Assembly (NCBI RefSeq): GCF_016734905.1
Contig: NZ_JAERPO010000001.1
Coordinates: forward strand, 1,116,001 to 1,180,000
Reading direction: 5' to 3'
From: Sphingopyxis jiangsuensis
Lineage (GTDB): Bacteria > Pseudomonadota > Alphaproteobacteria > Sphingomonadales > Sphingomonadaceae
DNA length: 64,000 nucleotides
Each line of letters opens with the position of its first letter. Position 1 is the stretch's first letter. Below are positions 1 to 64,000 of the stretch, piece by piece. The notes under the pieces are model-generated. The model was not told the DNA's origin, made no database searches, and was given only the letters and a program-made list of their open reading frames with translations. A program made the translations under genes and the position numbers.

Positions 1-1068
1 GACCGCATCGGGACGGTTTGTGGCCGCAATAACAACCAGATTGGTTCGCGGCTCGAGTCCGTCCATCAACGTGAGGAGCTGCGCGACAAGGCGCTTCTCG
101 GCCTCGCCCGTCACCTGCCCGCGCTTCGGCGCGATCGAATCAATCTCGTCGATGAAGAGGATCGAGGGCGCGGCCTTCGCCGCCGCCTCGAAAATGTCGC
201 GCAGCCGCTTCTCGGACTCGCCATAGGCGCTGCCCATGATCTCCGGCCCGTTGATCAGGAAGAATTGCGCTTCGCTCTCGTTCGCGACGGCGCGCGCGAG
301 GCGCGTCTTGCCCGTTCCCGGCGGGCCGTGGAGCAGCACGCCGCGCGGCGGGTCGACGCCGAGGCGGCGGAACAACTCGGGATAGCGCAGCGGCAACTCA
401 ACCATCTCGCGCAGCTGGTCGATCGTCTCGCCAAGCCCGCCAAGATCGTCATAGGTGACGTCGGTGCGCCGCGCATCGTGCGGTTCCTGATATTCGGCGA
501 GCAGTTCGACTTCGGTATTCTCGTCGATGAAGACGACGCCCTTCGGCACGGCCGAGACGACGATCAGACGCACCTCGGCAAGCGCGTAGGCTGGCGCGTT
601 GAGCATCTGGCGGAGCTGCGGCGGCATGTCGCCCGCGGGAAGCCGCTGCTGCCCCGCCGTCGCTACCGTATCGCCCGCGACGAGCGGCCGCCCGAAAAAG
701 CTGCGCTTGAGCGCGAGCGCCGACCCCTGGAGGCGGAGATTCTCCTGCGCTGGGGCAAAGACGACGCGCGTCGCGGGGCGCGTTTCGACGCGGCTCAGCG
801 TCACCATATCGCCCGCGCCCGCGCCCGCATTGGCCCGCTGGAGTCCGTCGAGGCGGACGACCTCGAGACCTTCGTCTTCGCTATAGGGCGCAACGACGCG
901 CGAGGCGGTCTGCCGCTTGCCGCTGATCTGGATGACGTCACCTTCGGTAACGCCGAGTTCGGCCATCGCCGAGCGTGGAATGCGCGCGATGCCGCCGCCG
1001 CTTTCCTCGGCGCGCGCATTCGCGACCTGCAGTTTGACGGTCTTCTCTTTTGCCGCTGCTTCGGCCAC
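1..1068 (-). CDS. CDC48/VCP-family AAA ATPase (3' part cut by window edge)
   Basis: Reading the minus strand from a GTG at 1068, preceded by AGGAG, gives a CDC48-type N-domain (first ~190 residues, beginning VAEAAAKEKTVKLQVANA). A first AAA module follows, with Walker A GPPGTGKT near residue 248, Walker B ILFIDEIDSIAP near residue 308 and a sensor-1 stretch VVIAATNRPDAV at the window edge. Only 356 codons are visible, so the rest of D1 and any D2 lie outside. The family uses ATP hydrolysis to unfold or extract proteins in the cytosol. It is divergent from the LysR gene across 148 bp. Family call is secure; the bacterial substrate is unknown. Confidence 0.93.
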   Translation of the reverse strand, partial: MAEAAAKEKTVKLQVANARAEESGGGIARIPRSAMAELGVTEGDVIQISGKRQTASRVVAPYSEDEGLEVVRLDGLQRANAGAGAGDMVTLSRVETRPATRVVFAPAQENLRLQGSALALKRSFFGRPLVAGDTVATAGQQRLPAGDMPPQLRQMLNAPAYALAEVRLIVVSAVPKGVVFIDENTEVELLAEYQEPHDARRTDVTYDDLGGLGETIDQLREMVELPLRYPELFRRLGVDPPRGVLLHGPPGTGKTRLARAVANESEAQFFLINGPEIMGSAYGESEKRLRDIFEAAAKAAPSILFIDEIDSIAPKRGQVTGEAEKRLVAQLLTLMDGLEPRTNLVVIAATNRPDAV

Positions 1069-1216
1069 GCCGTTTCTCCTGCAAAATGGTCAGAATGCGG
1101 AAGATAGGAAGCGGGTTCCCGAAATGCGACCCCGCACCAAGCGCCAATTTATGCCGCAGTGCACAATAATTCTGGCTTGTCACCGCGCCCCATGTCATCA
1201 TTAGGCAGAGATACTT

Positions 1217-2095
1217 ATGCCACGCCTTCCTCCCCTGAGCAGCATGGAGGCCTTCCTCGAGGTCGCCCGCCACGGCACGGTGAAAGCTGCCGCGAGCGAG
1301 CTCGGCCTGTCGATGCCCGCACTGTCGCGCCGCATCCAGACGCTCGAACATGCCGTCGGCCGGCCGCTGTTCAACCGCCATCATCACGGGCTCAAGCTGA
1401 CCGAGACCGGGCGCGAGTTGCAGGATCAGCTGTCGCCGATCCTCGACGAATTGCGCGCCGCGATCGCCCGCGTCGGCAGCCCTGACGCGTCGCTGCGCCT
1501 GCACCTCAACGTGCTGCCGCTGTTCGCGCAGCAGCGGCTCTTCCCGCGCCTGCCCGAACTAAGGCGCGAGCATCCCGAGCTACATATCGATATCGACACC
1601 ATGTCGCACGCCGAGGCGCGCCTCGGCGACGGCATCGACGTCGCCATCGCGCTCGCGCGTTCGATCGACCCCGCGCTCTATGCCGCGCGGCTCGACCAGG
1701 ACAAGGTGTTCCCTATCGCCTCCAGAACGCTGACCGACGGCGACCGGGTGATCGCGGTTCCCGAACAATTGCAGCGATTGACCATCCTGCTCCACCGCGA
1801 AATGCCCGAAACCTTCAGCGAGTGGAAAAAGGCGATCGGCATGCCCTATCTCGAGCCTGCCGGAATCGACTTCTTCGATTCGGGGCCGCTGATGCTCGAA
1901 GCCGCAGCGCAGGGGATCGGGGTCGCCTTCATGCACGGCCACCACTTCGACGACGCGCACGACCCGCGCCTCGTCCGCCTGTTCGATTTCGACGTCGACA
2001 GCCCGTACAGCTATTGGTTCGTCTGCCGCCCGCGCGCGCTGCGCCAGCCGGCGGTAAAGCTGTTCCACGACTGGCTGCTCGCCGCGCGCATCTGA
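1217..2095 (+). CDS. LysR-family transcriptional regulator (GcvA-like)
   Basis: This 292-residue protein has the usual LysR length. The N-terminal winged helix-turn-helix lies at about residues 8-65 (AFLEVARHGTVKAAASELGL then SMPALSRRIQTLE), followed by a linker helix and a periplasmic-binding-like effector domain (about 90-290). The ATG at 1217 fits the family start exactly. The divergent neighbour is the CDC48-type ATPase, and LysR proteins often control a divergent gene, but no clear T-N11-A box was identified in the 148-bp gap, so the target is unassigned. Confidence 0.9.
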   Translation: MPRLPPLSSMEAFLEVARHGTVKAAASELGLSMPALSRRIQTLEHAVGRPLFNRHHHGLKLTETGRELQDQLSPILDELRAAIARVGSPDASLRLHLNVLPLFAQQRLFPRLPELRREHPELHIDIDTMSHAEARLGDGIDVAIALARSIDPALYAARLDQDKVFPIASRTLTDGDRVIAVPEQLQRLTILLHREMPETFSEWKKAIGMPYLEPAGIDFFDSGPLMLEAAAQGIGVAFMHGHHFDDAHDPRLVRLFDFDVDSPYSYWFVCRPRALRQPAVKLFHDWLLAARI

Positions 2096-2102
2096 CGGAA
2101 AA

Positions 2103-2177
2103 TGGTGCTGCTGGAGAGGATTGAACTCTCGACCTCACCCTTACCAAGGGTGCGCTCTACCACTGAGCTACAGCAGC
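2103..2177 (-). tRNA. tRNA-Thr (anticodon GGT)
   Basis: The minus strand folds into a cloverleaf with acceptor stem GCTGCTG/CAGCAGC, discriminator A and an encoded CCA. The anticodon loop is TTGGTAA on a five-base-pair ACCCT-type stem, and the T arm contains GAGTTCAATCC. The GGT anticodon reads ACC/ACT threonine codons. It lies just after the LysR stop codon. Confidence 0.97.
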
Positions 2178-2293
2178 GTCCGGGACGCCCGCGACCGATG
2201 TGTGCGGGGCAGGCGCGGCCTATGGCGGGGCGACCCTCGCCTGTCAAGGTGCGAGGCTTGACGGGGCGCCGAATTCGGACGAATGCGCGGGAC

Positions 2294-2422
2294 GTGAGCA
2301 AGCCGCCCTCCCCCGCCGACCTCGAACGCGAACGCCGCCTCGCCGAGGCGCTGCGCGCGAACTTGCGCAAGCGCAAGGCGCAGGCGCGCGATTCGCGGAC
2401 GCCGGAACCGCCTAAAGACTGA
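2294..2422 (+). CDS. Small basic hypothetical protein, 42 aa
   Basis: A GTG at 2294 opens a 42-residue frame starting MSKPPSPADLERERRLAEAL, rich in Arg, Lys, Glu and Ala and with heptad-like spacing that suggests one amphipathic helix. Similar short, charged proteins are common in sphingomonads and have no known function (recalled, not searched). It converges on the DUF1905 gene, and the last 11 bp of the two genes overlap. No transmembrane segment or metal motif is visible. Confidence 0.6.
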   Translation: MSKPPSPADLERERRLAEALRANLRKRKAQARDSRTPEPPKD

Positions 2423-2726
2423 TCGTAACCGTCACCATATCGCCATCGGCCAGCGCTTCGGCCTTGCGCACCGCCGCCTTTATCGGGAGCAGCCATCCGC
2501 CGCTTTCCTTGTGCGGAAAGACCGATGTGTTCCACACCGTGTCGCCGATCGCCGCGCGCACCTTGGCCGACCCGAAGCCGCCCCTCCCGTCGAGCCATTG
2601 GCCCGACATGGCGGCGAGACGTATGCCGTCGGCTGCGTCTCCCGCAATGGTCAGAAAATGCCAGGCTCCCGGCGCGGTCGCCGACTGCCAGCGCCACAGC
2701 GGCGTGGCGATGGTGAAATCCTCCAC
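2412..2726 (-). CDS. DUF1905 domain protein
   Basis: This 104-residue protein is essentially a single DUF1905 domain: WRWQSATAPGAWHFLTI, a central VRAAIGDTVWNTSVFPHKE and the C-terminal WLLPIKAAVRKAEAL segment followed by a beta strand. The domain is a small beta-rich fold of unknown biochemical role. It starts 6 bp after the cyclophilin gene on the same strand, so the two are probably co-transcribed. Its 3' end overlaps the small convergent ORF. Confidence 0.85.
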   Translation of the reverse strand: MEDFTIATPLWRWQSATAPGAWHFLTIAGDAADGIRLAAMSGQWLDGRGGFGSAKVRAAIGDTVWNTSVFPHKESGGWLLPIKAAVRKAEALADGDMVTVTISL

Positions 2727-2732
2727 AGCCGA

Positions 2733-3743
2733 TTACTCCGCAGCAACCGGTCGCACCGGGACGGGAATGTTGCAAATGTCGGCGCCGCCGGCGGGCCGGA
2801 TGAAAAAGGGGTCGCGGCGGTTCGCGCGGGCGTCGGCGTAACGCGCGAAACTGTCGCTTTCGGTCGACAGATATTCGAAGTGCAGGCGGTCGCCACCGGT
2901 CAATTCGCTCGCGAGACGAACCGACACGATAGGAACGCGTTGGGCCGCGTCTTCGTAAAAGCCAAGCGCTCCCGTCCCGCGCGGCAGGCTCGACAAATGT
3001 TCGATGCCGCTGATCACCCGTCCGACGAGCGCGATATTGCGATCGAGGTGCCGCGGCGCGTGACCGATCACCGTGTAAAGCTCGGCCCCCGTACCCGTGT
3101 CGGGTGACAGATTGCGGCCGACGCCGACCATGGCATAGCAGTGGATGGGCCACGCGGACTGATCCTGACGATCAACGGCAATCGGCCAGCCGCGAAAAAC
3201 GATCGTCTCTTCGGCGAATGGATCGCGAGGGATTGCCAACTGAATCGCCCGAATCTTCTTGTCTCGCGGTTGACGGAAGGCAGCTAGCAGTTCCGCCTCC
3301 TCAGACTTCAATTTCGCGCGCAATGCAGCCTGCAAATCATCCTCGAACGGCGCTTCATATTTTCTCTCTGGCACTGTCACCAAACCCTCCGGCAGCGCCT
3401 TTTCCTCGGTCGCATCGCCCCACTGCACGACATAATTGTCCTGCACGCGATTGACGCTCGTCCCGTCCCACCAGTGCGCGGCGGCGAGCTTGCGGATATT
3501 GTCGATCCAGCCCTGGCTGAACGGCGCCGGCATCAGCTGGATGACGACGCGACGCGGGTTGCCAATGGCGTCCGCCGCCAGGTCCATCACCAGCAGGTCG
3601 GACGGCGCGATCGCAATCCAGTCATCGGCGGGAGCAGCATCGACGATCTGCCCCGGCGACGATGCCGCTTCGTCGGCGAGGAGCGGAGCATGGACGGGAA
3701 GGACGAGCGAAACCGCAGCGGCGGCAAGGAGCAATTGTCTCAT
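2733..3743 (-). CDS. Periplasmic cyclophilin-type peptidylprolyl isomerase
   Basis: The 336-residue product begins with a Sec signal peptide (MRQLLLAAAAVSLVLPVHAP, cleavage near residue 23). A divergent cyclophilin domain follows: WWDGTSVNRVQDNYVVQWGD corresponds to the family FHRVI...VQGGD motif and keeps its arginine, and a later segment (IHCYAMVGVG, ELYTVIGHAP, LDRNIALVGRVISG) matches the active-site end. The family isomerises Xaa-Pro bonds during folding in the envelope. An insertion of about 60 charged residues near 120-190 is typical of alphaproteobacterial versions. It is probably the first gene of a two-gene unit with DUF1905. Confidence 0.85.
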   Translation of the reverse strand: MRQLLLAAAAVSLVLPVHAPLLADEAASSPGQIVDAAPADDWIAIAPSDLLVMDLAADAIGNPRRVVIQLMPAPFSQGWIDNIRKLAAAHWWDGTSVNRVQDNYVVQWGDATEEKALPEGLVTVPERKYEAPFEDDLQAALRAKLKSEEAELLAAFRQPRDKKIRAIQLAIPRDPFAEETIVFRGWPIAVDRQDQSAWPIHCYAMVGVGRNLSPDTGTGAELYTVIGHAPRHLDRNIALVGRVISGIEHLSSLPRGTGALGFYEDAAQRVPIVSVRLASELTGGDRLHFEYLSTESDSFARYADARANRRDPFFIRPAGGADICNIPVPVRPVAAE

Positions 3744-3874
3744 CGCGCCTGTCTGCCACCGCCAACCGGCTTGCGAAAGCCCCTCCGAGCGATTAGGGCG
3801 CGCCTTCCAGTGCGAATTGGTTCGGCACCCGATTCACGCTCCGTGCTTCGCACGAAATGACCGGGTGCCTATGC

Positions 3875-3965
3875 GGAGCGGTGGCCGAGTGGTCGAAGGC
3901 GCTCGCCTGGAAAGTGAGTATACGGCAAAACCGTATCGAGGGTTCGAATCCCTCCCGCTCCGCCA
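3875..3965 (+). tRNA. tRNA-Ser (anticodon GGA)
   Basis: This class II tRNA of 91 bases has acceptor GGAGCGG/CCGCTCC, discriminator G and an encoded CCA. The anticodon loop CTGGAAA carries GGA, and a long variable arm (TACGGCAAAACCGTA hairpin) is diagnostic of tRNA-Ser. The T arm is GGTTCGAATCC. It sits at the left border of a stretch of damaged, mobile-element-like genes, so its 3' end is a candidate past integration site. Confidence 0.97.
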
Positions 3966-4313
3966 ACTATCTGTAATATATAACGTTTTATGACTTTTCA
4001 GCGGCCTTTGCGCTTGGATCGAGCGCCTTCCTGAGGATGCCGCTGCGGTAATCCGAAGGGACCGTTGCTCATCCGCTGCGAGCTACCCGCAATGCTGGCA
4101 AGGCCCTTTGCTGCCGTTTCGAGAGCCGTGACGGCGGGATCACCGATGCATGGTTGCCAACCGTGACCCAATGCTTTTCGTCAAGATGCTCCGGCATGGG
4201 ATTGGTCCAATTGCGCAAGGATCCTTTGGAGGGGCAGCTTTACCACTGCTCACTCATCAGATTGTCGGCCCCCGAACTTCAGATATGCCAAACATCCAAC
4301 AATGACCACCAAC
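3966..4313 (+). other. Gene-poor segment after tRNA-Ser with possible decayed coding
   Basis: No intact gene is supported. On the minus strand, 3990-4120 reads as protein-like sequence (about DPAVTALETAAKGLASIAG) that shifts frame near 4055 into DYRSGILRKALDPSAKAAEK and ends at a stop near 3988. This looks like the C-terminal tail of a gene broken by a frameshift. I do not recognise the family. The position directly behind a tRNA fits debris left by an integrative element. Confidence 0.3.
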
Positions 4314-4346
4314 GAAAAAGGGCCCCGGATGAACTCCGGAGCCCCT
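4314..4346 (-). terminator. Intrinsic terminator of the small membrane protein gene
   Basis: On the minus strand GGCTCCGGA and TCCGGGGCC form a nine-base-pair stem (one G-U) with a five-base loop, followed directly by CTTTTTC. It lies 25 bp beyond the stop codon of the gene at 4371-4604. Confidence 0.85.
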
Positions 4347-4370
4347 TCAAAAGTACCAATCAGCCGGAAA

Positions 4371-4604
4371 TTACGGGCTGGTCGGAGCGTCGTCGTCATT
4401 GTCCGACGCAATGATGATGCCACCCACGATCGCAGCGAGAGCGATGATTGCGATGATCCAGCTGCTGCCTTCCAGCTCGCTCTCACCGTCAACTGCTGCG
4501 AGCGCACGAGCGCCGTTCACTGCGGGGGCAGCCGACGCCACGACAGGCGCCGCAATCAACGAGGTCGCCGCAATCGACAGCGCGACTTTCTTGATCAGAT
4601 TCAT
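4371..4604 (-). CDS. Small exported membrane protein with acidic tail, 77 aa
   Basis: The ATG at 4604 is chosen because GGAG lies at the right distance upstream; an in-frame GTG four codons earlier overlaps that site. The product has a cleavable-looking signal peptide (MNLIKKVALSIAATSLIAAP...ASA), a short linker, one transmembrane helix (WIIAIIALAAIVGGIIIA) and an acidic C-terminus SDNDDDAPTSP. Such single-helix proteins recur in sphingomonads with no assigned function. A strong terminator follows and a gene-free gap precedes it, so it is transcribed alone. Function unknown. Confidence 0.7.
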   Translation of the reverse strand: MNLIKKVALSIAATSLIAAPVVASAAPAVNGARALAAVDGESELEGSSWIIAIIALAAIVGGIIIASDNDDDAPTSP

Positions 4605-4721
4605 GATATTCTCCACACACCGATTACTATTTTCGAATCAGCCTATGGGAGAGCTGCTTCGGCATTGGCGGTCTATGAGAATTCGCGTCTGATTTCAATG
4701 CGAATTCGCCACCAGATTCGG

Positions 4722-5502
4722 TTACTTTTCTTTTGTTATTTTTGGGGTTAGCGGCTTGTGGAGTACAGCACTCACCGCGCCGAATAGTGCCTCCAATCGC
4801 GGGGTGATGTGGCGGCAAAATTGCCAGAAGCGACGGACGCGTGCCGACTTGTCGCTTCCACCCCGACGGCCGGTAAAACACGCTCCTGGGCCGCCTTGCC
4901 GCCATACTTCCAAATTCCAGTGAACGGGCCAATCGCTGCTGAGCAGCTGTAGCATTGCCGTTAAAGGCCGAATGGCCACTCCAACGAGTGCCACAAACAT
5001 TCCTGCCAAGAAACTGCCGGTAGCCGCCAAAATCACCCACCGGCCCTGTTCGTCGGTTCGACCGACGTTGCTTCATCATGCCCTCGACGCTGCCAAGTTC
5101 CCTTGCGAGTGCCTCGCGAGCCTCGCCAACGGATTTGCGATCCTCGGCACCACAGGATCGCGATGCCTGGTCGTTTTCGGCAGCTAAGGTCATTGGTGGG
5201 AGCCACATAGCCAGCTTGCCGTGGATGCTTTTGATTTGCTGATCGATTCGATCGAGGCGCGCCTCGATGGTGCGAAGCGTAGGTGAGTAGTCGGGGAGCT
5301 TCCCCTTCGCAGCGGCAAGCCCTTCGATCGCGGCTTGAAGGAGTGATATCTCGCTGCGCAGTTCCTCGAAGGCCGCGGCAGCGTTGTTGGCGGGCGTGAC
5401 CTCGTCGAACTCGCCGGCGACGACCGCGCGGTCATTCTCGGGCTGCTCGTCGAAGCCGCCGCGACATGGCGCGGCGAAGCGCGCGAGCAGCATCTGACGC
5501 AT
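4722..5502 (-). pseudogene. Decayed DUF6118-like gene (mobile-element cargo)
   Basis: The frame starting at 5502 contains AFEELRSEISLLQAAIEGLA and EDRKSVGEAREALARELG, which resemble the coiled N-half of DUF6118 proteins. The following part (RTDEQGRWVILAATGSFLAG and a transmembrane stretch MFVALVGVAI) is in the next frame, so a one-base frameshift lies near 5065. Further shifts appear toward 4900, where MAARRP-type sequence returns to the first frame. DUF6118 genes usually sit in conjugative or integrative elements of alphaproteobacteria (recalled from family context). On the plus strand 5416-5574 also reads as a plausible C-terminal tail (LGLLVEAAATWRGEAREQ), perhaps another broken transfer gene. 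Confidence 0.6.
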
Positions 5503-5747
5503 TGGCGCCGCCTCGGAAAACGCGCGTTCGCCTATGGCGCCAGCGCTAATGCGATATCGACATCTTGACCACGTTGCATAACCCGCACGACCGTTTCTCG
5601 CGGGCGTAACCGCGCACGCTGCCGAGACCGCGCGTCACGACATTATCCTGCGAGCGAACCAACAGATTAAGCCGGTCCGTGATGCAACCATTGCAAATCG
5701 CGACGCCTCGAGGCGCCGGATCAGCGCATCGATCTCGGCGGCAATGG

Positions 5748-5990
5748 TCATTTCGCCTTGGCGCGTCCGCGCGGCGGGCTTGCGGCCACCGCCGCGCTCC
5801 GCAGTGCCTCTTCGATCCGGTCCCTAAGCAGATAAGCGCCTCCGAACGGGTCCATGGCAACGAAATGCCGATAAGGCGTCGCGACCAGCACACTGAGGTG
5901 CGAACGGTTTCGCCGCCCGATTTCGAGTACGCTTTCGATCCGGGCCACGAGCCCTGGATCCTCGTCAGCATGAACCAGAATGTTGCGCAT
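5748..5990 (-). pseudogene. Truncated universal stress protein (N-terminal half domain)
   Basis: From ATG 5990 (GGAG seven bases upstream) the protein starts MRNILVHADEDPGLVARIES and continues LSVLVATPYRHFVAMDPFGG. This is clearly homologous to the start of the intact Usp at 13451 (MRSILVHADHDTACDRRLDA, DPFGGAQ). Homology ends after about 65 residues in a proline/arginine tail and a stop, so roughly three quarters of the usual ~270 residues are missing. The adjoining 5575-5747 stretch holds short reading frames in several phases that I cannot assign. It is a fragment left by a deletion or recombination in the island. Confidence 0.75.
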
Positions 5991-6128
5991 CGACCATCTC
6001 CTGCATATTCCTGCACAATAGCAGGGGCCCCTCCCAATCATTGACCGCGTTCAAATTGCATTATGCACTGAAGGATATGGGCGGACGGTTTCGAGCACCG
6101 CCATCAAGGCGCGAAAGGATCGGCGGTT

Positions 6129-6749
6129 TTGGACCTTCTCGGCTTTGCGTTAGCGGTCCTTTTGATCGAACTCACGCCAGGCCCCAATATGGCCTGGCTC
6201 GCTGGACTTGCGGCCGCCGAAGGCCGGCGTAGCGGAACCGCAGCCGTCGCCGGCGTAGCACTGGGATTGCTTGTTAACGCGCTGCTTGCGGCGCTGGGCC
6301 TGGCTCTCCTGCTCGAGACGATCCCGATGCTGCAAAAGGTGCTGCGCGTCGCGGGCGCCGCCCTGATGCTGTGGCTGGCATTCGACACGTGGCGGAGCGC
6401 GGCAAGCAATATGGACCTTCCCGAGCGTCACCATTCGCTGCGGCGCGCATTCGCGACAGGAATGATGATCAATCTGCTCAATCCGAAATCCTACCTCTTC
6501 TTCCTTGTCATGGTTCCGCGCTTTCTAGGCGGCGAGCCATTAAATCCAGTCAATGCCCTCACGCTGGCAGCAACGAGTGCGGCAATCGCAACGACCATCC
6601 ATTTTGCGGTCGTCTTCGCTGCCAGCAAGGCGCGAGCCTATTTTTCGCACCCGCGCCATCTTGTCATGTTACGGTGGCTGCTTGCCCTCATCATGGTTGG
6701 CGTCGCGGCATCTTTTCTTGTGAGCGATTTCGGTGGCGCGGCCGTGTAG
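6129..6749 (+). CDS. LysE/RhtB-family amino acid exporter
   Basis: A TTG at 6129 with AAAGGAT upstream gives 206 residues. The N-terminal signature LIELTPGPNMAWLAGLAAAEG and about six hydrophobic helices match the LysE/RhtB translocator family, as does INLLNPKSYLFFLVMVPRFL in the middle. These inner-membrane proteins export amino acids or derivatives by proton exchange; the substrate here cannot be read from sequence. It converges with the DUF389 gene across 18 bp that contains a weak bulged hairpin. Confidence 0.9.
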   Translation: MDLLGFALAVLLIELTPGPNMAWLAGLAAAEGRRSGTAAVAGVALGLLVNALLAALGLALLLETIPMLQKVLRVAGAALMLWLAFDTWRSAASNMDLPERHHSLRRAFATGMMINLLNPKSYLFFLVMVPRFLGGEPLNPVNALTLAATSAAIATTIHFAVVFAASKARAYFSHPRHLVMLRWLLALIMVGVAASFLVSDFGGAAV

Positions 6750-6767
6750 CCCGTTGAGCCCAACGGC

Positions 6768-7820
6768 TCAAAGACCGCCCAATAGATATCGCCCGACCAT
6801 TTCAATCGATCCCAGGCCGAAAATCAGTCGGCCCGCTGCAAATGACGCGAGTGCGAAGAGGACAAGACCCCAGAGCCCCAGAACGCCGCCGGTCATCCGC
6901 CAACTCTTGGGCGGGAGGCCCTGTACGAGAAACATCACGATTCCGGCGACATTCACGCAGACGAGATTGACCGCGAACAGGAAAAGCGCGTTGCCTGCGA
7001 CAACAGGCTCGCCGATCCCGAGAAAGATGCCGGTGGCGGCTAGCGGTGGAACGAGCGCGACGGCGATCATCACCCCGACCAGCGTAAGCGAGGCTCCGCG
7101 GCTGAAAGCGAGGACTCCGGCGGCACCGCAAGCAAGCGCGAGGACGATATCGGCGGGCTGCACGATCGTGCGGTTACGCAATTCATCGACGAGCGGGTCG
7201 ATCGAAACGCTCAATCCGACAACAAATCCTGCCATGACCGCGCATATCGAGCCGACGAGCAACGTCGCTGCTGCCTTTCGTCCGAGATTGCCATTACCGA
7301 CGGTCGCAGCGAGCGCGACGCCCATCGTCGGCCCGAGGAGCGGCGCGATGATCATCGCGCCGATCACGACCGCGGTCTGCCCGCTGCGCATGCCCAGCGC
7401 CGCAATGGTCGACGACAGCACGACGGTCAGAAGATAGCTTGGCGTGACGTGAAGGCTTTCTTCGATATCGTCGTATAGCTCATCGGTGCTGATCCGGTCG
7501 CGGCTGAAGAAACGCTCGAGGGCAGTCGGAGGTCGCAGCGCACCCTGCGCGGGCAATTCGGTCTCCGCGTTTTCGACAACCGGCGGCAACACCGCCTCAA
7601 GCTGCGACACATAGGCTGTAAAGTCAGGCATATCGCCGAATTTCGAGGAAAGGTCCTCAAGCAGGCGCTCAGCATATCGCTGCTGGACGATGCAGCTAAA
7701 TTTCTCCTGGCCGCCCGGCACCGTCTCCCGCCAATAGCGCCGGCTATGGCGTCCGAGCACCAGTTCGAGCTCTCCAATTTGCTCGTCGGGCAAGAAAATC
7801 TCGACCAAGCGCGCCGCCAT
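6768..7820 (-). CDS. DUF389 (TIGR00341-type) membrane protein
   Basis: The 350-residue product has a cytoplasmic N-terminal domain of about 130 residues, then hydrophobic helices with the family hallmark VVIGAMIIAPLLGPTMGVAL near residue 160 and a later VGVMIAVALVPPLAATGI. DUF389 proteins are conserved inner-membrane proteins of unknown role, usually about 300-500 residues. It is on the same strand as, and 53 bp downstream of, the TauE/SafE gene, so it may be the tail of the sulfide-response transcript. Confidence 0.9.
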   Translation of the reverse strand: MAARLVEIFLPDEQIGELELVLGRHSRRYWRETVPGGQEKFSCIVQQRYAERLLEDLSSKFGDMPDFTAYVSQLEAVLPPVVENAETELPAQGALRPPTALERFFSRDRISTDELYDDIEESLHVTPSYLLTVVLSSTIAALGMRSGQTAVVIGAMIIAPLLGPTMGVALAATVGNGNLGRKAAATLLVGSICAVMAGFVVGLSVSIDPLVDELRNRTIVQPADIVLALACGAAGVLAFSRGASLTLVGVMIAVALVPPLAATGIFLGIGEPVVAGNALFLFAVNLVCVNVAGIVMFLVQGLPPKSWRMTGGVLGLWGLVLFALASFAAGRLIFGLGSIEMVGRYLLGGL

Positions 7821-7873
7821 GCGTCATCCCCCGCCAAATTCGAAGCCTCGCCCCAGCTCGCGCCCCCCCCTGC

Positions 7874-8653
7874 TCAGGCGCCCCCGATCAGGATGTAGAT
7901 GCCGACAGATATCACGAGGACAGCGAAGAGTCTTTCGAGCAACGACTTGCGTTCCGCCATAATGCGCCCGATCGCGATCCCCGAAACGGCACCCGCCGCT
8001 CCGCCAGCCATCAGCAATCCGACGAGTGCCCAGTCGACGAGCCCCGATAGTGCATAGGATATCGCGGTCGTTGTCCCGAGCGCGGCGACGACAAACAGCG
8101 AAGTCCCGACGGCCGCGACAATCGGCATCGCGGTCGCTGCCATCAGGCCGGGCACGATCAGAAATCCGCCACCAATTCCGAAAAATCCAGCCCCCAGGCC
8201 AACACCGAAGCCGATCGGCACGAGACGTGGAAGCAAATGGGGGGCGCTGCGTCGCGTGAGACGCACCCCCGGATCGTCGGGCCTCTTGCGCTTGCGCAGC
8301 ATGGAAAGCCCGACACCGACCATCAACAGACCGAACAGAAACAATAACCTCGCACCGTCGACGGATTTTCCCAATTCTGCCCCGATCGCGGCACCGACGA
8401 CGCCAGCCAGAGCGAAAGTGAAAGCACAGGGCCATTTGACATTGCCCCTGCGTGCATGACCGCCGAGTCCGGCGAGAGCATTGACCGCGACAGCGACCGC
8501 CGCGGTCCCGATCGCTTCATGGGTCGAATCGACGCCGACGACATAAATGAGAAGCGGGACCGCGAGGATCGATCCGCCGCCGCCCACGAGCCCGAGCACG
8601 AGGCCGATCAGTGCCCCCGAAGCGACGACCGGCAGAATATCGGCAAGCGACAC
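7874..8653 (-). CDS. TauE/SafE (TSUP) family sulfur-anion exporter
   Basis: The GTG at 8653 (VSLADILPVVASGALIGLVL) is preferred because the longer frame from 8722 would overlap the end of the rhodanese gene. The ~259-residue protein shows the two TSUP repeats, each with a glycine-rich hairpin: GLVLGLVGGGGSILAVPLLI and GLGAGFFGIGGGFLIVPGLM. TSUP proteins move sulfite, sulfonates or thiosulfate across the inner membrane. It follows the rhodanese-DUF2892 gene by 5 bp and sits in the same order as in bigR operons, so sulfite export after persulfide oxidation is the likely role. Confidence 0.9.
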   Translation of the reverse strand: MSLADILPVVASGALIGLVLGLVGGGGSILAVPLLIYVVGVDSTHEAIGTAAVAVAVNALAGLGGHARRGNVKWPCAFTFALAGVVGAAIGAELGKSVDGARLLFLFGLLMVGVGLSMLRKRKRPDDPGVRLTRRSAPHLLPRLVPIGFGVGLGAGFFGIGGGFLIVPGLMAATAMPIVAAVGTSLFVVAALGTTTAISYALSGLVDWALVGLLMAGGAAGAVSGIAIGRIMAERKSLLERLFAVLVISVGIYILIGGA

Positions 8654-8658
8654 GATAT

Positions 8659-9174
8659 TCAGCCGGAACGCGCAGCACGGTTCCACGGCATGTGGCCAAG
8701 CAGCAGCGCCATACCGCACCATCCCGTCGCGCCAGCCGCCATCAGTCCGCCCCCCACAAAGGCTGAAATCCCGAGAAAGGCCGGGGACACGGTCAGGCCG
8801 AGCGCAATTCCGGCCAACACCAGGCCGCCCGCGACGAGCTGGACCTGGCGCATGATTTCAAGCGGCTGCCGCCGATCGAGACGAAGCGGCAGACCCGCAC
8901 GCCGCCATGCATCGAGCCCGCCGCCAAGGATGTGACACGGCGCGCCGCGCGAAGCGCTGAAAAGAATGTTTTGGTTGGCCGACGTTCGTGCGCCCGAGCG
9001 ACAGTGAAAGACCAGCGAGCCTGGTGGAAGATCCCCGAGACGGCCGACCGGAACATTCCTCGCCCCGGGGATATGCTCGCGCGCATATTCATCGGGCTCG
9101 CGAATGTCGACAAGGGTCGCGCCGCGATCGACAAGCTCTCGTGCTTTATCAGCGTCGATGATCGGTAGGGACAT
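8659..9174 (-). CDS. Rhodanese-DUF2892 fusion (sulfurtransferase, membrane anchored)
   Basis: ATG 9174 with AAGGA upstream gives 171 residues; the longer frame to 9375 only shadows the regulator gene. A rhodanese domain fills residues 1-100, with active-site Cys58 in the loop CRSGART. A DUF2892 domain with two transmembrane helices (LVAGGLVLAGIALGLTVSP, FVGGGLMAAGATGWCGMALL) follows. Rhodaneses pass sulfane sulfur between persulfide carriers and acceptors such as sulfite or cyanide. It begins 4 bp after the ArsR-type regulator stop, in one operon with that regulator and the TauE/SafE exporter. Confidence 0.93.
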   Translation of the reverse strand: MSLPIIDADKARELVDRGATLVDIREPDEYAREHIPGARNVPVGRLGDLPPGSLVFHCRSGARTSANQNILFSASRGAPCHILGGGLDAWRRAGLPLRLDRRQPLEIMRQVQLVAGGLVLAGIALGLTVSPAFLGISAFVGGGLMAAGATGWCGMALLLGHMPWNRAARSG

Positions 9175-9178
9175 TGAA

Positions 9179-9493
9179 TCAATCCTTGCAATAAAGTTTG
9201 TAGAGTGTCGCGAGCAGCGCCTCGGCGTTGGGATCGGCAATCCTGTACCAGAGCGTCTGGCCTTCGCGTCGGAAGGCCACCAGTCCTTCGTCGCGCATCC
9301 GGGCGAGGTGCTGCGAACATGCCGATTGCGACAAGCCCACATCGTGCGCGAGGCCCCCGACAGCCACTTCGCCATGTTCGACGAGCTTGCAGAGCAGCAT
9401 CAGGCGGCGCGCATTACCCATCGCCTTCAGCAGGTCGGCGACCTTTGCAGCCTTCGCCTCGAAGTTTGCGAGGTTCATCGGTGAGCGCAGCAT
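9179..9493 (-). CDS. ArsR-family sulfide/persulfide-sensing repressor (BigR/SqrR/YgaV-like)
   Basis: The ATG at 9493 has AAAGGA at good distance; an upstream in-frame ATG (9508) gives five more residues. The ~104-residue protein is a winged helix-turn-helix of the ArsR family (recognition helix LSQSACSQHLARMRDEG). It lacks the usual metal motif but has Cys35 in MLLCKLVEH and Cys102 in LYKLYCKD, matching the two cysteines that form a di- or polysulfide bridge in BigR and SqrR. An additional cysteine sits in the recognition helix. The neighbours (persulfide dioxygenase, rhodanese, TauE/SafE) support sulfide sensing. It heads the minus-strand operon and faces the dioxygenase gene. Confidence 0.88.
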   Translation of the reverse strand: MLRSPMNLANFEAKAAKVADLLKAMGNARRLMLLCKLVEHGEVAVGGLAHDVGLSQSACSQHLARMRDEGLVAFRREGQTLWYRIADPNAEALLATLYKLYCKD

Positions 9494-9522
9494 CGCAATT
9501 CCTTTCATCAGGTATTGCTAAT

Positions 9523-9536
9523 TTAGATACTTCTAA
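9523..9536. promoter_or_regulatory. Inverted-repeat operator candidate of the sulfide module
   Basis: TTAGATACTTCTAA (arms TTAGA/TCTAA, spacer TACT) lies in the AT-rich gap between the divergent regulator and dioxygenase genes. Inverted repeats at such divergent promoters are the usual binding sites of ArsR-type repressors, so one dimer could shut both promoters. A possible -10 (TAATAT) overlaps its right side. Confidence 0.5.
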
Positions 9537-9560
9537 TATATTGTCAAGGATAAGGAGATC

Positions 9561-10442
9561 ATGATGCAAGCCAAAGCCGTCATCACACCATTTTTCGACG
9601 AGGCGACCAATACGATCAGCTATCTCGTCGCCGACCCGGCCAGTAAGGAGGCGGCGGTTATCGATCCGGTTCTCGATTTCGACCTCGCCAGTGGCGCGGC
9701 CAAATTCGGATCTGCCGATCGCATTCTCCAGGCCGCGGCCGATGAGGGGTGGCGGATCGTCCTGATCCTCGAAACCCATGCCCATGCCGACCATCTGTCG
9801 GCTGCGCCCTATATCAAGGCAAAGACGGGCGCGGACATTGCCATCGGAGAGCATATCCGCGATGTTCAGAAGATCTTCGGTCCTATGTTCGGCCTTGACG
9901 ATATGACGCCCGACGGCTCGGACTTCGACCGGCTGTTCGCCGATGGCGACCGGTTCAAGGTCGGCGAACTGACGTTTGAGGTCATGCATGTTCCCGGACA
10001 CACGCCCGCAGATGTCGCCTATCGCGTCGAGGATGCAGCCTTCGTCGGCGATACGCTGTTCATGCCTGACTATGGATCGGCGCGTGCCGATTTCCCGGGC
10101 GGCGACGCACGAACACTTTATCGCTCCATTCGCCGCCTTCTTAAACTGCCGCCGGAGACACGGCTCTTCATGTGTCACGATTACAAGGCTCCGGGGCGCG
10201 ATGAATATCGCTGGGAGACGACCGTTGCCGAACAGCGAAACAGCAACGTCCACGTCCATGAATCCGTTTCGGAAGATGAATTTTCCGCCATGCGCGAGGC
10301 ACGCGACGCAACGCTTGCGGCTCCGAAGCTCCTCCTGCCTTCAATCCAGGTCAATATTCGCGCGGGGCGCTTCCCCGAAGCCGAAAACAATGGCGTCCAT
10401 TACCTGAAAATCCCGCTGAGAATTCAAGAGACACAGCCCTAG
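9561..10442 (+). CDS. Metallo-beta-lactamase-fold persulfide dioxygenase (ETHE1/Blh-like)
   Basis: AAGGAG precedes tandem ATGs at 9561/9564. The ~293-residue protein shows the metal motif THAHADH (His73, His75, Asp77, His78), then HVPGHTPADV, GDTLF and MCHDY near the end, the pattern of the single-iron ETHE1/Blh persulfide dioxygenases. These oxidise glutathione persulfide to sulfite and glutathione. Together with the divergent rhodanese and TauE/SafE genes it makes a complete sulfide detoxification set: persulfide formed, oxidised, sulfite exported. Confidence 0.9.
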   Translation: MMQAKAVITPFFDEATNTISYLVADPASKEAAVIDPVLDFDLASGAAKFGSADRILQAAADEGWRIVLILETHAHADHLSAAPYIKAKTGADIAIGEHIRDVQKIFGPMFGLDDMTPDGSDFDRLFADGDRFKVGELTFEVMHVPGHTPADVAYRVEDAAFVGDTLFMPDYGSARADFPGGDARTLYRSIRRLLKLPPETRLFMCHDYKAPGRDEYRWETTVAEQRNSNVHVHESVSEDEFSAMREARDATLAAPKLLLPSIQVNIRAGRFPEAENNGVHYLKIPLRIQETQP

Positions 10443-10778
10443 GATCGTGGAGGAGGGTTAGGCGGCTTCAGATCGGAAGTAATGGTGGGCTTAAGGCACA
10501 GCGCGATGACCTTTCATGCCGACTTATTGCGTAGCGTCTCGCGGAGCCGCGTCCGATCCCGCAGCGACGCGAGCATTGGACATCGTCAAGATGTTGCGGC
10601 GGGTCGGCGCGCGAACAGGAGCGCCGTTTTGTGCGCAGCGGCGCGTTCCCTGTGTTCCGAAGGTTGGGTGCATCCAGCTATATGCTGGTGGCCCGTCCGG
10701 CGACGATCAGCGGAGGCATGAAGGAAAGGGCGAACCGGTTCGATGCGGGGTAGAAGGCGCGCGGCGCCCGCCGGAGGT
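10443..10778 (+). other. Gene-free stretch between dioxygenase and PhnA-like genes
   Basis: Both flanking genes end here (convergent). No reading frame with a ribosome site or family resemblance was found in the 336 bp, and no U-tract terminator is evident. Confidence 0.5.
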
Positions 10779-11084
10779 TCAACGTTTTCGGACGAACTCG
10801 GCACGCAAAACGAGCCCCCGGATGCTTTCGTGTCGGCAATCAATCTCCTGCGGATCGCCGGTCAACCGGATTGACTTGATCACCGTTCCGACCTTGAGGG
10901 TTCTGCCTGCGCCCTTGACCGCGAGATCCTTGACAAGAACGACGCTATCGCCGTCGGCGAGGAGGTTGCCTGCGGCATCGCGCACATCGACATGACTGGC
11001 GGCTTCACGGAGCCGGACCAGTTCGGAAGCCGCCACCCACTCGCCACTCTCTTCGTCGTAAACATATTCTTCGTCACCGTTCAT
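10779..11084 (-). CDS. PhnA/YjdM-like protein (C-terminal domain form)
   Basis: Residues ~33-101 match the C-terminal domain of the PhnA/YjdM family (VDVRDAAGNLLADGDSVVLV, LKVGTVIKSIRL, DCRHESIRGLVLRAEFVRK). The N-terminal 30 residues (MNGDEEYVYDEESGEWVAA) keep the acidic YVYDEESGEW segment but lack the four-cysteine zinc ribbon of the full-length protein. The family name comes from phosphonate operons, yet YjdM itself is not required for phosphonate breakdown, so no enzymatic function should be read into it. It is transcribed alone, downstream of and on the same strand as the SulP pair. Confidence 0.8.
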   Translation of the reverse strand: MNGDEEYVYDEESGEWVAASELVRLREAASHVDVRDAAGNLLADGDSVVLVKDLAVKGAGRTLKVGTVIKSIRLTGDPQEIDCRHESIRGLVLRAEFVRKR

Positions 11085-11140
11085 GTACCGCTCCTTGTAT
11101 ATCTGCGCAGGCTCCTGACTTTGCTCTGCGGCCAGCGCCG

Positions 11141-12808
11141 TCAGATTTCGGCAATCTCCGCCAGTTCGATACCGAGCGCCTGCGCGCTTTTGTAATCGGA
11201 GGCATAGAATAACCGGCTCGCACCCTCCCCAAGGCGCATGCGCGCAAGAATTGCCGCTGGTTGCGACTGCACGCCGGACAGGATGACATATGCTCCCGCA
11301 GCCGAAGCCTGATCAACGAAGTCCGCGATTGCCTGCGCACCGCTGGCATCGAGCAGCGGAACGAGCCGCATACGCAGGATGATGACGCGTGGTGCCTCGC
11401 CGAGCCGGCGAAGCGTGTCGAGCAACTCACCGGCCACGCCAAAAAAGAAGGGTCCAGCAATGCGGAATACCTCAACCCCCGGTGGCAGATCATCGCGCTG
11501 GTCGATGTCCTCGGCGTCGCGACCTGACTCGGTCGGCATGCCGCGCCCGACTTCCACCGCCTCCGCCATCCGCGCCATGAAGAGAAGCGAAGCCAGCGTA
11601 ACGCCGACCGCGATAGCGACCGTCAGGTCGACCGATATCGTCAATATGAAGGTGAGCAACAGCACGGCCCTGTCGCTGTTGGGCATCCGGAGCAGTAGCA
11701 GAAACCGCCGATGCTCGCTCATGCCCCAGGCCACGATGAAAAGAATCGCCGCGAGCGACGCCATTGGCACAAAGGACATGAGGTGCCCGGCAAACAGGAT
11801 GAAGGACAGAATCGCCATTGCATGCACGATGCCTGCGACGGGCGTTCTTGCTCCCGATCGGATATTGGTCGCAGTTCGCGCGATCGCACCGGTTGCCGGA
11901 AGTCCGCCGAACAGAGCCGAACCGAGGTTCGCGACGCCCTGTCCAACGAGTTCCTGATTCGGGCGATGCCGGGTTCCGGCCATACCGTCGGCTACGACGG
12001 CCGATAGCAATGCTTCGATTCCGGCGAGAAAGGCGATGGTGAAGGCCGAAGGCAGCAAAGCGCTGATGCGCATGAGCGACAGATCGGGAATGGAGGGCAC
12101 CGGCAGACCGGCGGTTATGCCGGGAAAGCTTGTGCCTACGGTGTCGACCGGCAGTCGAAAATGCGCGACGGCCGCCGACGTCGCCACGATCGCGATCAGG
12201 AATGCCGGGAACCGTGGTGCCAGTCTTCGCAGGCCGACGATGATTGTCAGTGCCGCGATGCCGACCGCCAGCGTCACTGGATCGAACGTGTCGAGCGCTT
12301 CCAAAAGGGTGTGCCACCTTGCAAGAAAGTCCGCCGGCACTTCGGCGACCGAAAGGCCGAGGAAATCCTTGACCTGGCTCGAGGCTATGATCACCGCGAT
12401 GCCTGCCGTGAAACCGGTAACCACTGGATGCGGGACATATTTTATCATTTGCCCGAGGCCGAGCGCGCCCGCGGCAATCAAGATCAGTCCTGCCAGCAGC
12501 GTCGCTATAAGCAATCCGTCATAGCCGTGGGCAGCAATTACGTTGAAGACGACGACCACGAACGCACCGGTCGGCCCTCCGATCTGGACGCGCGACCCGC
12601 CAAGAGCAGAGATCAGGAAGCCCGCGACCACGGCGGTGACGAGCCCCCTGTCGGGGGACGCGCCGCTTGCGATACCCAATGCCATCGCAAGCGGCAGCGC
12701 CACGATCGCAACCGTCAGGCCGGCAAGCGCATCGGCGCGAAAGGTAGCGAAGGAATAGCCCTCGCGCCACACGCTCAACAGCTTGGGTGTCAGGCTTCGC
12801 GCGCTCAC
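11141..12808 (-). CDS. SulP-family inorganic anion transporter with STAS domain
   Basis: The 555-residue protein has the SulP membrane core (residues ~15-410, with IASGASPDRGLVTAVVAGFL and IQIGGPTGAFVVVV-type motifs) and a C-terminal STAS domain (~430-545, FRIAGPFFFGVAGELLDTL). SulP proteins move sulfate, bicarbonate or dicarboxylates with protons or sodium. The start ATG overlaps the stop of the XRE regulator by 4 bp, so the pair is translationally coupled and the regulator probably controls the transporter. Substrate not resolved; sulfate would suit the sulfur genes nearby, bicarbonate is also possible. Confidence 0.92.
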   Translation of the reverse strand: MSARSLTPKLLSVWREGYSFATFRADALAGLTVAIVALPLAMALGIASGASPDRGLVTAVVAGFLISALGGSRVQIGGPTGAFVVVVFNVIAAHGYDGLLIATLLAGLILIAAGALGLGQMIKYVPHPVVTGFTAGIAVIIASSQVKDFLGLSVAEVPADFLARWHTLLEALDTFDPVTLAVGIAALTIIVGLRRLAPRFPAFLIAIVATSAAVAHFRLPVDTVGTSFPGITAGLPVPSIPDLSLMRISALLPSAFTIAFLAGIEALLSAVVADGMAGTRHRPNQELVGQGVANLGSALFGGLPATGAIARTATNIRSGARTPVAGIVHAMAILSFILFAGHLMSFVPMASLAAILFIVAWGMSEHRRFLLLLRMPNSDRAVLLLTFILTISVDLTVAIAVGVTLASLLFMARMAEAVEVGRGMPTESGRDAEDIDQRDDLPPGVEVFRIAGPFFFGVAGELLDTLRRLGEAPRVIILRMRLVPLLDASGAQAIADFVDQASAAGAYVILSGVQSQPAAILARMRLGEGASRLFYASDYKSAQALGIELAEIAEI

Positions 12809-13134
12809 TGCACGCCGGACTTGCCCGCGTAGCGGGGCGAGAGCTGGGATCGTCCGGACCTGTCGGGCGGTTCGCTCGACGGGACGAGAGTGTCGCGGAA
12901 ACGGACGCCACGTCCGGTTCCGATGCTCGGCGCATTCTCACCGAGCAACTCGATGCCAGCGGTCTCAAGCGCCGAAATCACCTTCACGAGCGTGTCGACA
13001 ACACCGCGCACTTGACCATCCGATGCTTCCATTCGCTGGATCGTCGGGAGCGACAAACCCGCCAACTCGGCAAGCTGTCGCTGATCGATCCCCAGCAGGG
13101 CACGGGCAGCCCGCATTTGTTGCGATGTGATCAT
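12805..13134 (-). CDS. XRE-type helix-turn-helix regulator of the SulP gene
   Basis: A 109-residue protein with one Cro/C1-type domain in residues 1-70 (QMRAARALLGIDQRQLAELA, then LSLPTIQRMEASDGQVRG) and a short unstructured basic tail. This compact form is common in front of transporter genes in alphaproteobacteria. It overlaps the SulP gene by 4 bp. A 19-bp palindrome lies 12 bp before its start codon and is the obvious site for autoregulation. Confidence 0.88.
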   Translation of the reverse strand: MITSQQMRAARALLGIDQRQLAELAGLSLPTIQRMEASDGQVRGVVDTLVKVISALETAGIELLGENAPSIGTGRGVRFRDTLVPSSEPPDRSGRSQLSPRYAGKSGVQ

Positions 13135-13145
13135 TCAGCCCCTCT

Positions 13146-13164
13146 ATGATGTATTATACATCAT
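13146..13164. promoter_or_regulatory. Perfect 8+8 palindrome upstream of the XRE-SulP operon
   Basis: ATGATGTA-TTA-TACATCAT has two perfect eight-base arms and sits immediately before the regulator start (12 bp). Spacing and symmetry fit a dimeric XRE repressor, implying negative autoregulation of the operon. The remaining 286 bp up to the Usp gene at 13451 are AT-rich at first and contain no supported gene. Confidence 0.65.
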
Positions 13165-13450
13165 TTATAATTTGGAGAACTGAATATACAAACTTCAAAC
13201 ATGCTTTTCAATAATCAAAACATGCTCCTGTGGGCAGCGCATGCGGGATATCGTCCATCAGGATAGAGAGCCCGTGTCGATGTCGATATTGGCCGCTGAC
13301 CGCGCGGCGCCGGCAACCTCCCCTGGCGAGGTTGCCGCACGGCAATCAAGAAGCTCCTTGTAGACACAGCAAATCTTACGACTTCCATCACTTGCCCCGA
13401 CCGACAATCGATGCGTTCCATGCTATACTCATGGCGAGGGAGAGATAATC

Positions 13451-14260
13451 ATGCGCAGCATCCTCGTTCATGCCGACCATGATACAGCCTGTGACAGGCG
13501 GCTGGATGCCGCCATAGGATTGGCGAAGCGCCATGGCGCTCATCTCTCGGTGATGATTGCAACGCCGTTTCAGCAATATCTGGTCGGTGACCCCTTTGGC
13601 GGCGCCCAGATTGCGGCCGAGGCCTTTGCGAAGGCGCAACAGGACGACGCATTGCTCGATGCGCGCCTACGCGAGCGCCTCGACGCTGACGATCTGTCGT
13701 GGGACATTCTGGGCGCACGCGACGGTGTGATACCGTCTCTGGCCGGCGCCGCTATATTGGCAGACCTCGCGATCGTGGGCCTTCCCGAGGCGGGGAAGGA
13801 TGATCGCAGACGACCGGCAATGCTGGCGGCCGATCTTGCGCTTGCAACGCCGGCTCCCGTGCTCGCACTTCCCGGCCATTCGAAAGCGATCCCCGCCGAT
13901 GCACCAATGCTCATTGCCTGGAACGGCAGTGACGAGGCCGCCCGCGCGCTGCGCGGTGCCTTGCCGCTGCTCAGCGCCAGCCGCGAAATCCTGCTGCTTT
14001 CGGTTGGCGAGACTTCGGGAACGTCCGCCGACGACGCATTGTTGTTCCTGTCGCGCCGCGGCATCAAGGCGAATAGCAGAGTGGCGCAGCGGGTCGGACT
14101 AAAGGCCGAAGAGCGCATCGAAAAAGAGGCTGAGGCGATGGACGCCGAGTTGATCGTCATGGGTGCCTTTGGCCACCATCGCATGCGCGAGACCATCTTC
14201 GGAGGAGCGACGCAATATCTCGTGCGTTGCGGGCGCTTCGCATTGCTCCTCGCCCACTGA
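13451..14260 (+). CDS. Universal stress protein, tandem-domain type
   Basis: This 269-residue protein carries two UspA-like halves. The first begins MRSILVHADHDTACDRRLDA. The second ends with the nucleotide-binding loop GAFGHHRMRETIFGGATQYL and the strand FALLLAH. The G-x2-G-x(9)-G-S/T type loop indicates ATP-binding capacity. Tandem Usps are general stress proteins of the cytosol. It heads a run of same-strand genes (amino acid permease, CaCA exchanger, CPA2 antiporter, second Usp) with short gaps. Confidence 0.9.
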   Translation: MRSILVHADHDTACDRRLDAAIGLAKRHGAHLSVMIATPFQQYLVGDPFGGAQIAAEAFAKAQQDDALLDARLRERLDADDLSWDILGARDGVIPSLAGAAILADLAIVGLPEAGKDDRRRPAMLAADLALATPAPVLALPGHSKAIPADAPMLIAWNGSDEAARALRGALPLLSASREILLLSVGETSGTSADDALLFLSRRGIKANSRVAQRVGLKAEERIEKEAEAMDAELIVMGAFGHHRMRETIFGGATQYLVRCGRFALLLAH

Positions 14261-14316
14261 GCGCGAACCGGGAACGGCCGTCGGTGCGGCTCGATAGACA
14301 TGGGAGAGCAATCGCG

Positions 14317-15561
14317 TTGGACCAGATTGGCACCGACCGGAACTTCGATTCCGAGCCTTCTGAGCCCACCCTTCTGCGTGCATTGAATTTGCCGCTGCTG
14401 ACGCTTTATGGGCTTGGCGTCACCATTGGAGCCGGGATTTATGTTCTCGTCGGCGCGACCGCCGAGGATGCCGGCACGCACGCCCCCCTCGCCTTTCTGA
14501 TCGCCGCTGTCGTCGCCGCCTTTACCGCGCTCTCCTACGCCGAGCTTGCCGGCCGCTTTCCGGTCAGCGCAGGTGAAGCCATTTATGTCGAAGCCGGATT
14601 CGAAACGCGGCGGCTGACACTGCCTGTGGGCCTGCTGGTGGCATTATCGGGAATTGTATCGGCTTCTGCCATCGCTATCGGGGCGGGGGCCTATCTTCAG
14701 GGAATCACAGGCCTCCCCGTGTCGGTGCTCGCCATATCTGTAGTGGTTGCCATGGGCCTGCTAGCGGCATGGGGGATTGCACAGTCGGTGACGGTTGCCG
14801 CAATCGTAACGCTTGTCGAAATAGCAGGACTGCTGCTCGTCATAAGCTGGGGTCTTGCTGGCACCCGATCAACCGGTGCAGCGGCTGCAGACCTGGTTCC
14901 TGACTTCAGCTCAGACACATGGGCCGGGATCGGCGCCGCATCGCTGCTCGCCTTTTTTGCCTTCGTCGGTTTCGAAGACATGGTCAATGTGGCCGAAGAG
15001 GTGCAGGAGCCCGCGCGGACCTATCCACGCGCGATTATCTTGACCCTCGTGATTGCAACCCTGCTCTATGCGGCCACGACGACGGCCGTGATCCTGAGCG
15101 TCCCGATGGTCGAACTGGCGGGGAGTGCAGCGCCGCTGGCGCTGGTGTTCGCAGATGCGCCGACGCTGCTGCGCGATCTGTTCGTGGTCATCGCGATCGT
15201 CGCGACGATGAACGGAATTCTGATCCAGATCATCATGGCCTCCCGCGTGTTTTTCGGGCTGGCGCGCGGTGGCCACCTTCCTCGACAACTCTCCGCGATT
15301 TCACCGCTGACGAGGACGCCAATCGTCGCAACGGCGTTGGTCGTGCTGATTATCGCCGTGCTGACGCAAGCCCTTCCCATCGAAACGCTCGCCGAACGGA
15401 CATCGCAGATTGTTCTCATCGTATTCATCCTCGTAAACTTGGCGCTCCTGCGGTTGAAAAGCCGGACAACAGCGCCGGCCGCCGAATTTTCCATCCCCCG
15501 CATCGTCCCGGCAATTGGAGCTGTTTCCGGCGTCGCGCTTATGTTGTCAGGCTTGCTGTGA
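14317..15561 (+). CDS. APC-superfamily amino acid permease
   Basis: I place the start at TTG 14317 (GGGAGAG upstream), since the long frame from 14227 overlaps the preceding Usp gene. The ~414-residue protein shows the APC opening motif GLGVTIGAGIYVLVGATAED and around twelve hydrophobic helices, with FAFVGFEDMVNVAEEVQEPART in the middle. Family members import amino acids or polyamines with protons. The length is at the short end for the family but all core helices seem present. Confidence 0.88.
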   Translation: MDQIGTDRNFDSEPSEPTLLRALNLPLLTLYGLGVTIGAGIYVLVGATAEDAGTHAPLAFLIAAVVAAFTALSYAELAGRFPVSAGEAIYVEAGFETRRLTLPVGLLVALSGIVSASAIAIGAGAYLQGITGLPVSVLAISVVVAMGLLAAWGIAQSVTVAAIVTLVEIAGLLLVISWGLAGTRSTGAAAADLVPDFSSDTWAGIGAASLLAFFAFVGFEDMVNVAEEVQEPARTYPRAIILTLVIATLLYAATTTAVILSVPMVELAGSAAPLALVFADAPTLLRDLFVVIAIVATMNGILIQIIMASRVFFGLARGGHLPRQLSAISPLTRTPIVATALVVLIIAVLTQALPIETLAERTSQIVLIVFILVNLALLRLKSRTTAPAAEFSIPRIVPAIGAVSGVALMLSGLL

Positions 15562-15586
15562 TATCCGCCAACCCAAGGGCAGCTCC

Positions 15587-16594
15587 ATGGATGTAGCGTC
15601 CGTCTGGATAAAATTTGCACTCTGCTCGGCGCTAATCGCCGTGGCAGGGCCCAAGTTGGTCAAATATGGGCATCGGATTGCCGAGCTCACCGGATTGTCG
15701 AGCACCTGGGTAGGACTCTCGCTGCTGGCAACCGCCACTTCGCTCCCCGAGCTGATCACCGGCGTGAGCGCAGTAACGGTTGCCGATGCGCCAAATATTG
15801 CGGTGGGGGACGCGCTCGGCAGTTGCATCTTCAATCTCCTGATGCTCGTGCTCCTCGACGAGTTGTCACGCACGCATCCCGTTTACCGACGCATCGAGCA
15901 GGGCCATATTCTGACGGCCGGATTTGGCGTGATCATGATCGGTACGGTCGGAGCCGCGATCCTCTTGAATCAAGCTGGCCTCGATGGCCGCGTACTGCAC
16001 ATCAGCCTGTTCACACCTTTCCTGATCCTGCTTTATCTCGTCGCCATGCGCGCCTCGTTCGATTACCAGCGGCGCGTCACGCGCCCATTTGCGAAAGAAG
16101 ATGTCGGTGCAGGGCTGACGCTGGGACAGGCGGCGCGGCGCTATGTCGCCGCCGCATCCGTGGTGATCGCAGCCGGGTTTTGGCTTCCGCTGATTGGCGT
16201 CGAACTTGCCGAGACGATGGGATGGCAGACAACCTTCGTCGGCACCCTGCTCATCGCGGCCAGCACGTCAGTCCCCGAATTTGTGGTCAGCCTCAGTGCC
16301 TTGCGAATCGGCGCAATCGACATGGCAATCAGCAATCTACTCGGGAGCAATCTGTTCGATGTTCTTGCGATCGCCATCGACGATCTCGTCTACGGCTCAG
16401 GGCCGTTGCTGTCCTCTGTATCCGGCGCCCACGCTGTCACTGCCTTTGCCGCCGTCATCATGTCGGGCATTTTCATCGTGGCCTTGCTGTTCAGGCCCGA
16501 CAGCCGCATACGCGGGACCATTAGCTGGATAAGCCTTTCGCTGCTGATGACCTATCTATTCGGCGCATATGCAAGCTTCCTCCTTGGTGAATAG
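15587..16594 (+). CDS. CaCA-superfamily cation exchanger (Ca2+/Na+ antiporter type)
   Basis: The ATG at 15587 lies 26 bp after the permease stop; the longer frame from 15515 overlaps it. The 335-residue protein has the two alpha repeats that define the superfamily: LATATSLPELITGVSAV with GDALGSCIFNLLML (residues ~45-88), and IAASTSVPEFVVSLSAL with SNLLGSNLFDVLAI (~222-262). The acidic residues inside the repeats (PE) are the ion ligands. Orientation suggests export of Ca2+ or similar ions from the cytosol. Confidence 0.9.
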   Translation: MDVASVWIKFALCSALIAVAGPKLVKYGHRIAELTGLSSTWVGLSLLATATSLPELITGVSAVTVADAPNIAVGDALGSCIFNLLMLVLLDELSRTHPVYRRIEQGHILTAGFGVIMIGTVGAAILLNQAGLDGRVLHISLFTPFLILLYLVAMRASFDYQRRVTRPFAKEDVGAGLTLGQAARRYVAAASVVIAAGFWLPLIGVELAETMGWQTTFVGTLLIAASTSVPEFVVSLSALRIGAIDMAISNLLGSNLFDVLAIAIDDLVYGSGPLLSSVSGAHAVTAFAAVIMSGIFIVALLFRPDSRIRGTISWISLSLLMTYLFGAYASFLLGE

Positions 16595-16694
16595 GGTTTG
16601 AGTCCTGACCCGTCCCGGCCCGAGCCTGCACTGAAGAAACTTGTGTCGTCACTGTCACACTTCCTATGCTGAGAAAGAAGGAGCGCATCTGCGA

Positions 16695-18413
16695 ATGGAG
16701 ATTCCGGTCCACATTCCTTATCTTCGGGAGGTTCTGCTTTTCCTTCTAAGCGCGGGCCTGATCGTGCCGCTGCTGCAGCGGGCAATCAGTCCGGTGATCG
16801 CCTATTTCTTTATCGGCAGCGTAATCGGCCCCTTTGGTCTTGGCCTTCTCGCCGACAAGATCGACGCGGTCTCCTGGTTTGTGATCACCGACCTCGAGGG
16901 TGTCGCCATTTTTGCCGAACTCGGCGTGATATTCCTTCTCTTCGTCATCGGACTCGAGCTTTCGCTTCAACGCTTGTGGGCGATGCGGCGCCAGGTCTTC
17001 GGCCTCGGCGGTGCGCAGGTCATCGCCACGGGAATGGTCATCGGGGGAATAGCCTTTTTGTGGGGCAATAGCCCCGCAACCGCTATCATCCTCGGCGCCT
17101 GCCTGGCGCTGTCGTCGACTGCCATCGTCACCCATCTGCTGATTGAGAGCGGAAGGCTCGGAACGCCATCGGGACGCGCGGCCTTCGCCATTCTGTTGAT
17201 GCAGGATTTGGCCGTCGTCCCGATCCTGTTCGCCGTGAGCGTGCTTGGTACCGTTGCGATTGGCAATATCGCGCTTGGCTTCACACTAGCGCTGCTTCAA
17301 GCGCTAGCGGCCATCGGCCTGATCTACATCATCGGCCGGATTGCGCTGCGCCCGCTATTGCGCCTCGTCTCCGGCACAAACAGCCGGGAGGCCTTTGTGG
17401 CGATTGTGCTCGTGCTCGCCATCGGCACGGCGGCGCTGACCGGCTATGCTGGTCTTTCGATGGCGCTCGGTGCTTTCCTCGCAGGCCTGCTCGTCGCCGA
17501 AACCGAGTTCCGACATCAGGTAAAAGTCGACATCGAACCCTTCAAGGGCCTCATGCTCGGCCTGTTCTTCATGTCGGTCGGCATGGGGATCGACTGGCGC
17601 CTTGTGATCGACAATCCGGCCTGGATTGTCGCATCGGCAACAGGCCTCATACTTCTGAAAATCACGATCAACTTTGGGCTGTGTTTGGTCTGGGGTCTGC
17701 CGCGCCACCGCGCTGCGGAAGTCGCGATATTATTGGGGCAGGCCGGCGAGTTTGGGTTTCTCGTCGTCGGGCTTTCGGTGACGGTCGGCCTCTTGCCCGC
17801 ACCGGTCGGCCAGTTCATGCTCATGGTGGTCGGGCTGACCATGGTGGCGACGCCTGCGCTCGACCGAATCGCGCGAAGGGTATCGAATGCCTGGGCGAAG
17901 CCGACGGCCGACGAAAATATGATCACTGTGTCGAGCGACGAATGCGACGGCCATGTCATCATAGCCGGTTACGGGCGCGTGGGCGAAACGATCGCCGAGA
18001 TACTCGACAGGCAGGGTCTTCGCTATGTTGCAATCGACCGCGATTCCCCATTGGCGTGGTCGGCGGCTTCGGCCGGCCGCCCGGTGCGCGTCGGCGACGC
18101 ATCGCGATTGGATACGCTACGCGCGGCGGGACTGGACCGTGCAGCAGCGGTCGTCGTGACAATTGCAGACGAGGATGCCACCGAAAATCTTACGAGCGAG
18201 ATCCACCGCATCGCCCCCCTGCTTCCGATCTTTGCGCGCGCGCGCGACACGGCCCACGCACAAAGGTTGCTCGAAAAAGGCGCGAACGTCGCCATACCCG
18301 AGACGGTTGAGGGGAGTTTGCGGCTTGCGCAGACGCTGTTGACCGAATTCGGCATCGATGAGGAGCTTGCCTCGCAGAGTATCCGCGCAATGCGGCCGGC
18401 TACTGAGTCCTGA
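16695..18413 (+). CDS. CPA2 monovalent cation:proton antiporter with RCK (TrkA-N) domain
   Basis: From ATG 16695 the 572-residue protein has about twelve transmembrane helices (FFIGSVIGPFGLGLLADKID, FLLFVIGLELS, LSMALGAFLAGLLVAETEF) and then a Rossmann-type RCK domain starting near residue 419 (VIIAGYGRVGETIAEIL, YVAIDRD). This is the KefB/KefC/RosB architecture: nucleotide-gated K+ or Na+/H+ exchange for pH or electrophile stress. No separate KefF/KefG partner gene is adjacent. Confidence 0.92.
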   Translation: MEIPVHIPYLREVLLFLLSAGLIVPLLQRAISPVIAYFFIGSVIGPFGLGLLADKIDAVSWFVITDLEGVAIFAELGVIFLLFVIGLELSLQRLWAMRRQVFGLGGAQVIATGMVIGGIAFLWGNSPATAIILGACLALSSTAIVTHLLIESGRLGTPSGRAAFAILLMQDLAVVPILFAVSVLGTVAIGNIALGFTLALLQALAAIGLIYIIGRIALRPLLRLVSGTNSREAFVAIVLVLAIGTAALTGYAGLSMALGAFLAGLLVAETEFRHQVKVDIEPFKGLMLGLFFMSVGMGIDWRLVIDNPAWIVASATGLILLKITINFGLCLVWGLPRHRAAEVAILLGQAGEFGFLVVGLSVTVGLLPAPVGQFMLMVVGLTMVATPALDRIARRVSNAWAKPTADENMITVSSDECDGHVIIAGYGRVGETIAEILDRQGLRYVAIDRDSPLAWSAASAGRPVRVGDASRLDTLRAAGLDRAAAVVVTIADEDATENLTSEIHRIAPLLPIFARARDTAHAQRLLEKGANVAIPETVEGSLRLAQTLLTEFGIDEELASQSIRAMRPATES

Positions 18414-18462
18414 AGAAGGTTACTGCAGAGTTGGCCCGGAACTTTATGGAAAGGCGGCAAAA

Positions 18463-18888
18463 ATGTATAAGAGGCTGCTGGCGGCGATCGACAGGACAGA
18501 CCCTATCGGAACCGATCTGATCGGTCGGCGCTGCAAGACGCTGGTGGATGCGTCGGGACCGTCGATTGCGCTGATCCATGTGCGCCTATCGCTCCCCGAA
18601 TCCTATGTCCGTCACCTCCCGCCGCAATGGGAGGCCGATGAGTTTATCGAAACCGAGAATTGGTTGCGGCAAATCGCCATGGATCATGGCTTTGCCGCCC
18701 ATCTGTCAGATGTGTTCCCGCCCACCGGAAATGTTGCGAGCGAAGTGACACAGATCGCGACAAATATCGGTGCCGATCTGATAATCGTCGCGGCGCAGAG
18801 AGCGACAATCGGCCGACGTATCCTGGGCTCGAACGCGCATGCCATCATGCGCGACGCGCCGTGCGACGTCCTCATCGTACGCGATTAG
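18463..18888 (+). CDS. Universal stress protein, single domain
   Basis: ATG 18463 follows GGAAAGG and gives 141 residues, the standard single-domain Usp length. It starts MYKRLLAAIDRTDPIGTDLI and closes with IGADLIIVAAQRATIGRRIL-GSNAHAIMRDAPCDVLIVRD, the canonical nucleotide-loop and final strand. The gene is 49 bp after the antiporter and probably in its transcript. Confidence 0.92.
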   Translation: MYKRLLAAIDRTDPIGTDLIGRRCKTLVDASGPSIALIHVRLSLPESYVRHLPPQWEADEFIETENWLRQIAMDHGFAAHLSDVFPPTGNVASEVTQIATNIGADLIIVAAQRATIGRRILGSNAHAIMRDAPCDVLIVRD

Positions 18889-18900
18889 TCAAATGTTCCT

Positions 18901-18925
18901 CGCCGCATTGTCCGACGATGCGGCG
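18901..18925. terminator. Hairpin between convergent Usp and dksA-like genes
   Basis: CGCCGCAT-TGTCCGACG-ATGCGGCG is a perfect eight-base-pair stem with a nine-base loop in the 42-bp gap between two convergent genes. No long U-tract follows on either strand, so termination efficiency is uncertain. Confidence 0.5.
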
Positions 18926-18930
18926 AAATC

Positions 18931-19260
18931 TCAATGCTGCTCGCGCCGCGCGCACGCAATACATAGTGCGGCCTCGGGGCGTGCTTCCAACCGCTCCGGC
19001 GCAATGTCTCCGCCGCATCGCACACACTCCCCATAGCTGCCCTGGTCAATTCGCGCCAAGGCTCGCTCGACCGACGCGATCTCCCGCGTGATCAATGCTC
19101 CCTGGCCTTGAAGCGACGCGTCATCCTCCATCTCGACCGCCTGTTCGGAAGAGTCCGGGTTGAGCGGTTCGGCAAGGTCCTCCGCAATCCGGGCAAGACG
19201 CGCCTGAAGTTCGGCAAGCTGATTCTCCAACCCTCGTTTGATTTGCGACATGTTTGCCAT
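18931..19260 (-). CDS. DksA/TraR-family zinc-finger protein
   Basis: The 109-residue product begins MANMSQIKRGLENQLAELQA, a coiled-coil segment. It ends with a four-cysteine zinc finger, CVRC-x17-CIAC, the C4 DksA/TraR pattern. An acidic tip (PLNPDSSEQAVEMEDDAS) lies between. Such proteins insert into the RNA polymerase secondary channel or act as short stress variants. The start at 19260 was chosen because upstream sequence runs into the neighbouring Usp gene. Only 25 bp separates it from that gene. Confidence 0.9.
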   Translation of the reverse strand: MANMSQIKRGLENQLAELQARLARIAEDLAEPLNPDSSEQAVEMEDDASLQGQGALITREIASVERALARIDQGSYGECVRCGGDIAPERLEARPEAALCIACARREQH

Positions 19261-19285
19261 TGCTTCTCTCTTTCCGAAGTGAAGA

Positions 19286-20092
19286 TCAGTGCGCCAGGAA
19301 CAGGGGCGTCGCCACATTGCTGAACATGTCGCGACTGACGCCGCCCAGCACCAGTTCATGAAAGCGTGTTCGCCCGTAGGCGCCCATGACAATCAACCCC
19401 GCTTCCAAGCGGTCAGAAAGGTGGCGCAGCGTCGACGCAATTCCTGTTTTCAAGACAGGTTCTTCGGCCACTTCGGCCGCGATGGCGTGCCTCGACAGAT
19501 AGGCCGCTGCTGCAGTGGCCGGAACTCGCCAGTGATCGTCCTTTTCCTCGATCGTGACGACAATGACCTTCGACGCCATCGCGAGCAACGGTACCGCGGC
19601 GCGCATGGCGTTGGCGGCTTCTGCCGACCCGTTCCAGGCAAGCACGATCGGCTTGGCAGGATCGTACCCACCCGAGTCTTCGCCGACCAGCATGACCGGT
19701 GTACGCAGATCGATTGCAAGATCTGCCGCCAGCGCGGAATACCCCTTGCTCCCTCTACGAAAGTCGCACGCTCCCAGTACTAACAGATCATGCATGGGGG
19801 CGTGTTGACGGATCGCGCCATAGGCATCGAAATTTTCGAACACCCAGTTCCATGGCACATCCTCCTGCCGCATTGCCCCCTCCACACGGTTGCGAAGCGC
19901 GGATGAACCTTTCTCGATGATCGGCATTACCTGCGCAAATGCGGTCCCATAATAGTCACCGTAGCTGGCTTCGATCGGGGCCGACTGCAGACATGTCACG
20001 TGCCCGCTGAACGCACGCGCGAGATCGAGCGCGACTTGCCTGCGCGGCTCAAGGCAATCGTCATCGTGAATATGCAGAAGAATACTGCGCAT
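19286..20092 (-). CDS. Universal stress protein, tandem-domain type
   Basis: AGGAGGGAATA precedes ATG 20092. The 268-residue protein starts MRSILLHIHDDDCLEPRRQV and ends with GAYGRTRFHELVLGGVSRDM and TPLFLAH, a paralogue of the 13451 Usp with about the same length. A central ILAWNGS-type segment (PIVLAWNGSAEAANAMRAAV) is shared by both. It is upstream of the dksA-like gene, 25 bp apart, so the two form one stress transcript. Confidence 0.9.
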   Translation of the reverse strand: MRSILLHIHDDDCLEPRRQVALDLARAFSGHVTCLQSAPIEASYGDYYGTAFAQVMPIIEKGSSALRNRVEGAMRQEDVPWNWVFENFDAYGAIRQHAPMHDLLVLGACDFRRGSKGYSALAADLAIDLRTPVMLVGEDSGGYDPAKPIVLAWNGSAEAANAMRAAVPLLAMASKVIVVTIEEKDDHWRVPATAAAAYLSRHAIAAEVAEEPVLKTGIASTLRHLSDRLEAGLIVMGAYGRTRFHELVLGGVSRDMFSNVATPLFLAH

Positions 20093-20449
20093 TATTCCCT
20101 CCTGTTGCGCGGCCGGTCGAGCGATCGGAGGCCCGGTGATGGATGATGACCTTCTCTCGCAGAACAAAACGCCACCAGCGCGTAAAGGCAGGCTGGGCGA
20201 CTCCATGGCTCGCGAGATAGAATTCCGTAATCGACAAAGTTCTCCAGTCGATCACTGCTCGTGACGCCCTAGTCCATCCGAATATAATCCAGATAGCAAA
20301 ATTTAGAGACAAAAGGAAGGATTGTTTAGATGTCTTATCTTTCTCTTTCTATACTTATATCTGTTCAACAAATATCAACACATGGATTACCTATAATTTT
20401 TCTGATATTGTAATAGCATGTACGATACTGAAAATCATGAGGTATCAGG
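20093..20449. other. AT-rich divergent intergenic region
   Basis: No gene is supported in these 357 bp. The right half (20300-20440) is markedly AT-rich compared with its surroundings and contains several TATACT/TATAAT-like hexamers. It could hold promoters for the Usp gene (left) and the former alcohol dehydrogenase (right). Confidence 0.45.
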
Positions 20450-20700
20450 ATGTCGAGATCGGAACCGCGTTATTGTGATGTGATGGTGTGCGAGGAGCCG
20501 GATGTCCCGTTGCGTCGCGAACAGCGCGCAATGCCCGTTCCAGGTCCCGGCGAGATCCTCGTTGCGGTCCATGCCTGCGGGGTGTGCCGTACCGAGAAGT
20601 ACGGACGCACGCGACGCAATATCCGCTGGCCGCCGCCAACGCCGCACTTGCCGACTTACGGCACGGCCGTCTGCAGGGTGCCGCAGTGCTCGTGCCATGA
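20450..20700 (+). pseudogene. Zinc-type alcohol dehydrogenase with its middle deleted
   Basis: The first ~50 codons match the start of zinc-dependent alcohol dehydrogenases (AMPVPGPGEILVAVHACGVC, containing the first zinc cysteine). Immediately after, in a different frame, 20600-20700 reads YPLAAANAALADLRHGRLQG then AAVLVP and a stop, which is the C-terminus of the same family. About 250 central codons are gone and the join also shifts frame, so this is a deletion remnant. The continuing open frame to 20962 is spurious. Confidence 0.8.
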
Positions 20701-20865
20701 GCGATCACAATCGAACGCTCGTGCAAGTGAATTCGCCAAACGGCCGCCGCAATTTGACGGTGCGTTTGTCATCGCTATGATGAAAGAAAGGCGGCAACCC
20801 GTCCTCGCCTGCGCTGTTCGTGCTCGCGTCGCCGTCCGACGCCCCGCCAGCCGGAGGATTCAACC

Positions 20866-21231
20866 ATGCTCAACATCGTCAAAGTGTCCGCCAGTCGTAT
20901 GGATATCGAATTGTCCGGAAAGCTCGATGCCGACAGCATGCGAGAAGCCCTCGACGAGTTGATCGAACAGTCGGAGGGCATCGAACACGGACGCATGCTA
21001 TACCGAATCTCGGACTTTTCGTGGCCGACGCTGGGAGCGATCGGCGTCGAAATGACCCGGCTCCCGAAATTGTTCGGCCTCCTCGGTAAATTCGATAAAT
21101 GCGCGGTGCTCAGCGACTCCGCTTGGCTGCGGAACGCCGCGGCAATCGAAGGAGCGCTGATCCCGGGGATCGAGATCAGAAGTTTCGAGATGAACGAAGC
21201 GGACAGCGCCGAGAAATGGCTTGCCCAATAG
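20866..21231 (+). CDS. SpoIIAA-like (STAS/SEC14-type) protein
   Basis: GGAGG precedes ATG 20866. The 121-residue protein matches the SpoIIAA-like fold: an opening strand MLNIVKVSASRMDIELSGKL, a middle ISDFSWPTLGAIGVEMTRLP and a C-terminal AEKWLAQ helix typical of the family. The fold occurs in anti-sigma antagonists and lipid-binding proteins, but this soluble family has no firm function. It lies alone between two pseudogene or gene-free stretches. Confidence 0.8.
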   Translation: MLNIVKVSASRMDIELSGKLDADSMREALDELIEQSEGIEHGRMLYRISDFSWPTLGAIGVEMTRLPKLFGLLGKFDKCAVLSDSAWLRNAAAIEGALIPGIEIRSFEMNEADSAEKWLAQ

Positions 21232-21645
21232 AGCGCCACAGCCTCTGCGGTTCAGGCGACAGCGAACCGCCGGCCCGGTCTAACGCGTCAAACAAGCCCG
21301 AGTTGATCGTCTGTTGGGACGTTGAGCAGGATAGGACAGCATTGGTCCAAACTTAAAGTGCCGGGAAACAACGCAGAAACGGCGTGCCCGCGCGCCTTTC
21401 CCACGTCCGCCTTCGCGATCCAAATCCAGACGGTCCACTATCGTACACGTCCGTTTTGAGCGGCACTTGGCTACCCCACGACCGGCACAAAGCCTCTTTC
21501 CCAATAGTTCAGCCCATGACCACCGCGGGTCGGGCACCACCGACTTTCCGCCGCCAGACGGCGTCCGAAACTCTAAACGATAGCGGTTAGGCGGCTTTAG
21601 GAAACACAACCCATCATTCCAGCCGTAAAGTTAGCCGACAGCAAT
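21232..21645. other. Gene-free stretch in the island
   Basis: No supported gene. A 109-codon minus-strand frame (21280-21609) has no ribosome site or family resemblance and is treated as chance. No clear terminator is visible for either convergent neighbour. Confidence 0.45.
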
Positions 21646-23115
21646 TCAGTTCGGAACCTCCACAACAGTCCCCTGCGCGGCCATCGCGCCGAGAACGTTG
21701 CGCGCAGTACGGTCGGCGTCAGTCCGCGCGGCTGATTGCCAAAGATCGTCCAGATCGCCTTTGTCAAAAAGGCGGCCATCGACCACCATAGCAACGGGAC
21801 GTCGCAGGACATCGATCTGCGTCAGCGGGTCACCGTCCACAAGGAGCAGGTCGGCACGATAGCCGGGTCGGATTCGGCCAACAGACGTGCCGTTGCCCAG
21901 CACGTGCGCGGCGTTCACGGTCGCTCCCCGAATGGCCTCGTACGGCGTGAGACCTGATTCGATCAGCAAATCAAGCTCGTCATGGAGCGCGACGCCGGGA
22001 ATATTGGTTGCGATGCCTGCATCCGAGCCGACGACAAGCAGCACGCCTTCTTCGGAGAGTATCCGGGTGAAGTCGCGGTAAAAGGCGAGTTGCTCCCGCG
22101 CCCGCGAGCTATCTTCTGACGACCATCGCGCGAACTGCTCCATTTCGGTCGAGCCGATGAACGGATTGAGCGTTTCGGTTCCGGCTCGGTGAAGATGTGC
22201 GCCCCGCGTGTCGGCAATGCGCGATAAATTGGCAAATGCGATGAGTGTCGGTGTGACCGGAACGGATTGCGCTGCGATGTGCCGCGCCAGCGCCCTTGCC
22301 GCGACCCGATCATGCCTGTTTCTCAAGCCATGCCAGACAATCGACTCGACATGCTCGATCGTCTCGAAACCGTCGTCGACGATATCGGCAAAATCGATCG
22401 CGAAGGGGCGCTGCTGCGGGACGCCGCGCGCTCGCGGACCTTCCGGTGTGTGTCCCGTGACGGGCATTTCCAGCCGCGCGGCCTCGTCGAGAATTGCCAA
22501 ATAGGCAGGCTCGTTGAGGTTCGAGTAAACCTTGATCCGCCTATAGCCTTGGTCATATTGCGCCTGCACTGCTGCTCGGGCTTCGTCCGCAGTCTCGACA
22601 ATCTGATGATTGAGTTGGGCGTTGGGGCCACGACTGTTGAGGATTGGCCCCGTTGTGAAGATCTTCGGACCGGCCAAAGCCCCTACTGCGATGCTATCCC
22701 GCATCTCGAGCAAGAAGGGCATGCCCGACATATTGCGTACTGTTGTCACGCCGGAGGCAAGATAAGCTCCAAGTTCAGCCTCGTCCCAGATGTGAACGTG
22801 CATGTCTACGAGACCCGGAACCAGCGTCCGGCCGCCACCTTCGACAATCCGGTCGCCAACAGAAGCTTCGAGATCGGTAGATGGAGCAACGGCAACAATT
22901 TGCGCGCCCCGGACCAACACCGATTGGTTGTCGTCTATTCTCGGCTCAGTTCCGGAAAAGTCGATCAATCGAACATGGCGAATGAGAATACCGCTGTCCG
23001 TGCCGCAGGCGGAAGCCGTGGGCGTCGTCGCTGCGGCTACCATCAGCAACAGACCGCTTCCGAGAAAACGCCAAAGGGGCCCCGCACGACTGAGTAAAAA
23101 GACAAATCTACCCAT
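21646..23115 (-). CDS. Exported metal-dependent amidohydrolase
   Basis: ATG 23115 is taken over a TTG six codons upstream. The ~489-residue protein has a signal peptide (hydrophobic LWRFLGSGLLLMVAAATTPT, then ASA-CG, with the cysteine possibly lipidated). An amidohydrolase barrel follows: VPGLVDMHVHIWD (metal HxH), PVTGHTPEG, ETIEHVES and VVGSDAGI (metal aspartate). An outer beta domain contains GRIRPGYRADLLLVDGDPL. Members hydrolyse imidodipeptides, organophosphates or similar amides; the substrate is not predictable. It stands alone beside an IS remnant. Confidence 0.9.
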   Translation of the reverse strand: MGRFVFLLSRAGPLWRFLGSGLLLMVAAATTPTASACGTDSGILIRHVRLIDFSGTEPRIDDNQSVLVRGAQIVAVAPSTDLEASVGDRIVEGGGRTLVPGLVDMHVHIWDEAELGAYLASGVTTVRNMSGMPFLLEMRDSIAVGALAGPKIFTTGPILNSRGPNAQLNHQIVETADEARAAVQAQYDQGYRRIKVYSNLNEPAYLAILDEAARLEMPVTGHTPEGPRARGVPQQRPFAIDFADIVDDGFETIEHVESIVWHGLRNRHDRVAARALARHIAAQSVPVTPTLIAFANLSRIADTRGAHLHRAGTETLNPFIGSTEMEQFARWSSEDSSRAREQLAFYRDFTRILSEEGVLLVVGSDAGIATNIPGVALHDELDLLIESGLTPYEAIRGATVNAAHVLGNGTSVGRIRPGYRADLLLVDGDPLTQIDVLRRPVAMVVDGRLFDKGDLDDLWQSAARTDADRTARNVLGAMAAQGTVVEVPN

Positions 23116-23202
23116 GCCGCCGAACGCTATCAATCATACCCGAAGCTGGCAACCGATGGCACGGACGTCATCGGTCGGATTAGCCGCCGGCGGGACTTCC
23201 AG

Positions 23203-23365
23203 CCAGGATATTTACGACAAGCGCCGCTACAGACGCCGCAACCGCATCGAGATCATGTTCGGCCGCCTCAAAGACTGGCGGCGCGTCGCAACACGCTATG
23301 ATCGGTGCCCGAAGGCCTTCTTCTCCGCCGCCGCCTTCGCCGCAACCGTCATCGCCTGGCTCTGA
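23203..23365 (+). mobile_element. IS5-family transposase, C-terminal fragment
   Basis: The last ~54 codons before the stop at 23365 read YRRRNRIEIMFGRLKDWRRV and then ATRYDRCPKAFFSAAAFAAT. This is the characteristic end of IS5-type (IS427-like) DDE transposases and includes the catalytic glutamate (RIEIMFGRLKDWRR). Upstream sequence is unrelated and overlaps the amidohydrolase start, so only the tail of the insertion remains. No terminal inverted repeat was identified. Confidence 0.75.
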
Positions 23366-23850
23366 TCAATGATTGCAAATCGCACGATATTCGCCGATGA
23401 GAGCGCCGGTTTTGTTCTGCGGCTCGAGCGCGGCAGGTCGAGACTGCATCATAACCTCATGCCCGGCCATCATCGCCGGTTCCACATGCTGCAAAGCAAC
23501 CCGACGGCATCGCGATCCGTGCATCCCGGAACCGGTCGCGCTCCCACCAGAACGCGACGAAAATCGAAAATTCCCCAAGCCGGTGACAAGGCGTCAGCGG
23601 GCTCGTGCCTTGGACCTGGCGGCGCCCGAACCCTTCACGATATCGGATAGCCAGCTCCAAGGCCACCAGCGGGAGACGCGGACAACGGAAGGCTACAGGG
23701 CAGCGATAACGACTTGCACCAAATGCAAAGCGACAGGTTCTCGGCCGACAGCCTGGCGAAGAATGGGGTTCGATTTGCCGACGGGCTCGCTGGAGCGCCC
23801 CTCGCCTACCGGCATGACCCTTCAATCGTTCACATCGTCGAGCATCGCGC
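23366..23850. other. Gene-free stretch between IS remnant and glpK
   Basis: Frames of 120-170 codons exist on both strands but have no ribosome sites, no family resemblance and poor amino acid composition. I see no real gene. This marks the junction between the damaged island and the sulfoquinovose locus. Confidence 0.45.
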
Positions 23851-25329
23851 CTATTGGGCGACCAGACGATGCCAGTCGGCGAGGCGCGCGCGCCTGACGT
23901 CCTCCTTGATGACGGGATCGAAGCGGTCCGATTGGCCGCACATATCGGCGGCCTCGATCAATGAAGAGAAGCGCCCAATCCCTACCGCCGCGAGCATCGC
24001 TGCACCGCGAGCGGTCGTTTCGACGTCGTGGGGGCGTTCGACGCCGAGGCCGAGGATATCGGCAATATCCTGCGCAACCCAGTTATTGGCACTCATCCCG
24101 CCATCAAGCCGCAGCCGATTCCAGTGGCAGCCATCGCCTGCGTAGGCGGTTTTGAGATCGTCGAGTTGATGCGCGATCGATTCAAGCGCAGCGCGCGCGA
24201 TTTCCGCGCGTCCCGTGCCGTGCGTGAGGCCGGCGATGACGGCGCGCGCCTCGGCGCGCCAATAGGGAGCGCCCAGCCCCGACAACGCCGGAAGAATGGT
24301 CACGCCGCCGCTGCTTTCGACGGACCGTGCCAGCGCTTCGGTTTCGGACGCATCCTTGATAATGCTGAGCTTGTCGCGGAGCCACTGAACGAGGCTTCCC
24401 GCAACAAAGATCGATCCTTCGAGCGCGTAGGAGCGTTTACCCCCGACCTGCGCGAGCACGGTACCGAGCAGGCGATGGGCACTTCGGACCGGCCGATCGC
24501 CCGTATTGCTGAGAATGAAGGCTCCGGTGCCAAGCGTAGCCTTCGTCTGACCGTCAGCAAGGCATGCCTGCCCGATCATCGCGCCCTGCTGGTCCCCGAT
24601 GAGCCCGCAGACAGGAATCGGCGCACCGAAAATGTCGGCGCTTGTCGAACCAAGCTCGCCACAGGAATCGACAATTTCAGGTAATATGCTGCGCGGCACG
24701 CCGTGAAGCGCCAGCAGATCATCGTCCCACCGGCCGCTGTCGAGGTTCATCAGCATCGTGCGGCTTGCGTTGCTCGCGTCACTAATATGAAGGCCGCCCG
24801 TCAGATTCCAGACCAGCCAGCTTTCGACTGTGCCGACCGCTAGCCGGGAACCGAGCGCGCGTGCCTCCGGATTGTTTGCCAACACCCAGGCGATCTTTGT
24901 CGCCGAAAAATAGGGATCGAGTACGAGACCGCTCCTATCGGATACGAGCGCCTCATGCCCCTCGTCGCGAAGCGTCGCACACTGCACCGCGGTCCGGCGA
25001 TCCTGCCAGACAATCGCCCGGCCGACCGGCTCGCCACTCGTCCGGTCCCAGGCGACGATCGTCTCGCGCTGGTTGGCAATGCCGATCGCAGCGATGCGAT
25101 CAGCGCCGCCAGCCCCGGCTACCATTTCGCGCGCACATTCGATGGTGCGATCGCGAATCTCGGCAGCGTCGTGCTCGACCCATCCGGGCGCCGGATAATA
25201 TTGGGTAAGCTCGGCCTGCGACATGGCGCGACGCACCCCGCGGTCGTCATAAAGGATTGCGCGCGTCGACGTCGTTCCCTCGTCGAGCACCAGAAACAGC
25301 CGCTCGTCTTTCAGCCCGGAATCGATCAT
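23851..25329 (-). CDS. glpK: Glycerol kinase
   Basis: The 492-residue FGGY kinase shows DEGTTSTRAILYD (phosphate loop), GWVEHDAAEI, NQRETIVAWDRTSGEP, CGLIGDQQGAMIGQACL and LRLDGGMSANNWVAQDIADI, all hallmarks of GlpK. It phosphorylates glycerol to glycerol-3-phosphate in the cytosol. GGAAGGGCG precedes ATG 25329. It is the last gene of the minus-strand operon, 24 bp after the RibB-like gene. Paired with glpD four genes upstream it can process glycerol released from sulfoquinovosyl glycerol (inference from context). Confidence 0.95.
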   Translation of the reverse strand: MIDSGLKDERLFLVLDEGTTSTRAILYDDRGVRRAMSQAELTQYYPAPGWVEHDAAEIRDRTIECAREMVAGAGGADRIAAIGIANQRETIVAWDRTSGEPVGRAIVWQDRRTAVQCATLRDEGHEALVSDRSGLVLDPYFSATKIAWVLANNPEARALGSRLAVGTVESWLVWNLTGGLHISDASNASRTMLMNLDSGRWDDDLLALHGVPRSILPEIVDSCGELGSTSADIFGAPIPVCGLIGDQQGAMIGQACLADGQTKATLGTGAFILSNTGDRPVRSAHRLLGTVLAQVGGKRSYALEGSIFVAGSLVQWLRDKLSIIKDASETEALARSVESSGGVTILPALSGLGAPYWRAEARAVIAGLTHGTGRAEIARAALESIAHQLDDLKTAYAGDGCHWNRLRLDGGMSANNWVAQDIADILGLGVERPHDVETTARGAAMLAAVGIGRFSSLIEAADMCGQSDRFDPVIKEDVRRARLADWHRLVAQ

Positions 25330-25353
25330 CGCCCTTCCCCCAATTGGCGCAAA

Positions 25354-25950
25354 CTAGCCAATGCGGTCGATCAGCGCGCCGATGTCGGCGACGGGAATCG
25401 CATGCCGGGCGATGAAATCGTCAAGATCGTCGATCCGTGCCATCTCGCCATCGTCGCGCATGATCGAACAGATCACAGCCATGTCGCCTGCACCCGCAAG
25501 GTTGCAAAGCTCGATCGACGCCTCAGCGGCGGCCGCGCGCTCGCGCACCCCTCCCGGCGCCCCGATCAGCGGAAAGACGTGTCCGGGCGACACGAGGTCG
25601 TCGCCCGTTGCCTCGGGCGCTGTCGCAACGCGGACCGTATGCGCGCGATCCGCCGCGGAAATCCCGGTTTCGACGCCATGGCGCGCCTCGATCGAACGGC
25701 CGAACGGCCGGCCCGACTGGCGCTCCGCACCGGGATTGAGAAGCCCGATGCCCAATCGAACCGCACGTTCGGGTCGCATCGTCAGACAGATGAGCCCACG
25801 CCCGTGACTGGCCATGAAGTTGATAGCATCTGCCGTAACATGCCGTGCGGCAACGGCGAAATCGATGTCGCCGCCGCGCAACCGATCGCCGGTGATGATG
25901 ATGATGCGTCCCTGCGCCAGCGCTTCGAGAGCGTGTTCGATGTCAGGCAT
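25354..25950 (-). CDS. RibB-like protein lacking the catalytic residues of DHBP synthase
   Basis: The 198-residue protein aligns along its length with 3,4-dihydroxy-2-butanone-4-phosphate synthase (VETGISAADR, SPGHVFPLIGAPGGV, NLAGAGDMAVIC). Yet the acidic loop is DRLRGGD instead of DRENEGD, which removes Glu38 and Glu40 (E. coli numbering). The metal-binding His153 motif GHTEA is AAAEA, and Glu174 (CEL) is serine (CSI). Arg37, Asp42 and Thr108 remain. Normal RibB activity is therefore unlikely. The ATG overlaps the stop of the FMN reductase by one base (TGATG). A flavin- or sugar-phosphate-binding accessory to the monooxygenase system is possible but unproven. Confidence 0.85.
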   Translation of the reverse strand: MPDIEHALEALAQGRIIIITGDRLRGGDIDFAVAARHVTADAINFMASHGRGLICLTMRPERAVRLGIGLLNPGAERQSGRPFGRSIEARHGVETGISAADRAHTVRVATAPEATGDDLVSPGHVFPLIGAPGGVRERAAAAEASIELCNLAGAGDMAVICSIMRDDGEMARIDDLDDFIARHAIPVADIGALIDRIG

Positions 25951-26525
25951 CAAGCTGCCTTTCGCGCGGCAGCAAAGCTGCTGGCGCCCGCGACAAGCTG
26001 GTCGGCGACGAGTTCGAGCTGAAGCCGAGCCCTGTCCTCAAGACATTCGCCGTCGGGCGAAAAGAGCCCTCGATAGGTGCGAACGGTCGCCCCCATCGGC
26101 GTCGGCCAGCCGCGCAGCGCGTGAACGATGCTGCGCAATGTTTGCATCGTGCTCATCGTCGCCTGGTCACCATAGGCCGTCGCGATAAGGCCGACCGCCC
26201 GTCCGTCGAGATAGGGACGCACATCGCCCGCCAGTTCCTCGAGATAGTCGAGGGCATTTTTCACCAGCCCCGAAATCGTACCGTGATAGCCGGGCGCTGC
26301 AATCAATATGCCGTCGGCGTTCCGTACAGCCTCGACAAGCTTTATGCCATCCTCAGGGCCGTGGAGCGGACCCCGATAATGCGGTAGTGCGCCCAAATAG
26401 CTGCCGCCGAACAGGTCGACGTGCGCGCCCTGCGCCGTCGCCCGCGCCGCAGCAACGCCAAGCGCCTGTTCGGTCGCGCTGATCGGCGACACCGTGCCGC
26501 CAATAGCGACAATGTTGATGCTCAC
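25950..26525 (-). CDS. NAD(P)H-dependent FMN reductase (SsuE/SmoA-like role)
   Basis: The start is set at GTG 26525, whose GTGA overlaps the glpD stop and which has AAAGGA at proper distance; an ATG two codons upstream is possible. The 191-residue flavodoxin-like protein has the FMN motif IAAPGYHGTISGLVKNALDY, IGGTVSPISATEQAL at the N-terminus and ATAYGDQATMSTMQTLRSIV. These enzymes deliver reduced FMN to two-component monooxygenases. With an SsuD-like monooxygenase two genes upstream, that is the natural role. Confidence 0.88.
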   Translation of the reverse strand: MSINIVAIGGTVSPISATEQALGVAAARATAQGAHVDLFGGSYLGALPHYRGPLHGPEDGIKLVEAVRNADGILIAAPGYHGTISGLVKNALDYLEELAGDVRPYLDGRAVGLIATAYGDQATMSTMQTLRSIVHALRGWPTPMGATVRTYRGLFSPDGECLEDRARLQLELVADQLVAGASSFAAARKAA

Positions 26526-28009
26526 GCACATTTCCTTTCGTCAAAGGCTTCCGCCAGCGCCTGCTGCGCCGCAGCGTCAAGGTGCAGGCCAAGCTTGGTC
26601 CGGCGCCAGAGAAGATCGTCGGCTGTCTTGCACCACTCCTGTTCGACGAGATAGCCAATCTCGCGATCGGTCAGTCCAAAGCCATAATGGCGCCCGCATT
26701 CGTCGAGCCGCGACGCTCCGGCAAGGATCCCAAAGGTTCGCGTGCCGTAGCTGCGCGCGAGACGCTCGGCCCAATGCGCCTCGAGAAAGGGAAAGGTCGC
26801 ACGCAGCGACCGCACGAGATCCGCGAAACCATCGATCGCGAAATCTCCGCCAGGAAGCGGCGCGTCGCCCGTCCAGCGGGTCCGCGTTATCGCGGGAACC
26901 CGCGGCGTAAGCAGGTCAAGCGCGTCTTCGGCAAGGCGGCGATAGGTCGTTATCTTGCCACCAAAGATGGTCAGCAGCGCCGGGCCGTCGCCTTCGGGAG
27001 AGAGGTCGAGATTGTAGCCGCGCGTCGCCGCCTCGGGACGGTCCGATCCATCGTCGACAAGAGGGCGCACCCCCGAATAGGTCCAGACCACATCGGCCGG
27101 GGATACGCTTTTCCTAAAAAAGCGGCTCGCGCCTTCGCACAGATAAGCGACCTCCTCGTCGGAGGCTCGGATATCCGAAAGATCGCCGTCATGGTCGCGG
27201 TCGGTCGTCCCGATCAGCGTAAAATCGCCTTCATAGGGGATGGCAAAAAAGATGCGCCCGTCGGGAAGCTGGAAAAAATAGCTATAGTCGTGAGCGAACA
27301 GCGCGGGGACGACGATATGCGATCCGCGTACGAGCCGCACGCGCTTGCCGACCGGCGCATCGCCGAGCCCCGACACGTCGACCGCCGCGGGCCCCGCTGC
27401 ATTGACGATGGCGCGCGCACGAAACTGGCCGGCGGGCGTATCGACAGTCCAGTGATCGCCCTGGCGCTCGAAACGCGTTACGCGGCATCCAGTACGAATT
27501 TCAGCGCCGCGGTCGGCGGCATCACGCGCATTGAGAAGAACGAGCCGAGCGTCATCGACCCAGCAATCCGAATAGACAAAACCTGCCGCAAACCCGTCCT
27601 GAAGCGCCCGCCCTGCGACATGCTTGCGCAGGTCGATGGTTGCGGTCGCGGGCAGCCGCGCTCGCCCGCCGATATGGTCGTAGAGGAACAGGCCCAGCCG
27701 GATCAGCCAGCGCGGACGCAGGCCCGCAACATGCGGCAGGACGAACCGCATCGGTCTCACAATATGCGGCGCGATCGCCCACAGGCGTTCGCGCTCGGAC
27801 AGCGCCTCGCGGACGAGACCAAACTCATAATGTTCGAGATAGCGCAGGCCGCCGTGGATGAGCTTTGTCGAGGCAGAGGACGTCCCGCTCGCAAGGTCAT
27901 TTGCTTCGAACAGCAGGACGCGCGCGCCGCGCCCCGCGGCATCGCGGGCGATACCGCAGCCGTTGATGCCACCGCCGATCACCGCAATGTCAAAGATGTC
28001 GGCGGACAT
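26522..28009 (-). CDS. glpD: Aerobic glycerol-3-phosphate dehydrogenase
   Basis: The 495-residue FAD protein starts with the dinucleotide motif IAVIGGGINGCGIARDAAGR, followed by GTSSASTKLIHGGLRYLEHY, the GlpD signature. LIGTTDRDHDGDL and the C-terminal cap domain are also present. It oxidises glycerol-3-phosphate to dihydroxyacetone phosphate, passing electrons to quinone at the inner membrane. It begins 12 bp after the monooxygenase stop and overlaps the FMN reductase. Its placement inside this operon, separated from glpK, implies that glycerol is a product of the pathway encoded here. Confidence 0.95.
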   Translation of the reverse strand: MSADIFDIAVIGGGINGCGIARDAAGRGARVLLFEANDLASGTSSASTKLIHGGLRYLEHYEFGLVREALSERERLWAIAPHIVRPMRFVLPHVAGLRPRWLIRLGLFLYDHIGGRARLPATATIDLRKHVAGRALQDGFAAGFVYSDCWVDDARLVLLNARDAADRGAEIRTGCRVTRFERQGDHWTVDTPAGQFRARAIVNAAGPAAVDVSGLGDAPVGKRVRLVRGSHIVVPALFAHDYSYFFQLPDGRIFFAIPYEGDFTLIGTTDRDHDGDLSDIRASDEEVAYLCEGASRFFRKSVSPADVVWTYSGVRPLVDDGSDRPEAATRGYNLDLSPEGDGPALLTIFGGKITTYRRLAEDALDLLTPRVPAITRTRWTGDAPLPGGDFAIDGFADLVRSLRATFPFLEAHWAERLARSYGTRTFGILAGASRLDECGRHYGFGLTDREIGYLVEQEWCKTADDLLWRRTKLGLHLDAAAQQALAEAFDERKCA

Positions 28010-28021
28010 TCGCGCGCTCCG

Positions 28022-29113
28022 TTACCGGAACTCGAGCGGCGCGTGCGCGATGTGCGGCAACACATGGCGTGCGAACAGGTCGGCTTCCTGCGCGTGCGGA
28101 TAGCCCGACAGGATGAACGCCTCGATCCCCTCGGCCTGATAGGCGCGAAGCTTGGCGAGCACCTGGTCGGGCGTACCAACGATAGCGGCTCCACAACCCG
28201 AGCGGGCGCGGCCAATGCCGGTCCACAGATTCTCCTCGACGAACCCGTCGCCGCCCGCCGCGCTACGCAGTTCCGCCTGTCGCTGGACCCCGTAATTCTT
28301 GGCGTCGAGCGACTTCTCGCGGATTGCGGCGCCCGTTGCCTCGTCGAGTTTTGAAAGCAGCCGGTCGGCGTAATGACGGGCCTCGTCCTCGGTTTCGCGC
28401 ACGATCACATGGACGCGATATCCGAACTTCAACGTGCGCCCGAAGCGCGCCGCGCGTTCGCGCATATCGGCGATCGTCTCGCGCACCTTGTCCATCGTGT
28501 CGGGCCACATGAGATAGACGTCGCAGCCCTCGGCAGCGCATTCGCGCGCCTCGTGGCTCAGCCCGCCGAAATAGAAGGGCGGGCACTTGCCCGAAAGCGT
28601 CGTGATGCGCGGCGGCTCGAGCTTCAGCTGATAAAATTCGCCGTCATGGTCGAGCGCCTCGCCATTGAGCAGCGTGCGCACGATTTTCATCACCTCGGTC
28701 GCGCGTGCATAGCGCGGCCCTCCAGCGAGCTGCTGGCCGGGCATGTCCGAGGAGATGATGTTGACGTTAAGCCTTCCGCCGGTGCCCGCCGCGTTGGGGC
28801 CTAGGATGCGGTCAAGCGTCGCAATACGGCGCGCAAGCTGCGGCGGCCAGTCTTCGCCGATGCGCGTCGCCCACAACAGCTTCATGCGCTGCACCTGCGT
28901 CGCAACGGCGGCCGCAAAGACCGTAGTGTCGAGCCCGAGCTGATAGCCCGAAGGCAGCAAGATATTGTCGAATCCGCCCTCTTCGGCGCGGAGCACGATA
29001 TTGCGGCAATGCTCCCAGCTTGAGCGCAGATAGGGGTCGGAGACGCCCAAAAATTCATAGTCGTCGTCGCACAGCGCCGAGAACCAGGCGATTTCGCATT
29101 GCTGCTGGGTCAT
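28022..29113 (-). CDS. SsuD/SmoC-like flavin-dependent sulfonate monooxygenase
   Basis: This 363-residue LLM-class (luciferase-fold) protein resembles alkanesulfonate monooxygenase: RLNVNIISSDMPGQQLAGG, PPFYFGGLSHEARECAAEG, RVHVIVRETEDEARHYADRL (the Arg-x-His sulfonate pair) and GIEAFILSGYPHAQEADLF. With FMNH2 and O2 the family cleaves the C-S bond and releases sulfite. In the sulfo-SMO route the SmoC member converts sulfoquinovose to 6-oxoglucose. The sulfoquinovosidase, aldo-keto reductase and FMN reductase in the same operon support that assignment over a general alkanesulfonate enzyme. GAGGAAAGAAT precedes the ATG. Confidence 0.88.
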   Translation of the reverse strand: MTQQQCEIAWFSALCDDDYEFLGVSDPYLRSSWEHCRNIVLRAEEGGFDNILLPSGYQLGLDTTVFAAAVATQVQRMKLLWATRIGEDWPPQLARRIATLDRILGPNAAGTGGRLNVNIISSDMPGQQLAGGPRYARATEVMKIVRTLLNGEALDHDGEFYQLKLEPPRITTLSGKCPPFYFGGLSHEARECAAEGCDVYLMWPDTMDKVRETIADMRERAARFGRTLKFGYRVHVIVRETEDEARHYADRLLSKLDEATGAAIREKSLDAKNYGVQRQAELRSAAGGDGFVEENLWTGIGRARSGCGAAIVGTPDQVLAKLRAYQAEGIEAFILSGYPHAQEADLFARHVLPHIAHAPLEFR

Positions 29114-29188
29114 ATTCTTTCCTCTCTATCTCCCACGCGCCGCGCGACGCAGGACCGTGGCCGGCGCGGCTGTCCCGCGCCGCCATGT

Positions 29189-30103
29189 TCAGGGCAGCGG
29201 GGCGCCGCGCGCTGCAACCAACACATTATACCATTCGGCGCGCGTCCAGCGGACGTTGAGCGCACTCGCCGCCTCGCGGATTCGCTCGGCGCGCTGCGAT
29301 CCGACGATCGGCACAATTCCCGCCGGATGAGCCATCAACCAGCTGTAAGCCGCGATTTCGCGCGACACATCCTGCGCTTCGGCGACGCCGTCCAATGCGG
29401 CGGCAACCGCTTTGTCGCGCTCGCTTTGCGGCGCTAGCAGTCGGCCGCCGCCGAGCGGCGACCATGCAAGTACTGCAATCCCGTGCGCCATCGCGTGATC
29501 GAGCTCGCCATTTTCGAAGCAATCGATACGAAGCGGGCTGATTTCGGGCTGCGTCGAAACCAGCTTGTTACCCAGGAATCGGTCAAGCGCGTCAGTCTGC
29601 GCAAGGGTGAAGTTGGAGACACCAAGCGTCCGGATCTTGCCGGCCGCGACCGCATCGTCGAGGACGCGCGCCACCTCTTGCGGGTGGGTCAGAATATCGG
29701 GGCGATGGACCTGCCAAAGATCGACGAAGTCAGTGCGCAGCCGCCGCAAGGATGCATCGATCGCTTCGACCAGATACTCGCCGCTCTGATCATAGGGGAG
29801 CGGCGGACGGATGCCGCCCTTCGTCGCCAGCACCATGCGATCGCGCAGCGCGGGCTCATTGGCGAGTACGTCGCCCAGCAGCGCCTCGGCATCGCCAAAA
29901 CCCTGCGCGCCGTCAAAGCCGTAAATGTCGGCCGTATCGAGAAAGTTGATCCCCGCGTCGAGCGCGGCGTGGACGAGACGCGCCGCTTCGGTTGCGGTGC
30001 GTTCGCCCTCGGCAAGCCGCCACATCCCCCACGCGATGGACGAAATCGAAATTCCGCTGTTTCCAAGCGGGCGGGAAACAGGGGGGGCAGACAAAAGGCT
30101 CAT
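29189..30103 (-). CDS. Aldo-keto reductase (SmoB-like, candidate 6-oxoglucose reductase)
   Basis: The 304-residue TIM-barrel protein has the AKR tetrad: Asp and Tyr in FLDTADIYGFDG, Lys in MVLATKGGIRPP and His in DLWQVHRPDI, plus SNFTLAQTDAL and a cofactor-binding IVPIVGSQRAERI. In the sulfo-SMO pathway an AKR (SmoB) reduces 6-oxoglucose to glucose with NADPH. Its ATG overlaps the LacI stop (ATGA). A GC hairpin GGCGCGG-CTGTC-CCGCGCC (29163-29181) lies in the 75-bp gap before the monooxygenase gene and might tune expression or mRNA stability. Confidence 0.88.
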   Translation of the reverse strand: MSLLSAPPVSRPLGNSGISISSIAWGMWRLAEGERTATEAARLVHAALDAGINFLDTADIYGFDGAQGFGDAEALLGDVLANEPALRDRMVLATKGGIRPPLPYDQSGEYLVEAIDASLRRLRTDFVDLWQVHRPDILTHPQEVARVLDDAVAAGKIRTLGVSNFTLAQTDALDRFLGNKLVSTQPEISPLRIDCFENGELDHAMAHGIAVLAWSPLGGGRLLAPQSERDKAVAAALDGVAEAQDVSREIAAYSWLMAHPAGIVPIVGSQRAERIREAASALNVRWTRAEWYNVLVAARGAPLP

Positions 30104-31113
30104 ATATTGGTCCTGTTTGGCGGAGCGACCGAAGCGCGCTCGACGAGGGTGTGGGGAAGACGGTGGTGACTGATATCGCCTCCCTCGATCAAAATACGGG
30201 TCGCGGTGCGGGCAAGCTCAGCCATCGGCTGGTGGATGGTGGTGAGCGGCGGCCAGACGGTTCGCGACAAGGTCGTGTCGTCGAAACCCGCCACCGAAAG
30301 CTCGGACGGGAGGTCGATTCCGCGATCGTGTGCGACTGCGAGCACACCCGCCGCCATATCGTCGTTTGCCGCGAAAATGGCTGTCGGAGGATTGTCGAGT
30401 CCGAGCAGGAAGCGTCCGGCAGCAACGCCACTGTCGAAATCGAACTCACCGTCGCAAACGAGCCCGGGCTCGAAAGCGATTCCGGCACGGTCGAGCGCGC
30501 GGCGATAACCATAGAGGCGATCATCGGACGCGCGGTGGCTCGGGTGCCCCTTGATGAATCCGATCCGCCGGTGGCCCGCGTTGATGAGGTGCGTCGTCAT
30601 ATCGTCGGCGGCCTGCGCGTCGTCCATGAAGACCGAGCTTGTCAGCGAATGGTTCGTTCCCGGCGAAATGCGCACGAACGGAATGTCCAGCGTCTCAAGC
30701 GCTGCGAGGACCGGCTCGCAATCGGTGACCGGCGAGGACAGGATGATTCCGTCGACGTGCGTTTCGGTCACGAGTCCGCGCACCTGGTCACCGACGCACG
30801 GGTCGGCGACATCGACGGGCTGGGCGAGCAGGCGGATCCCTCGCTCCTTGCAAAGCTGCCAGCAGCCTGTCTGGATCTGGAACATGTAGTAGGGGCTGTG
30901 ATTGTCATAGATCAGCGCGATCTGGTTCGACTTCGCGCCTGAAAGGATACGGGCAGCGACGCTCGGGCGAAAATCGAGTTCCGCCATCGCGGTCTCGACC
31001 CGGCGCCGCGTTTCGTCGCTCACATAGGGATGACCATTAAGCACGCGGCTCACCGTCTTTACCGCCACACCCGCCTTTGCGGCCACGTCCCGAATGTTCG
31101 ACCGCTCGCTCAT
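30100..31113 (-). CDS. LacI-family repressor of the sulfoquinovose operon
   Basis: ATG 31113 gives 337 residues, the family norm. The N-terminal helix-turn-helix is textbook (SNIRDVAAKAGVAVKTVSRV, LNGHPYVSDET), followed by a periplasmic-binding-like sugar domain (GIILSSPVTDCEPVLAAL, RRIGFIKGHPSHRASDDRLY, GFDDTTLS). The start overlaps the sulfoquinovosidase stop (ATGA) and the stop overlaps the AKR start, so the regulator is embedded in the operon it probably controls. The shared 19-bp sites at 33182 and 37411 are its likely operators. Confidence 0.92.
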   Translation of the reverse strand: MSERSNIRDVAAKAGVAVKTVSRVLNGHPYVSDETRRRVETAMAELDFRPSVAARILSGAKSNQIALIYDNHSPYYMFQIQTGCWQLCKERGIRLLAQPVDVADPCVGDQVRGLVTETHVDGIILSSPVTDCEPVLAALETLDIPFVRISPGTNHSLTSSVFMDDAQAADDMTTHLINAGHRRIGFIKGHPSHRASDDRLYGYRRALDRAGIAFEPGLVCDGEFDFDSGVAAGRFLLGLDNPPTAIFAANDDMAAGVLAVAHDRGIDLPSELSVAGFDDTTLSRTVWPPLTTIHQPMAELARTATRILIEGGDISHHRLPHTLVERASVAPPNRTNI

Positions 31114-33120
31114 CGATTCAATACCTCCGCCATCTCGCCGAACAGCGGTGCAAACGCGCTGTCCGGCCGGTAAAATACCGGTGGCATGCCGACAGGCGCA
31201 GGGATATCGTGGATGCCGCCGGCGAAATCCTCGCCGGTCCAGCAGTGGCGCCACGGCCCTTCGCCCGGAAGGATGACGTGCCGCGCCTCGACCCCCTGCT
31301 CGATGACCGGCGCCACCAAGAGGTCTGCACCGTAAAGATATTGATCCTGCACCGTAAAGAGGCCGCGATTATCAGGGTAATGGAGAAAGAGTGGCCGCTG
31401 TGCAGGCAGCCCTTTATCTTGCGCTTCGTGGGACAGATGCCGGACATAAGGCGCAAGATGCGCATGGACGCGGCTCCATCGTGCGAAGCAGGCCAGCAGT
31501 TCGGGCGTCGAATCATATTGCAGATTGTCGTCGGGCCGGTTGCCCTCGTGGCTGCGCATGACCGGGGCGAACGCAGCCAGTTCGCACCAGCGCTGCATCA
31601 GTTCCTCGGTGCGGACATTGCCATGCAGCGAGGTATAGCCGCCGCAGTCCGAATGGCTGTACGCATTGCCGACGAGCCCTGCCGACAGCGCTCCTGTAAT
31701 CACCGTTCCGATGCCGTCGTGGCGGGTGAAATCGACACATTGATCGCCCGCCCAGAGCAAAGGGCAGTGCGCTTGCACGCCGGAAAAACCGGCGCGCATG
31801 AATGAAGAGCGCATCGCCCGTCTTGCCGCGCGAGGCGAGCGCCTGTGCATTCACCTCGGCCCACAGCACCGGCCAGCGGTTGTGCGCCTCCATCGGGTCC
31901 GATCCGTCGGCGAGCCGCACGTCGGTCGGCAGATATTCGCCAAAATCGGCCATCCATCCGTCAATGCCGATGTCGAGCATCTCGCGACCGAGAATATGTT
32001 CGGCAAACCAGTCGCGCGTTTCGGGGCGGGTGAAATCGACGACCCCGCAGTCGAACTCGCCAAAGTCGACAAGATAAACCTCGTCACTGTCCTGGCGCAG
32101 GCAGAAATGCCCCTCGGCCTTCGCCTGCTCATAAAGCGTGCCGTCGACCGCCAGATAGGGGTTTGCATATGCGAGGAAACGAATGCCGCGGGCGTTCAAC
32201 GCTGCGATGCGCGCGCGCAGATAGGGGTAACGCTGTTCGCTGCGCGCTCCGCCAGTCCAGTCCCAAAAGAGACGGCGGCCAAAGCTCGTCTCGCGAATGC
32301 CCGCCCAGTCTTCGCACCAAAGCCCCGATATAGCGGCCCCGGCATCGACGAAGCGCTCAAGGCGATCGAAGCTCGATGTCCCGGACTTGAGGCCGACGAT
32401 CGCGCCGCCGATCGCCCAGTCGGGCAGCGCTGGCTGGCGGCCGAAGCGCGCCGACAATTGCCCGACGATCTCTCTCGGACCTTCAGCGGCAAAAAACTCG
32501 AACCGCGCCTGCGCACCCCAATAATCGACGCAGTGCGCCGCCGGATCGGAAAAATCGAGGACGCTATACCCGAAATTGTCCAGATGGACCGCCAGCCACC
32601 GCGACGTCAAAAAGGTCGGCTGGGGATAGTTGCTGTTCCAATAGTCGCCACCAGCCATGCCGTCGGCGTCCATGATGCGCGTGATCTCGGTCGATTTGTC
32701 GCGACCGACTCCCGGCTCGCTCGTCCAGATCGGAAAACGTCGTCCGGCAAGCATCAGATAGCTCATTTGCTCGCCGCCGCCCCAAACGGCCTCGTCAGGC
32801 TCGGCGTGGAAGCGGGTCGTTATCCGGTCATAGCCGCCGCGCAGAGCGTCAACGACCAGCGCGTCGCCGTCGAGACGCAGCCGCACCGCGGGCTCGCCCG
32901 CATCGAGCAACAGCATGTCGGCGCCATCGGCACGCCATTCCGTCGGCGCAATGCGCCCGCTTGGCGCATCGTCGATGCGGAAATTGCCGCGATACATCGC
33001 GACCTGCGGGTCGCCCTTCGCAATGACCACCGATGGACATTGAACGGCATGGCGCAGCACGACATGCGCTCCGAATCGAAGCTCAAAACCGCCTTTACTG
33101 TCGGAAAATCGCAAATTCAC
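31110..33120 (-). pseudogene. GH31 sulfoquinovosidase with a single-base frameshift
   Basis: The GTG at 33120 (GAGAGGG upstream) opens a GH31 enzyme closely resembling E. coli YihQ (DWAGIRETSFGRRLFWDW, GWMADFGEYLPTD). Sulfonate-binding residues are Lys245, Glu270, Arg283 and Trp286, the KERW variant known from sulfoquinovosidases, and the nucleophile is Asp392. After codon 439 one extra base at 31803 shifts the frame. Removing it restores FMRAGFSGVQAHCPLLWAGD with acid/base Asp459, through to the stop at 31110 (~670 residues). The family cleaves sulfoquinovosyl glycerol or SQDG to sulfoquinovose. The shift may be a real mutation or a sequencing error. The start extension up to 33903 is spurious. 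Confidence 0.88.
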
Positions 33121-33181
33121 GCTACAGACCCTCTCGCCTAGGTGTTTTAGAACCACAAATCCGGCCGCATCGCAAGGCCTA

Positions 33182-33200
33182 TATGACACCGCTTGACATA
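33182..33200. promoter_or_regulatory. LacI-type operator candidate, sulfoquinovosidase/TonB receptor side
   Basis: TATGACACCGCTTGACATA is an imperfect palindrome (TATGnCA-n5-TGnCATA) between the divergent sulfoquinovosidase and TonB receptor genes. TTGACA inside it could serve as the receptor's -35 element. A nearly identical 19-mer occurs at 37411. Confidence 0.7.
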
Positions 33201-33307
33201 TTCGGAGGACAGGCGCATTGCCATGCAGGAAGCGAGAGGCGTTTTTCGTGCAGCCGGGCTTCCGGCGGCAGAAAAACGCCCCGAATCGATATTGGGAGGA
33301 GAATGCT

Positions 33308-35620
33308 ATGAGTGCGTCCAATTTTACCCTTTTGCGCGCCGCGGCCGCCACGGCCAGCATGATCGCAGTCGCTTCGGCCACCGCAGCGCACGCGCAGGAA
33401 GTCGAAGATATCATCGTCACCGCGCAGAAGGTCGAGGAAAATGTGCAGAAGGTCCCGATCGCGATCACCGCGGTTTCGGGCGACCGCCTCGAGGCGACAG
33501 GCACGACGAGTCTCGAAGGCATTACGCGCATTGTTCCCTCGGTGACGTTCCGCAAGGGCACGACCAGCGCGAACAGTGCAATCGTGATGCGCGGCGTCGG
33601 AACCATCACCTTCTCCGTCGCGGCGGAGCCGAGCGTGTCGACCGTCGTCGACGGCATCGTTCTCAGCCGTTCGGGCCAGGCCTTCATGGACCTCGTCGAT
33701 GCCGAGCGCCTCGAGGTCCTGCGCGGCCCGCAGGGAACGCTGTTCGGCAAGAATGCGTCGGCCGGCCTCGTCAACATCGTGTCGAAGGGCGGCACGGACG
33801 AACTCGAAGCCGAGGCGAAGGCCGAATGGTTCGAGGGCGACGAATATCGCCTCCGCGGTTCGGTTTCGGGCCCGATCGGCGGCGACTGGAGTGGTCGCAT
33901 CACCGGCTTTTACGGCAGCTATGACGGCAACATCACCAACATCAATGGCGGTCGCAACCGCAAGGTGAATGGCTATGAACATTGGGGCACGCGCGGAATC
34001 GTCGACTATCGCGGCGACGTGGCGCGGCTGCGCTTCATTGCCGATTATTTCGAGGCCGATGACGATTGCTGCGCCGATGTAACGGGTGCGAGCCGCGGCG
34101 CGGTGCTCGATGCAGAACTCGGCCTCCCGGGCGGCGTTGCGCTCGGCGAGAAGCAGCGCTTCATCAATCACAATCTTGTTACCCGCACGCGCGACAAGCA
34201 ATGGAGCCTGACCGCCAGCGGCGATTTCGATCTCACCGACACACACACGCTGAGCGTCGTCGCGGGCTATCGCAACTGGGAGAATGAAGAGATCCGCGAA
34301 GGCGACTTCCTGCCCCGCGCGATCGTCGGCACGGCCGAATTGCACGACAACGGCCTCGTGAAGACGCAGCAGTTCTCGGTCGAGGCGCGCATCGCGTCCG
34401 ACCAGTCCATGCCCTTCTTTTACCAGGTCGGGGCTTTTGCCTGGCATTCGGACAACAAGCAGGACTTCACGCGCCGCGACATTACCTGCACCACATCGAC
34501 GCTTCCCGTCGATCCGGTAACGGGTGCGCGCCCGTGCAACGTCAACGACACGGTCAACACGCTGTTCCCGACCGCAACGTCGAACAGCGATGTCAATTCG
34601 ACCAACTTCGCGCTGTTCGGTCAGGCGACCTATCGCTTCAACGACCTCTTCGCGTTGACCGGCGGGCTCCGCTACACCTGGGACGACCTCAGCTTCACGC
34701 ACTTCCGCGCGCCGGGCATCAATGCGGTGACCGGCCTCCCGGCGACCGGCCCGGGAATTTCGGGCAGCCCGGCGGGCGGTACGATCGCTTCGGGCGGAAC
34801 AGGCCTCAACACGTCGAGCGGGTCGAGCAGCAACGGCAACCTTTCGGGCAAGGCCGTGCTGCAATTCACCCCGTCGGACGACATCATGCTCTATGGCAGC
34901 TATACGCGCGGCTATAAGGGTCCGGCCTTCAACGTCTTCTTCAACCATACGGCGCCGACCAACGCGGTTCCGATCGATGAAGAAACGTCGGACGCCTTTG
35001 AAATCGGTCTGAAATCGCGATTCCTCGATAACAAGGTCCAGCTCAACCTCGCGGGCTTCAGCGTCGAGTATGACGGCTTTCAGGCGAACAACTTCGTGCT
35101 GCTGAACGGTGCCGTGGTCACCAACCTGACCAACGCCGGCACCGTGAAGAGCGAGGGCTTCGAGGCGGACCTGACCGCGGTTCCCGTCGAAGGGCTGACG
35201 CTGCGCGGTAGCGCCGCCTATGCCGACGCAAAGGTGAAGAAGTTCAATCCGAACCCGCTCACCAATGCCCCCGATGCCCGCGACGGCACGCGCCTGCCGC
35301 TCGCCCCGAAGTTCACCTACACCGTGGGCGCGGACTATGAGGTGCCGGTAGGCGGCATGATGCTCTACCTCGGCACCGACTATCGCCATGTGTCGAAGCA
35401 ATTCTCCGACCTTGGCGAACAGGGCCTCATCGACGCTTATGGCCAGTGGAACGCATCAATCGGCATCTCGGACGCCGAGGACCGCTATCGCCTGACCTTC
35501 CACGCACGCAACATCAGCGACGAAAGCTATGTGCTGCTGAACGTCTCGAACGGCCAGCGCCTCCAGATCCCGCGCGATGCCGACCGTTACTTCGGCGTGA
35601 GCCTCCGCGCGCGCATGTAA
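33308..35620 (+). CDS. TonB-dependent outer-membrane receptor (candidate sulfoquinovoside uptake)
   Basis: GGAGGAG precedes ATG 33308. The 770-residue protein has a signal peptide ending ATAAHA, a TonB box (EDIIVTAQKVEENVQKVPIA), a plug domain (ITRIVPSVTFRKG, LEVLRGPQGTLFGKNASAGL) and a beta barrel ending in LRARM (final aromatic/basic strand). This subfamily imports glycosides and small carbohydrates across the outer membrane with TonB/ExbBD energy. It is divergent from the sulfoquinovosidase with a shared operator, so sulfoquinovosyl glycerol or a related glycoside is the probable substrate. Confidence 0.92.
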   Translation: MSASNFTLLRAAAATASMIAVASATAAHAQEVEDIIVTAQKVEENVQKVPIAITAVSGDRLEATGTTSLEGITRIVPSVTFRKGTTSANSAIVMRGVGTITFSVAAEPSVSTVVDGIVLSRSGQAFMDLVDAERLEVLRGPQGTLFGKNASAGLVNIVSKGGTDELEAEAKAEWFEGDEYRLRGSVSGPIGGDWSGRITGFYGSYDGNITNINGGRNRKVNGYEHWGTRGIVDYRGDVARLRFIADYFEADDDCCADVTGASRGAVLDAELGLPGGVALGEKQRFINHNLVTRTRDKQWSLTASGDFDLTDTHTLSVVAGYRNWENEEIREGDFLPRAIVGTAELHDNGLVKTQQFSVEARIASDQSMPFFYQVGAFAWHSDNKQDFTRRDITCTTSTLPVDPVTGARPCNVNDTVNTLFPTATSNSDVNSTNFALFGQATYRFNDLFALTGGLRYTWDDLSFTHFRAPGINAVTGLPATGPGISGSPAGGTIASGGTGLNTSSGSSSNGNLSGKAVLQFTPSDDIMLYGSYTRGYKGPAFNVFFNHTAPTNAVPIDEETSDAFEIGLKSRFLDNKVQLNLAGFSVEYDGFQANNFVLLNGAVVTNLTNAGTVKSEGFEADLTAVPVEGLTLRGSAAYADAKVKKFNPNPLTNAPDARDGTRLPLAPKFTYTVGADYEVPVGGMMLYLGTDYRHVSKQFSDLGEQGLIDAYGQWNASIGISDAEDRYRLTFHARNISDESYVLLNVSNGQRLQIPRDADRYFGVSLRARM

Positions 35621-35675
35621 TCGGAATGGGCGCCCGCGGGTCGGGCCGCTCGTTCCCCACGAGGATCATCCCCTG

Positions 35676-35700
35676 CCCCCCTGCGCCCAGCGCAGGGGGG
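35676..35700 (+). terminator. Strong hairpin downstream of the TonB receptor gene
   Basis: CCCCCCTGCGC-CCA-GCGCAGGGGGG is a perfect eleven-base-pair stem with a three-base loop, 56 bp beyond the receptor stop. Only CTATT follows, so it is a terminator-like or mRNA-stabilising stem without a proper U-tract. Confidence 0.6.
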
Positions 35701-36101
35701 CTATTCATGTCCTTCACACGGCCGCCGACCGCCTGCGCCGCGCAATCGGGCAGGGCTGACGACCGCGATCGGCCGCCCGCGACAGAATATCGGCCGACAA
35801 GTCCACCAGCGATCAATAACGCTCTGCCTGCGGCGCCGACCTCTTCGTGCCGGCCCGCTTATCGACATGCGCCAAGCTACGAGGATAGGCGGCATCCAGT
35901 GGATCGGCGTATTGGAACGGCGAGCTGGCGCCGATGTGCGGTGCCTTGGCCGCGCACCATCTGAGATGCTCCCCCGCACCCTTCGCGCGACGCCCGGTCA
36001 AAGCCGGGCGCAATGAACCTGCAAATTTGGGGACTTTCGGATCCCGGCCTTCGCCGGGAATCACCGACAATCCTGATTGAAGGCGCGCCGAACGCCGCGC
36101 C
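35701..36101. other. Gene-free stretch between receptor and MFS gene
   Basis: No gene is supported. The right part contains short inverted sequences such as GCCCGGTCAAAGCCGGGC (near 35992) and GGCCTTCGCCGGGAATCACC, resembling the dispersed extragenic repeats of sphingomonads. Confidence 0.45.
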
Positions 36102-37340
36102 TCATTCCTTCGTGTCAGCGAGCTCTAGGCGCGGCACGACCAGATGGACCAGCCCAAGCGCGCACAGATAGGCGACGCTGCAAATTGCGAAGAGCGGCCC
36201 ATAGCCCAGCCCGTTTCCGAGCGACCAGCCCGCGAATTCGATGATCGCCGTGCCCGACAGATTGCCTGCCACGGCGCCAAGCGCAATGACGGTTGCGACG
36301 CGCAGCGGCGGGATAATGTCGGCGGTCATGCCAAAGATATTGGTCGAGAAACCCTGATGCGCGAACAGGCCGATGCCAACGCACACGGCCGCGACCCAAG
36401 GATTGGCCGTGTACATGGCGAGCGGCATTGCCAAAACCGCGAGCGCAAAGATGAACATCGACAATTTGCGCGCACGATTGACCGAATAGCCGCGCGCAAG
36501 CAGGATCGGATAGAGGGCGCCCGACGTCACGGCACCGAGCGCTGCCAATGTAAAGACGATGGCGATCGGCAGACCGAGTGCGCTTTGGCTCATCCCGAAA
36601 ACCCGGTTGAAGAAATCGGGCATCCAGAAGAGCACAAACCACCACACGCAGTCGGTGCAGAATTTGGCGCCGACGACCGCCCACGTCCGGCGGTCGCGCA
36701 GCAGCGGTCGCCAAGCGACTTTCGCTCGCTCGGGAAGGTCGCCGAGCGGGCGCATCTTGCGCATTGCGGGTATCCAGAAGGCAAGCCACACAAAGCCTAG
36801 CGCACCGGTTACGATGAAGGCCGCTTTCCAGCCAAAGGCCATCGCCAGCGGCGGGATAAGGAGCGGCGTGATGATCGCACCGATATTGGGGGCGGTGTTG
36901 ATCAGCCCGATCGCCATATTGCGCTGCCGCACCGGCAAATAGGTGGCAGCCGTCTTGATTCCAGCCGGCGTGCTGACCGACTCGCCGACCGCGAGGACGA
37001 CGCGCGCTGCGACGAATTGCTGAACGGACTGCGCCAGGGCGTGCGCCATCCCTGCAAGGCTCCAGACCGCTATGGCGATTGCATAGGCCCAGCGTACGCC
37101 AAGACGGTCGACGAACCAGCCTACACCCAAGAGAGCGACGGCAGCCGCGATCTGGAAGGTCGATCCCAGATGTGCATAATCCGAATCGCTCCATCCGAAC
37201 TCGGCTTCAAGCGTCGGCTTGAGGAGCGCAAGCACCTGCCGGTCGACATAGTTGAGCGCGTTGCCCAGAAAAAGCAGCGTAACCAGCATGATCGCGATGC
37301 GCGTCGAGCGGTCCTGCTGCGCTGCTGCGGTCGCCATCAT
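36102..37340 (-). CDS. MFS transporter, ACS/hexuronate type (candidate sulfoquinovose importer)
   Basis: The 412-residue protein has twelve hydrophobic helices and the anion:cation symporter signature (NALNYVDRQVLALLKPTLEA, GWFVDRLGVRWAYAI, VVLAVGESVSTPAGIKTAAT). This subfamily moves hexuronates and other acidic sugars with protons, so the anionic sugar sulfoquinovose is a reasonable substrate. GGAGAGAAG precedes tandem ATGs. It is divergent from the YeiH-like gene, and their common promoter region carries the same 19-bp site as the sulfoquinovosidase promoter. Confidence 0.9.
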   Translation of the reverse strand: MMATAAAQQDRSTRIAIMLVTLLFLGNALNYVDRQVLALLKPTLEAEFGWSDSDYAHLGSTFQIAAAVALLGVGWFVDRLGVRWAYAIAIAVWSLAGMAHALAQSVQQFVAARVVLAVGESVSTPAGIKTAATYLPVRQRNMAIGLINTAPNIGAIITPLLIPPLAMAFGWKAAFIVTGALGFVWLAFWIPAMRKMRPLGDLPERAKVAWRPLLRDRRTWAVVGAKFCTDCVWWFVLFWMPDFFNRVFGMSQSALGLPIAIVFTLAALGAVTSGALYPILLARGYSVNRARKLSMFIFALAVLAMPLAMYTANPWVAAVCVGIGLFAHQGFSTNIFGMTADIIPPLRVATVIALGAVAGNLSGTAIIEFAGWSLGNGLGYGPLFAICSVAYLCALGLVHLVVPRLELADTKE

Positions 37341-37410
37341 CTTCTCTCCCTCGCCCTTGAAGCTGTTTCGACTTGCAACCTAGCGCACGCCGCCGATAAG
37401 GGAAGAAAAA

Positions 37411-37429
37411 TATGACACCGTAGGACATA
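37411..37429. promoter_or_regulatory. LacI-type operator candidate, MFS/YeiH side
   Basis: TATGACACCGTAGGACATA matches the 33182 site at 16 of 19 positions, including both outer half-sites. It lies between the divergent MFS and YeiH-like genes, 21 bp before the latter's start. The placement suggests joint control of uptake and sulfite export. Confidence 0.7.
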
Positions 37430-37449
37430 AACTGAAGGACAGCGATGCG

Positions 37450-38532
37450 ATGGGCCGCGCCCCCTCTCCCACCGAGCCCTATTCCGGCGACCTGTTCGGC
37501 GAGATCCACCTTGCCGAATTGACCCGAAGCGCGGCAGCGCCGACGGTCCGCGACTATTTTCCGGGCCTGACGATCTGTGCGGTAGCCTCGGGCGCTGCGG
37601 CCTGGCTATCGGACCACTATGGCGTGCCCGTCATCCTGCTCGGACTTCTTGTCGGTCTCGCGCTCAATTTCGCGGCGCGCGACCCACGGACGCATCGGGG
37701 ACTCGATCTGGCATCGCAGCAATTTCTGCGGATCGGTATCGTTTTGCTGGGTTTCCAGGTCAGCGCATCGCAGATCATGGCACTGGGAATCGGACCCTTC
37801 GCGGCCCTGTTGGCGATTATGGCGATCGCCTTGGCGGCCGCCCTGATCGCCGCCCGCCTGTCGCGCCAATCACCATTTGCGGGCCTCCTCGCGGGCGGCG
37901 CGACTGCGATCTGCGGCGCGAGCGCCGCGCTGGCGCTCTACAGCGTCATCGGGAAGGAACGGCTCGGGCAGGCGCAATTTGCACTGACGCTCGTTGGCGT
38001 GTCGATGGCGAGCGCGCTCGCCATGTCGCTCTATCCTGTCATTGCCGCACAGCTGGGACTCTCCGACGCGCAGGCCGGTTACCTGATCGGCGCGTCGATC
38101 CATGATGTCGGCCAGGCGATCGGCGGCGCTTATGATTTTTCCGATACAGCGGGCGCCTACGCCACGATCGTGAAGCTCGCGCGCGTCACCATGCTCGCCC
38201 CAGTGGTACTGCTGGTATCGCTCTGGATAGGCCCCGCCGCCAGCAACGCCGCGCGACCCGCCTGGCGCCGGCTTGCCGTCCCGTGGTTTATCACGCTCTT
38301 CCTCGCTATCGTCGCGGTCAACAGCCTGATCGACCTGCCTGCAATGACAGCAACGACGTCGCTCGCCGCGTCGAAGGCCATGCTTCTGCTCGCCGTCACC
38401 GCAACGGCCATGCGTTCGCGAACCGACTTGCTGCTCGATCTTGGCTGGCGCGCGACGGCTCCGGTGGCGGCAGCGTCACTCGCCAGCTTTGCTGCCGCTC
38501 TCTTCTTCGTTATGTTCGGTGTGTCCGGTTAG
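37450..38532 (+). CDS. YeiH-family putative sulfur-anion exporter
   Basis: This 360-residue membrane protein has about ten helices and the family motifs GVPVILLGLLVGLALNF, LLAGGATAICGASAALALYS (the GATAICGASA loop) and GASIHDVGQAIGGAYDFSD. The family (YeiH, 'putative sulfate exporter') is linked to sulfonate catabolism gene clusters, where it is thought to expel sulfite. With a sulfite-releasing monooxygenase in the same probable regulon, sulfite export is the best guess. GAAGGA precedes the start. Confidence 0.87.
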   Translation: MGRAPSPTEPYSGDLFGEIHLAELTRSAAAPTVRDYFPGLTICAVASGAAAWLSDHYGVPVILLGLLVGLALNFAARDPRTHRGLDLASQQFLRIGIVLLGFQVSASQIMALGIGPFAALLAIMAIALAAALIAARLSRQSPFAGLLAGGATAICGASAALALYSVIGKERLGQAQFALTLVGVSMASALAMSLYPVIAAQLGLSDAQAGYLIGASIHDVGQAIGGAYDFSDTAGAYATIVKLARVTMLAPVVLLVSLWIGPAASNAARPAWRRLAVPWFITLFLAIVAVNSLIDLPAMTATTSLAASKAMLLLAVTATAMRSRTDLLLDLGWRATAPVAAASLASFAAALFFVMFGVSG

Positions 38533-39007
38533 GGATTGCCATTGCAAAGCTGACTGGTGGGAATGGCGCCTCTTGACCGCTAGCCGACTCTCTCGGTGTA
38601 AACGAGATGGTTTTAGCATGCGCAATGCCGTCATCTCTTTCGAGCCAACCTTTAGCCGCATCGCCATCGAACGCCGGAATGCGTCCTGCAGAATCCTCGG
38701 CGAACATCAACTGCACAGCTGCCGCCAGATCATCGCGGCAGCATGTTAAGCATTGCTTGCAAAACAGTCGATGACTGCAGATCGCAAGTTGTTCCGAACG
38801 GCTGCTGCGCTGCGGAGGTCGTCCCCACAAGAGGCGCTTTACTCGCGCATGGACAAGCGTCCTGTCGAGATAATGACGCCGCCGCTTGCTGTCGTCCGAA
38901 TTCGGTATCGGTTCAGCGATCACCAAAGAATAACAGTAATCCGAGCCCGAGGTACCGTCGGTGACATAGCTCGCAGATAGACCCCCAAGGCGCGGATTAT
39001 CAAACGG
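38533..39007. other. Gene-free stretch after the YeiH-like gene
   Basis: No supported gene in 475 bp. The 138-codon minus-strand frame (38510-38926) lacks a ribosome site and resembles no family I know. The segment separates the sulfoquinovose regulon from a block of small exported proteins. Confidence 0.4.
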
Positions 39008-39340
39008 CTAGCGTACTGATCCTCCGTTCCCGCTGGAACGGTTGACGCCGACCGTATAATTATAGGAAACCGAACAGACGCGGGTCCGAGAGCCCATGTT
39101 TCGGTCCTCGCAGCGGCATTGCGTAACAGTCGAAGGAATGACTTTTCCGACCGTCGCAGGCCGGAGGTTTGCGCACAATTCGGCGTCACTCTTCACCGGT
39201 TGCCCATTTCTGTATCCGGCCGAACGGGAGGTCACACCCTGTTTGGTTTCGACGCCCTGTCCATAGCTGGGAGCGGCAACGGTCAGCGCAGCGATCGCAA
39301 AAGCGGACATTCCAGCGGTGGCGATGATCATTTTTTTCAT
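39008..39340 (-). CDS. Small exported protein, C-x18-CxC-x11-C type
   Basis: The start at ATG 39340 (alternative at 39331) gives ~110 residues with a signal peptide (MKKMIIATAGMSAFAIAALT...SYG) and a mature part containing C-x18-CRC-x11-C. The spacing resembles that of the neighbour at 40018 (C-x21-CNC-x12-C). The remaining mature part is Ser/Asn/Gly-rich with no known domain. Two disulfides in the periplasm are plausible. Function unknown. Confidence 0.7.
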   Translation of the reverse strand: MKKMIIATAGMSAFAIAALTVAAPSYGQGVETKQGVTSRSAGYRNGQPVKSDAELCANLRPATVGKVIPSTVTQCRCEDRNMGSRTRVCSVSYNYTVGVNRSSGNGGSVR

Positions 39341-39444
39341 CCTGATTTCCTTTTCCGAGTTTTTAGCGGGGACATGCGATAATTTGTCAGCGGACCAATC
39401 GGCGGCCCTATTCTTGCCAAAGGCGTTGAGGAGGACTGCGGGGT

Positions 39445-39933
39445 TCAGCCGCACAGGGTTTTTATCTGTTCGAATTGGCTCAACAGCCGATCAGCATCTT
39501 CCTTTGACCGGAGGAACAGGCGAACGGCGGTGCTCTTCGTTTCGCCATATCGCCCATTCATTTCATAGCCGTAGGTGGCAAGCTTTTGCGTCAGGTTCAG
39601 CCGGAACCAGCCGCTACCGTCGGGCGCCGCGCCCCATGCAAAACTGGCGATATCGCGGGCAGCAAAGCGTGATTGATGCTCTTCCATATTGCGCGTGACG
39701 CGCGGGCCCTCGCGATCGACCGAGGTCGCAATATCGAACTGGCACCCCTTCACCAATATTTTGTTGGCGTAGAAGGACCGCGTCTGGTTGCGGGAATTGG
39801 TGGCGCTGAAGCCCGACGGTATTTGCGTGACGATCGTGCGGCCGACCGCGCTAATCTGGCTATTGGACTGAGCGAACGACGGGCTGAACGACATGGCCGC
39901 TGCAAGGCCGGTCATGATGAGGACGATGCGCAT
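39445..39933 (-). CDS. Exported protein of unknown function, 162 aa
   Basis: ATG 39933 begins a signal peptide (MRIVLIMTGLAAAMSFSPSFAQ). The mature ~140 residues look like a compact beta-rich domain (SFYANKILVKGCQFDIATSV, WFRLNLTQKLATYGYEMNGR, VRLFLRSKEDADRLLSQFEQ) with two cysteines, the second near the C-terminus. A distant likeness to the 43687 protein is visible in the order cysteine strand, FxLNL/FNLSQ segment, then xLxxxADRxxxxIKxLxxxC. I do not recognise the family. Neighbours on both sides are also small exported proteins. Confidence 0.7.
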   Translation of the reverse strand: MRIVLIMTGLAAAMSFSPSFAQSNSQISAVGRTIVTQIPSGFSATNSRNQTRSFYANKILVKGCQFDIATSVDREGPRVTRNMEEHQSRFAARDIASFAWGAAPDGSGWFRLNLTQKLATYGYEMNGRYGETKSTAVRLFLRSKEDADRLLSQFEQIKTLCG

Positions 39934-40017
39934 GGACTTTCTGATCCTTCCCTGATTTGCCTGATGATCCCAGCCTGGGCTGGCCAATATTTGACCGGCC
40001 TTGGCACCGACGCACGG

Positions 40018-40287
40018 TCAGTCGGTCAAAGTGACCGCGATCTTGCAGTCATACCAAGTGGATTGCGGACTGCCTTGGCGCGTGCAGTTGCAATGGCCGA
40101 AACCCTTGATCTTCGACCGCCCGTAAATGGAAATCGCGCTGCTCTTTGCCTTTGCGCAGGCCTCTGCCCGCGTGCTTCCGATCGCGCTCGTGCTCGCCCC
40201 GCTCGCGGCAATCAAAAGGACGGGGCCCGAACCCAGGAGCGCCGCTCCGAATTTTTGAATGGCGGATTTTTCGCTCCGCTTTTGCAC
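40018..40287 (-). CDS. Small exported protein, C-x21-CxC-x12-C type
   Basis: The 89-residue product has an N-terminal hydrophobic segment (ALLGSGPVLLIAASGASTSA) that acts as a signal peptide or anchor and a mature stretch EACAKAKSSAISIYGRSK...FGHCNCTRQGS...WYDCKIAVTL. The four-cysteine pattern matches the 39008 protein, so the two are probably paralogues. No ribosome site is strong. Function unknown. Confidence 0.6.
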   Translation of the reverse strand: MQKRSEKSAIQKFGAALLGSGPVLLIAASGASTSAIGSTRAEACAKAKSSAISIYGRSKIKGFGHCNCTRQGSPQSTWYDCKIAVTLTD

Positions 40288-40453
40288 AACCGATCTCCCG
40301 GAACATTGCCTGAGCCGTTTGCAAGCGGCCGTCAGGGGAAAGGATCACGGAGGCGTGGGTCAAGTCTTTGCCGCGAGCGATGAAAATTTCTGAAATTTGA
40401 TGAAACAGAAATATATATACTATATTACAATGGCTTATTGCAAATCGGTTTTC

Positions 40454-42259
40454 TCAGCTGCTCGCAAGGACCATCCGCTCGGCTTCGATCAAGACAGGAT
40501 ATTCGGGCGGCACATCGGCACGCTGCAAGGTCTCGAGACATGCACGGGCTTGACGCGTAGCCGCGTCCGGCTTCGCAAGGCGCGCCGCGGCGCAGAGGCT
40601 GCGTGCATGCCAAGGATGGGCGGACCCAAAACTTGATCGCAGCGCGGTCTGGGACCGCCGCAACTCGGTTGCCGCAGCCTCTTTATGATCGATTTTGGTG
40701 AGGATTTCGGCCCACCGCAGGCGGAACCAGCCTTCCTTTCCCGGACGCCCATAGAGCAGACGCTCGGCATTTTTCTGGGCCTCGATCACCAGTTTTGCGG
40801 CGGCGTCGATGTCGCCCAGTTCGGCCTCGACATCGGCCAGTTCGGTCATCGTATAGAGCGTCCAGAAATGGTCGCTGCCGAGTTTTTCGCGAAATATGGC
40901 CAACATGGATACGAAAATGTCACGGGCCTTGTGCCGGTCGCCGCGCGCCGCATGCACCAGCGCCACGCTATATTTGGGCGATTGCGATTCCAGATGGTCG
41001 GAGCCGAGCCGGGCATCGAAGATTGTCTGTGCCTTTTCGAGCGCCTTCAGCCCATCGTCATACCGACCGGCATCGACCAGCAGGTCGCCATAATCCGAAT
41101 AGGCCCAGCCCGTGAGCGGGTGATCCGCCCCATATTGTTCCTCGCGCATCGCGATATGCGCGCGCAGCGCTTCGTCAGCCGCGGGGAAGCGCGCAAGCTT
41201 GCGCTCGGACAAGCCGAGGAACCAATAGGCGTCGGCAAGCAAATTGGGATCCAGGTCTGCGGGCACCGCAATCGTCTGCCGCAAGGTTGCGCGCGCGGCG
41301 GCATAGTCGCCAATCTCGAACGCCATTTTTGCGCGATTGACGCGGGCACGGGGCAAGGATGCCCTGTCTCGCACCTCGGCCCCCGACAGCGCGCGCAAGC
41401 ATACGCGCTCCCCTCGCTTGGTCAGTCCCGCGAGCCGCAGTTGCTGGCAGAGATCGGTATCGATTTTTACGAAGACCGGATCGGAAGCGGGAAGATATCG
41501 TTCGGCATAATCCCGTGCCGCATCAAGATGCCGAACCGCCCGGCCATATTCGCCCCAGCCGCTCACGGCGTTCGCGACCATCTGATGAAGTGACACCAGC
41601 GATGCGGGATGGTCGGCGAAGCGCGTGTCCATCGAGAGGGCAATCCGCTCGACGACATTGCGCAATTTCGGGTCGCGCTCGTTGAGCGAATAGGGGTCGG
41701 TCGCCGCGATCAGATCGTTCGACACATAGGCGACGAGGGCTTCCGCCTCGGCGCTTCGCCCGGCGTTTGTCTTCGGCGCCCAGAGGCCGCTGAGGAGCAG
41801 TGCCGCTATGAGCAGGATCGCGCCGCTCAAGACCGCCATGCCGCGCCGCGACCTGGCCGCACTCACGAAACGATCGACTATCCGCCTCGGCGCCATGACG
41901 GTCGAGCGGGTGGGCACAGCCGCGGGGGCGCTGTCTACGCCCTGCCAAACGGCCTCGCCGACCAGTGTATAGCCCCTGCCAAAGACCGTTTCGAGCCGGT
42001 CCTTGTCTTTGCCCAACGCATGACGCAACCGCCCGATCGCCTTCGCGAGCGAATTTTCATGAACAATGCGTCCGGTCCAGCCGGCTTCGAGCAATTCGTC
42101 CTTGGAAACCTCTTCGCCGCAGCGTTCAAGCAAAAGCGCGAAGATCGCGCAGGAACTGCGATCGAGCAGAATATCTTCGTCGGCCGAACGGACAAGACGC
42201 ACATCGGGAATGAAGCGGATCGAGTGAAAACTGCAGCAACGCTGTTCGGCTTGGAACAA
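40454..42259 (-). CDS. CadC-like membrane transcription regulator with TPR-like repeats
   Basis: I start it at TTG 42259 (GGGGGT upstream); the frame extends further but lacks family likeness. The N-terminal OmpR-type winged helix (DRSSCAIFALLLERCGEEVS, NSLAKAIGRLRHALGKDKDR, FGRGYTLVG) is followed by one transmembrane helix (GMAVLSGAILLIAALLLSGL). A long periplasmic region has TPR-like helical pairs (residues ~250-560). This is the layout of CadC-type one-component regulators that sense periplasmic signals. Genes for small exported proteins flank it on both sides and are its best candidate targets. Confidence 0.85.
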   Translation of the reverse strand: MFQAEQRCCSFHSIRFIPDVRLVRSADEDILLDRSSCAIFALLLERCGEEVSKDELLEAGWTGRIVHENSLAKAIGRLRHALGKDKDRLETVFGRGYTLVGEAVWQGVDSAPAAVPTRSTVMAPRRIVDRFVSAARSRRGMAVLSGAILLIAALLLSGLWAPKTNAGRSAEAEALVAYVSNDLIAATDPYSLNERDPKLRNVVERIALSMDTRFADHPASLVSLHQMVANAVSGWGEYGRAVRHLDAARDYAERYLPASDPVFVKIDTDLCQQLRLAGLTKRGERVCLRALSGAEVRDRASLPRARVNRAKMAFEIGDYAAARATLRQTIAVPADLDPNLLADAYWFLGLSERKLARFPAADEALRAHIAMREEQYGADHPLTGWAYSDYGDLLVDAGRYDDGLKALEKAQTIFDARLGSDHLESQSPKYSVALVHAARGDRHKARDIFVSMLAIFREKLGSDHFWTLYTMTELADVEAELGDIDAAAKLVIEAQKNAERLLYGRPGKEGWFRLRWAEILTKIDHKEAAATELRRSQTALRSSFGSAHPWHARSLCAAARLAKPDAATRQARACLETLQRADVPPEYPVLIEAERMVLASS

Positions 42260-42573
42260 TCTAAACCCCCGTCGCGATTGTCGTAATCCTGAGCGTATCT
42301 CCCGCAGTAACGATGGTCCAGCCTTGATAAGGCACAAAGGCGCCCGCGGGCGCACTCAACCAGCCGCACCGCCGTTTGATTTTTAGCATGTAAATCCCCG
42401 CAACCGCCGGGAATGCTCGCCCGGCGAGCGGCGACGCCGAACGCGTTCGGCTCGCTTCAGAATTTTTCATAACTTTTCACCGGGCCGACAAAGACCTGGC
42501 CTGCGCGACTGTCAGAATGGGAATTGTTGCCGGTGCGCTCTCCGGTGCTCGGGGCGATCGAGGGAGAAAGTTC
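42260..42573. other. Divergent intergenic region before the exported-protein block
   Basis: No gene is supported in 314 bp. The region must carry promoters for the CadC-like regulator (left) and the exported-protein genes (right). GGGAGAAAG near 42560 is the ribosome site of the first of these. Confidence 0.4.
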
Positions 42574-42963
42574 ATGCATTCTCGCGCATATGCCATGGTG
42601 ACGATGATCGCCGCGTGGGCCATGGCCCTGCTCATCGTCGCACCCCAACCAGCGTCGGCCCGGTCGCTCGGCGACGGCGATTATGAGATCTGCTCCATCT
42701 ACGACCGCGACGACGCGTTTGTCGGCTATGACAATGTCTGTCTCGAGCGGCGCAAAGCGATACTCCGGCGACTGCGGTCAAGGAACAACAACGAGAGACA
42801 TTCAAGCAGCCTGCTTTGTCCCTGGCACGCCAATAACGGGCAGGGCTATAACGCGACCTTCTATTCCGACGGGCGTAATCCCAGCCTCTTTGGTACATGG
42901 GATTCGACTTGGGACGGTCAACGCTGCGTGCCGCGTGGACGTCCGTTGGCCGGAGGAAGGTGA
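42574..42963 (+). CDS. Small exported protein with four cysteines, 129 aa
   Basis: ATG 42574 starts a signal peptide (MVTMIAAWAMALLIVAPQPA...SARS). The mature ~100 residues contain four cysteines (ICSIYDRDD, VCLERRKAI, LLCPWHANN, RCVPRG) and aromatic/glycine segments (YNATFYSDGRNPSLFGTWDS). It is the first of five same-strand genes and its stop overlaps the next ATG (TGATG). No family recognised. Confidence 0.75.
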   Translation: MHSRAYAMVTMIAAWAMALLIVAPQPASARSLGDGDYEICSIYDRDDAFVGYDNVCLERRKAILRRLRSRNNNERHSSSLLCPWHANNGQGYNATFYSDGRNPSLFGTWDSTWDGQRCVPRGRPLAGGR

Positions 42964-43670
42964 TGGACAAAATTTGCCTCGCTACCCTGACCCTGACCGG
43001 CTTCCTGTTCATCACCACCCCCGCCGTCGCTCAAAATGGCCATCAACAGCATCTTGACCCGAGCGACTATTGCCAGGTCCCGCCGGAACAACGGCTATCG
43101 CTGGTCGGGGGCGCCATACGCAGCGCCTGGTACGATCTCGACGTCCATGGCCGTGCGACGCTCGCCCGGATCAGCCCCCATTCCGCTCAATTTGGTCTGT
43201 CGCCTCTCTCTGCGCGCGACCCGATGCGCGCGCGAATGGAGCGGTATAAGGAGCGGCTCCAACATCTGATGGCGCTGATGGGCGCCTTGTTCCCGCAATA
43301 TAGCCGGCCAAGCGACGGCGAAAGGCTCGTCGAACGATTCGCGACACGCTCGGTTCCCGCCTATGGCACGGCCGCCGAGCACCAGATCGTGGCCATGGAG
43401 CAATTCTTGTCCGGCGCGCAGGAAAACCGCGCACTTGGCATCGCCTTTGTCGAGGCGCTCCATGCTCTTGAGGGCAGCACGCTTGCGCTGGCATCGGGTC
43501 AGCCGGCGCCAGCATTCCATGACCAGAATTCCGGCCTGAAAAACGCCTTTGAAGCGTTCATGCCCGCGCTCAAGACAGCGTTATTTGCACCCGGGTTCGA
43601 AACGGCGCTTGGTCGCCGGATGACATCATATTGCGACGATATCCTGTCCGAACGGGACCAATCCGAATGA
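42963..43670 (+). CDS. Exported protein of unknown family (paralogue A), 235 aa
   Basis: The ATG at 42963 overlaps the previous stop codon. A signal peptide (MDKICLATLTLTGFLFITTP...AVAQ) is followed by ~210 mostly helical residues with one cysteine near the start (DYCQVPPEQ) and one near the end (MTSYCDDILS). The C-terminal segment LFAPGFETALGRRMTSYCDD resembles those of the 44239 and 44996 products, so these three are probably divergent paralogues. Function unknown. Confidence 0.75.
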   Translation: MDKICLATLTLTGFLFITTPAVAQNGHQQHLDPSDYCQVPPEQRLSLVGGAIRSAWYDLDVHGRATLARISPHSAQFGLSPLSARDPMRARMERYKERLQHLMALMGALFPQYSRPSDGERLVERFATRSVPAYGTAAEHQIVAMEQFLSGAQENRALGIAFVEALHALEGSTLALASGQPAPAFHDQNSGLKNAFEAFMPALKTALFAPGFETALGRRMTSYCDDILSERDQSE

Positions 43671-43686
43671 CATTTCGAAAAGGGAA

Positions 43687-44211
43687 ATGACGATGTTTGT
43701 TCTTGCGGCAATGGCCCTGACACTCGGTGCCAATGATTCAACGCCGAGCGCGACGCTGGCCTGGTTGGCGGCAATGACGGCATCTCCCGAAATGTCCCGC
43801 ATCGAACAGCAAATCGCGGATGACACGAATATCAGGATGGAGCGAAGCAACGGGTCGATTAACAAACGACGCTGGAAGAATGCTGTCGAAATTGCCGATT
43901 GTATCGCCGATGTCACGGTTGAGGTGGGGACATGGGAGCGGGGGATGACTTCGACATTTCGTCAAACCGCCAGATTCAACCTCTCGCAAATACGCTGGCT
44001 CAGTCGCAGCCACGGAGCCAGCTTCAAGCAAGAGACAATTTATCTGGTTCTCAGTTCCGAACCCGGCGGCCCGAAACCCGTTCGCAATGTCGATAGCACG
44101 GCGGGGGTGCGTCAAGTTGATAACCTATCGCTTTCCTATCTGTCCGCCGCTGCTGCCGACCGAGCGGCCGCGAACATCAAACGGCTACAACAGATGTGCG
44201 CAGCACGGTGA
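43687..44211 (+). CDS. Exported protein of unknown function, 174 aa
   Basis: The start at 43687 has AAAAGGG close by. The N-terminus (MTMFVLAAMALTLGANDSTP) is a short signal-like segment. The body carries ADCIADVTVEVGTWERG and RFNLSQIRWLSRSHG, and the end reads LSAAAADRAAANIKRLQQMC. That end resembles the 39445 protein (LRSKEDADRLLSQFEQIKTLC). It lies between paralogues A and B and is co-transcribed with them. Confidence 0.7.
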   Translation: MTMFVLAAMALTLGANDSTPSATLAWLAAMTASPEMSRIEQQIADDTNIRMERSNGSINKRRWKNAVEIADCIADVTVEVGTWERGMTSTFRQTARFNLSQIRWLSRSHGASFKQETIYLVLSSEPGGPKPVRNVDSTAGVRQVDNLSLSYLSAAAADRAAANIKRLQQMCAAR

Positions 44212-44238
44212 CATCGCTGCAAGCCGAAGGTGAGATCA

Positions 44239-44952
44239 ATGAAAGCCACAATGTTCGTCACGGTAATTCTGGCTATTACAATGAGTCCGTCACAGGCCGC
44301 CGCGGGAGAGTTTTGGAGCGCATTCGACGAGGATCGCGTCGACCTTTGCCCTGCAGAGGATGAATTCCCGGCCGATCAGGCAAGCGAATATATCGCCTAT
44401 AATGTCCATGAGCTGGGCAAGGCTCTCGAAACGCTCGCCGAAGACCGGGAGCGCCATGATCAAAACAGCGACCGATGGGGCCAGCCTGTCCCGTTATTCG
44501 ATCGCGAGCGCCAGACTATGCTGCGTTCGGTGATCGACAGCGCCCAATTTTTCAGTCTGAACATCCTTGCACCAGTCGAGCGGGTCGAACGTGCCGATGG
44601 CGTCGCGACCGATGTGCGTTCGATCCGTGTGCCGCCGCCGACGGGAACCGGAAGCAAGGAGCGTTTGCGCATCGGTTTCGCTCGCATGCTGGCCAGTGCC
44701 GAAGACGAAAATGGAGCAATTTTGTTCGATTATAACGATGCCTTGCGGGAAATGGATGCGTGGACGCCCGTGCACGACAATATCGATGGCAAAAGCTTTC
44801 ATTCCTATCCGCTTCTGCTCGCCAGGGATCGGCTGGCCGCCGCGCATCGCGCGCTCCATTCGGTCATGCTTGAAGCGATCGAGCAACCGTCTTTCGCGCC
44901 AAATCTCGAGCGTTTCGTCTGGACTGCCTGCCATGACGATATCGAGAAATAA
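44239..44952 (+). CDS. Exported protein of unknown family (paralogue B), 237 aa
   Basis: From ATG 44239 (AAGG upstream) a signal peptide (MKATMFVTVILAITMSPSQA) leads to a helical protein with one early cysteine (VDLCPAEDEF) and one late cysteine (FVWTACHDDIE). The late segment SFAPNLERFVWTACHDD parallels paralogue A. Many conserved-looking acidic and aromatic residues suggest a folded periplasmic domain. Not recognised. Confidence 0.72.
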   Translation: MKATMFVTVILAITMSPSQAAAGEFWSAFDEDRVDLCPAEDEFPADQASEYIAYNVHELGKALETLAEDRERHDQNSDRWGQPVPLFDRERQTMLRSVIDSAQFFSLNILAPVERVERADGVATDVRSIRVPPPTGTGSKERLRIGFARMLASAEDENGAILFDYNDALREMDAWTPVHDNIDGKSFHSYPLLLARDRLAAAHRALHSVMLEAIEQPSFAPNLERFVWTACHDDIEK

Positions 44953-44995
44953 TGTGCCCTCGGGTCCCGGGCAGCATAAAGAAGGACGCCGAATC

Positions 44996-45652
44996 GTGGT
45001 AACCAGGGCATCGGGCATGAGAGGTTTGTTCCTGCCTTTTGCGCTGCTTATGGCCGGATGCGGCTTGGCCGGTTCGCCGCGCTGTTCTTTTGACCCGGCG
45101 CAAGTGGCTTTGGATTTCAAGAAGCCGATACGCGACCAGCAAGCGGTGCATGACGAACTGCAATCCAGATATAGCGGCGCTCGACCGAACGAAACAGCGA
45201 CGACGAATGATCGGCAGATTGATGCGATAGGAGAAGATGCCTGGGGCCTGCGCTTTGCCCTTCAGGAATTTTTGCCGATCGGCTCCTATCCCCGCGCCAT
45301 ATATGGCTGGGACAGGCGGCTTGCCGAAAAGGATGTGGAGATGTCGCCAGATAGCGGCCGACAAGATCGATTGAAGGCCGTCTTTCTCCAAACAATGTTC
45401 GAACTTTCACCCGGCTCCCATATCGCGGCTTCGGATTACACCCATGAAGTCACCAAATTATGGGCACTGACGACTGCCGACGAGTGGGACACCGGCAACC
45501 AGGGTGTTGAGCCCCCTGCCTTCCCGACAATTGTGGAGCAATTGCGCGCAACACAAAAAAGTTACGGCTCGTTCGGGAAAGCCCTGTCCGATACCGTGAA
45601 TCACCCAGATTACGACGACACATTCGAACGTGTTGCGACGAGCCAGTGTTAG
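44996..45652 (+). CDS. Putative lipoprotein of unknown family (paralogue C), 218 aa
   Basis: GTG 44996 has AAGGA at good distance; ATG 45017 is the alternative. The signal ends in a lipobox (LPFALLMAGCGLAG), so the protein is probably lipidated. The mature part has an early cysteine (SPRCSFDPAQ) and ends with VNHPDYDDTFERVATSQC, matching the terminal pattern of paralogues A and B. Fifth and last gene of the run. Confidence 0.72.
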   Translation: MVTRASGMRGLFLPFALLMAGCGLAGSPRCSFDPAQVALDFKKPIRDQQAVHDELQSRYSGARPNETATTNDRQIDAIGEDAWGLRFALQEFLPIGSYPRAIYGWDRRLAEKDVEMSPDSGRQDRLKAVFLQTMFELSPGSHIAASDYTHEVTKLWALTTADEWDTGNQGVEPPAFPTIVEQLRATQKSYGSFGKALSDTVNHPDYDDTFERVATSQC

Positions 45653-46033
45653 TAGGCTGAAACGCGGGCCGCTCGACGGCATTGATCGCGCGCAGTCCGA
45701 TGCGGACTCCTCCAAGCGAGACCAGCTTCAGACTATCCCCTAAGAACGACGAACGGAGCCGGGGAGACCCACGCTCCCAGTCCCGAGCCCCCCGGACAAG
45801 GGCAGTTCATTTATACCGATGATGAGCACTGCTCTGAGCGCGGACCAACTGGCACGTGACGAAGCCCCTGAGCGAAAGCGATCTTTTCGCGATAGGCTCC
45901 TGCGCCCAGCCTCCATTGCGGATTTGTCATCCAACCGACCATCAACCGTCATTGCTTCGTGTGATGACTGCAACAAACCACCCCTAGGGGGTCAGCTCCT
46001 TCCCGCCGAAAACAAAAACAGGAGCCTCCCCCC
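45653..46033 (+). other. Intergenic region upstream of the second TonB receptor
   Basis: No gene is supported in 381 bp. A small palindrome ACCCC-TAG-GGGGT (45980-45992) lies 41 bp before the receptor ATG and could be an operator or a hairpin in the leader. Confidence 0.35.
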
Positions 46034-48577
46034 ATGATTCAAATGGTGTCGCAATCGATCCGTCATTCGTTGCTGACCGGTGCTGGCGTGATGGCGCTTT
46101 GTTGCCCGACCGCAGCTTTTGCACAGGAGGATCAAGGCGAGGATATCGTCGTCACCGGCTTTCGCGCCCAGAACCAGCTGGCCGTCGATGCCAAGCGGAA
46201 CGCCGAAATCATCGCCGAGTTTGCCAAAAGCGACGATATCGGGCAGCAGCCCGACTATAATATCGCCGACAGCCTGCGCCGCCTTCCCGGCGTTCAGACG
46301 ATTTTCGACGAGGATGAAGGCCGCTATGTTTCGATCCGCGGCCTGAACCCCAGTTTCACTATTGGCAGCTTCGACGGCGGCACGATGGCCACCGCCGAAC
46401 GCGGCAATCGCCAGCTCAACATGGAAGCGATTCCGTCGACCGCCGTGTCCAGCCTGGAAGTGCTGAAGTCGCGCACCCCCGATATGGAGGGCAACGCCAT
46501 CGGCGGCGCGATTAACGTCGTCACCCGTTCGGCGTTCGACAAGCCCGGCACTTTCATCGCCGGCAATGCTTTTGTCGGCATGTCGGATTCGCAGGATATT
46601 CCGGGCCGCGGCTTTGGTCGCGACAGCGATGATGGCATCAATTTCCGCGGCGACGCGATTGCCTCGACCCGCTTCGGGCCCGACGGGATCTTCGGCTTGG
46701 TCGTGACCGGATCGTTCAGCCGCAAAAGGCGCGACCAGGAACGGCTGTTGCCGCAGAATATCCCGGCGGGCACGGGCGCGACCGCCGCGCCGGCCGGTCC
46801 CAACACCAACCTGCTCTGGTCGACCTATCCCAATTCGGTCGACCGTTATGGCGGCACGGTGAAGCTGGAGGCGCGCCCCGGCGACGGGCTCGAAGCCAGC
46901 CTCGCCTATACCTATTTCTCGCAGGACGACACCGAACTGCGCCATTCGCAGCAGTTGCTCAACACGGCGGGCGGCAGCTTCGTGCGATTCAACGATTTCC
47001 CGATCCGGAAGCCACTCCACATGGGACAGGGCAAGCTGTCTTATGAACAGGAAGGCCATTATGTTGCACTGCGCGGATCCTATTCGCAGGCGAGCTTCGT
47101 CGAACCGTCGAACCAGCTGCAGTTCAACCTGGTCGGCGCGGCGCCGACCTTCGATCTCGAACTCGACGGGCGCTATCCGGTTGCGACCAACATCGACCCG
47201 CGCTTCAGCGATCCAGCGCAATATCGCTTCACCAGCTATAATCCCTATGAAGATGACTCGACCGACAAGGTTACCGAAGGCCAGTTCGATTACGGCTGGA
47301 ACAACGCTTCTGGCGATGACGGCTTCGGCGTAGGCATTGGAGCCAAATATCGGCAGACGATCCGCGACAACGACCGCACGCAGGATTTCTGGTCGCCTGC
47401 CGCAGGTGTCGACCTGCGCCTGACGCAGTTCAACCAAGTCGAAAATTACCAGCCGATCTTCGGCAATTTCAACCACCTGTTCGTCGATTTCCAGAGCTTC
47501 CTCGACTATTTCAACGCCAACCCGTCGCAGTTCACCTATAGTGCCGCGAACAGCGCGCGGCAGACCATCGGCGGCGACTGGCGGTTCCAGGAAGATGTCT
47601 ATGCCGGTTACGGCCTTGTCCGGCATCATGGCGATCGGCACACCATCATCGCCGGCGTCCGCTACGAAAAGACCGAGACGACGGCCGACGGTTATTCGCG
47701 GCGTACCGTTGGCGGCGTCGACCAGTTCACCCCGATATCACGCAAGAATTCCTATGACGACCTCTTGCCGTCGATCACGGCGTCATATGATATCAGCGAG
47801 AACCTTCGCCTTCGCGCCGCCTGGTTCAAGGCGATCGGCCGGCCGAACCCTAATTCGATCGCGGGCCAGGAAGTGATCAACGCAGACGATTCGATCAGCC
47901 GCCCGAACCCCGACCTCGATCCGCGTCGCGGCGACAGCTATGAAGCGAGCCTCGAATATTATCTGCCCGACCGGCTCGGCATTTTGTCTTTCGCGGCCTT
48001 TCACAAGAAGATCGAGGACGAAATCTATACCTTCGCGTCGATAGAGACGATCGACGGCGTGCAGCGGAATGTCAGCCAGCCGCGCAACGCCGAAGGCGCG
48101 AAGGTCACGGGTTTCGAAGCCAATCTGGTGGTCAACCGTTTGGCCTTCCTGCCGGGCTTCTTGTCCAACTTCGGCGTGTCGGGCAATGTGACCGTGCTCG
48201 ACGGCAGCATCACGATCCGCAACAATACGGTTCGCCGCAAGCTCGACCAGCTGCCGGGCCAGGCAAAGTTCCTGGCCAATGCCGCGATCTTCTATGAACA
48301 GGGGCCCGTGCGCGCGCGCCTCAGCTATGCACATATCGGCAAGAACAAGACGTCGGTGAACGCCGCCAACCCGGCGGCCGACCGGACCGAAGCAGCGTTC
48401 AACACCTTCGATTTCCAGACGCGCATCCGCATCAATTCGGGGATCGAAATGATCGGCGAGGTCCGCAACCTGACCAATCAGCAGCGGTTGAACCTGACCG
48501 GACCCGACCAGAATATCGCGCGCGACATTAACCGGTTTGGCCGCCAGTTCTGGGTCGGCGTAGCGTTCTCGTTGTAA
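46034..48577 (+). CDS. TonB-dependent outer-membrane receptor
   Basis: The 847-residue receptor has a signal peptide (LLTGAGVMALCCPTAAFAQE), a TonB box (GEDIVVTGFRAQNQ), a long plug (DDIGQQPDYNIADSLRRLPG, EGRYVSIRGLNPSFTIG, MEGNAIGGAINVVTRSAFD) and a barrel ending FWVGVAFSL with the terminal aromatic strand. This plug type is common among receptors for complex carbohydrates and peptides in sphingomonads. The next gene, 14 bp away, is an exported phosphodiester glycosidase, suggesting that the receptor imports its product. Confidence 0.93.
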   Translation: MIQMVSQSIRHSLLTGAGVMALCCPTAAFAQEDQGEDIVVTGFRAQNQLAVDAKRNAEIIAEFAKSDDIGQQPDYNIADSLRRLPGVQTIFDEDEGRYVSIRGLNPSFTIGSFDGGTMATAERGNRQLNMEAIPSTAVSSLEVLKSRTPDMEGNAIGGAINVVTRSAFDKPGTFIAGNAFVGMSDSQDIPGRGFGRDSDDGINFRGDAIASTRFGPDGIFGLVVTGSFSRKRRDQERLLPQNIPAGTGATAAPAGPNTNLLWSTYPNSVDRYGGTVKLEARPGDGLEASLAYTYFSQDDTELRHSQQLLNTAGGSFVRFNDFPIRKPLHMGQGKLSYEQEGHYVALRGSYSQASFVEPSNQLQFNLVGAAPTFDLELDGRYPVATNIDPRFSDPAQYRFTSYNPYEDDSTDKVTEGQFDYGWNNASGDDGFGVGIGAKYRQTIRDNDRTQDFWSPAAGVDLRLTQFNQVENYQPIFGNFNHLFVDFQSFLDYFNANPSQFTYSAANSARQTIGGDWRFQEDVYAGYGLVRHHGDRHTIIAGVRYEKTETTADGYSRRTVGGVDQFTPISRKNSYDDLLPSITASYDISENLRLRAAWFKAIGRPNPNSIAGQEVINADDSISRPNPDLDPRRGDSYEASLEYYLPDRLGILSFAAFHKKIEDEIYTFASIETIDGVQRNVSQPRNAEGAKVTGFEANLVVNRLAFLPGFLSNFGVSGNVTVLDGSITIRNNTVRRKLDQLPGQAKFLANAAIFYEQGPVRARLSYAHIGKNKTSVNAANPAADRTEAAFNTFDFQTRIRINSGIEMIGEVRNLTNQQRLNLTGPDQNIARDINRFGRQFWVGVAFSL

Positions 48578-48591
48578 TCGGGACGCCGCGC

Positions 48592-50427
48592 ATGAAATAC
48601 GCGCTTCTCCTTTCCCTGTTGGGCGGCGGCACGCCCGCCGCCGCCCAGTCGGTCGATCCTTTCCTGTCCGGACCGATCGGCGCCGAGCGATGCGTCGGCG
48701 GGGATGAGACGCCGTGCGACATCGCGCTCGGCGTCCGATACTGGCGCATCGTCCGCGCCGGCGATGCGCCGTTGGTGATGCATGTCGCCGAAATCGACCT
48801 CACGCGCTCCGATGTTCAAGTGAAGGTCACGCCCGCCGACCGTTCGGCCGGGATGGAGTATCGGGCACAGACCGCTAGCGATTATCTCGCAAGGTCCGGC
48901 GCGGTACTTGCGGTCAACGCCAGCTACTTCCTGCCATTCGTCGGCGGATCGAAAGGTGGCGATGATTTTGTACCGCAGCCGGGACAAGCCGCAGCGGCAT
49001 CAGGCGCCGTGATCTCGGACGGCGCGACCGTCTCGCCGGTCGAGGGCATTGATGCGCGCGTCGACAGCATGATTTGCTTCGCGCCGACCCGTGCGGCGAT
49101 CGTCGAAGGTCAGGTCTGCCCCGCGGGCTTTACCGAAGGTGTGTCGGCCGGGCCGCGCATCCTGAAAGCTGGCGAATTCGTACCGCGTCGCCGCCTTGGC
49201 CGCGACGGCGTATTTCACGGCGCGACCGAATTGACGCCCGAGGAAGCGGCGCAGCTTGCAGCTGCGCCACCGGGTTCGGGTGGCGGCCCGCGCACCGTCG
49301 CGGGGCTGAATGCCGACGGCACGAAACTGTGGCTCGTCGTCGCCGACGGCCGCCAGCCGGGATGGAGCCTCGGCGCGAGTACCGACGATATTCTGGCCCT
49401 GTTCCGCAAGCTTGGCGCAAGCGACGTCATGAGCCTCGATGGCGGCGGCTCGGCAACGATGGTCGCCCGCGGCCCCGCTGGCCCCATCGTGATGAGCCGA
49501 CCGATCCACACCGGCGTCCCGGGACGTCAGCGACCGCTCGGCAATCATATCGGCGTTTTTGTGGGCGACGCTGCGCCCCCCGCGCGCGGGCTGAGCACGT
49601 TGCTGCCGCCTTTGCAGCCGCGTGAGATTTCGCGCCTCAAGGCCAGGATGGAATATGTTTACGGCGCGCCAGAAGCGCGGCAGGGCGTCGCGGTCGACGC
49701 GCAGAATATCTATGCCGTGGTCAACACCGCGATCGGCAAATATTCGCGTGCCGACGGGCGACTGCTCGCTCGCTGGGCGAGTCCGCGCGGCGGGATGCTG
49801 CGCCACCTCAACAGCTGCATCGTGATGGACACCGAGCTCGTTTGTGCCCATTCGAACCATCCCGAAGTGCCGATGGGGAGTTCGGTGGAAGTCTTCGACA
49901 CGGCTACCCTCGCGCACAAAGCGAGCCACAGCCTCGGCAATAGGGACGAGGGGTCGCTGACTTTCGCCGAACCGATGGCGGGCGGTTGGCTCCTCGGCTT
50001 CTCGCATTATTCGGACGAGACCGGTGTGCCCTTCAAGTCGTCGGACTATTCGTCGATCATCAGCGTCGACGACCAATGGCGTCGTACAGGTGGCTGGCTG
50101 ATTCCGCCCTCGATCCGCAAGAAAATGGCGCCGCAGGCAGCATCGGGCGGCGCAATCGGACCCGACGGCTTCCTCTATCTCTTCGGTCACACACTGCCCG
50201 AGCTTTACGTGCTGGCGAAACCCCGGATGGGCGTCGAACTGCTCCATGTCGCGACGATCGACCTTGACGCTGGAGGTCAGGCTTTCGCCTTCGATCCGGC
50301 AGAGCCGCGGCGAATTTTCGCGATTGACCGCCCGGCAGGCGAAGTGCGTGCGTTCCGGTTGCCCGAGATCGGCCTAGGCGAAGGTGATCGCTTCGAGCGG
50401 CGGCCGGCAGCAAAGCGGAGGCGATGA
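48592..50427 (+). CDS. Exported phosphodiester glycosidase (NAGPA domain) with C-terminal extension
   Basis: The 611-residue protein has a signal peptide (MKYALLLSLLGGGTPAAAQS). An NAGPA/DUF2233 phosphodiester glycosidase domain spans residues ~40-330 (VLAVNASYFLPFVGGSKGGD, TEGVSAGPRILKAGEFVPRR, SDVMSLDGGGSATMVARGPA). The remaining ~270 residues have repeated strands with GVAVDAQNIYAVVNTAIGKY, VEVFDTATLAHKASHSLGNR and GGAIGPDGFLYLFGHTLPEL, which looks like a beta-propeller. The family removes sugars from phosphodiester-linked glycans, so envelope polymers are possible substrates. It pairs with the preceding receptor. Confidence 0.88.
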   Translation: MKYALLLSLLGGGTPAAAQSVDPFLSGPIGAERCVGGDETPCDIALGVRYWRIVRAGDAPLVMHVAEIDLTRSDVQVKVTPADRSAGMEYRAQTASDYLARSGAVLAVNASYFLPFVGGSKGGDDFVPQPGQAAAASGAVISDGATVSPVEGIDARVDSMICFAPTRAAIVEGQVCPAGFTEGVSAGPRILKAGEFVPRRRLGRDGVFHGATELTPEEAAQLAAAPPGSGGGPRTVAGLNADGTKLWLVVADGRQPGWSLGASTDDILALFRKLGASDVMSLDGGGSATMVARGPAGPIVMSRPIHTGVPGRQRPLGNHIGVFVGDAAPPARGLSTLLPPLQPREISRLKARMEYVYGAPEARQGVAVDAQNIYAVVNTAIGKYSRADGRLLARWASPRGGMLRHLNSCIVMDTELVCAHSNHPEVPMGSSVEVFDTATLAHKASHSLGNRDEGSLTFAEPMAGGWLLGFSHYSDETGVPFKSSDYSSIISVDDQWRRTGGWLIPPSIRKKMAPQAASGGAIGPDGFLYLFGHTLPELYVLAKPRMGVELLHVATIDLDAGGQAFAFDPAEPRRIFAIDRPAGEVRAFRLPEIGLGEGDRFERRPAAKRRR

Positions 50428-50577
50428 TTGGCGGTCAGGTAGCGATGCGGTGGGCTGGATCCCTTGACCGATACGGCCGACATTATCGCATGTTTTCGTT
50501 CGGCGAGGGTTAAGGTCGTCCTTGTCAAATCGGCCGAAATCAATCGCCGCAGGAAGCGGCTGACGTAAGGGAACGAA

Positions 50578-51495
50578 ATGACGCTTCGCGCAACGCTTGT
50601 CGCTGCTTGCCTTGTTTTTGCTCATCTCGCGAGCCCGTCGACCGCGAATGCGAGAGACCAGGTCACGCCTGCAACGAACGCGTCTCCCGACGCCGTCATT
50701 CCTCTGGAGCGCTGGCGCACCCGGTGGTTCATCCGGGTCGACTTTGGGGGTGCGGAACGCAAGCTTCTCTTCGATACGGGCGCCGGCCTGACCCTGCTCC
50801 ATCCCGATGTGCTTTCGGCCGCAAAATGTGAACTTTGGGGACGCGTGACGGGCTTTCGGATGTTCGGCCAGCGGGGCGACGGGCCTCGTTGCAACGCGAT
50901 GGATATCTTCGTCGCAGGTCATCCATTCCGGCCACCGCTTCTAGGAGCAATCGACCTCGGGAAGCTCAATCCCGCCGATGCCGAATTGGAGGGAATTGCT
51001 GCACTCAACATGTTCGAGGGTCGCGCAATCACACTGAATCTTGGCGAAGGCGAAATCATCGTGGAATCGCCAGCGAGCCTCCACGAACGCGTGCGTTCGA
51101 TGCGGCCATTCCCGATCCGCATGAAACGCGAGGTGGAAGGCACCGCGCTTGCCATTATGGCCGAAGTAACCAGCCCACGTGGTCCGGTCTGGATGGAATT
51201 GGACTCAGGTAATGGCGGCACGGTGCTGGTAGCAAAACACAACGCGGCCCTGTTCGGCTTGCAGCCTGATGCAGAGGAACCCCAGTCGGGGTATTTCCAG
51301 GTTGCCGAAGGCGTAGATCTCCAATCCGAACATATGTTCACGCCAGATATGATTATGGATGGCAATCTGGGCATGCCGTTTTTGCACGACTGGATCATCA
51401 CGCTCGACTTGCGCGAGGGTCGGGGCTGGATCGTTCGAAATCCGGAAGCAGGCCCCGCGCCAAAGCCGGCGCTGCCGAGCAAGACTTCACAATGA
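50578..51495 (+). CDS. Exported aspartyl-protease-fold protein (retropepsin-like)
   Basis: TAAGGGAACGAA precedes ATG 50578. A signal peptide (TLVAACLVFAHLASPSTANA) leads to two aspartyl-protease half domains: LLFDTGAGLTLLHPDVL (residues ~63-79) and VWMELDSGNGGTVLVAKHN (~202-220). Having both Asp-Thr/Ser-Gly motifs in one chain is the two-lobed arrangement. The substrate is unknown. It follows the glycosidase by 150 bp on the same strand but has its own upstream region. Confidence 0.85.
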   Translation: MTLRATLVAACLVFAHLASPSTANARDQVTPATNASPDAVIPLERWRTRWFIRVDFGGAERKLLFDTGAGLTLLHPDVLSAAKCELWGRVTGFRMFGQRGDGPRCNAMDIFVAGHPFRPPLLGAIDLGKLNPADAELEGIAALNMFEGRAITLNLGEGEIIVESPASLHERVRSMRPFPIRMKREVEGTALAIMAEVTSPRGPVWMELDSGNGGTVLVAKHNAALFGLQPDAEEPQSGYFQVAEGVDLQSEHMFTPDMIMDGNLGMPFLHDWIITLDLREGRGWIVRNPEAGPAPKPALPSKTSQ

Positions 51496-51606
51496 CTGAG
51501 CAAGCCCAAGGAACCTCGGAGAGCATCAATACTGGCCGTGTTCTGTCGGTCCGGTATCAGGAACAGAATTTGGGAAAGCTGACGTTCGGTCGAACCGCTG
51601 AATCCG

Positions 51607-52149
51607 TCAGCCGCTTGCGATCGCGAACCGGAACATTTGTCCGATGTTCTGCTTGAGCCGCCTGCTGTTATCGAGCGCTCCGCACGCCTCCACCGTGCGA
51701 ATGACGTCGAGCACCCCGGGCACCGCAATGTATCGGATTGGCCTTTTGCCAAGTACAGGAAAAACGTCGCGTTCCAAGCGGCTCAGCACCCGATCGGCAT
51801 GTGCCGGGCTAAAACCGTCGACGCGATTCGCGTGCCACGCCCGCGCGACAGGCTCGAAGAAGTCAGGCGAGGCCGCCAATCTTTTTGCCACCCGCCTCGT
51901 TTCGGCGGGATCGCATCCTGCGTCGATTAACGCCTTGGTATCGTTCAACTTCATTCGCGCCATCGCGAGTGTCACTGCTGGATATTTGCCAAAGCTGAGC
52001 AGCTTTTCCTTGCCACGGAAATGATATTTCATGCGCCAGAACTTCGATCCGGTGGGCTGCACGAGCAGCTATAGTCCGCCTCCGTCAGACATTTTATACG
52101 GCCGCTCACACCGCGTCGCATATTTCACTTCGAGCTCTTTCAAGGTCAT
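51607..52149 (-). pseudogene. P4-type phage integrase remnant with amber stop and lost catalytic domain
   Basis: From ATG 52149 the minus strand reads MTLKELEVKYATR...PYKMSDGGGL, then TAG, then LLVQPTGSKFWRMKYHFRGK and EKLLSFGKYPAVTLAMARMK. This is the start of a DUF4102 arm-binding integrase. The TAG (52069-52071) replaces the tyrosine normally found in GGLYLLV. The frame continues through the core-binding domain and stops at 51607, so the tyrosine-recombinase catalytic domain is absent. It lies directly downstream of the tRNA-Met 3' end on the same strand, the standard place for such an integrase. Confidence 0.9.
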
Positions 52150-52327
52150 TGGGCATCGCCTGTTTGAGGAACAGGCAAAAATTATCCCCCATCCACCCCC
52201 AAAATCAAATCACCGCACCGGAACGCAACGCTCTCTATCGGCACCCATCGGCGCCGATTAAACGGCTGGTTTCAGGAAAAATAAATACGGAACAGCGCAA
52301 ACCGGGATGAGCTGGGATTTTCGGCTC

Positions 52328-52404
52328 TGGTAGCGGAGGAGGGACTCGAACCCCCGACACGCGGATTATGATTCCGCTGCTCTAACCTGCTGAGCTACTC
52401 CGCC
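52328..52404 (-). tRNA. tRNA-Met (anticodon CAT)
   Basis: The minus strand has acceptor GGCGGAG/CTCCGCT (G-U at the end), discriminator A and encoded CCA, D arm GCTCAGCAGGTTAGAGC, anticodon stem GCGGA/TCCGC with loop ATCATAA and T arm GGGTTCGAGTCCC. The GGAATCATAATCC core is typical of elongator Met in alphaproteobacteria; a lysidine-modified tRNA-Ile(CAT) cannot be fully ruled out. A dead integrase lies just beyond its 3' end. Confidence 0.93.
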
Positions 52405-52464
52405 CCGAAAGGCCGCCGCTTGGGCGAGCAGCGCCTATAGGCAGGGCGCGGCGGGCGGTCAATA

Positions 52465-53070
52465 TCATCTGCGCGGTCCGCGAAATTTGCGGGCAAAGGC
52501 GTCTTCCCAGGGGCCGCCGCGATAATGATGTGCCGCGAGACCTGTGATCTCCAGCGGGCGCGGGCGGAAGTCTGTGGCGAGACGGGCAAGCAGGTCGCGC
52601 GCCGTGGCGGACGTCACCTTGTTCTGAACCGTGATGTGGAGGCGCGGCACGCCCCGGTCCTGCGCGGTGAGCATGCCGGTGAAATGGTCCGCAATGCGTT
52701 CGCAGATGACGAGCAGTTCGGGACTGTCGACGCGAAAGGCAACGCCGCGCCCGAGCGAATAGGGCGCGCCAAGTCTCGCGGCGGGCGGCGGTGTGTCGGC
52801 GGCGATCCGGCGGACGAGCCGATCGAGTTCGTCATGTGCCGACGGCGGGAGCTGATGAAGCAGCGTAATGTGCGCCGACAGGAAATTGCGGTCGGGAGGG
52901 AAGTGCGCGGCGCGCAGCGCGTCGAAATGGCGCTGGTCGGCCGCACCCATCATTCCGGTCAGAATGAGGGGCGCGGCACCAGTGGCCCGGACGGGAGGGG
53001 GGATGTCCGGGTCGCCGTTCGCGAAGCGGGATGGGCGCGGCGGTCGGGAGGGGGATGTGCCGTCGTCCAT
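52465..53070 (-). CDS. 2'-5' RNA ligase/phosphodiesterase-family protein
   Basis: ATG 53070 has AAAGGGCG upstream; an ATG seven codons earlier is possible. The ~201-residue protein contains the two H-x-T/S motifs of the 2H superfamily: FLSAHITLLHQL and PRLHITVQNKVTS. A proline-rich N-terminal leader is variable. The fold either joins 2'-5' RNA ends or hydrolyses cyclic phosphodiesters. Alphaproteobacterial members are uncharacterised. Confidence 0.85.
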   Translation of the reverse strand: MDDGTSPSRPPRPSRFANGDPDIPPPVRATGAAPLILTGMMGAADQRHFDALRAAHFPPDRNFLSAHITLLHQLPPSAHDELDRLVRRIAADTPPPAARLGAPYSLGRGVAFRVDSPELLVICERIADHFTGMLTAQDRGVPRLHITVQNKVTSATARDLLARLATDFRPRPLEITGLAAHHYRGGPWEDAFARKFRGPRR

Positions 53071-53171
53071 GGGACGCCCTTTCGCGTTCAATGGCGCATC
53101 TGGTAGTTCGACCGCGCAAACGCCAATCGAATTACTGCATCACAATCATCGTATAATGCGATGACATAATA

Positions 53172-53930
53172 TTATCCGCGTCTTAACGCCCCCCAGAAGG
53201 TCCTCAGGGCCGCCGCCACCTCTGCCGGACGTTCGGCAATCGCCCAATGGCCGGCCTTTTCGACGATGTGAAGCGACACGCCGGTAGCCGCGGCGAAGCG
53301 CTCCGCAACCTCCAGCCCCACATAGGGATCGTTGGCGCCCCAGACCAACGCGCCGTTCGGCGGCAGCCTGTCCAAATCGCGCGCCCAATCATGCTCGAAG
53401 CTCAGCCCCCGCGCCGAGCGATAGAGTTTGAGGATCGCGCGGCGCTTGTCCTTGTTCTGCCACTGCTCGGCCTCTTCGCGCGCAATGGCGGCGGGCATGC
53501 CCTGCGCGGCGAGCCCCTTGGCGAGCTTGTCGGCGCGGCTCAGCGCCATGAAAATTTCGCCGAGCACCGGGGTGTTCCAGATGCGCGCGATGCGGTGGCC
53601 GCGATAATCGGGGTCGATCACAGCATTCGATACGACCCAGCTGCGAATGAGGTCCGGGCGCAGCATCGCCACGCGCTGCGCGATCAAGGCGCCCCAGTCA
53701 TGACCGACGATGTCGATGGGGCCGTGCGCGGCGAACAACGCCTCCGCCTGCCCCACCGCCCATTCGGCATAGGCCTCCTTGGTCGCGGCGAATCCTGCCG
53801 GCAGCGGGCCGGTGAATCCGGGAAGCGCCGGAACCGTCACGGGCGTATCGCCAAGGTCGAGCGCGGCGAGCAAGGGGCGCCAGATCGCCGGGCTGTCGGG
53901 CACACCGTGGAGAAAGAGCTTGGCAGCCAT
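53172..53930 (-). CDS. Alpha/beta hydrolase, haloalkane dehalogenase/epoxide hydrolase-like
   Basis: The 252-residue protein shows the nucleophile elbow VGHDWGALIAQRVA with an aspartate nucleophile (about residue 97), the loop HGVPDSPAIWRPLL for the oxyanion hole, an acid in VWGANDPYV and the catalytic His in EKAGHWAIAERP. An Asp nucleophile is typical of haloalkane dehalogenases and epoxide hydrolases rather than esterases. Natural substrate unknown. It lies upstream of the RNA-ligase-like gene by 101 bp. Confidence 0.88.
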   Translation of the reverse strand: MAAKLFLHGVPDSPAIWRPLLAALDLGDTPVTVPALPGFTGPLPAGFAATKEAYAEWAVGQAEALFAAHGPIDIVGHDWGALIAQRVAMLRPDLIRSWVVSNAVIDPDYRGHRIARIWNTPVLGEIFMALSRADKLAKGLAAQGMPAAIAREEAEQWQNKDKRRAILKLYRSARGLSFEHDWARDLDRLPPNGALVWGANDPYVGLEVAERFAAATGVSLHIVEKAGHWAIAERPAEVAAALRTFWGALRRG

Positions 53931-54043
53931 ATTTCATCCCCTCGTTGGCCGCCCCCGGCGAAGACGGAGACCGCTATCGGTTTGGGCAGCCCAGGCTGGC
54001 AGGTCCGCCAGCGGCCCGCGTCTTCGCGGGGGCCGCGGATTCC

Positions 54044-54973
54044 CTACATCTCGCCCCGCTCGCGGCGGAGCGCATACCATTTCTGCACATTGGCATCATG
54101 CTCGGCGAGCGTGCGCGCGAAGATATGCCCGCCATCACCCTTTGCGACGAAATAGAGATAGTCGTTGGGCTCGGGATCGAGCACTGCGGCGATCGAGGCC
54201 TTGCCCGGATTGGCGATCGGCCCCTTGGGCAGCCCTGCCATGCTGTACGTGTTGTAATCGTTCACGTCCTGGATTTCGGATCGCTTGATACGGCGGCCGA
54301 GCGGCTTGCCCTTGGTGATCGGATAGATGATTGTCGGATCGGCCTGCAGCCGCATGCCCACCGCGAGCCTGTTTGTGTACACGCCAGCGACGGTACGGCG
54401 TTCGGCGGGTACGCCGGTTTCCTTCTCGACGATCGAGGCGAGCGTCAGCGCCTCGTTGCGATCCTTGACCGCCGAGCGCGGGCTGCGCTTTGCCCAGAGT
54501 TCGGCAAAGGTCTTGTCCATCGCGTCCTGCATCCGCTTCAGCACCGCGGCGCGCTTCTCGCCCGTCGTGAAGGCATAGGTGTCGGGAAGCACGCTGCCCT
54601 CGGGCGGCACGGGCACCTCGCCCTTCAGCCGCTCCTCGGCCATCAGCCGCTCCCACACCATGATCGACGGCATGCCCTCGGGCACGGTGACGAAGCGCTG
54701 GACGGTCTTGCCCGATTGCATCAGCGCGAGGATGTCGCCCGCGTCCATGCCCTTTTCGATTTTATACTCGCCGGGCCTGATCGGGTCGTCGCCGCCGAAA
54801 AAGCGCGCGTGATTGACGAACGCCGAGGCAGAGGTCGCCCCCGCCTCCTCCAGAATCTGCCCTGCCTTGGCGATGCTCGATCCGGCCGGAATGACGACTT
54901 CGGCATCGCGCGGCGCGCCGCCCGAACAGGCGGCGAGGAGGAGCGCGAGCAAGGCTGCAAGCAGCCGGCGCAT
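54044..54973 (-). CDS. mltG: Endolytic murein transglycosylase MltG
   Basis: The 309-residue protein has a YceG-like fold with the catalytic glutamate in LASIVEKETGVPAERRTVAG, and RLAVGMRLQADPTIIYPITK and STYSMAGLPKGPIANPG-type motifs (here NTYSMAGLPKGPIANPGKAS). The N-terminus MRRLLAALLALLLAACSGGA looks like a lipoprotein signal rather than the usual transmembrane anchor. MltG cuts nascent peptidoglycan strands in the periplasm. It follows fabF by 4 bp, the conserved acpP-fabF-mltG order. Confidence 0.95.
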   Translation of the reverse strand: MRRLLAALLALLLAACSGGAPRDAEVVIPAGSSIAKAGQILEEAGATSASAFVNHARFFGGDDPIRPGEYKIEKGMDAGDILALMQSGKTVQRFVTVPEGMPSIMVWERLMAEERLKGEVPVPPEGSVLPDTYAFTTGEKRAAVLKRMQDAMDKTFAELWAKRSPRSAVKDRNEALTLASIVEKETGVPAERRTVAGVYTNRLAVGMRLQADPTIIYPITKGKPLGRRIKRSEIQDVNDYNTYSMAGLPKGPIANPGKASIAAVLDPEPNDYLYFVAKGDGGHIFARTLAEHDANVQKWYALRRERGEM

Positions 54974-54977
54974 CGCG

Positions 54978-56240
54978 TCAGTCCTCGACCGCCTTGACGA
55001 TCAGGCTGGCATTGGTGCCGCCAAAACCGAAGCTGTTGTTGAGCGCCGCCTTGACCGCGCGCTTCTTGGCCGTGTGCGGGACAAGGTCGACGCCCTCGGT
55101 CCCCTCGTCGGGATTGTCGAGATTGAGCGTCGGGGGGACGATCTGATCGCGGATCGCGAGGATGCAGAAGATCGATTCGACCGCACCCGCGCCGCCGAGC
55201 AGATGGCCGATCGCCGATTTGGTCGAGCTCATCGACACATTGGCGATCTCGTTTCCGAACAGGCGCTTCACCGCGCCCAACTCGATCGTGTCGGCCATCG
55301 TCGAGGTGCCGTGCGCGTTGATATAGTCGATGTCGGCGGGGGTCATGCCCGCCTTCTTCAGCGCCATTTCCATCGAGCGAAAGGCGCCAAAGCCTTCGGG
55401 ATGCGGCGCGGTGACGTGATAGGCGTCGCCCGACAGGCCATAGCCGACCACCTCGGCATAGATTTTCGCACCGCGCGCCTTGGCATGCTCATATTCCTCG
55501 AGCACGACAACGCCGGCGCCCTCGCCCATCACAAAGCCGTCACGGTCCTTGTCATAGGGACGGCTCGCTTTTTCGGGCGCGTCATTGCTGCTCATATTGA
55601 GCGCGCGCGCCTGCGCGAAGCCGGCGATACCGATCGGGCAGATCGTCGATTCGGCGCCGCCCGCGAGCATGATGTCGGCGTCGTCGTCGCGGATCATCCG
55701 CGCCGCGTCGCCGATCGAATGCGCGCCGGTCGAGCATGCGGTGACGACCGCATGGTTCGGCCCCATCAGGCCGTATTTGATGCTGACCTGCCCCGAGATG
55801 AGGTTGATGAGGCGGCCGTGGACGAAGTGCGGGCTGACGCGGCCCGGCCCCTTTTCGGCGAGCAGCAGGCTTTCGCTTTCGATCCCCGGCAGACCGCCGA
55901 TGCCCGACCCGATCGAACAGCCCGCACGCAGTTTTTGCTCGTCGGTCATGTCGGAAAGGCCGGCATCCTCGAGCGCCTGTCCGGCGGCGTCGATGCCATA
56001 AACGATGAACGGGTCGACCTGGCGCTGGACCTTGTGGTCGACGCGCTTCATCGGATCGAAGCCATATTCGTGATCGGCGGGTTTGACCTCGCACGCGATC
56101 GTGCATTTCTGGTCGGTCGTATCGAAGCGCGTGATCGTTCCCGCACCCGATTTGCCCGCGAGCAGGTTCTTCCAACTCGTTTCGACATCGCCGCCCAGCG
56201 GCGTCACCAGACCCAAACCCGTCACCACAACCCGGCGCAT
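54978..56240 (-). CDS. fabF: Beta-ketoacyl-ACP synthase II
   Basis: AAAGGA precedes ATG 56240; upstream in-frame codons are unlikely. The 420-residue condensing enzyme has the Cys-His-His triad in VVTACSTGAHSIGD, YINAHGTSTMADTIEL and SAIGHLLGGAGAVES, plus NNSFGFGGTNAS near the end. It elongates acyl-ACP with malonyl-ACP in fatty acid synthesis. It lies 168 bp downstream of acpP with a strong terminator between. Confidence 0.97.
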   Translation of the reverse strand: MRRVVVTGLGLVTPLGGDVETSWKNLLAGKSGAGTITRFDTTDQKCTIACEVKPADHEYGFDPMKRVDHKVQRQVDPFIVYGIDAAGQALEDAGLSDMTDEQKLRAGCSIGSGIGGLPGIESESLLLAEKGPGRVSPHFVHGRLINLISGQVSIKYGLMGPNHAVVTACSTGAHSIGDAARMIRDDDADIMLAGGAESTICPIGIAGFAQARALNMSSNDAPEKASRPYDKDRDGFVMGEGAGVVVLEEYEHAKARGAKIYAEVVGYGLSGDAYHVTAPHPEGFGAFRSMEMALKKAGMTPADIDYINAHGTSTMADTIELGAVKRLFGNEIANVSMSSTKSAIGHLLGGAGAVESIFCILAIRDQIVPPTLNLDNPDEGTEGVDLVPHTAKKRAVKAALNNSFGFGGTNASLIVKAVED

Positions 56241-56303
56241 AGTCATTCCTTTCGTCGGCCCCACCCCCGCAGGTGCCCGCATCAATATCGTGAACGCATG
56301 TCC

Positions 56304-56354
56304 AAAAAAAAGGCTTCCCGGTCTGGGCGCACATGCGCTCGGAACCGGGAAGCC
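56304..56354 (-). terminator. Strong intrinsic terminator between acpP and fabF
   Basis: On the minus strand GGCTTCCCGGT and ACCGGGAAGCC form an eleven-base-pair stem with a 21-base loop that itself contains GCGCATGTGCGC, followed by eight T residues. It separates acpP mRNA from fabF, giving high acpP output with limited read-through. Confidence 0.93.
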
Positions 56355-56408
56355 GGAAACGCGTGGGCGGCGTCGCCGCCGCGTCCGGCCACGCCGGACC
56401 GGGGCATT

Positions 56409-56645
56409 TTAGCCCTTGTTCGCTTCGATATAGTCGATCGCGTCCTTGACGGTGGCGATCTTTTCCGCCGCATCGTCGGGGATTTCGACACCGAATTCTT
56501 CTTCGAACGCCATCACCAGCTCGACGATGTCGAGGCTGTCCGCGCCCAGATCGTCGATGAAGCTCGCTTCTTCGGTGACCTTGTCGGCTTCGACGCCCAG
56601 ATGTTCGACGACGATCTTTTTAACCTTGTCGGCCGAATCGCTCAT
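56409..56645 (-). CDS. acpP: Acyl carrier protein
   Basis: The 78-residue acidic protein is a typical [23 protein letters not shown], then the phosphopantetheine serine in [20 protein letters not shown] and [20 protein letters not shown]. It carries growing acyl chains. GGAAA-type ribosome site lies upstream, and a terminator follows. It precedes fabF and mltG as in most alphaproteobacteria. Confidence 0.98.
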
Positions 56646-56799
56646 GCAGATTTCCTTTTTCTTTCTTGCTGACGCGTGAATGTTGGGTTTTGCCCTAGAG
56701 CGAGCCAACGGGGCTGGCAAGAGGGCTGGCGCTTCGTGACCATCGAAAATAGCGCGCGAACGGCACAAATGCGGCGATCGCAGCACTACAGGAGCCGGT

Positions 56800-58554
56800 T
56801 CAGCGCGGCGATTTGGCAGCAACGACCCCCGAATCGCGCAACGCTTCGGACGAGCGTGCGATGACGGAGGGTGTGATGATGAACTGGCGAAGCACCGTTT
56901 CCGGAGCGGCGTCTGCAGGCTGCTTCGTATAGGCGACAAGTTCTTTCCAAAGCCGCCGTGCCGTTACGGAATCGCCTTGGCGCGCGGTGACGATTGCGCG
57001 CACCATCTTATATTGCGGTTCCATGTTGCTGGGCGACGGCATGTTGTCGAGCACTGCCATCGCCTCGTCCTGTTCGCCGCGCTGCGACATCAGGAAGGCG
57101 AGCGTGACCGCGGGCACCCCCGGAAAGGATGCGTCGAGGTCGAGCGATCGCTGGAGCATCGCTTCGCCTTCGGCTGCCTGTCCGCACGCGACCTTGTAAA
57201 GGCCGAGGAAGCCCGCAATGTCCGGGTCATAAGGATTGAACCGAACTGCCGCGCCGCCGAGCGTATTGCCCGCCGAGCAATTGCCCGCATAAAAATTGGC
57301 GCGCGCCATCGCGAAGAGGCCCGCACTCGAATTCGATCCGTTATGATAAGCGCGTTCCGCAAGCTCGCGCGCCTCGGCGAAGGCTTCATTGCCCGCCGGC
57401 GTTCCGCGCAGCGGTTGCCAATCGCCAAAGCGAAGCAGCGACAATGACGAGAGTATAATCGGGTCGAGCGGATCTTGAACGAGCGTTTCGCGCAGACACG
57501 CCTCGACGCGGCGCGCCGTCGCGGCCTGACGCATCTGGCGCAACCGGTTGAACTGCGCGAGACACGGAAAGCCCGTGGCAAAATTGTTCGGTTGGCGCTG
57601 CACCTGGTCGCGAACGATCATGCCGAAATCGCCGGCAATCTGGGCAATGGCGGGCTCGACCGTCGTGAAAGCCGGCATGTCCTGATGCGCGACACGAAAT
57701 TGCTGCGACCAGATGGTCCGTTGGTCGGCGACGCGGTTCAGGACGAGCGTGACGTCGACCGGACCTTCAACGGTGCGAACGATCGAGGAATCGAGGCGAT
57801 AATCGGGCTCCGGCGCGCGCGTATCGGGTTGCCGCCTGCTTTGCAGTTGGACGAGGCCGAAGCGCCGAATGCCGTCGCGAAGCTTGCCGTCCAGCGCGCG
57901 GGCCATGGCGCGCGAGACGGCCGTTTCGCCCGACTGCGGCGCGCTGACCTCGACGACGGGCATCGGGATGGGCTTGCTGGAGAAATAGCGCCCCGCGCTG
58001 CCGAGCAATTGCCAGCCGACATAAAGAGCGACCACGAACACCAGCACCGAAATGACCCAGCCATAACCCCGGCGCGACGGCTGGCTCGCCGACGAAGCCG
58101 GCGCTGGAGCGACGGGTGGTTGCGTCGCGCCGCCTGCGGCCATCGCGTCCGCCGTGGTGACGGAGGCGTTGTCCGAGGATGAATCCGACCGGCCCGGCGG
58201 CGACGCGCGATACTGGACGACGACTTCATAGCTGCCTTGCGGAACGCGCAAGCGGTGAACCCACGGCGTTTCGGAATAATAGCGGTCGAGCAATGTCCGC
58301 AGCCGCCCGACCATGACGCGAGGATAGCTGTCGACCGCAGGGTCGAAATCGGCGCTGCGACCGAGCGCCTCGGTAGCGATGGCATAGGCCTTGGGCGTCG
58401 TGCGTCCACCGCGCAATCGATGGTCAGCCAGATATTGCAAGAGCCGCGACAGCACCGGCGAACGCACAAACATGGGCGATTCCAGCAGCCGCTGAAGCTC
58501 TTCGGCTATGATCCTGTCGGCTTCGCCGGAGTCCTGAATGTCGTTATCGCTCAC
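56800..58554 (-). CDS. Membrane-anchored winged-helix-like regulator with TPR-type repeats
   Basis: The 584-residue protein has a cytoplasmic N-terminal domain ([54 protein letters not shown], resembling a DNA-binding module of ToxR-like or cyclase-linked proteins). One transmembrane helix ([20 protein letters not shown]) follows. The ~370-residue C-terminal part has a TolB-like segment ([20 protein letters not shown]) and helical repeats. Similar proteins in sphingomonads are annotated as adenylate-cyclase-like or TPR regulators without proven targets. Same style as the 40454 regulator, though not a close paralogue. Confidence 0.75.
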
Positions 58555-59050
58555 GCTGTCCCAAATTCCATTTGCCCCACCGGGCGGTGCGCGACCAATA
58601 AGCCAATCGAGAACCGGGGCTAGTTGCTGTTACACCCATGTAACGGTAACAGCGGCGGCGTGCCTTGTAACAAATTTCAGCGAGTTGGCCAATCCGCATT
58701 GAATTCGCGTCCATTCGGGTTAACAAATTTCTACCAAATCGCTACTCCCCGCTACGTGACCTCTTGTAACTGCAATTTCGCCGAAAACTGCACCATTTTG
58801 GGAAAGTCACGGAGCCCCCCATAGCACCGTGGTCCGCCCCGGTCTTCGACCGGGCCGGGCGGATTGAAGCCGCTGTTGCGGCAGACGCGAGCTGGTCCCT
58901 GGCGTCCGCTGCACATCAATCGGCTTCATGAACATGTGACTTGGCCGGGCGGAGGCGTAGCCCCACCTACAATTCCGCCCGCCAAGTCCGCAAATCCCTC
59001 GACTGAGCCGATTCTCGGCCGTCCCCCAAAACCGCTACGCCCAGCGCCGC
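58555..59050. other. Intergenic region with a long inverted repeat
   Basis: No protein gene is supported in 496 bp. The left part (58560-58800) should contain the promoter of the TPR regulator and is AT-richer (TTAACAAATTTCTACCAAAT). The right part holds the 58939-58987 inverted repeat. Confidence 0.45.
58939..58987. repeat. Imperfect inverted repeat, 14-15 bp arms
   Basis: ACTTGGCCGGGCGGA and TCCGCCCGCCAAGT pair over fourteen bases with one bulged C, around a 20-base loop. It lies 64 bp after the stop of the DUF3617 gene, so it may end that transcript, but there is no U-tract. It could also be a dispersed extragenic palindrome. Confidence 0.6.
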
Positions 59051-59572
59051 TCAGCTTTGCGTTGTCGCCGCTCCTTCCTTGCACGGGCCGGTATGCGTGC
59101 TCGTCATCTGCATCACCATTTCCATTTCGCCGCCCGCCGGGACCGCGCCTTTGGTGGTGATCGTCACGTCGGTCTTCTTTGCCGCCATCGTGCCCGCCAT
59201 GGCCATGTCGACCGTCTGGCCATTTGCTGTGCAGGTCCCGGCAACGTCGATCGTGCCGCCGCCCACATCCTTTTTCGTCCAGGTGCATTCGCCGCCATTG
59301 CCCGGTCCCTTGGCAAGCTCGGCCGCAATGTCTTCCTTGTCGACCTGTTCCTGCGTGAAGCACTGGTCCATGCCGCTCGCGCCTTCGACCATCTGTTTCA
59401 TCCCGGCCTTCATCTCGTCGGGAATGCCCGGCACATCGAATTTCACGAGCTTGACGTCGGTTTTCCAGTTGCCCGCCTCGCGTTTCACCGGCCCACCCGC
59501 ATTTTCGGTCTTTCCACAACCCGCAATCGCCAAGGCAGCCCCCAATGTGGCCAGCGCCAACATAGTCTTCAT
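59051..59572 (-). CDS. DUF3617 family lipoprotein
   Basis: ATG 59572 follows GGAG. The 173-residue protein starts with a lipoprotein signal ([20 protein letters not shown]). The DUF3617 domain has four conserved-looking cysteines in its mature part ([37 protein letters not shown]) and a typical end [11 protein letters not shown]. These periplasmic proteins of sphingomonads and relatives have no assigned function. It is divergent from uvrB across 86 bp. Confidence 0.88.
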
Positions 59573-59658
59573 ACTCTGTCTCCTGTGAAAGTCGCGTCGG
59601 TCGCCGTTGCGATTCATTGCGATTGTGGACCCGCGCTATCGTTACCATATTGCCCGCG

Positions 59659-61845
59659 ATGGCAATTCAGATTCGTACCTCGCTCGACGAAATCGACACG
59701 ACGGCCGATTATGTCCCGCACCGGCCGGCGCGCCCGGAGAAGGTCGAGGGCGGCAAGCGCTTCGAACTTGTCAGCGACTATCAACCCGCGGGCGACCAGC
59801 CGACCGCGATCAAGGAACTGGTCGAAACCGCCCTTGCAGGCGAGCGCGATCAGGTGCTGCTCGGCGTCACCGGCTCGGGCAAGACCTTTACCATGGCAAA
59901 AGTCATCGAGGAGTTGCAGCGCCCTGCCCTCATCCTCGCGCCGAACAAGATCCTCGCGGCGCAGCTTTATGGCGAGTTCAAGAGCTTTTTCCCGAACAAT
60001 GCGGTCGAGTATTTCGTCAGCTATTACGACTATTACCAGCCCGAAGCTTACGTCCCGCGCAGCGACACATACATCGAGAAAGAGTCGAGCGTGAACGAGG
60101 CGATCGACCGCATGCGCCACTCGGCAACGCGCGCGCTGCTCGAACGCGATGATGTCATCATCGTCGCGTCGGTGAGCTGCCTCTATGGCATCGGCTCGGT
60201 CGAGACCTACTCGGCGATGATCTTTGACCTCAAGAAGGGCCAGGTCGCCGACAGCCGCGAGATCATCCGCAAGCTCGTCGCGCTCCAGTACAAACGCAAC
60301 GATCAGGCGTTCGCACGCGGCAATTTCCGCGTGCGCGGCGACAGCCTCGAAATCTTCCCGTCGCACTATGAAGATATGGCGTGGCGCGTCAGCTTCTTCG
60401 GCGACGAGATCGAAGAGATTACCGAGTTCGACCCGCTGACCGGCAAGAAGATCGCGAGCCTCAATTACGTCCGCGTCTTTGCGAACAGCCACTATGTCAC
60501 GCCCGGCCCGACGCTGAAGCAGGCGAGCGAGGCGATCCGCCACGAACTCGCCGAGCGTTTGAAGGAACTCGAAGCCGAAGGCCGCCTGCTCGAAGCGCAG
60601 CGGCTCGAACAGCGCACCAATTTCGACCTCGAAATGATCGCCGCGACCGGAAGCTGCGCGGGCATCGAAAATTACAGCCGCTTCCTCACAGGCCGCCTCC
60701 CCGGCGAGCCGCCGCCGACCTTGTTCGAATATCTCCCCGACAACGCCCTCCTCTTCGTCGATGAAAGCCACCAGACGATCCCGCAGATCGGCGCGATGTC
60801 GAAGGGCGACCACCGCCGCAAGATCACCCTCGCCGAATATGGCTTCCGCCTGCCGAGCTGCATCGACAACCGGCCGCTGCGTTTTGCCGAATGGGACATG
60901 ATGCGCCCGCAGACGGTGAGCGTGTCGGCGACGCCCGGCACCTGGGAGATGGACCGCACGCAGGGCGTGTTCGCCGAACAGGTGATCCGCCCCACCGGCC
61001 TCATCGACCCGCCGGTCGAGATCAAGCCGGTCGAGGAACAGGTCGACGACCTGATCGCCGAGGCGAAAAAGACCGCCGCGGCGGGATACCGCACGCTGGT
61101 GACGACGCTGACCAAGCGCATGGCCGAGGATCTGACCGAGTTCCTCCACGAAGCGGGGCTGAAGGTCCGCTACATGCACTCGGACGTCGAGACGCTCGAG
61201 CGCATCGAGATTATCCGCGACCTGCGGCTCGGCGTGTTCGACGTGCTCGTCGGCATCAACCTCTTGCGCGAAGGACTCGACATTCCCGAATGCGGGCTCG
61301 TCGCGATCCTCGACGCCGACAAGGAGGGCTTCCTGCGCAGCGAAACCAGCCTCGTCCAGACGATCGGCCGCGCCGCGCGCAACGTCGACGGCCGCGTCAT
61401 CCTCTACGCCGACCGCATCACCGGCAGCATGGAACGCGCGATGCGCGAAACCGACCGCCGCCGCGAAAAGCAGAAGGCGTATAACGAAGCGCACGGCATC
61501 ACCCCGACGACGATCAAGCGCAACATCGGCGACATCATCGCGCATGTCGCGTCGAAGGACGGCGTCGTCATCGACATCGGCGACGACAAGCCCGCGCACA
61601 TGGTCGGCCACAACCTGCGCGCGTACATCCAGGAGCTTGAAAAGAAGATGCGCGACGCCGCCGCCGACCTGGAATTCGAGGAAGCCGGCCGCCTCCGCGA
61701 CGAAATCCGCAAGCTCGAGGCCGACGAGCTGGGCCTGCCGCCGGACCAGCAGGTCGCGCCGCGTGTCGGGCGGAGCAACGAGGGCAAGCCGGGTACGCGC
61801 AAGGGGCGGTTCGGAAAGCAGAGCAAGACGAAATGGGGGCGGTAG
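59659..61845 (+). CDS. uvrB: Excinuclease ABC subunit B
   Basis: ATG 59659 ([20 protein letters not shown]) gives 728 residues. The helicase motifs are intact: [20 protein letters not shown] (Walker A), [20 protein letters not shown] (beta-hairpin region), [17 protein letters not shown] (DESH) and [19 protein letters not shown]. The C-terminal UVR domain is [20 protein letters not shown]. UvrB verifies DNA damage with UvrA and recruits UvrC in nucleotide excision repair. No clear LexA box was recognised upstream. Confidence 0.98.
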
Positions 61846-61946
61846 AACCCGCAGGTTCGACCAAAACCCCACCGCAACCGACCAGCGCCCTTGCCCCCTC
61901 CCCGCGTGCGGCTTAGCGTCCGCGCTTCGAACGGGGAGAGCAGTTT

Positions 61947-63449
61947 ATGAAATCGGGTCTGTCGCTGATCGCGCTGGCGCTTGCCGTCGCGGTTCCTGCC
62001 ATCGTCCACGCTGCGGACGCGACTGACAAGGCGAAGGTCGAAAAGCCCGCCGACTACGAACCGCAAATCCGCACCACCAAACTCAGCGGCACCTTCGGCG
62101 GCCAGCGGATCAATTACGCCGCAACGATCGGCGAGACGATCATCAGGAACAAGGACGGCGTGCCCGAAGTCGCGGTAGTCACCACCTCCTATGTCAAGGA
62201 ACCGCGCGACCCCAATCGCCCGGTGACCTTCCTGTTCAACGGCGGCCCGGGGTCGGGCACCGTCTGGTTGATGATGGGCGCCTTCGGGCCGAAGCGCGTC
62301 GCGATCCCCGGCACCGGGGTCGATGATGGCGCCCCGCCCTATCCGATCGTCGACAATCCCGATGCGCTGCTCGACGTCACCGATGTCGTGTTCATCGACC
62401 CGCCGGGCACGGGCTTTTCGCACCTGATCAGCAAGGCCAACCCCGAGGATTATTATGGCGTCAAGCAGGATGCGAAGCTCGTCGCGGAGGTGATCCGCCG
62501 CTGGCTGAGCGACAATGGCCGCTGGAACAGCCCCAAATATCTGGGCGGCGAAAGCTATGGCACGACGCGCACCGCCGCCGTTGCGCACCAGCTGATGAAT
62601 GCAACCTATAATGACGTCGCGTTCAACGGCCTGATCCTGATTTCGACCGTGCTCGATTTCGCGGCGGGCGCCGACACGCCGGGCAATGAACTGTCGCCCG
62701 TCACCAACCTGCCCTCGATGGCGGTCACCGCGCTCTATCACGGCAAGGCGAGCGCCGCGTCGGTCGAGGCCTTTGCCGAGGAAGCGCGGCAATGGGCGAT
62801 CGGCCCCTATGCGACCGCGCTGCTGAAAGGGCAGAAATTGCAGGGCGAGGAACGCGCCGCGATCCGCCGCGAGCTTGCGCGCTTCACCGGCCTTTCCGAA
62901 ACCTATCTCGAACAGGCGGACCTGCGCGTCACCCCGGCGCGCTTCTACAAGGAACTGCTGCGCGACCGCGGCCTGACCGTCGGGCGGCTCGACAGCCGCT
63001 ACACGGGCAAGGACTATGATAACGCCGGTGAAAGCCCGGACAACGACCCGAGTTTCTATGGCATCGACGCAAGCTACACCGCGGCGATCAACAGCTGGAG
63101 CCGCGACGGGCTGGGGTTCAGGACGGACCGCGAATATCAGTCGATCAGCGGCATCGGCGGCCAGTGGGACTGGCGCATCGGCGGGCGCGACGCCAACGCC
63201 TACCTCAACGTCGCCCCCTGGATCGGGCAGGCAATGCGCGAGAATTCGGGGTTACGCGTGCTTGTGGCGCAAGGCTGGTATGATTTCGCAACGCCCTTCT
63301 TCGCCGCCGAATATGCGCTGTCACGCACCGGAATCCCGCAGGACCGCATCACTTACACTTATTATGGCGCGGGCCACATGATGTACATCCGCGACGACGA
63401 CCGGCGGAAACTGTCGGAGGATGTGCGGGCGTTCATCCGGGCGCGGTAG
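61947..63449 (+). CDS. Exported S10-family serine carboxypeptidase-like peptidase
   Basis: GGGGAGAGCAG precedes ATG 61947. The 500-residue protein has a signal peptide (LIALALAVAVPAIVHA) and the S10 landmarks: LFNGGPGSGTVWLMMGAFGP (oxyanion loop), FIDPPGTGFSHL, catalytic Ser in LGGESYGTTRTAAVA, Asp in GWYDFATPFFAA and His in GAGHMMYIRDD. It removes C-terminal residues from peptides in the periplasm or outside. It stands alone after uvrB. Confidence 0.93.
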   Translation: MKSGLSLIALALAVAVPAIVHAADATDKAKVEKPADYEPQIRTTKLSGTFGGQRINYAATIGETIIRNKDGVPEVAVVTTSYVKEPRDPNRPVTFLFNGGPGSGTVWLMMGAFGPKRVAIPGTGVDDGAPPYPIVDNPDALLDVTDVVFIDPPGTGFSHLISKANPEDYYGVKQDAKLVAEVIRRWLSDNGRWNSPKYLGGESYGTTRTAAVAHQLMNATYNDVAFNGLILISTVLDFAAGADTPGNELSPVTNLPSMAVTALYHGKASAASVEAFAEEARQWAIGPYATALLKGQKLQGEERAAIRRELARFTGLSETYLEQADLRVTPARFYKELLRDRGLTVGRLDSRYTGKDYDNAGESPDNDPSFYGIDASYTAAINSWSRDGLGFRTDREYQSISGIGGQWDWRIGGRDANAYLNVAPWIGQAMRENSGLRVLVAQGWYDFATPFFAAEYALSRTGIPQDRITYTYYGAGHMMYIRDDDRRKLSEDVRAFIRAR

Positions 63450-63481
63450 AACGGCTGCTAAGGACCGGTTGCGGACGTTCG

Positions 63482-63617
63482 ATCCTCCCTGTGCCGCAGG
63501 CATGGGGAGGTGGCAGCCCGAAGGGCTGACGGAGGGGCTAATGGCGCAACGTCGCGGCCCCTCCACCCCTCGCTTCGCGAGCGGTCCCCCTCCCCATGGC
63601 TTCGCCACAGGGAGGAT
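63482..63617. repeat. Sphingomonad-type extragenic palindrome (~136 bp)
   Basis: The left end ATCCTCCCTGTGCCGCAGGC-ATGGGGAGG and the right end (reverse complement) ATCCTCCCTGTGGCGAAGCC-ATGGGGAGG are nearly identical. Internal arms pair too (GGAGGGGC with GCCCCTCC), so the whole segment can fold into one long hairpin. Such units recur between convergent genes in sphingomonad genomes and are probably REP/MITE-like (recalled). It lies between the peptidase and the last gene, which converge. Confidence 0.8.
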
Positions 63618-63651
63618 TTAGCGGCAGCTCTCCACCCCGAAGCAGATGCTT

Positions 63652-63999
63652 CTACCGCAGCACGCCCTTCGCCGCCTGCGCGCGCGCATACAGGAACAGC
63701 GCGATCACGATCACCCAGATCACGGCCGTAAAGATCATCGGAAAAATCCCGAACATCCGTTCCAGATCGCCATAATGCATCCCGAACTGATAGACACTGC
63801 TGATCGCCAGCCCGACGAGCGACAGCGCAAACGCCGTCACCGCGTGACGGCTGCGCGCGAGCAGCAGCACTGACCCCAGCACCGATCCCCACACCCCCAG
63901 CGCCCAGCCGACATTGGCCCACAGCGGAAAACCATAGAAATACGCCTGCTGTTCGGGCGTGAACGCCGCCATATAGCCAGGGTCTTTAAGCTTGGTCAT
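63652..63999 (-). CDS. Small inner-membrane protein, 115 aa
   Basis: The complete frame begins at ATG 63999, one base from the window end. The protein has about four hydrophobic helices (FPLWANVGWALGVWGSVLGS, AVTAFALSLVGLAISSVYQF, FGIFPMIFTAVIWVIVIALF) after a short soluble start MTKLKDPGYMAAFTPEQQAY. Similar proteins of unknown role occur throughout Sphingomonadales (recalled). Its promoter lies outside the window. Confidence 0.8.
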   Translation of the reverse strand: MTKLKDPGYMAAFTPEQQAYFYGFPLWANVGWALGVWGSVLGSVLLLARSRHAVTAFALSLVGLAISSVYQFGMHYGDLERMFGIFPMIFTAVIWVIVIALFLYARAQAAKGVLR

Positions 64000-64000
64000 C

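What the first reader, a model, noticed from the sequence alone, without database searches (positions are those of the whole stretch)
33182..37429. Two near-identical 19-bp sites join two divergent promoters into one regulon
TATGACACCGCTTGACATA (33182-33200) and TATGACACCGTAGGACATA (37411-37429) match at 16 of 19 positions, are both imperfect palindromes, and each sits in a divergent promoter (sulfoquinovosidase/TonB receptor; MFS/YeiH). I saw no third copy. Inference: they are operators of the LacI repressor at 30100-31113, making uptake, hydrolysis, desulfonation and sulfite export one switch.
Basis: partly seen in the sequence, partly recalled or inferred. Interest (0 to 1): 0.82.

Follow-up and report, generated by a model that had tools for sequence, protein, structure and literature searches.

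The report
Two LacI operators of sulfosugar regulon
Two matching 19-base DNA switches in a sphingomonad bacterium almost certainly bind one sugar-sensing repressor that controls the uptake and breakdown of the plant sulfosugar sulfoquinovose, and the same pair of switches is kept in dozens of related bacteria even where the genes have moved apart.

Summary
The two 19-bp sites are the only copies in the 3.13-Mb genome. The site recurs between the sulfoquinovosidase and TonB-receptor genes of 85 distinct related clusters, and at least 56 also have a second copy, usually by YeiH. Across 200 whole genomes the motif occurs in 20, never more than twice, and all 20 encode an ortholog (70% identity or more) of the adjacent LacI; 0 of 176 genomes without it have the motif. 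In two genomes the YeiH operon has moved away (314 kb in one), yet keeps the site. Clusters with a more distant LacI carry instead an 18-bp even palindrome with similar arms, and recognition-helix and hinge residues change with it. This covariation names LacI as the binder. Site 1 also contains a fixed TTGACA, read as the -35 box of the receptor promoter, absent from all second sites. I infer repression by blocking overlapping divergent promoters, relieved by a sulfoquinovose-derived ligand; binding and ligand are untested. Caveat: the sulfoquinovosidase frame is broken in this assembly (intact in 87 of 87 relatives). This is an ordinary local LacI regulon with a rare odd-length operator, undescribed in the papers searched.

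The parts
33182..33200 (+). Operator 1 (SQase/TonB type), TATGACACCGCTTGACATA
   Evidence: Exact location; conserved in 85 distinct relatives with mean information 1.82 bits per base against 0.37 in flanks
37411..37429 (+). Operator 2 (YeiH type), TATGACACCGTAGGACATA, 20 bp upstream of the YeiH start
   Evidence: Exact location; in 58 second-type sites TGTC and CGxTGTCA are invariant, with G at x in 57
30100..31113 (-). LacI-family regulator, 337 aa, too short for a lac-type tetramerisation tail; proposed repressor
   Evidence: Pfam LacI and Peripla_BP_3; present in 69 of 69 full-length site-positive loci
33193..33221 (+). Predicted TonB-receptor promoter: -35 TTGACA (33193-33198, inside operator 1), 17-bp spacer, -10 CATTGC (33216-33221)
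   Evidence: TTGACA in 86 of 88 first-type sites and 0 of 62 others; A at -10 position 2 in 100%. Inference; the generic sigma-70 scan found no match
33195..33223 (-). Predicted SQase-operon promoter: -35 TGGCAA (33223-33218; TTGAnT in relatives), 17-bp spacer, -10 TATGTC (33200-33195, inside operator 1)
   Evidence: Conserved block at fixed distance from the site. Inference
31110..33120 (-). GH31 sulfoquinovosidase (YihQ-like), reading frame shifted near 31,800 in this assembly
   Evidence: PDB 5ohs yihQ E=1.4e-152; two frames here, 87 of 87 relatives in one frame
33308..35620 (+). TonB-dependent outer-membrane receptor
   Evidence: Pfam Plug and TonB_dep_Rec_b-barrel
36102..37340 (-). MFS transporter (nearest to galactonate-type carriers)
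   Evidence: Pfam MFS_1; TIGR00893 below cutoff
37450..38532 (+). YeiH-family transporter (putative sulfite/sulfate exporter)
   Evidence: Pfam PF03601; TIGR00698 below cutoff
29189..30103 (-). Aldo-keto reductase (SmoB-like), ATGA overlap with LacI
   Evidence: Pfam Aldo_ket_red; best PDB 7bbz
28022..29113 (-). FMNH2-dependent sulfonate monooxygenase (SmoC/SsuD-like)
   Evidence: Pfam Bac_luciferase; PDB 7olf E=1e-108
26522..28009 (-). Glycerol-3-phosphate dehydrogenase GlpD
   Evidence: NF009906 above cutoff
25950..26531 (-). NADPH-dependent FMN reductase (SmoA-like)
   Evidence: Pfam FMN_red
25354..25953 (-). RibB-like DHBP synthase (riboflavin pathway)
   Evidence: PF00926 E=1e-59
23851..25329 (-). 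Glycerol kinase GlpK
   Evidence: NF000756 above cutoff

Best explanation
The two sites are the operators of the LacI-family protein at 30100-31113, a dedicated two-site local repressor of sulfoquinovose breakdown by the oxidative (sulfo-SMO/ASMO) route. Shown by sequence: both sites, their uniqueness, their conservation, their strict co-occurrence with this LacI clade, and covariation of operator length with LacI DNA-contact residues. Inferred: without the ligand a LacI dimer sits on each site. At site 1 it covers the -10 and start of the SQase-lacI-AKR-smoC-glpD-FMN reductase-ribB-glpK operon and the -35 of the TonB-receptor gene, whose promoters overlap on opposite strands, so one dimer closes both. 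At site 2 it lies just downstream of the probable YeiH start and upstream of the MFS promoter. A sulfoquinovose-derived ligand releases it. LacI lies in its own operon, so it limits itself.
For: Only two sites in the genome. Site conserved in place in 85 distinct clusters; 149 of 150 strong hits in 2.2 Mb lie at cluster gene starts. LacI ortholog and site co-occur in 81 of 83 distinct loci against 3 of 24 without the ortholog, Fisher 5e-17; the two misses, L039 and L107, lack the intergenic region because their contig stretch ends. In 200 whole genomes: 20 with the motif, all with LacI of 70% identity or more; the 4 other LacI-positive genomes carry one-base variants. YeiH operon unlinked in G193 (314 kb) and G138 (another contig) keeps the site. 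Seven of eight loci with a 48-66% LacI carry an 18-bp even palindrome instead; no locus with the closer ortholog has one; residues 18, 28, 52 and 56 switch with it. Of the window's own regulator genes LacI alone is conserved, in 69 of 69 full loci; the HTH/TPR gene at 40454-42355 is in none.
Against: No binding or expression data. Two loci (L054, L065) have a good site before the AKR gene but only a 52% LacI elsewhere in the genome, and L150 has one before a 48% LacI, so the boundary between clades is not perfectly clean. 29 distinct site-positive loci show only site 1, partly because of truncation and threshold. The generic promoter scan finds no sigma-70 match, so the promoter assignment rests on conservation alone. 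LacI-family proteins can also activate.
Confidence: 0.88

Rival explanations
1. Another regulator, encoded elsewhere, binds the sites, and LacI is only a neighbour.
For: Three loci have a site-like sequence without the close LacI ortholog (L054, L065, L150).
Against: Presence or absence of the motif follows LacI in 200 whole genomes, even among the 51 genomes with the monooxygenase (p=1.4e-10). Operator length follows LacI recognition and hinge residues. No other regulator gene of the window region is conserved in the related loci.
Confidence: 0.05
2. LacI acts as an activator, or represses one gene and activates the other, rather than as a simple repressor.
For: At the MFS gene the site would lie upstream of the proposed -35, a position compatible with activation.
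Against: Site 1 contains the proposed -10 of one promoter and the -35 of the other, and site 2 sits 20 bp before the YeiH start codon; these are blocking positions. LacI-family local sugar regulators mostly repress (established knowledge).
Confidence: 0.1
3. The two operators work as a pair by DNA looping (4.2 kb apart), as in the lac operon.
For: Two near-identical sites in one cluster.
Against: Distance between the sites varies, and the second site is 314 kb away in G193 and on another contig in G138. The 337-aa protein is too short for the lac-type tetramer tail (known LacI has 360 aa; knowledge).
Confidence: 0.04
4. The similarity is chance or a mobile repeat.
For: None found.
Against: No match in shuffles, no third copy, and conservation across Sphingomonadales genera with flanks diverged.
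Confidence: 0.005

Closest known systems
Local LacI-family sugar regulons (Ravcheev et al. 2014, PMC4052901)
   Same: LacI protein encoded in the operon it controls, palindromic sites mostly 30-140 bp before the genes, few targets, sugar catabolism
   Different: Operator is a 19-bp odd, asymmetric site; that survey found 1251 of 1303 regulators with even palindromes and only 4% with 17, 19 or 21 nt. No sulfosugar regulon turned up in the text searched
E. coli lac operator O1 / LacI
   Same: Odd pseudo-palindrome overlapping the transcription start, arms of unequal quality (from memory)
   Different: No sign of looping or tetramer tail; different arms; controls two separate promoter regions
CsqR (YihW), regulator of the E. 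coli sulfoquinovose genes (PMC10991401)
   Same: Local regulator of sulfoquinovose degradation
   Different: CsqR is a DeoR-family protein (knowledge) of the sulfo-EMP route; here a LacI-family protein and the oxidative desulfonation route
Sulfo-ASMO/SMO clusters of Novosphingobium aromaticivorans and Agrobacterium tumefaciens (reviewed in PMC12890257, PMC9594981)
   Same: SQase, flavin reductase, monooxygenase and aldo-keto reductase together
   Different: The two reviews name no LacI regulator or operator for them; the primary papers could not be read

Membership tests
LacI-family transcription factor and operator | LacI helix-turn-helix plus periplasmic-binding-protein-like domain | tested here: met
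   PF00356 and PF13377 above cutoffs
LacI-family transcription factor and operator | Palindromic operator with central CG before regulated genes | tested here: met
   CG at positions 10-11 invariant in all 88 first-type and 58 second-type sites, but odd length 19 instead of the usual even
LacI-family transcription factor and operator | Direct binding released by a sugar ligand | not testable with these tools
   Needs gel shift or footprint
Sulfo-SMO (ASMO) sulfoquinovose pathway | SmoB and SmoC homologs within ten genes (rule used in PMC13372026) | tested here: met
   AKR 29189-30103 and monooxygenase 28022-29113 are adjacent; PDB matches 7bbz and 7olf
Sulfo-SMO (ASMO) sulfoquinovose pathway | Functional sulfoquinovosidase YihQ | tested here: inconclusive
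   YihQ-like GH31 but frame shifted near 31,800 in this assembly; intact in 87 of 87 relatives
Sulfo-SMO (ASMO) sulfoquinovose pathway | Growth on sulfoquinovose with sulfite release | not testable with these tools
   Needs culture
Bidirectional (overlapping divergent) promoter | Divergent promoter elements shared on the two strands of one short stretch | tested here: inconclusive
   Conserved -35/-10 blocks with 17-bp spacers on both strands; start sites not mapped, and the -10 itself is not the shared element as in PMC12825309

The most novel reading that the evidence does not exclude
The repressor clade changed operator geometry: an ancestral 18-bp even palindrome gained one central base and became a fixed 19-bp asymmetric operator, with matching changes at recognition-helix residue 18, residue 28 and hinge-region residues 52 and 56, while one arm of the new operator doubles as the -35 of one promoter and the -10 of the opposite promoter. 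This gives a natural series for how a LacI-family protein switches operator spacing.
Probability: 0.5. Interest if true: 0.62.

Novelty: new member of a known kind. Interest (0 to 1): 0.5.

Why it matters
Sulfoquinovose is made in gigaton amounts and its oxidative desulfonation is a main route in freshwater sphingomonads, yet I found no described regulator for that route. The site gives a simple genome marker for the regulon and ties a TonB receptor, an MFS carrier and a YeiH exporter, all of unproven substrate, to sulfosugar use. The related 18-bp and 19-bp operators in sister LacI clades offer a testable case of evolving operator spacing.

Tried and rejected
Looping between the sites: rejected by unlinked copies. 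The HTH/TPR gene at 40454-42355 as binder: not conserved in any site-positive locus. Direct-repeat reading (TGACA 10 bp apart, OmpR/PhoB-like): set aside because the sister clade shows clear inverted palindromes and the sites follow LacI. LacI orthologs outside the family: none at E<=1e-110 among the sampled class genomes. The primary papers on the sulfo-SMO pathway were not held, so an earlier remark there on the regulator cannot be excluded. My first SQase query was translated in a wrong frame and was corrected.

Full report
Observation. The near-complete genome has only these two, and hits with three mismatches are at the level of the reversed-pattern control. Site 1 lies between a GH31 gene (GTG 33118-33120, minus) and a TonB-receptor gene (ATG 33308); site 2 lies between an MFS gene and a YeiH gene and ends 20 bp before the YeiH start codon.

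Setting. The minus-strand run SQase, LacI, aldo-keto reductase, FMNH2-dependent sulfonate monooxygenase, GlpD, FMN reductase, RibB-like protein and GlpK is tightly packed, with ATGA overlaps at SQase/LacI and LacI/AKR. The set matches the sulfo-SMO/ASMO route of sulfoquinovose breakdown. GlpK and GlpD would use the glycerol set free from sulfoquinovosyl glycerol (inference). LacI is inside the operon, so it is autoregulated if site 1 is its operator.

Conservation. A scan of named genomes with the monooxygenase gave 80 loci, and 36 stretches from unnamed family genomes were added. In relatives the site 1 consensus, read towards SQase, is TATGTCAAGCGGTGTCATA; the second site is TATGTCNNNCGGTGTCATA. 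After removal of two duplicate genomes there are 85 first-type sites and 59 others, and at least 56 loci have both. A weight matrix trained on first-type sites finds 150 strong hits in 2.2 Mb plus the window, of which all but one lie at cluster gene starts; the exception (L062) lies near a stretch end. Information per base is 1.82 bits in site 1 against 0.37 in its flanks, and 1.64 against 0.24 for site 2. Named genera include Novosphingobium, Erythrobacter, Porphyrobacter, Tsuneonella, Blastomonas, Sphingomonas, Parerythrobacter and Chakrabartia.

Who binds. In distinct loci of 12 kb or more, 81 of 83 with a close LacI have the site and 3 of 24 without it do; L039 and L107, the two misses, end before the intergenic region. 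In 200 whole genomes of the family the pattern TNTGTCNNNCGGTGTCANA occurs in 20, one or two copies each and none in the control. All 20 have a LacI of 70% identity or more, as do only four others (Fisher 6.6e-24), and those four (G061, G105, G129, G159) carry a one-base variant. Among the 51 monooxygenase-positive genomes alone the association has p=1.4e-10. Related genomes are not independent, so these p values overstate the case. The natural experiment is stronger. In G193 the MFS-YeiH-GlpD block lies about 314 kb from the SQase-LacI block, and in G138 on another contig, and both keep the site between MFS and YeiH. Linkage therefore does not explain the site; action in trans does.

Covariation. 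Eight loci carry a more distant LacI (48-66% identity) and lack the 19-bp site near SQase. Seven of them have an 18-bp even palindrome of the form TATGACA-NCGN-TGTCATA (up to two mismatches) at the start of the AKR, LacI, MFS or YeiH genes; no locus with the close LacI has one at one mismatch, nor near these genes at two, and no locus without LacI has one. The 19-bp clade is a single branch in a quick tree. Within the DNA-binding domain, besides residue 2 at the variable N terminus, four positions have no letter in common between the two groups: 18 (V against I/F), 28 (H against E/Q), 52 (V/I/M against L/Q/Y) and 56 (I against A/S/T). Position 18 corresponds by my alignment to Tyr17 in the lac repressor recognition helix, and 52 and 56 lie in the hinge region whose Leu57 corresponds to Leu56 there (knowledge). 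A survey of LacI regulators reports odd palindromes for only 4%, so the 19-bp form is the unusual one and looks derived.

Promoters. Anchored on site 1 without gaps, TTGACA is present in 86 of 88 first-type sites and in 0 of 62 others (p=2e-40, phylogeny not corrected). Seventeen bases downstream, towards TonB, lies a block with C in 98%, A in 100% and C in 86% at hexamer positions 1, 2 and 6. The opposite strand of the same stretch reads TTGAnT, 17 bases, TATGTC towards SQase. I read these as two overlapping divergent promoters. In the window they are TTGACA 33193-33198 with CATTGC 33216-33221, and TGGCAA 33223-33218 with TATGTC 33200-33195. These are inferences: a generic sigma-70 scan finds nothing, and the extra fixed bases could instead raise affinity. 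At site 2 a weaker conserved TTGCA and a TAAGG-like block precede the site, which would place the operator just after the YeiH start.

Mechanism. A LacI dimer on site 1 would cover the -10 and start of the catabolic operon and the -35 of the receptor gene at once; on site 2 it would stand in the path of YeiH transcription. Release by a sulfoquinovose-derived ligand is the expected trigger, but nothing here identifies the ligand. Only the DNA facts and the LacI association are shown.

Caveat on hydrolysis. The SQase gene in this genome is in two frames that change near 31,800; 87 of 87 relatives have one frame. It is either a lesion in this strain or an assembly error.

Verdict. It is a local LacI regulon, a known kind; its interest lies in the missing regulator for this pathway, the rare odd operator, and the 18-to-19-bp difference between sister clades.

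Noticed in passing
window 31110-33120 (near 31,800): The sulfoquinovosidase reading frame is shifted in this assembly, while 87 of 87 related loci have it in one frame.
   Followed up: partly
window 25354-25953: A RibB-like riboflavin-synthesis gene (PF00926) is embedded in the desulfonation operon, with a homolog (median 70% identity) in 23 of 69 related loci; it may feed flavin to the FMNH2-dependent monooxygenase.
   Followed up: partly
L054:8956-8974 and L065:8331-8349: A good 19-bp site (TATGTCTCACGTTGTCATA) precedes the AKR gene in two Novosphingobium clusters that lack the close LacI ortholog; the best LacI in those genomes is 52% identical and of the other recognition type.
   Followed up: partly
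L115:8665, L118:8360, L148:11457, L150:8391, L084:1643, L143:12493, L113:8318: 18-bp even palindromes at the AKR or LacI genes of clusters with a more distant LacI: probable operators of the sister regulators.
   Followed up: yes
L192 (G007), sites at G007:C1:21581 and 2830524: The cluster appears twice near the two ends of a single contig in G007, with interrupted matches; likely an assembly overlap.
   Followed up: no
L114, L119, L120, L151, L153: Monooxygenase clusters with a gap of about 1.3-1.6 kb between TonB and AKR and no GH31 SQase or LacI match nearby; the gap may hold another type of sulfoquinovosidase, and these clusters must have some other control.
   Followed up: no
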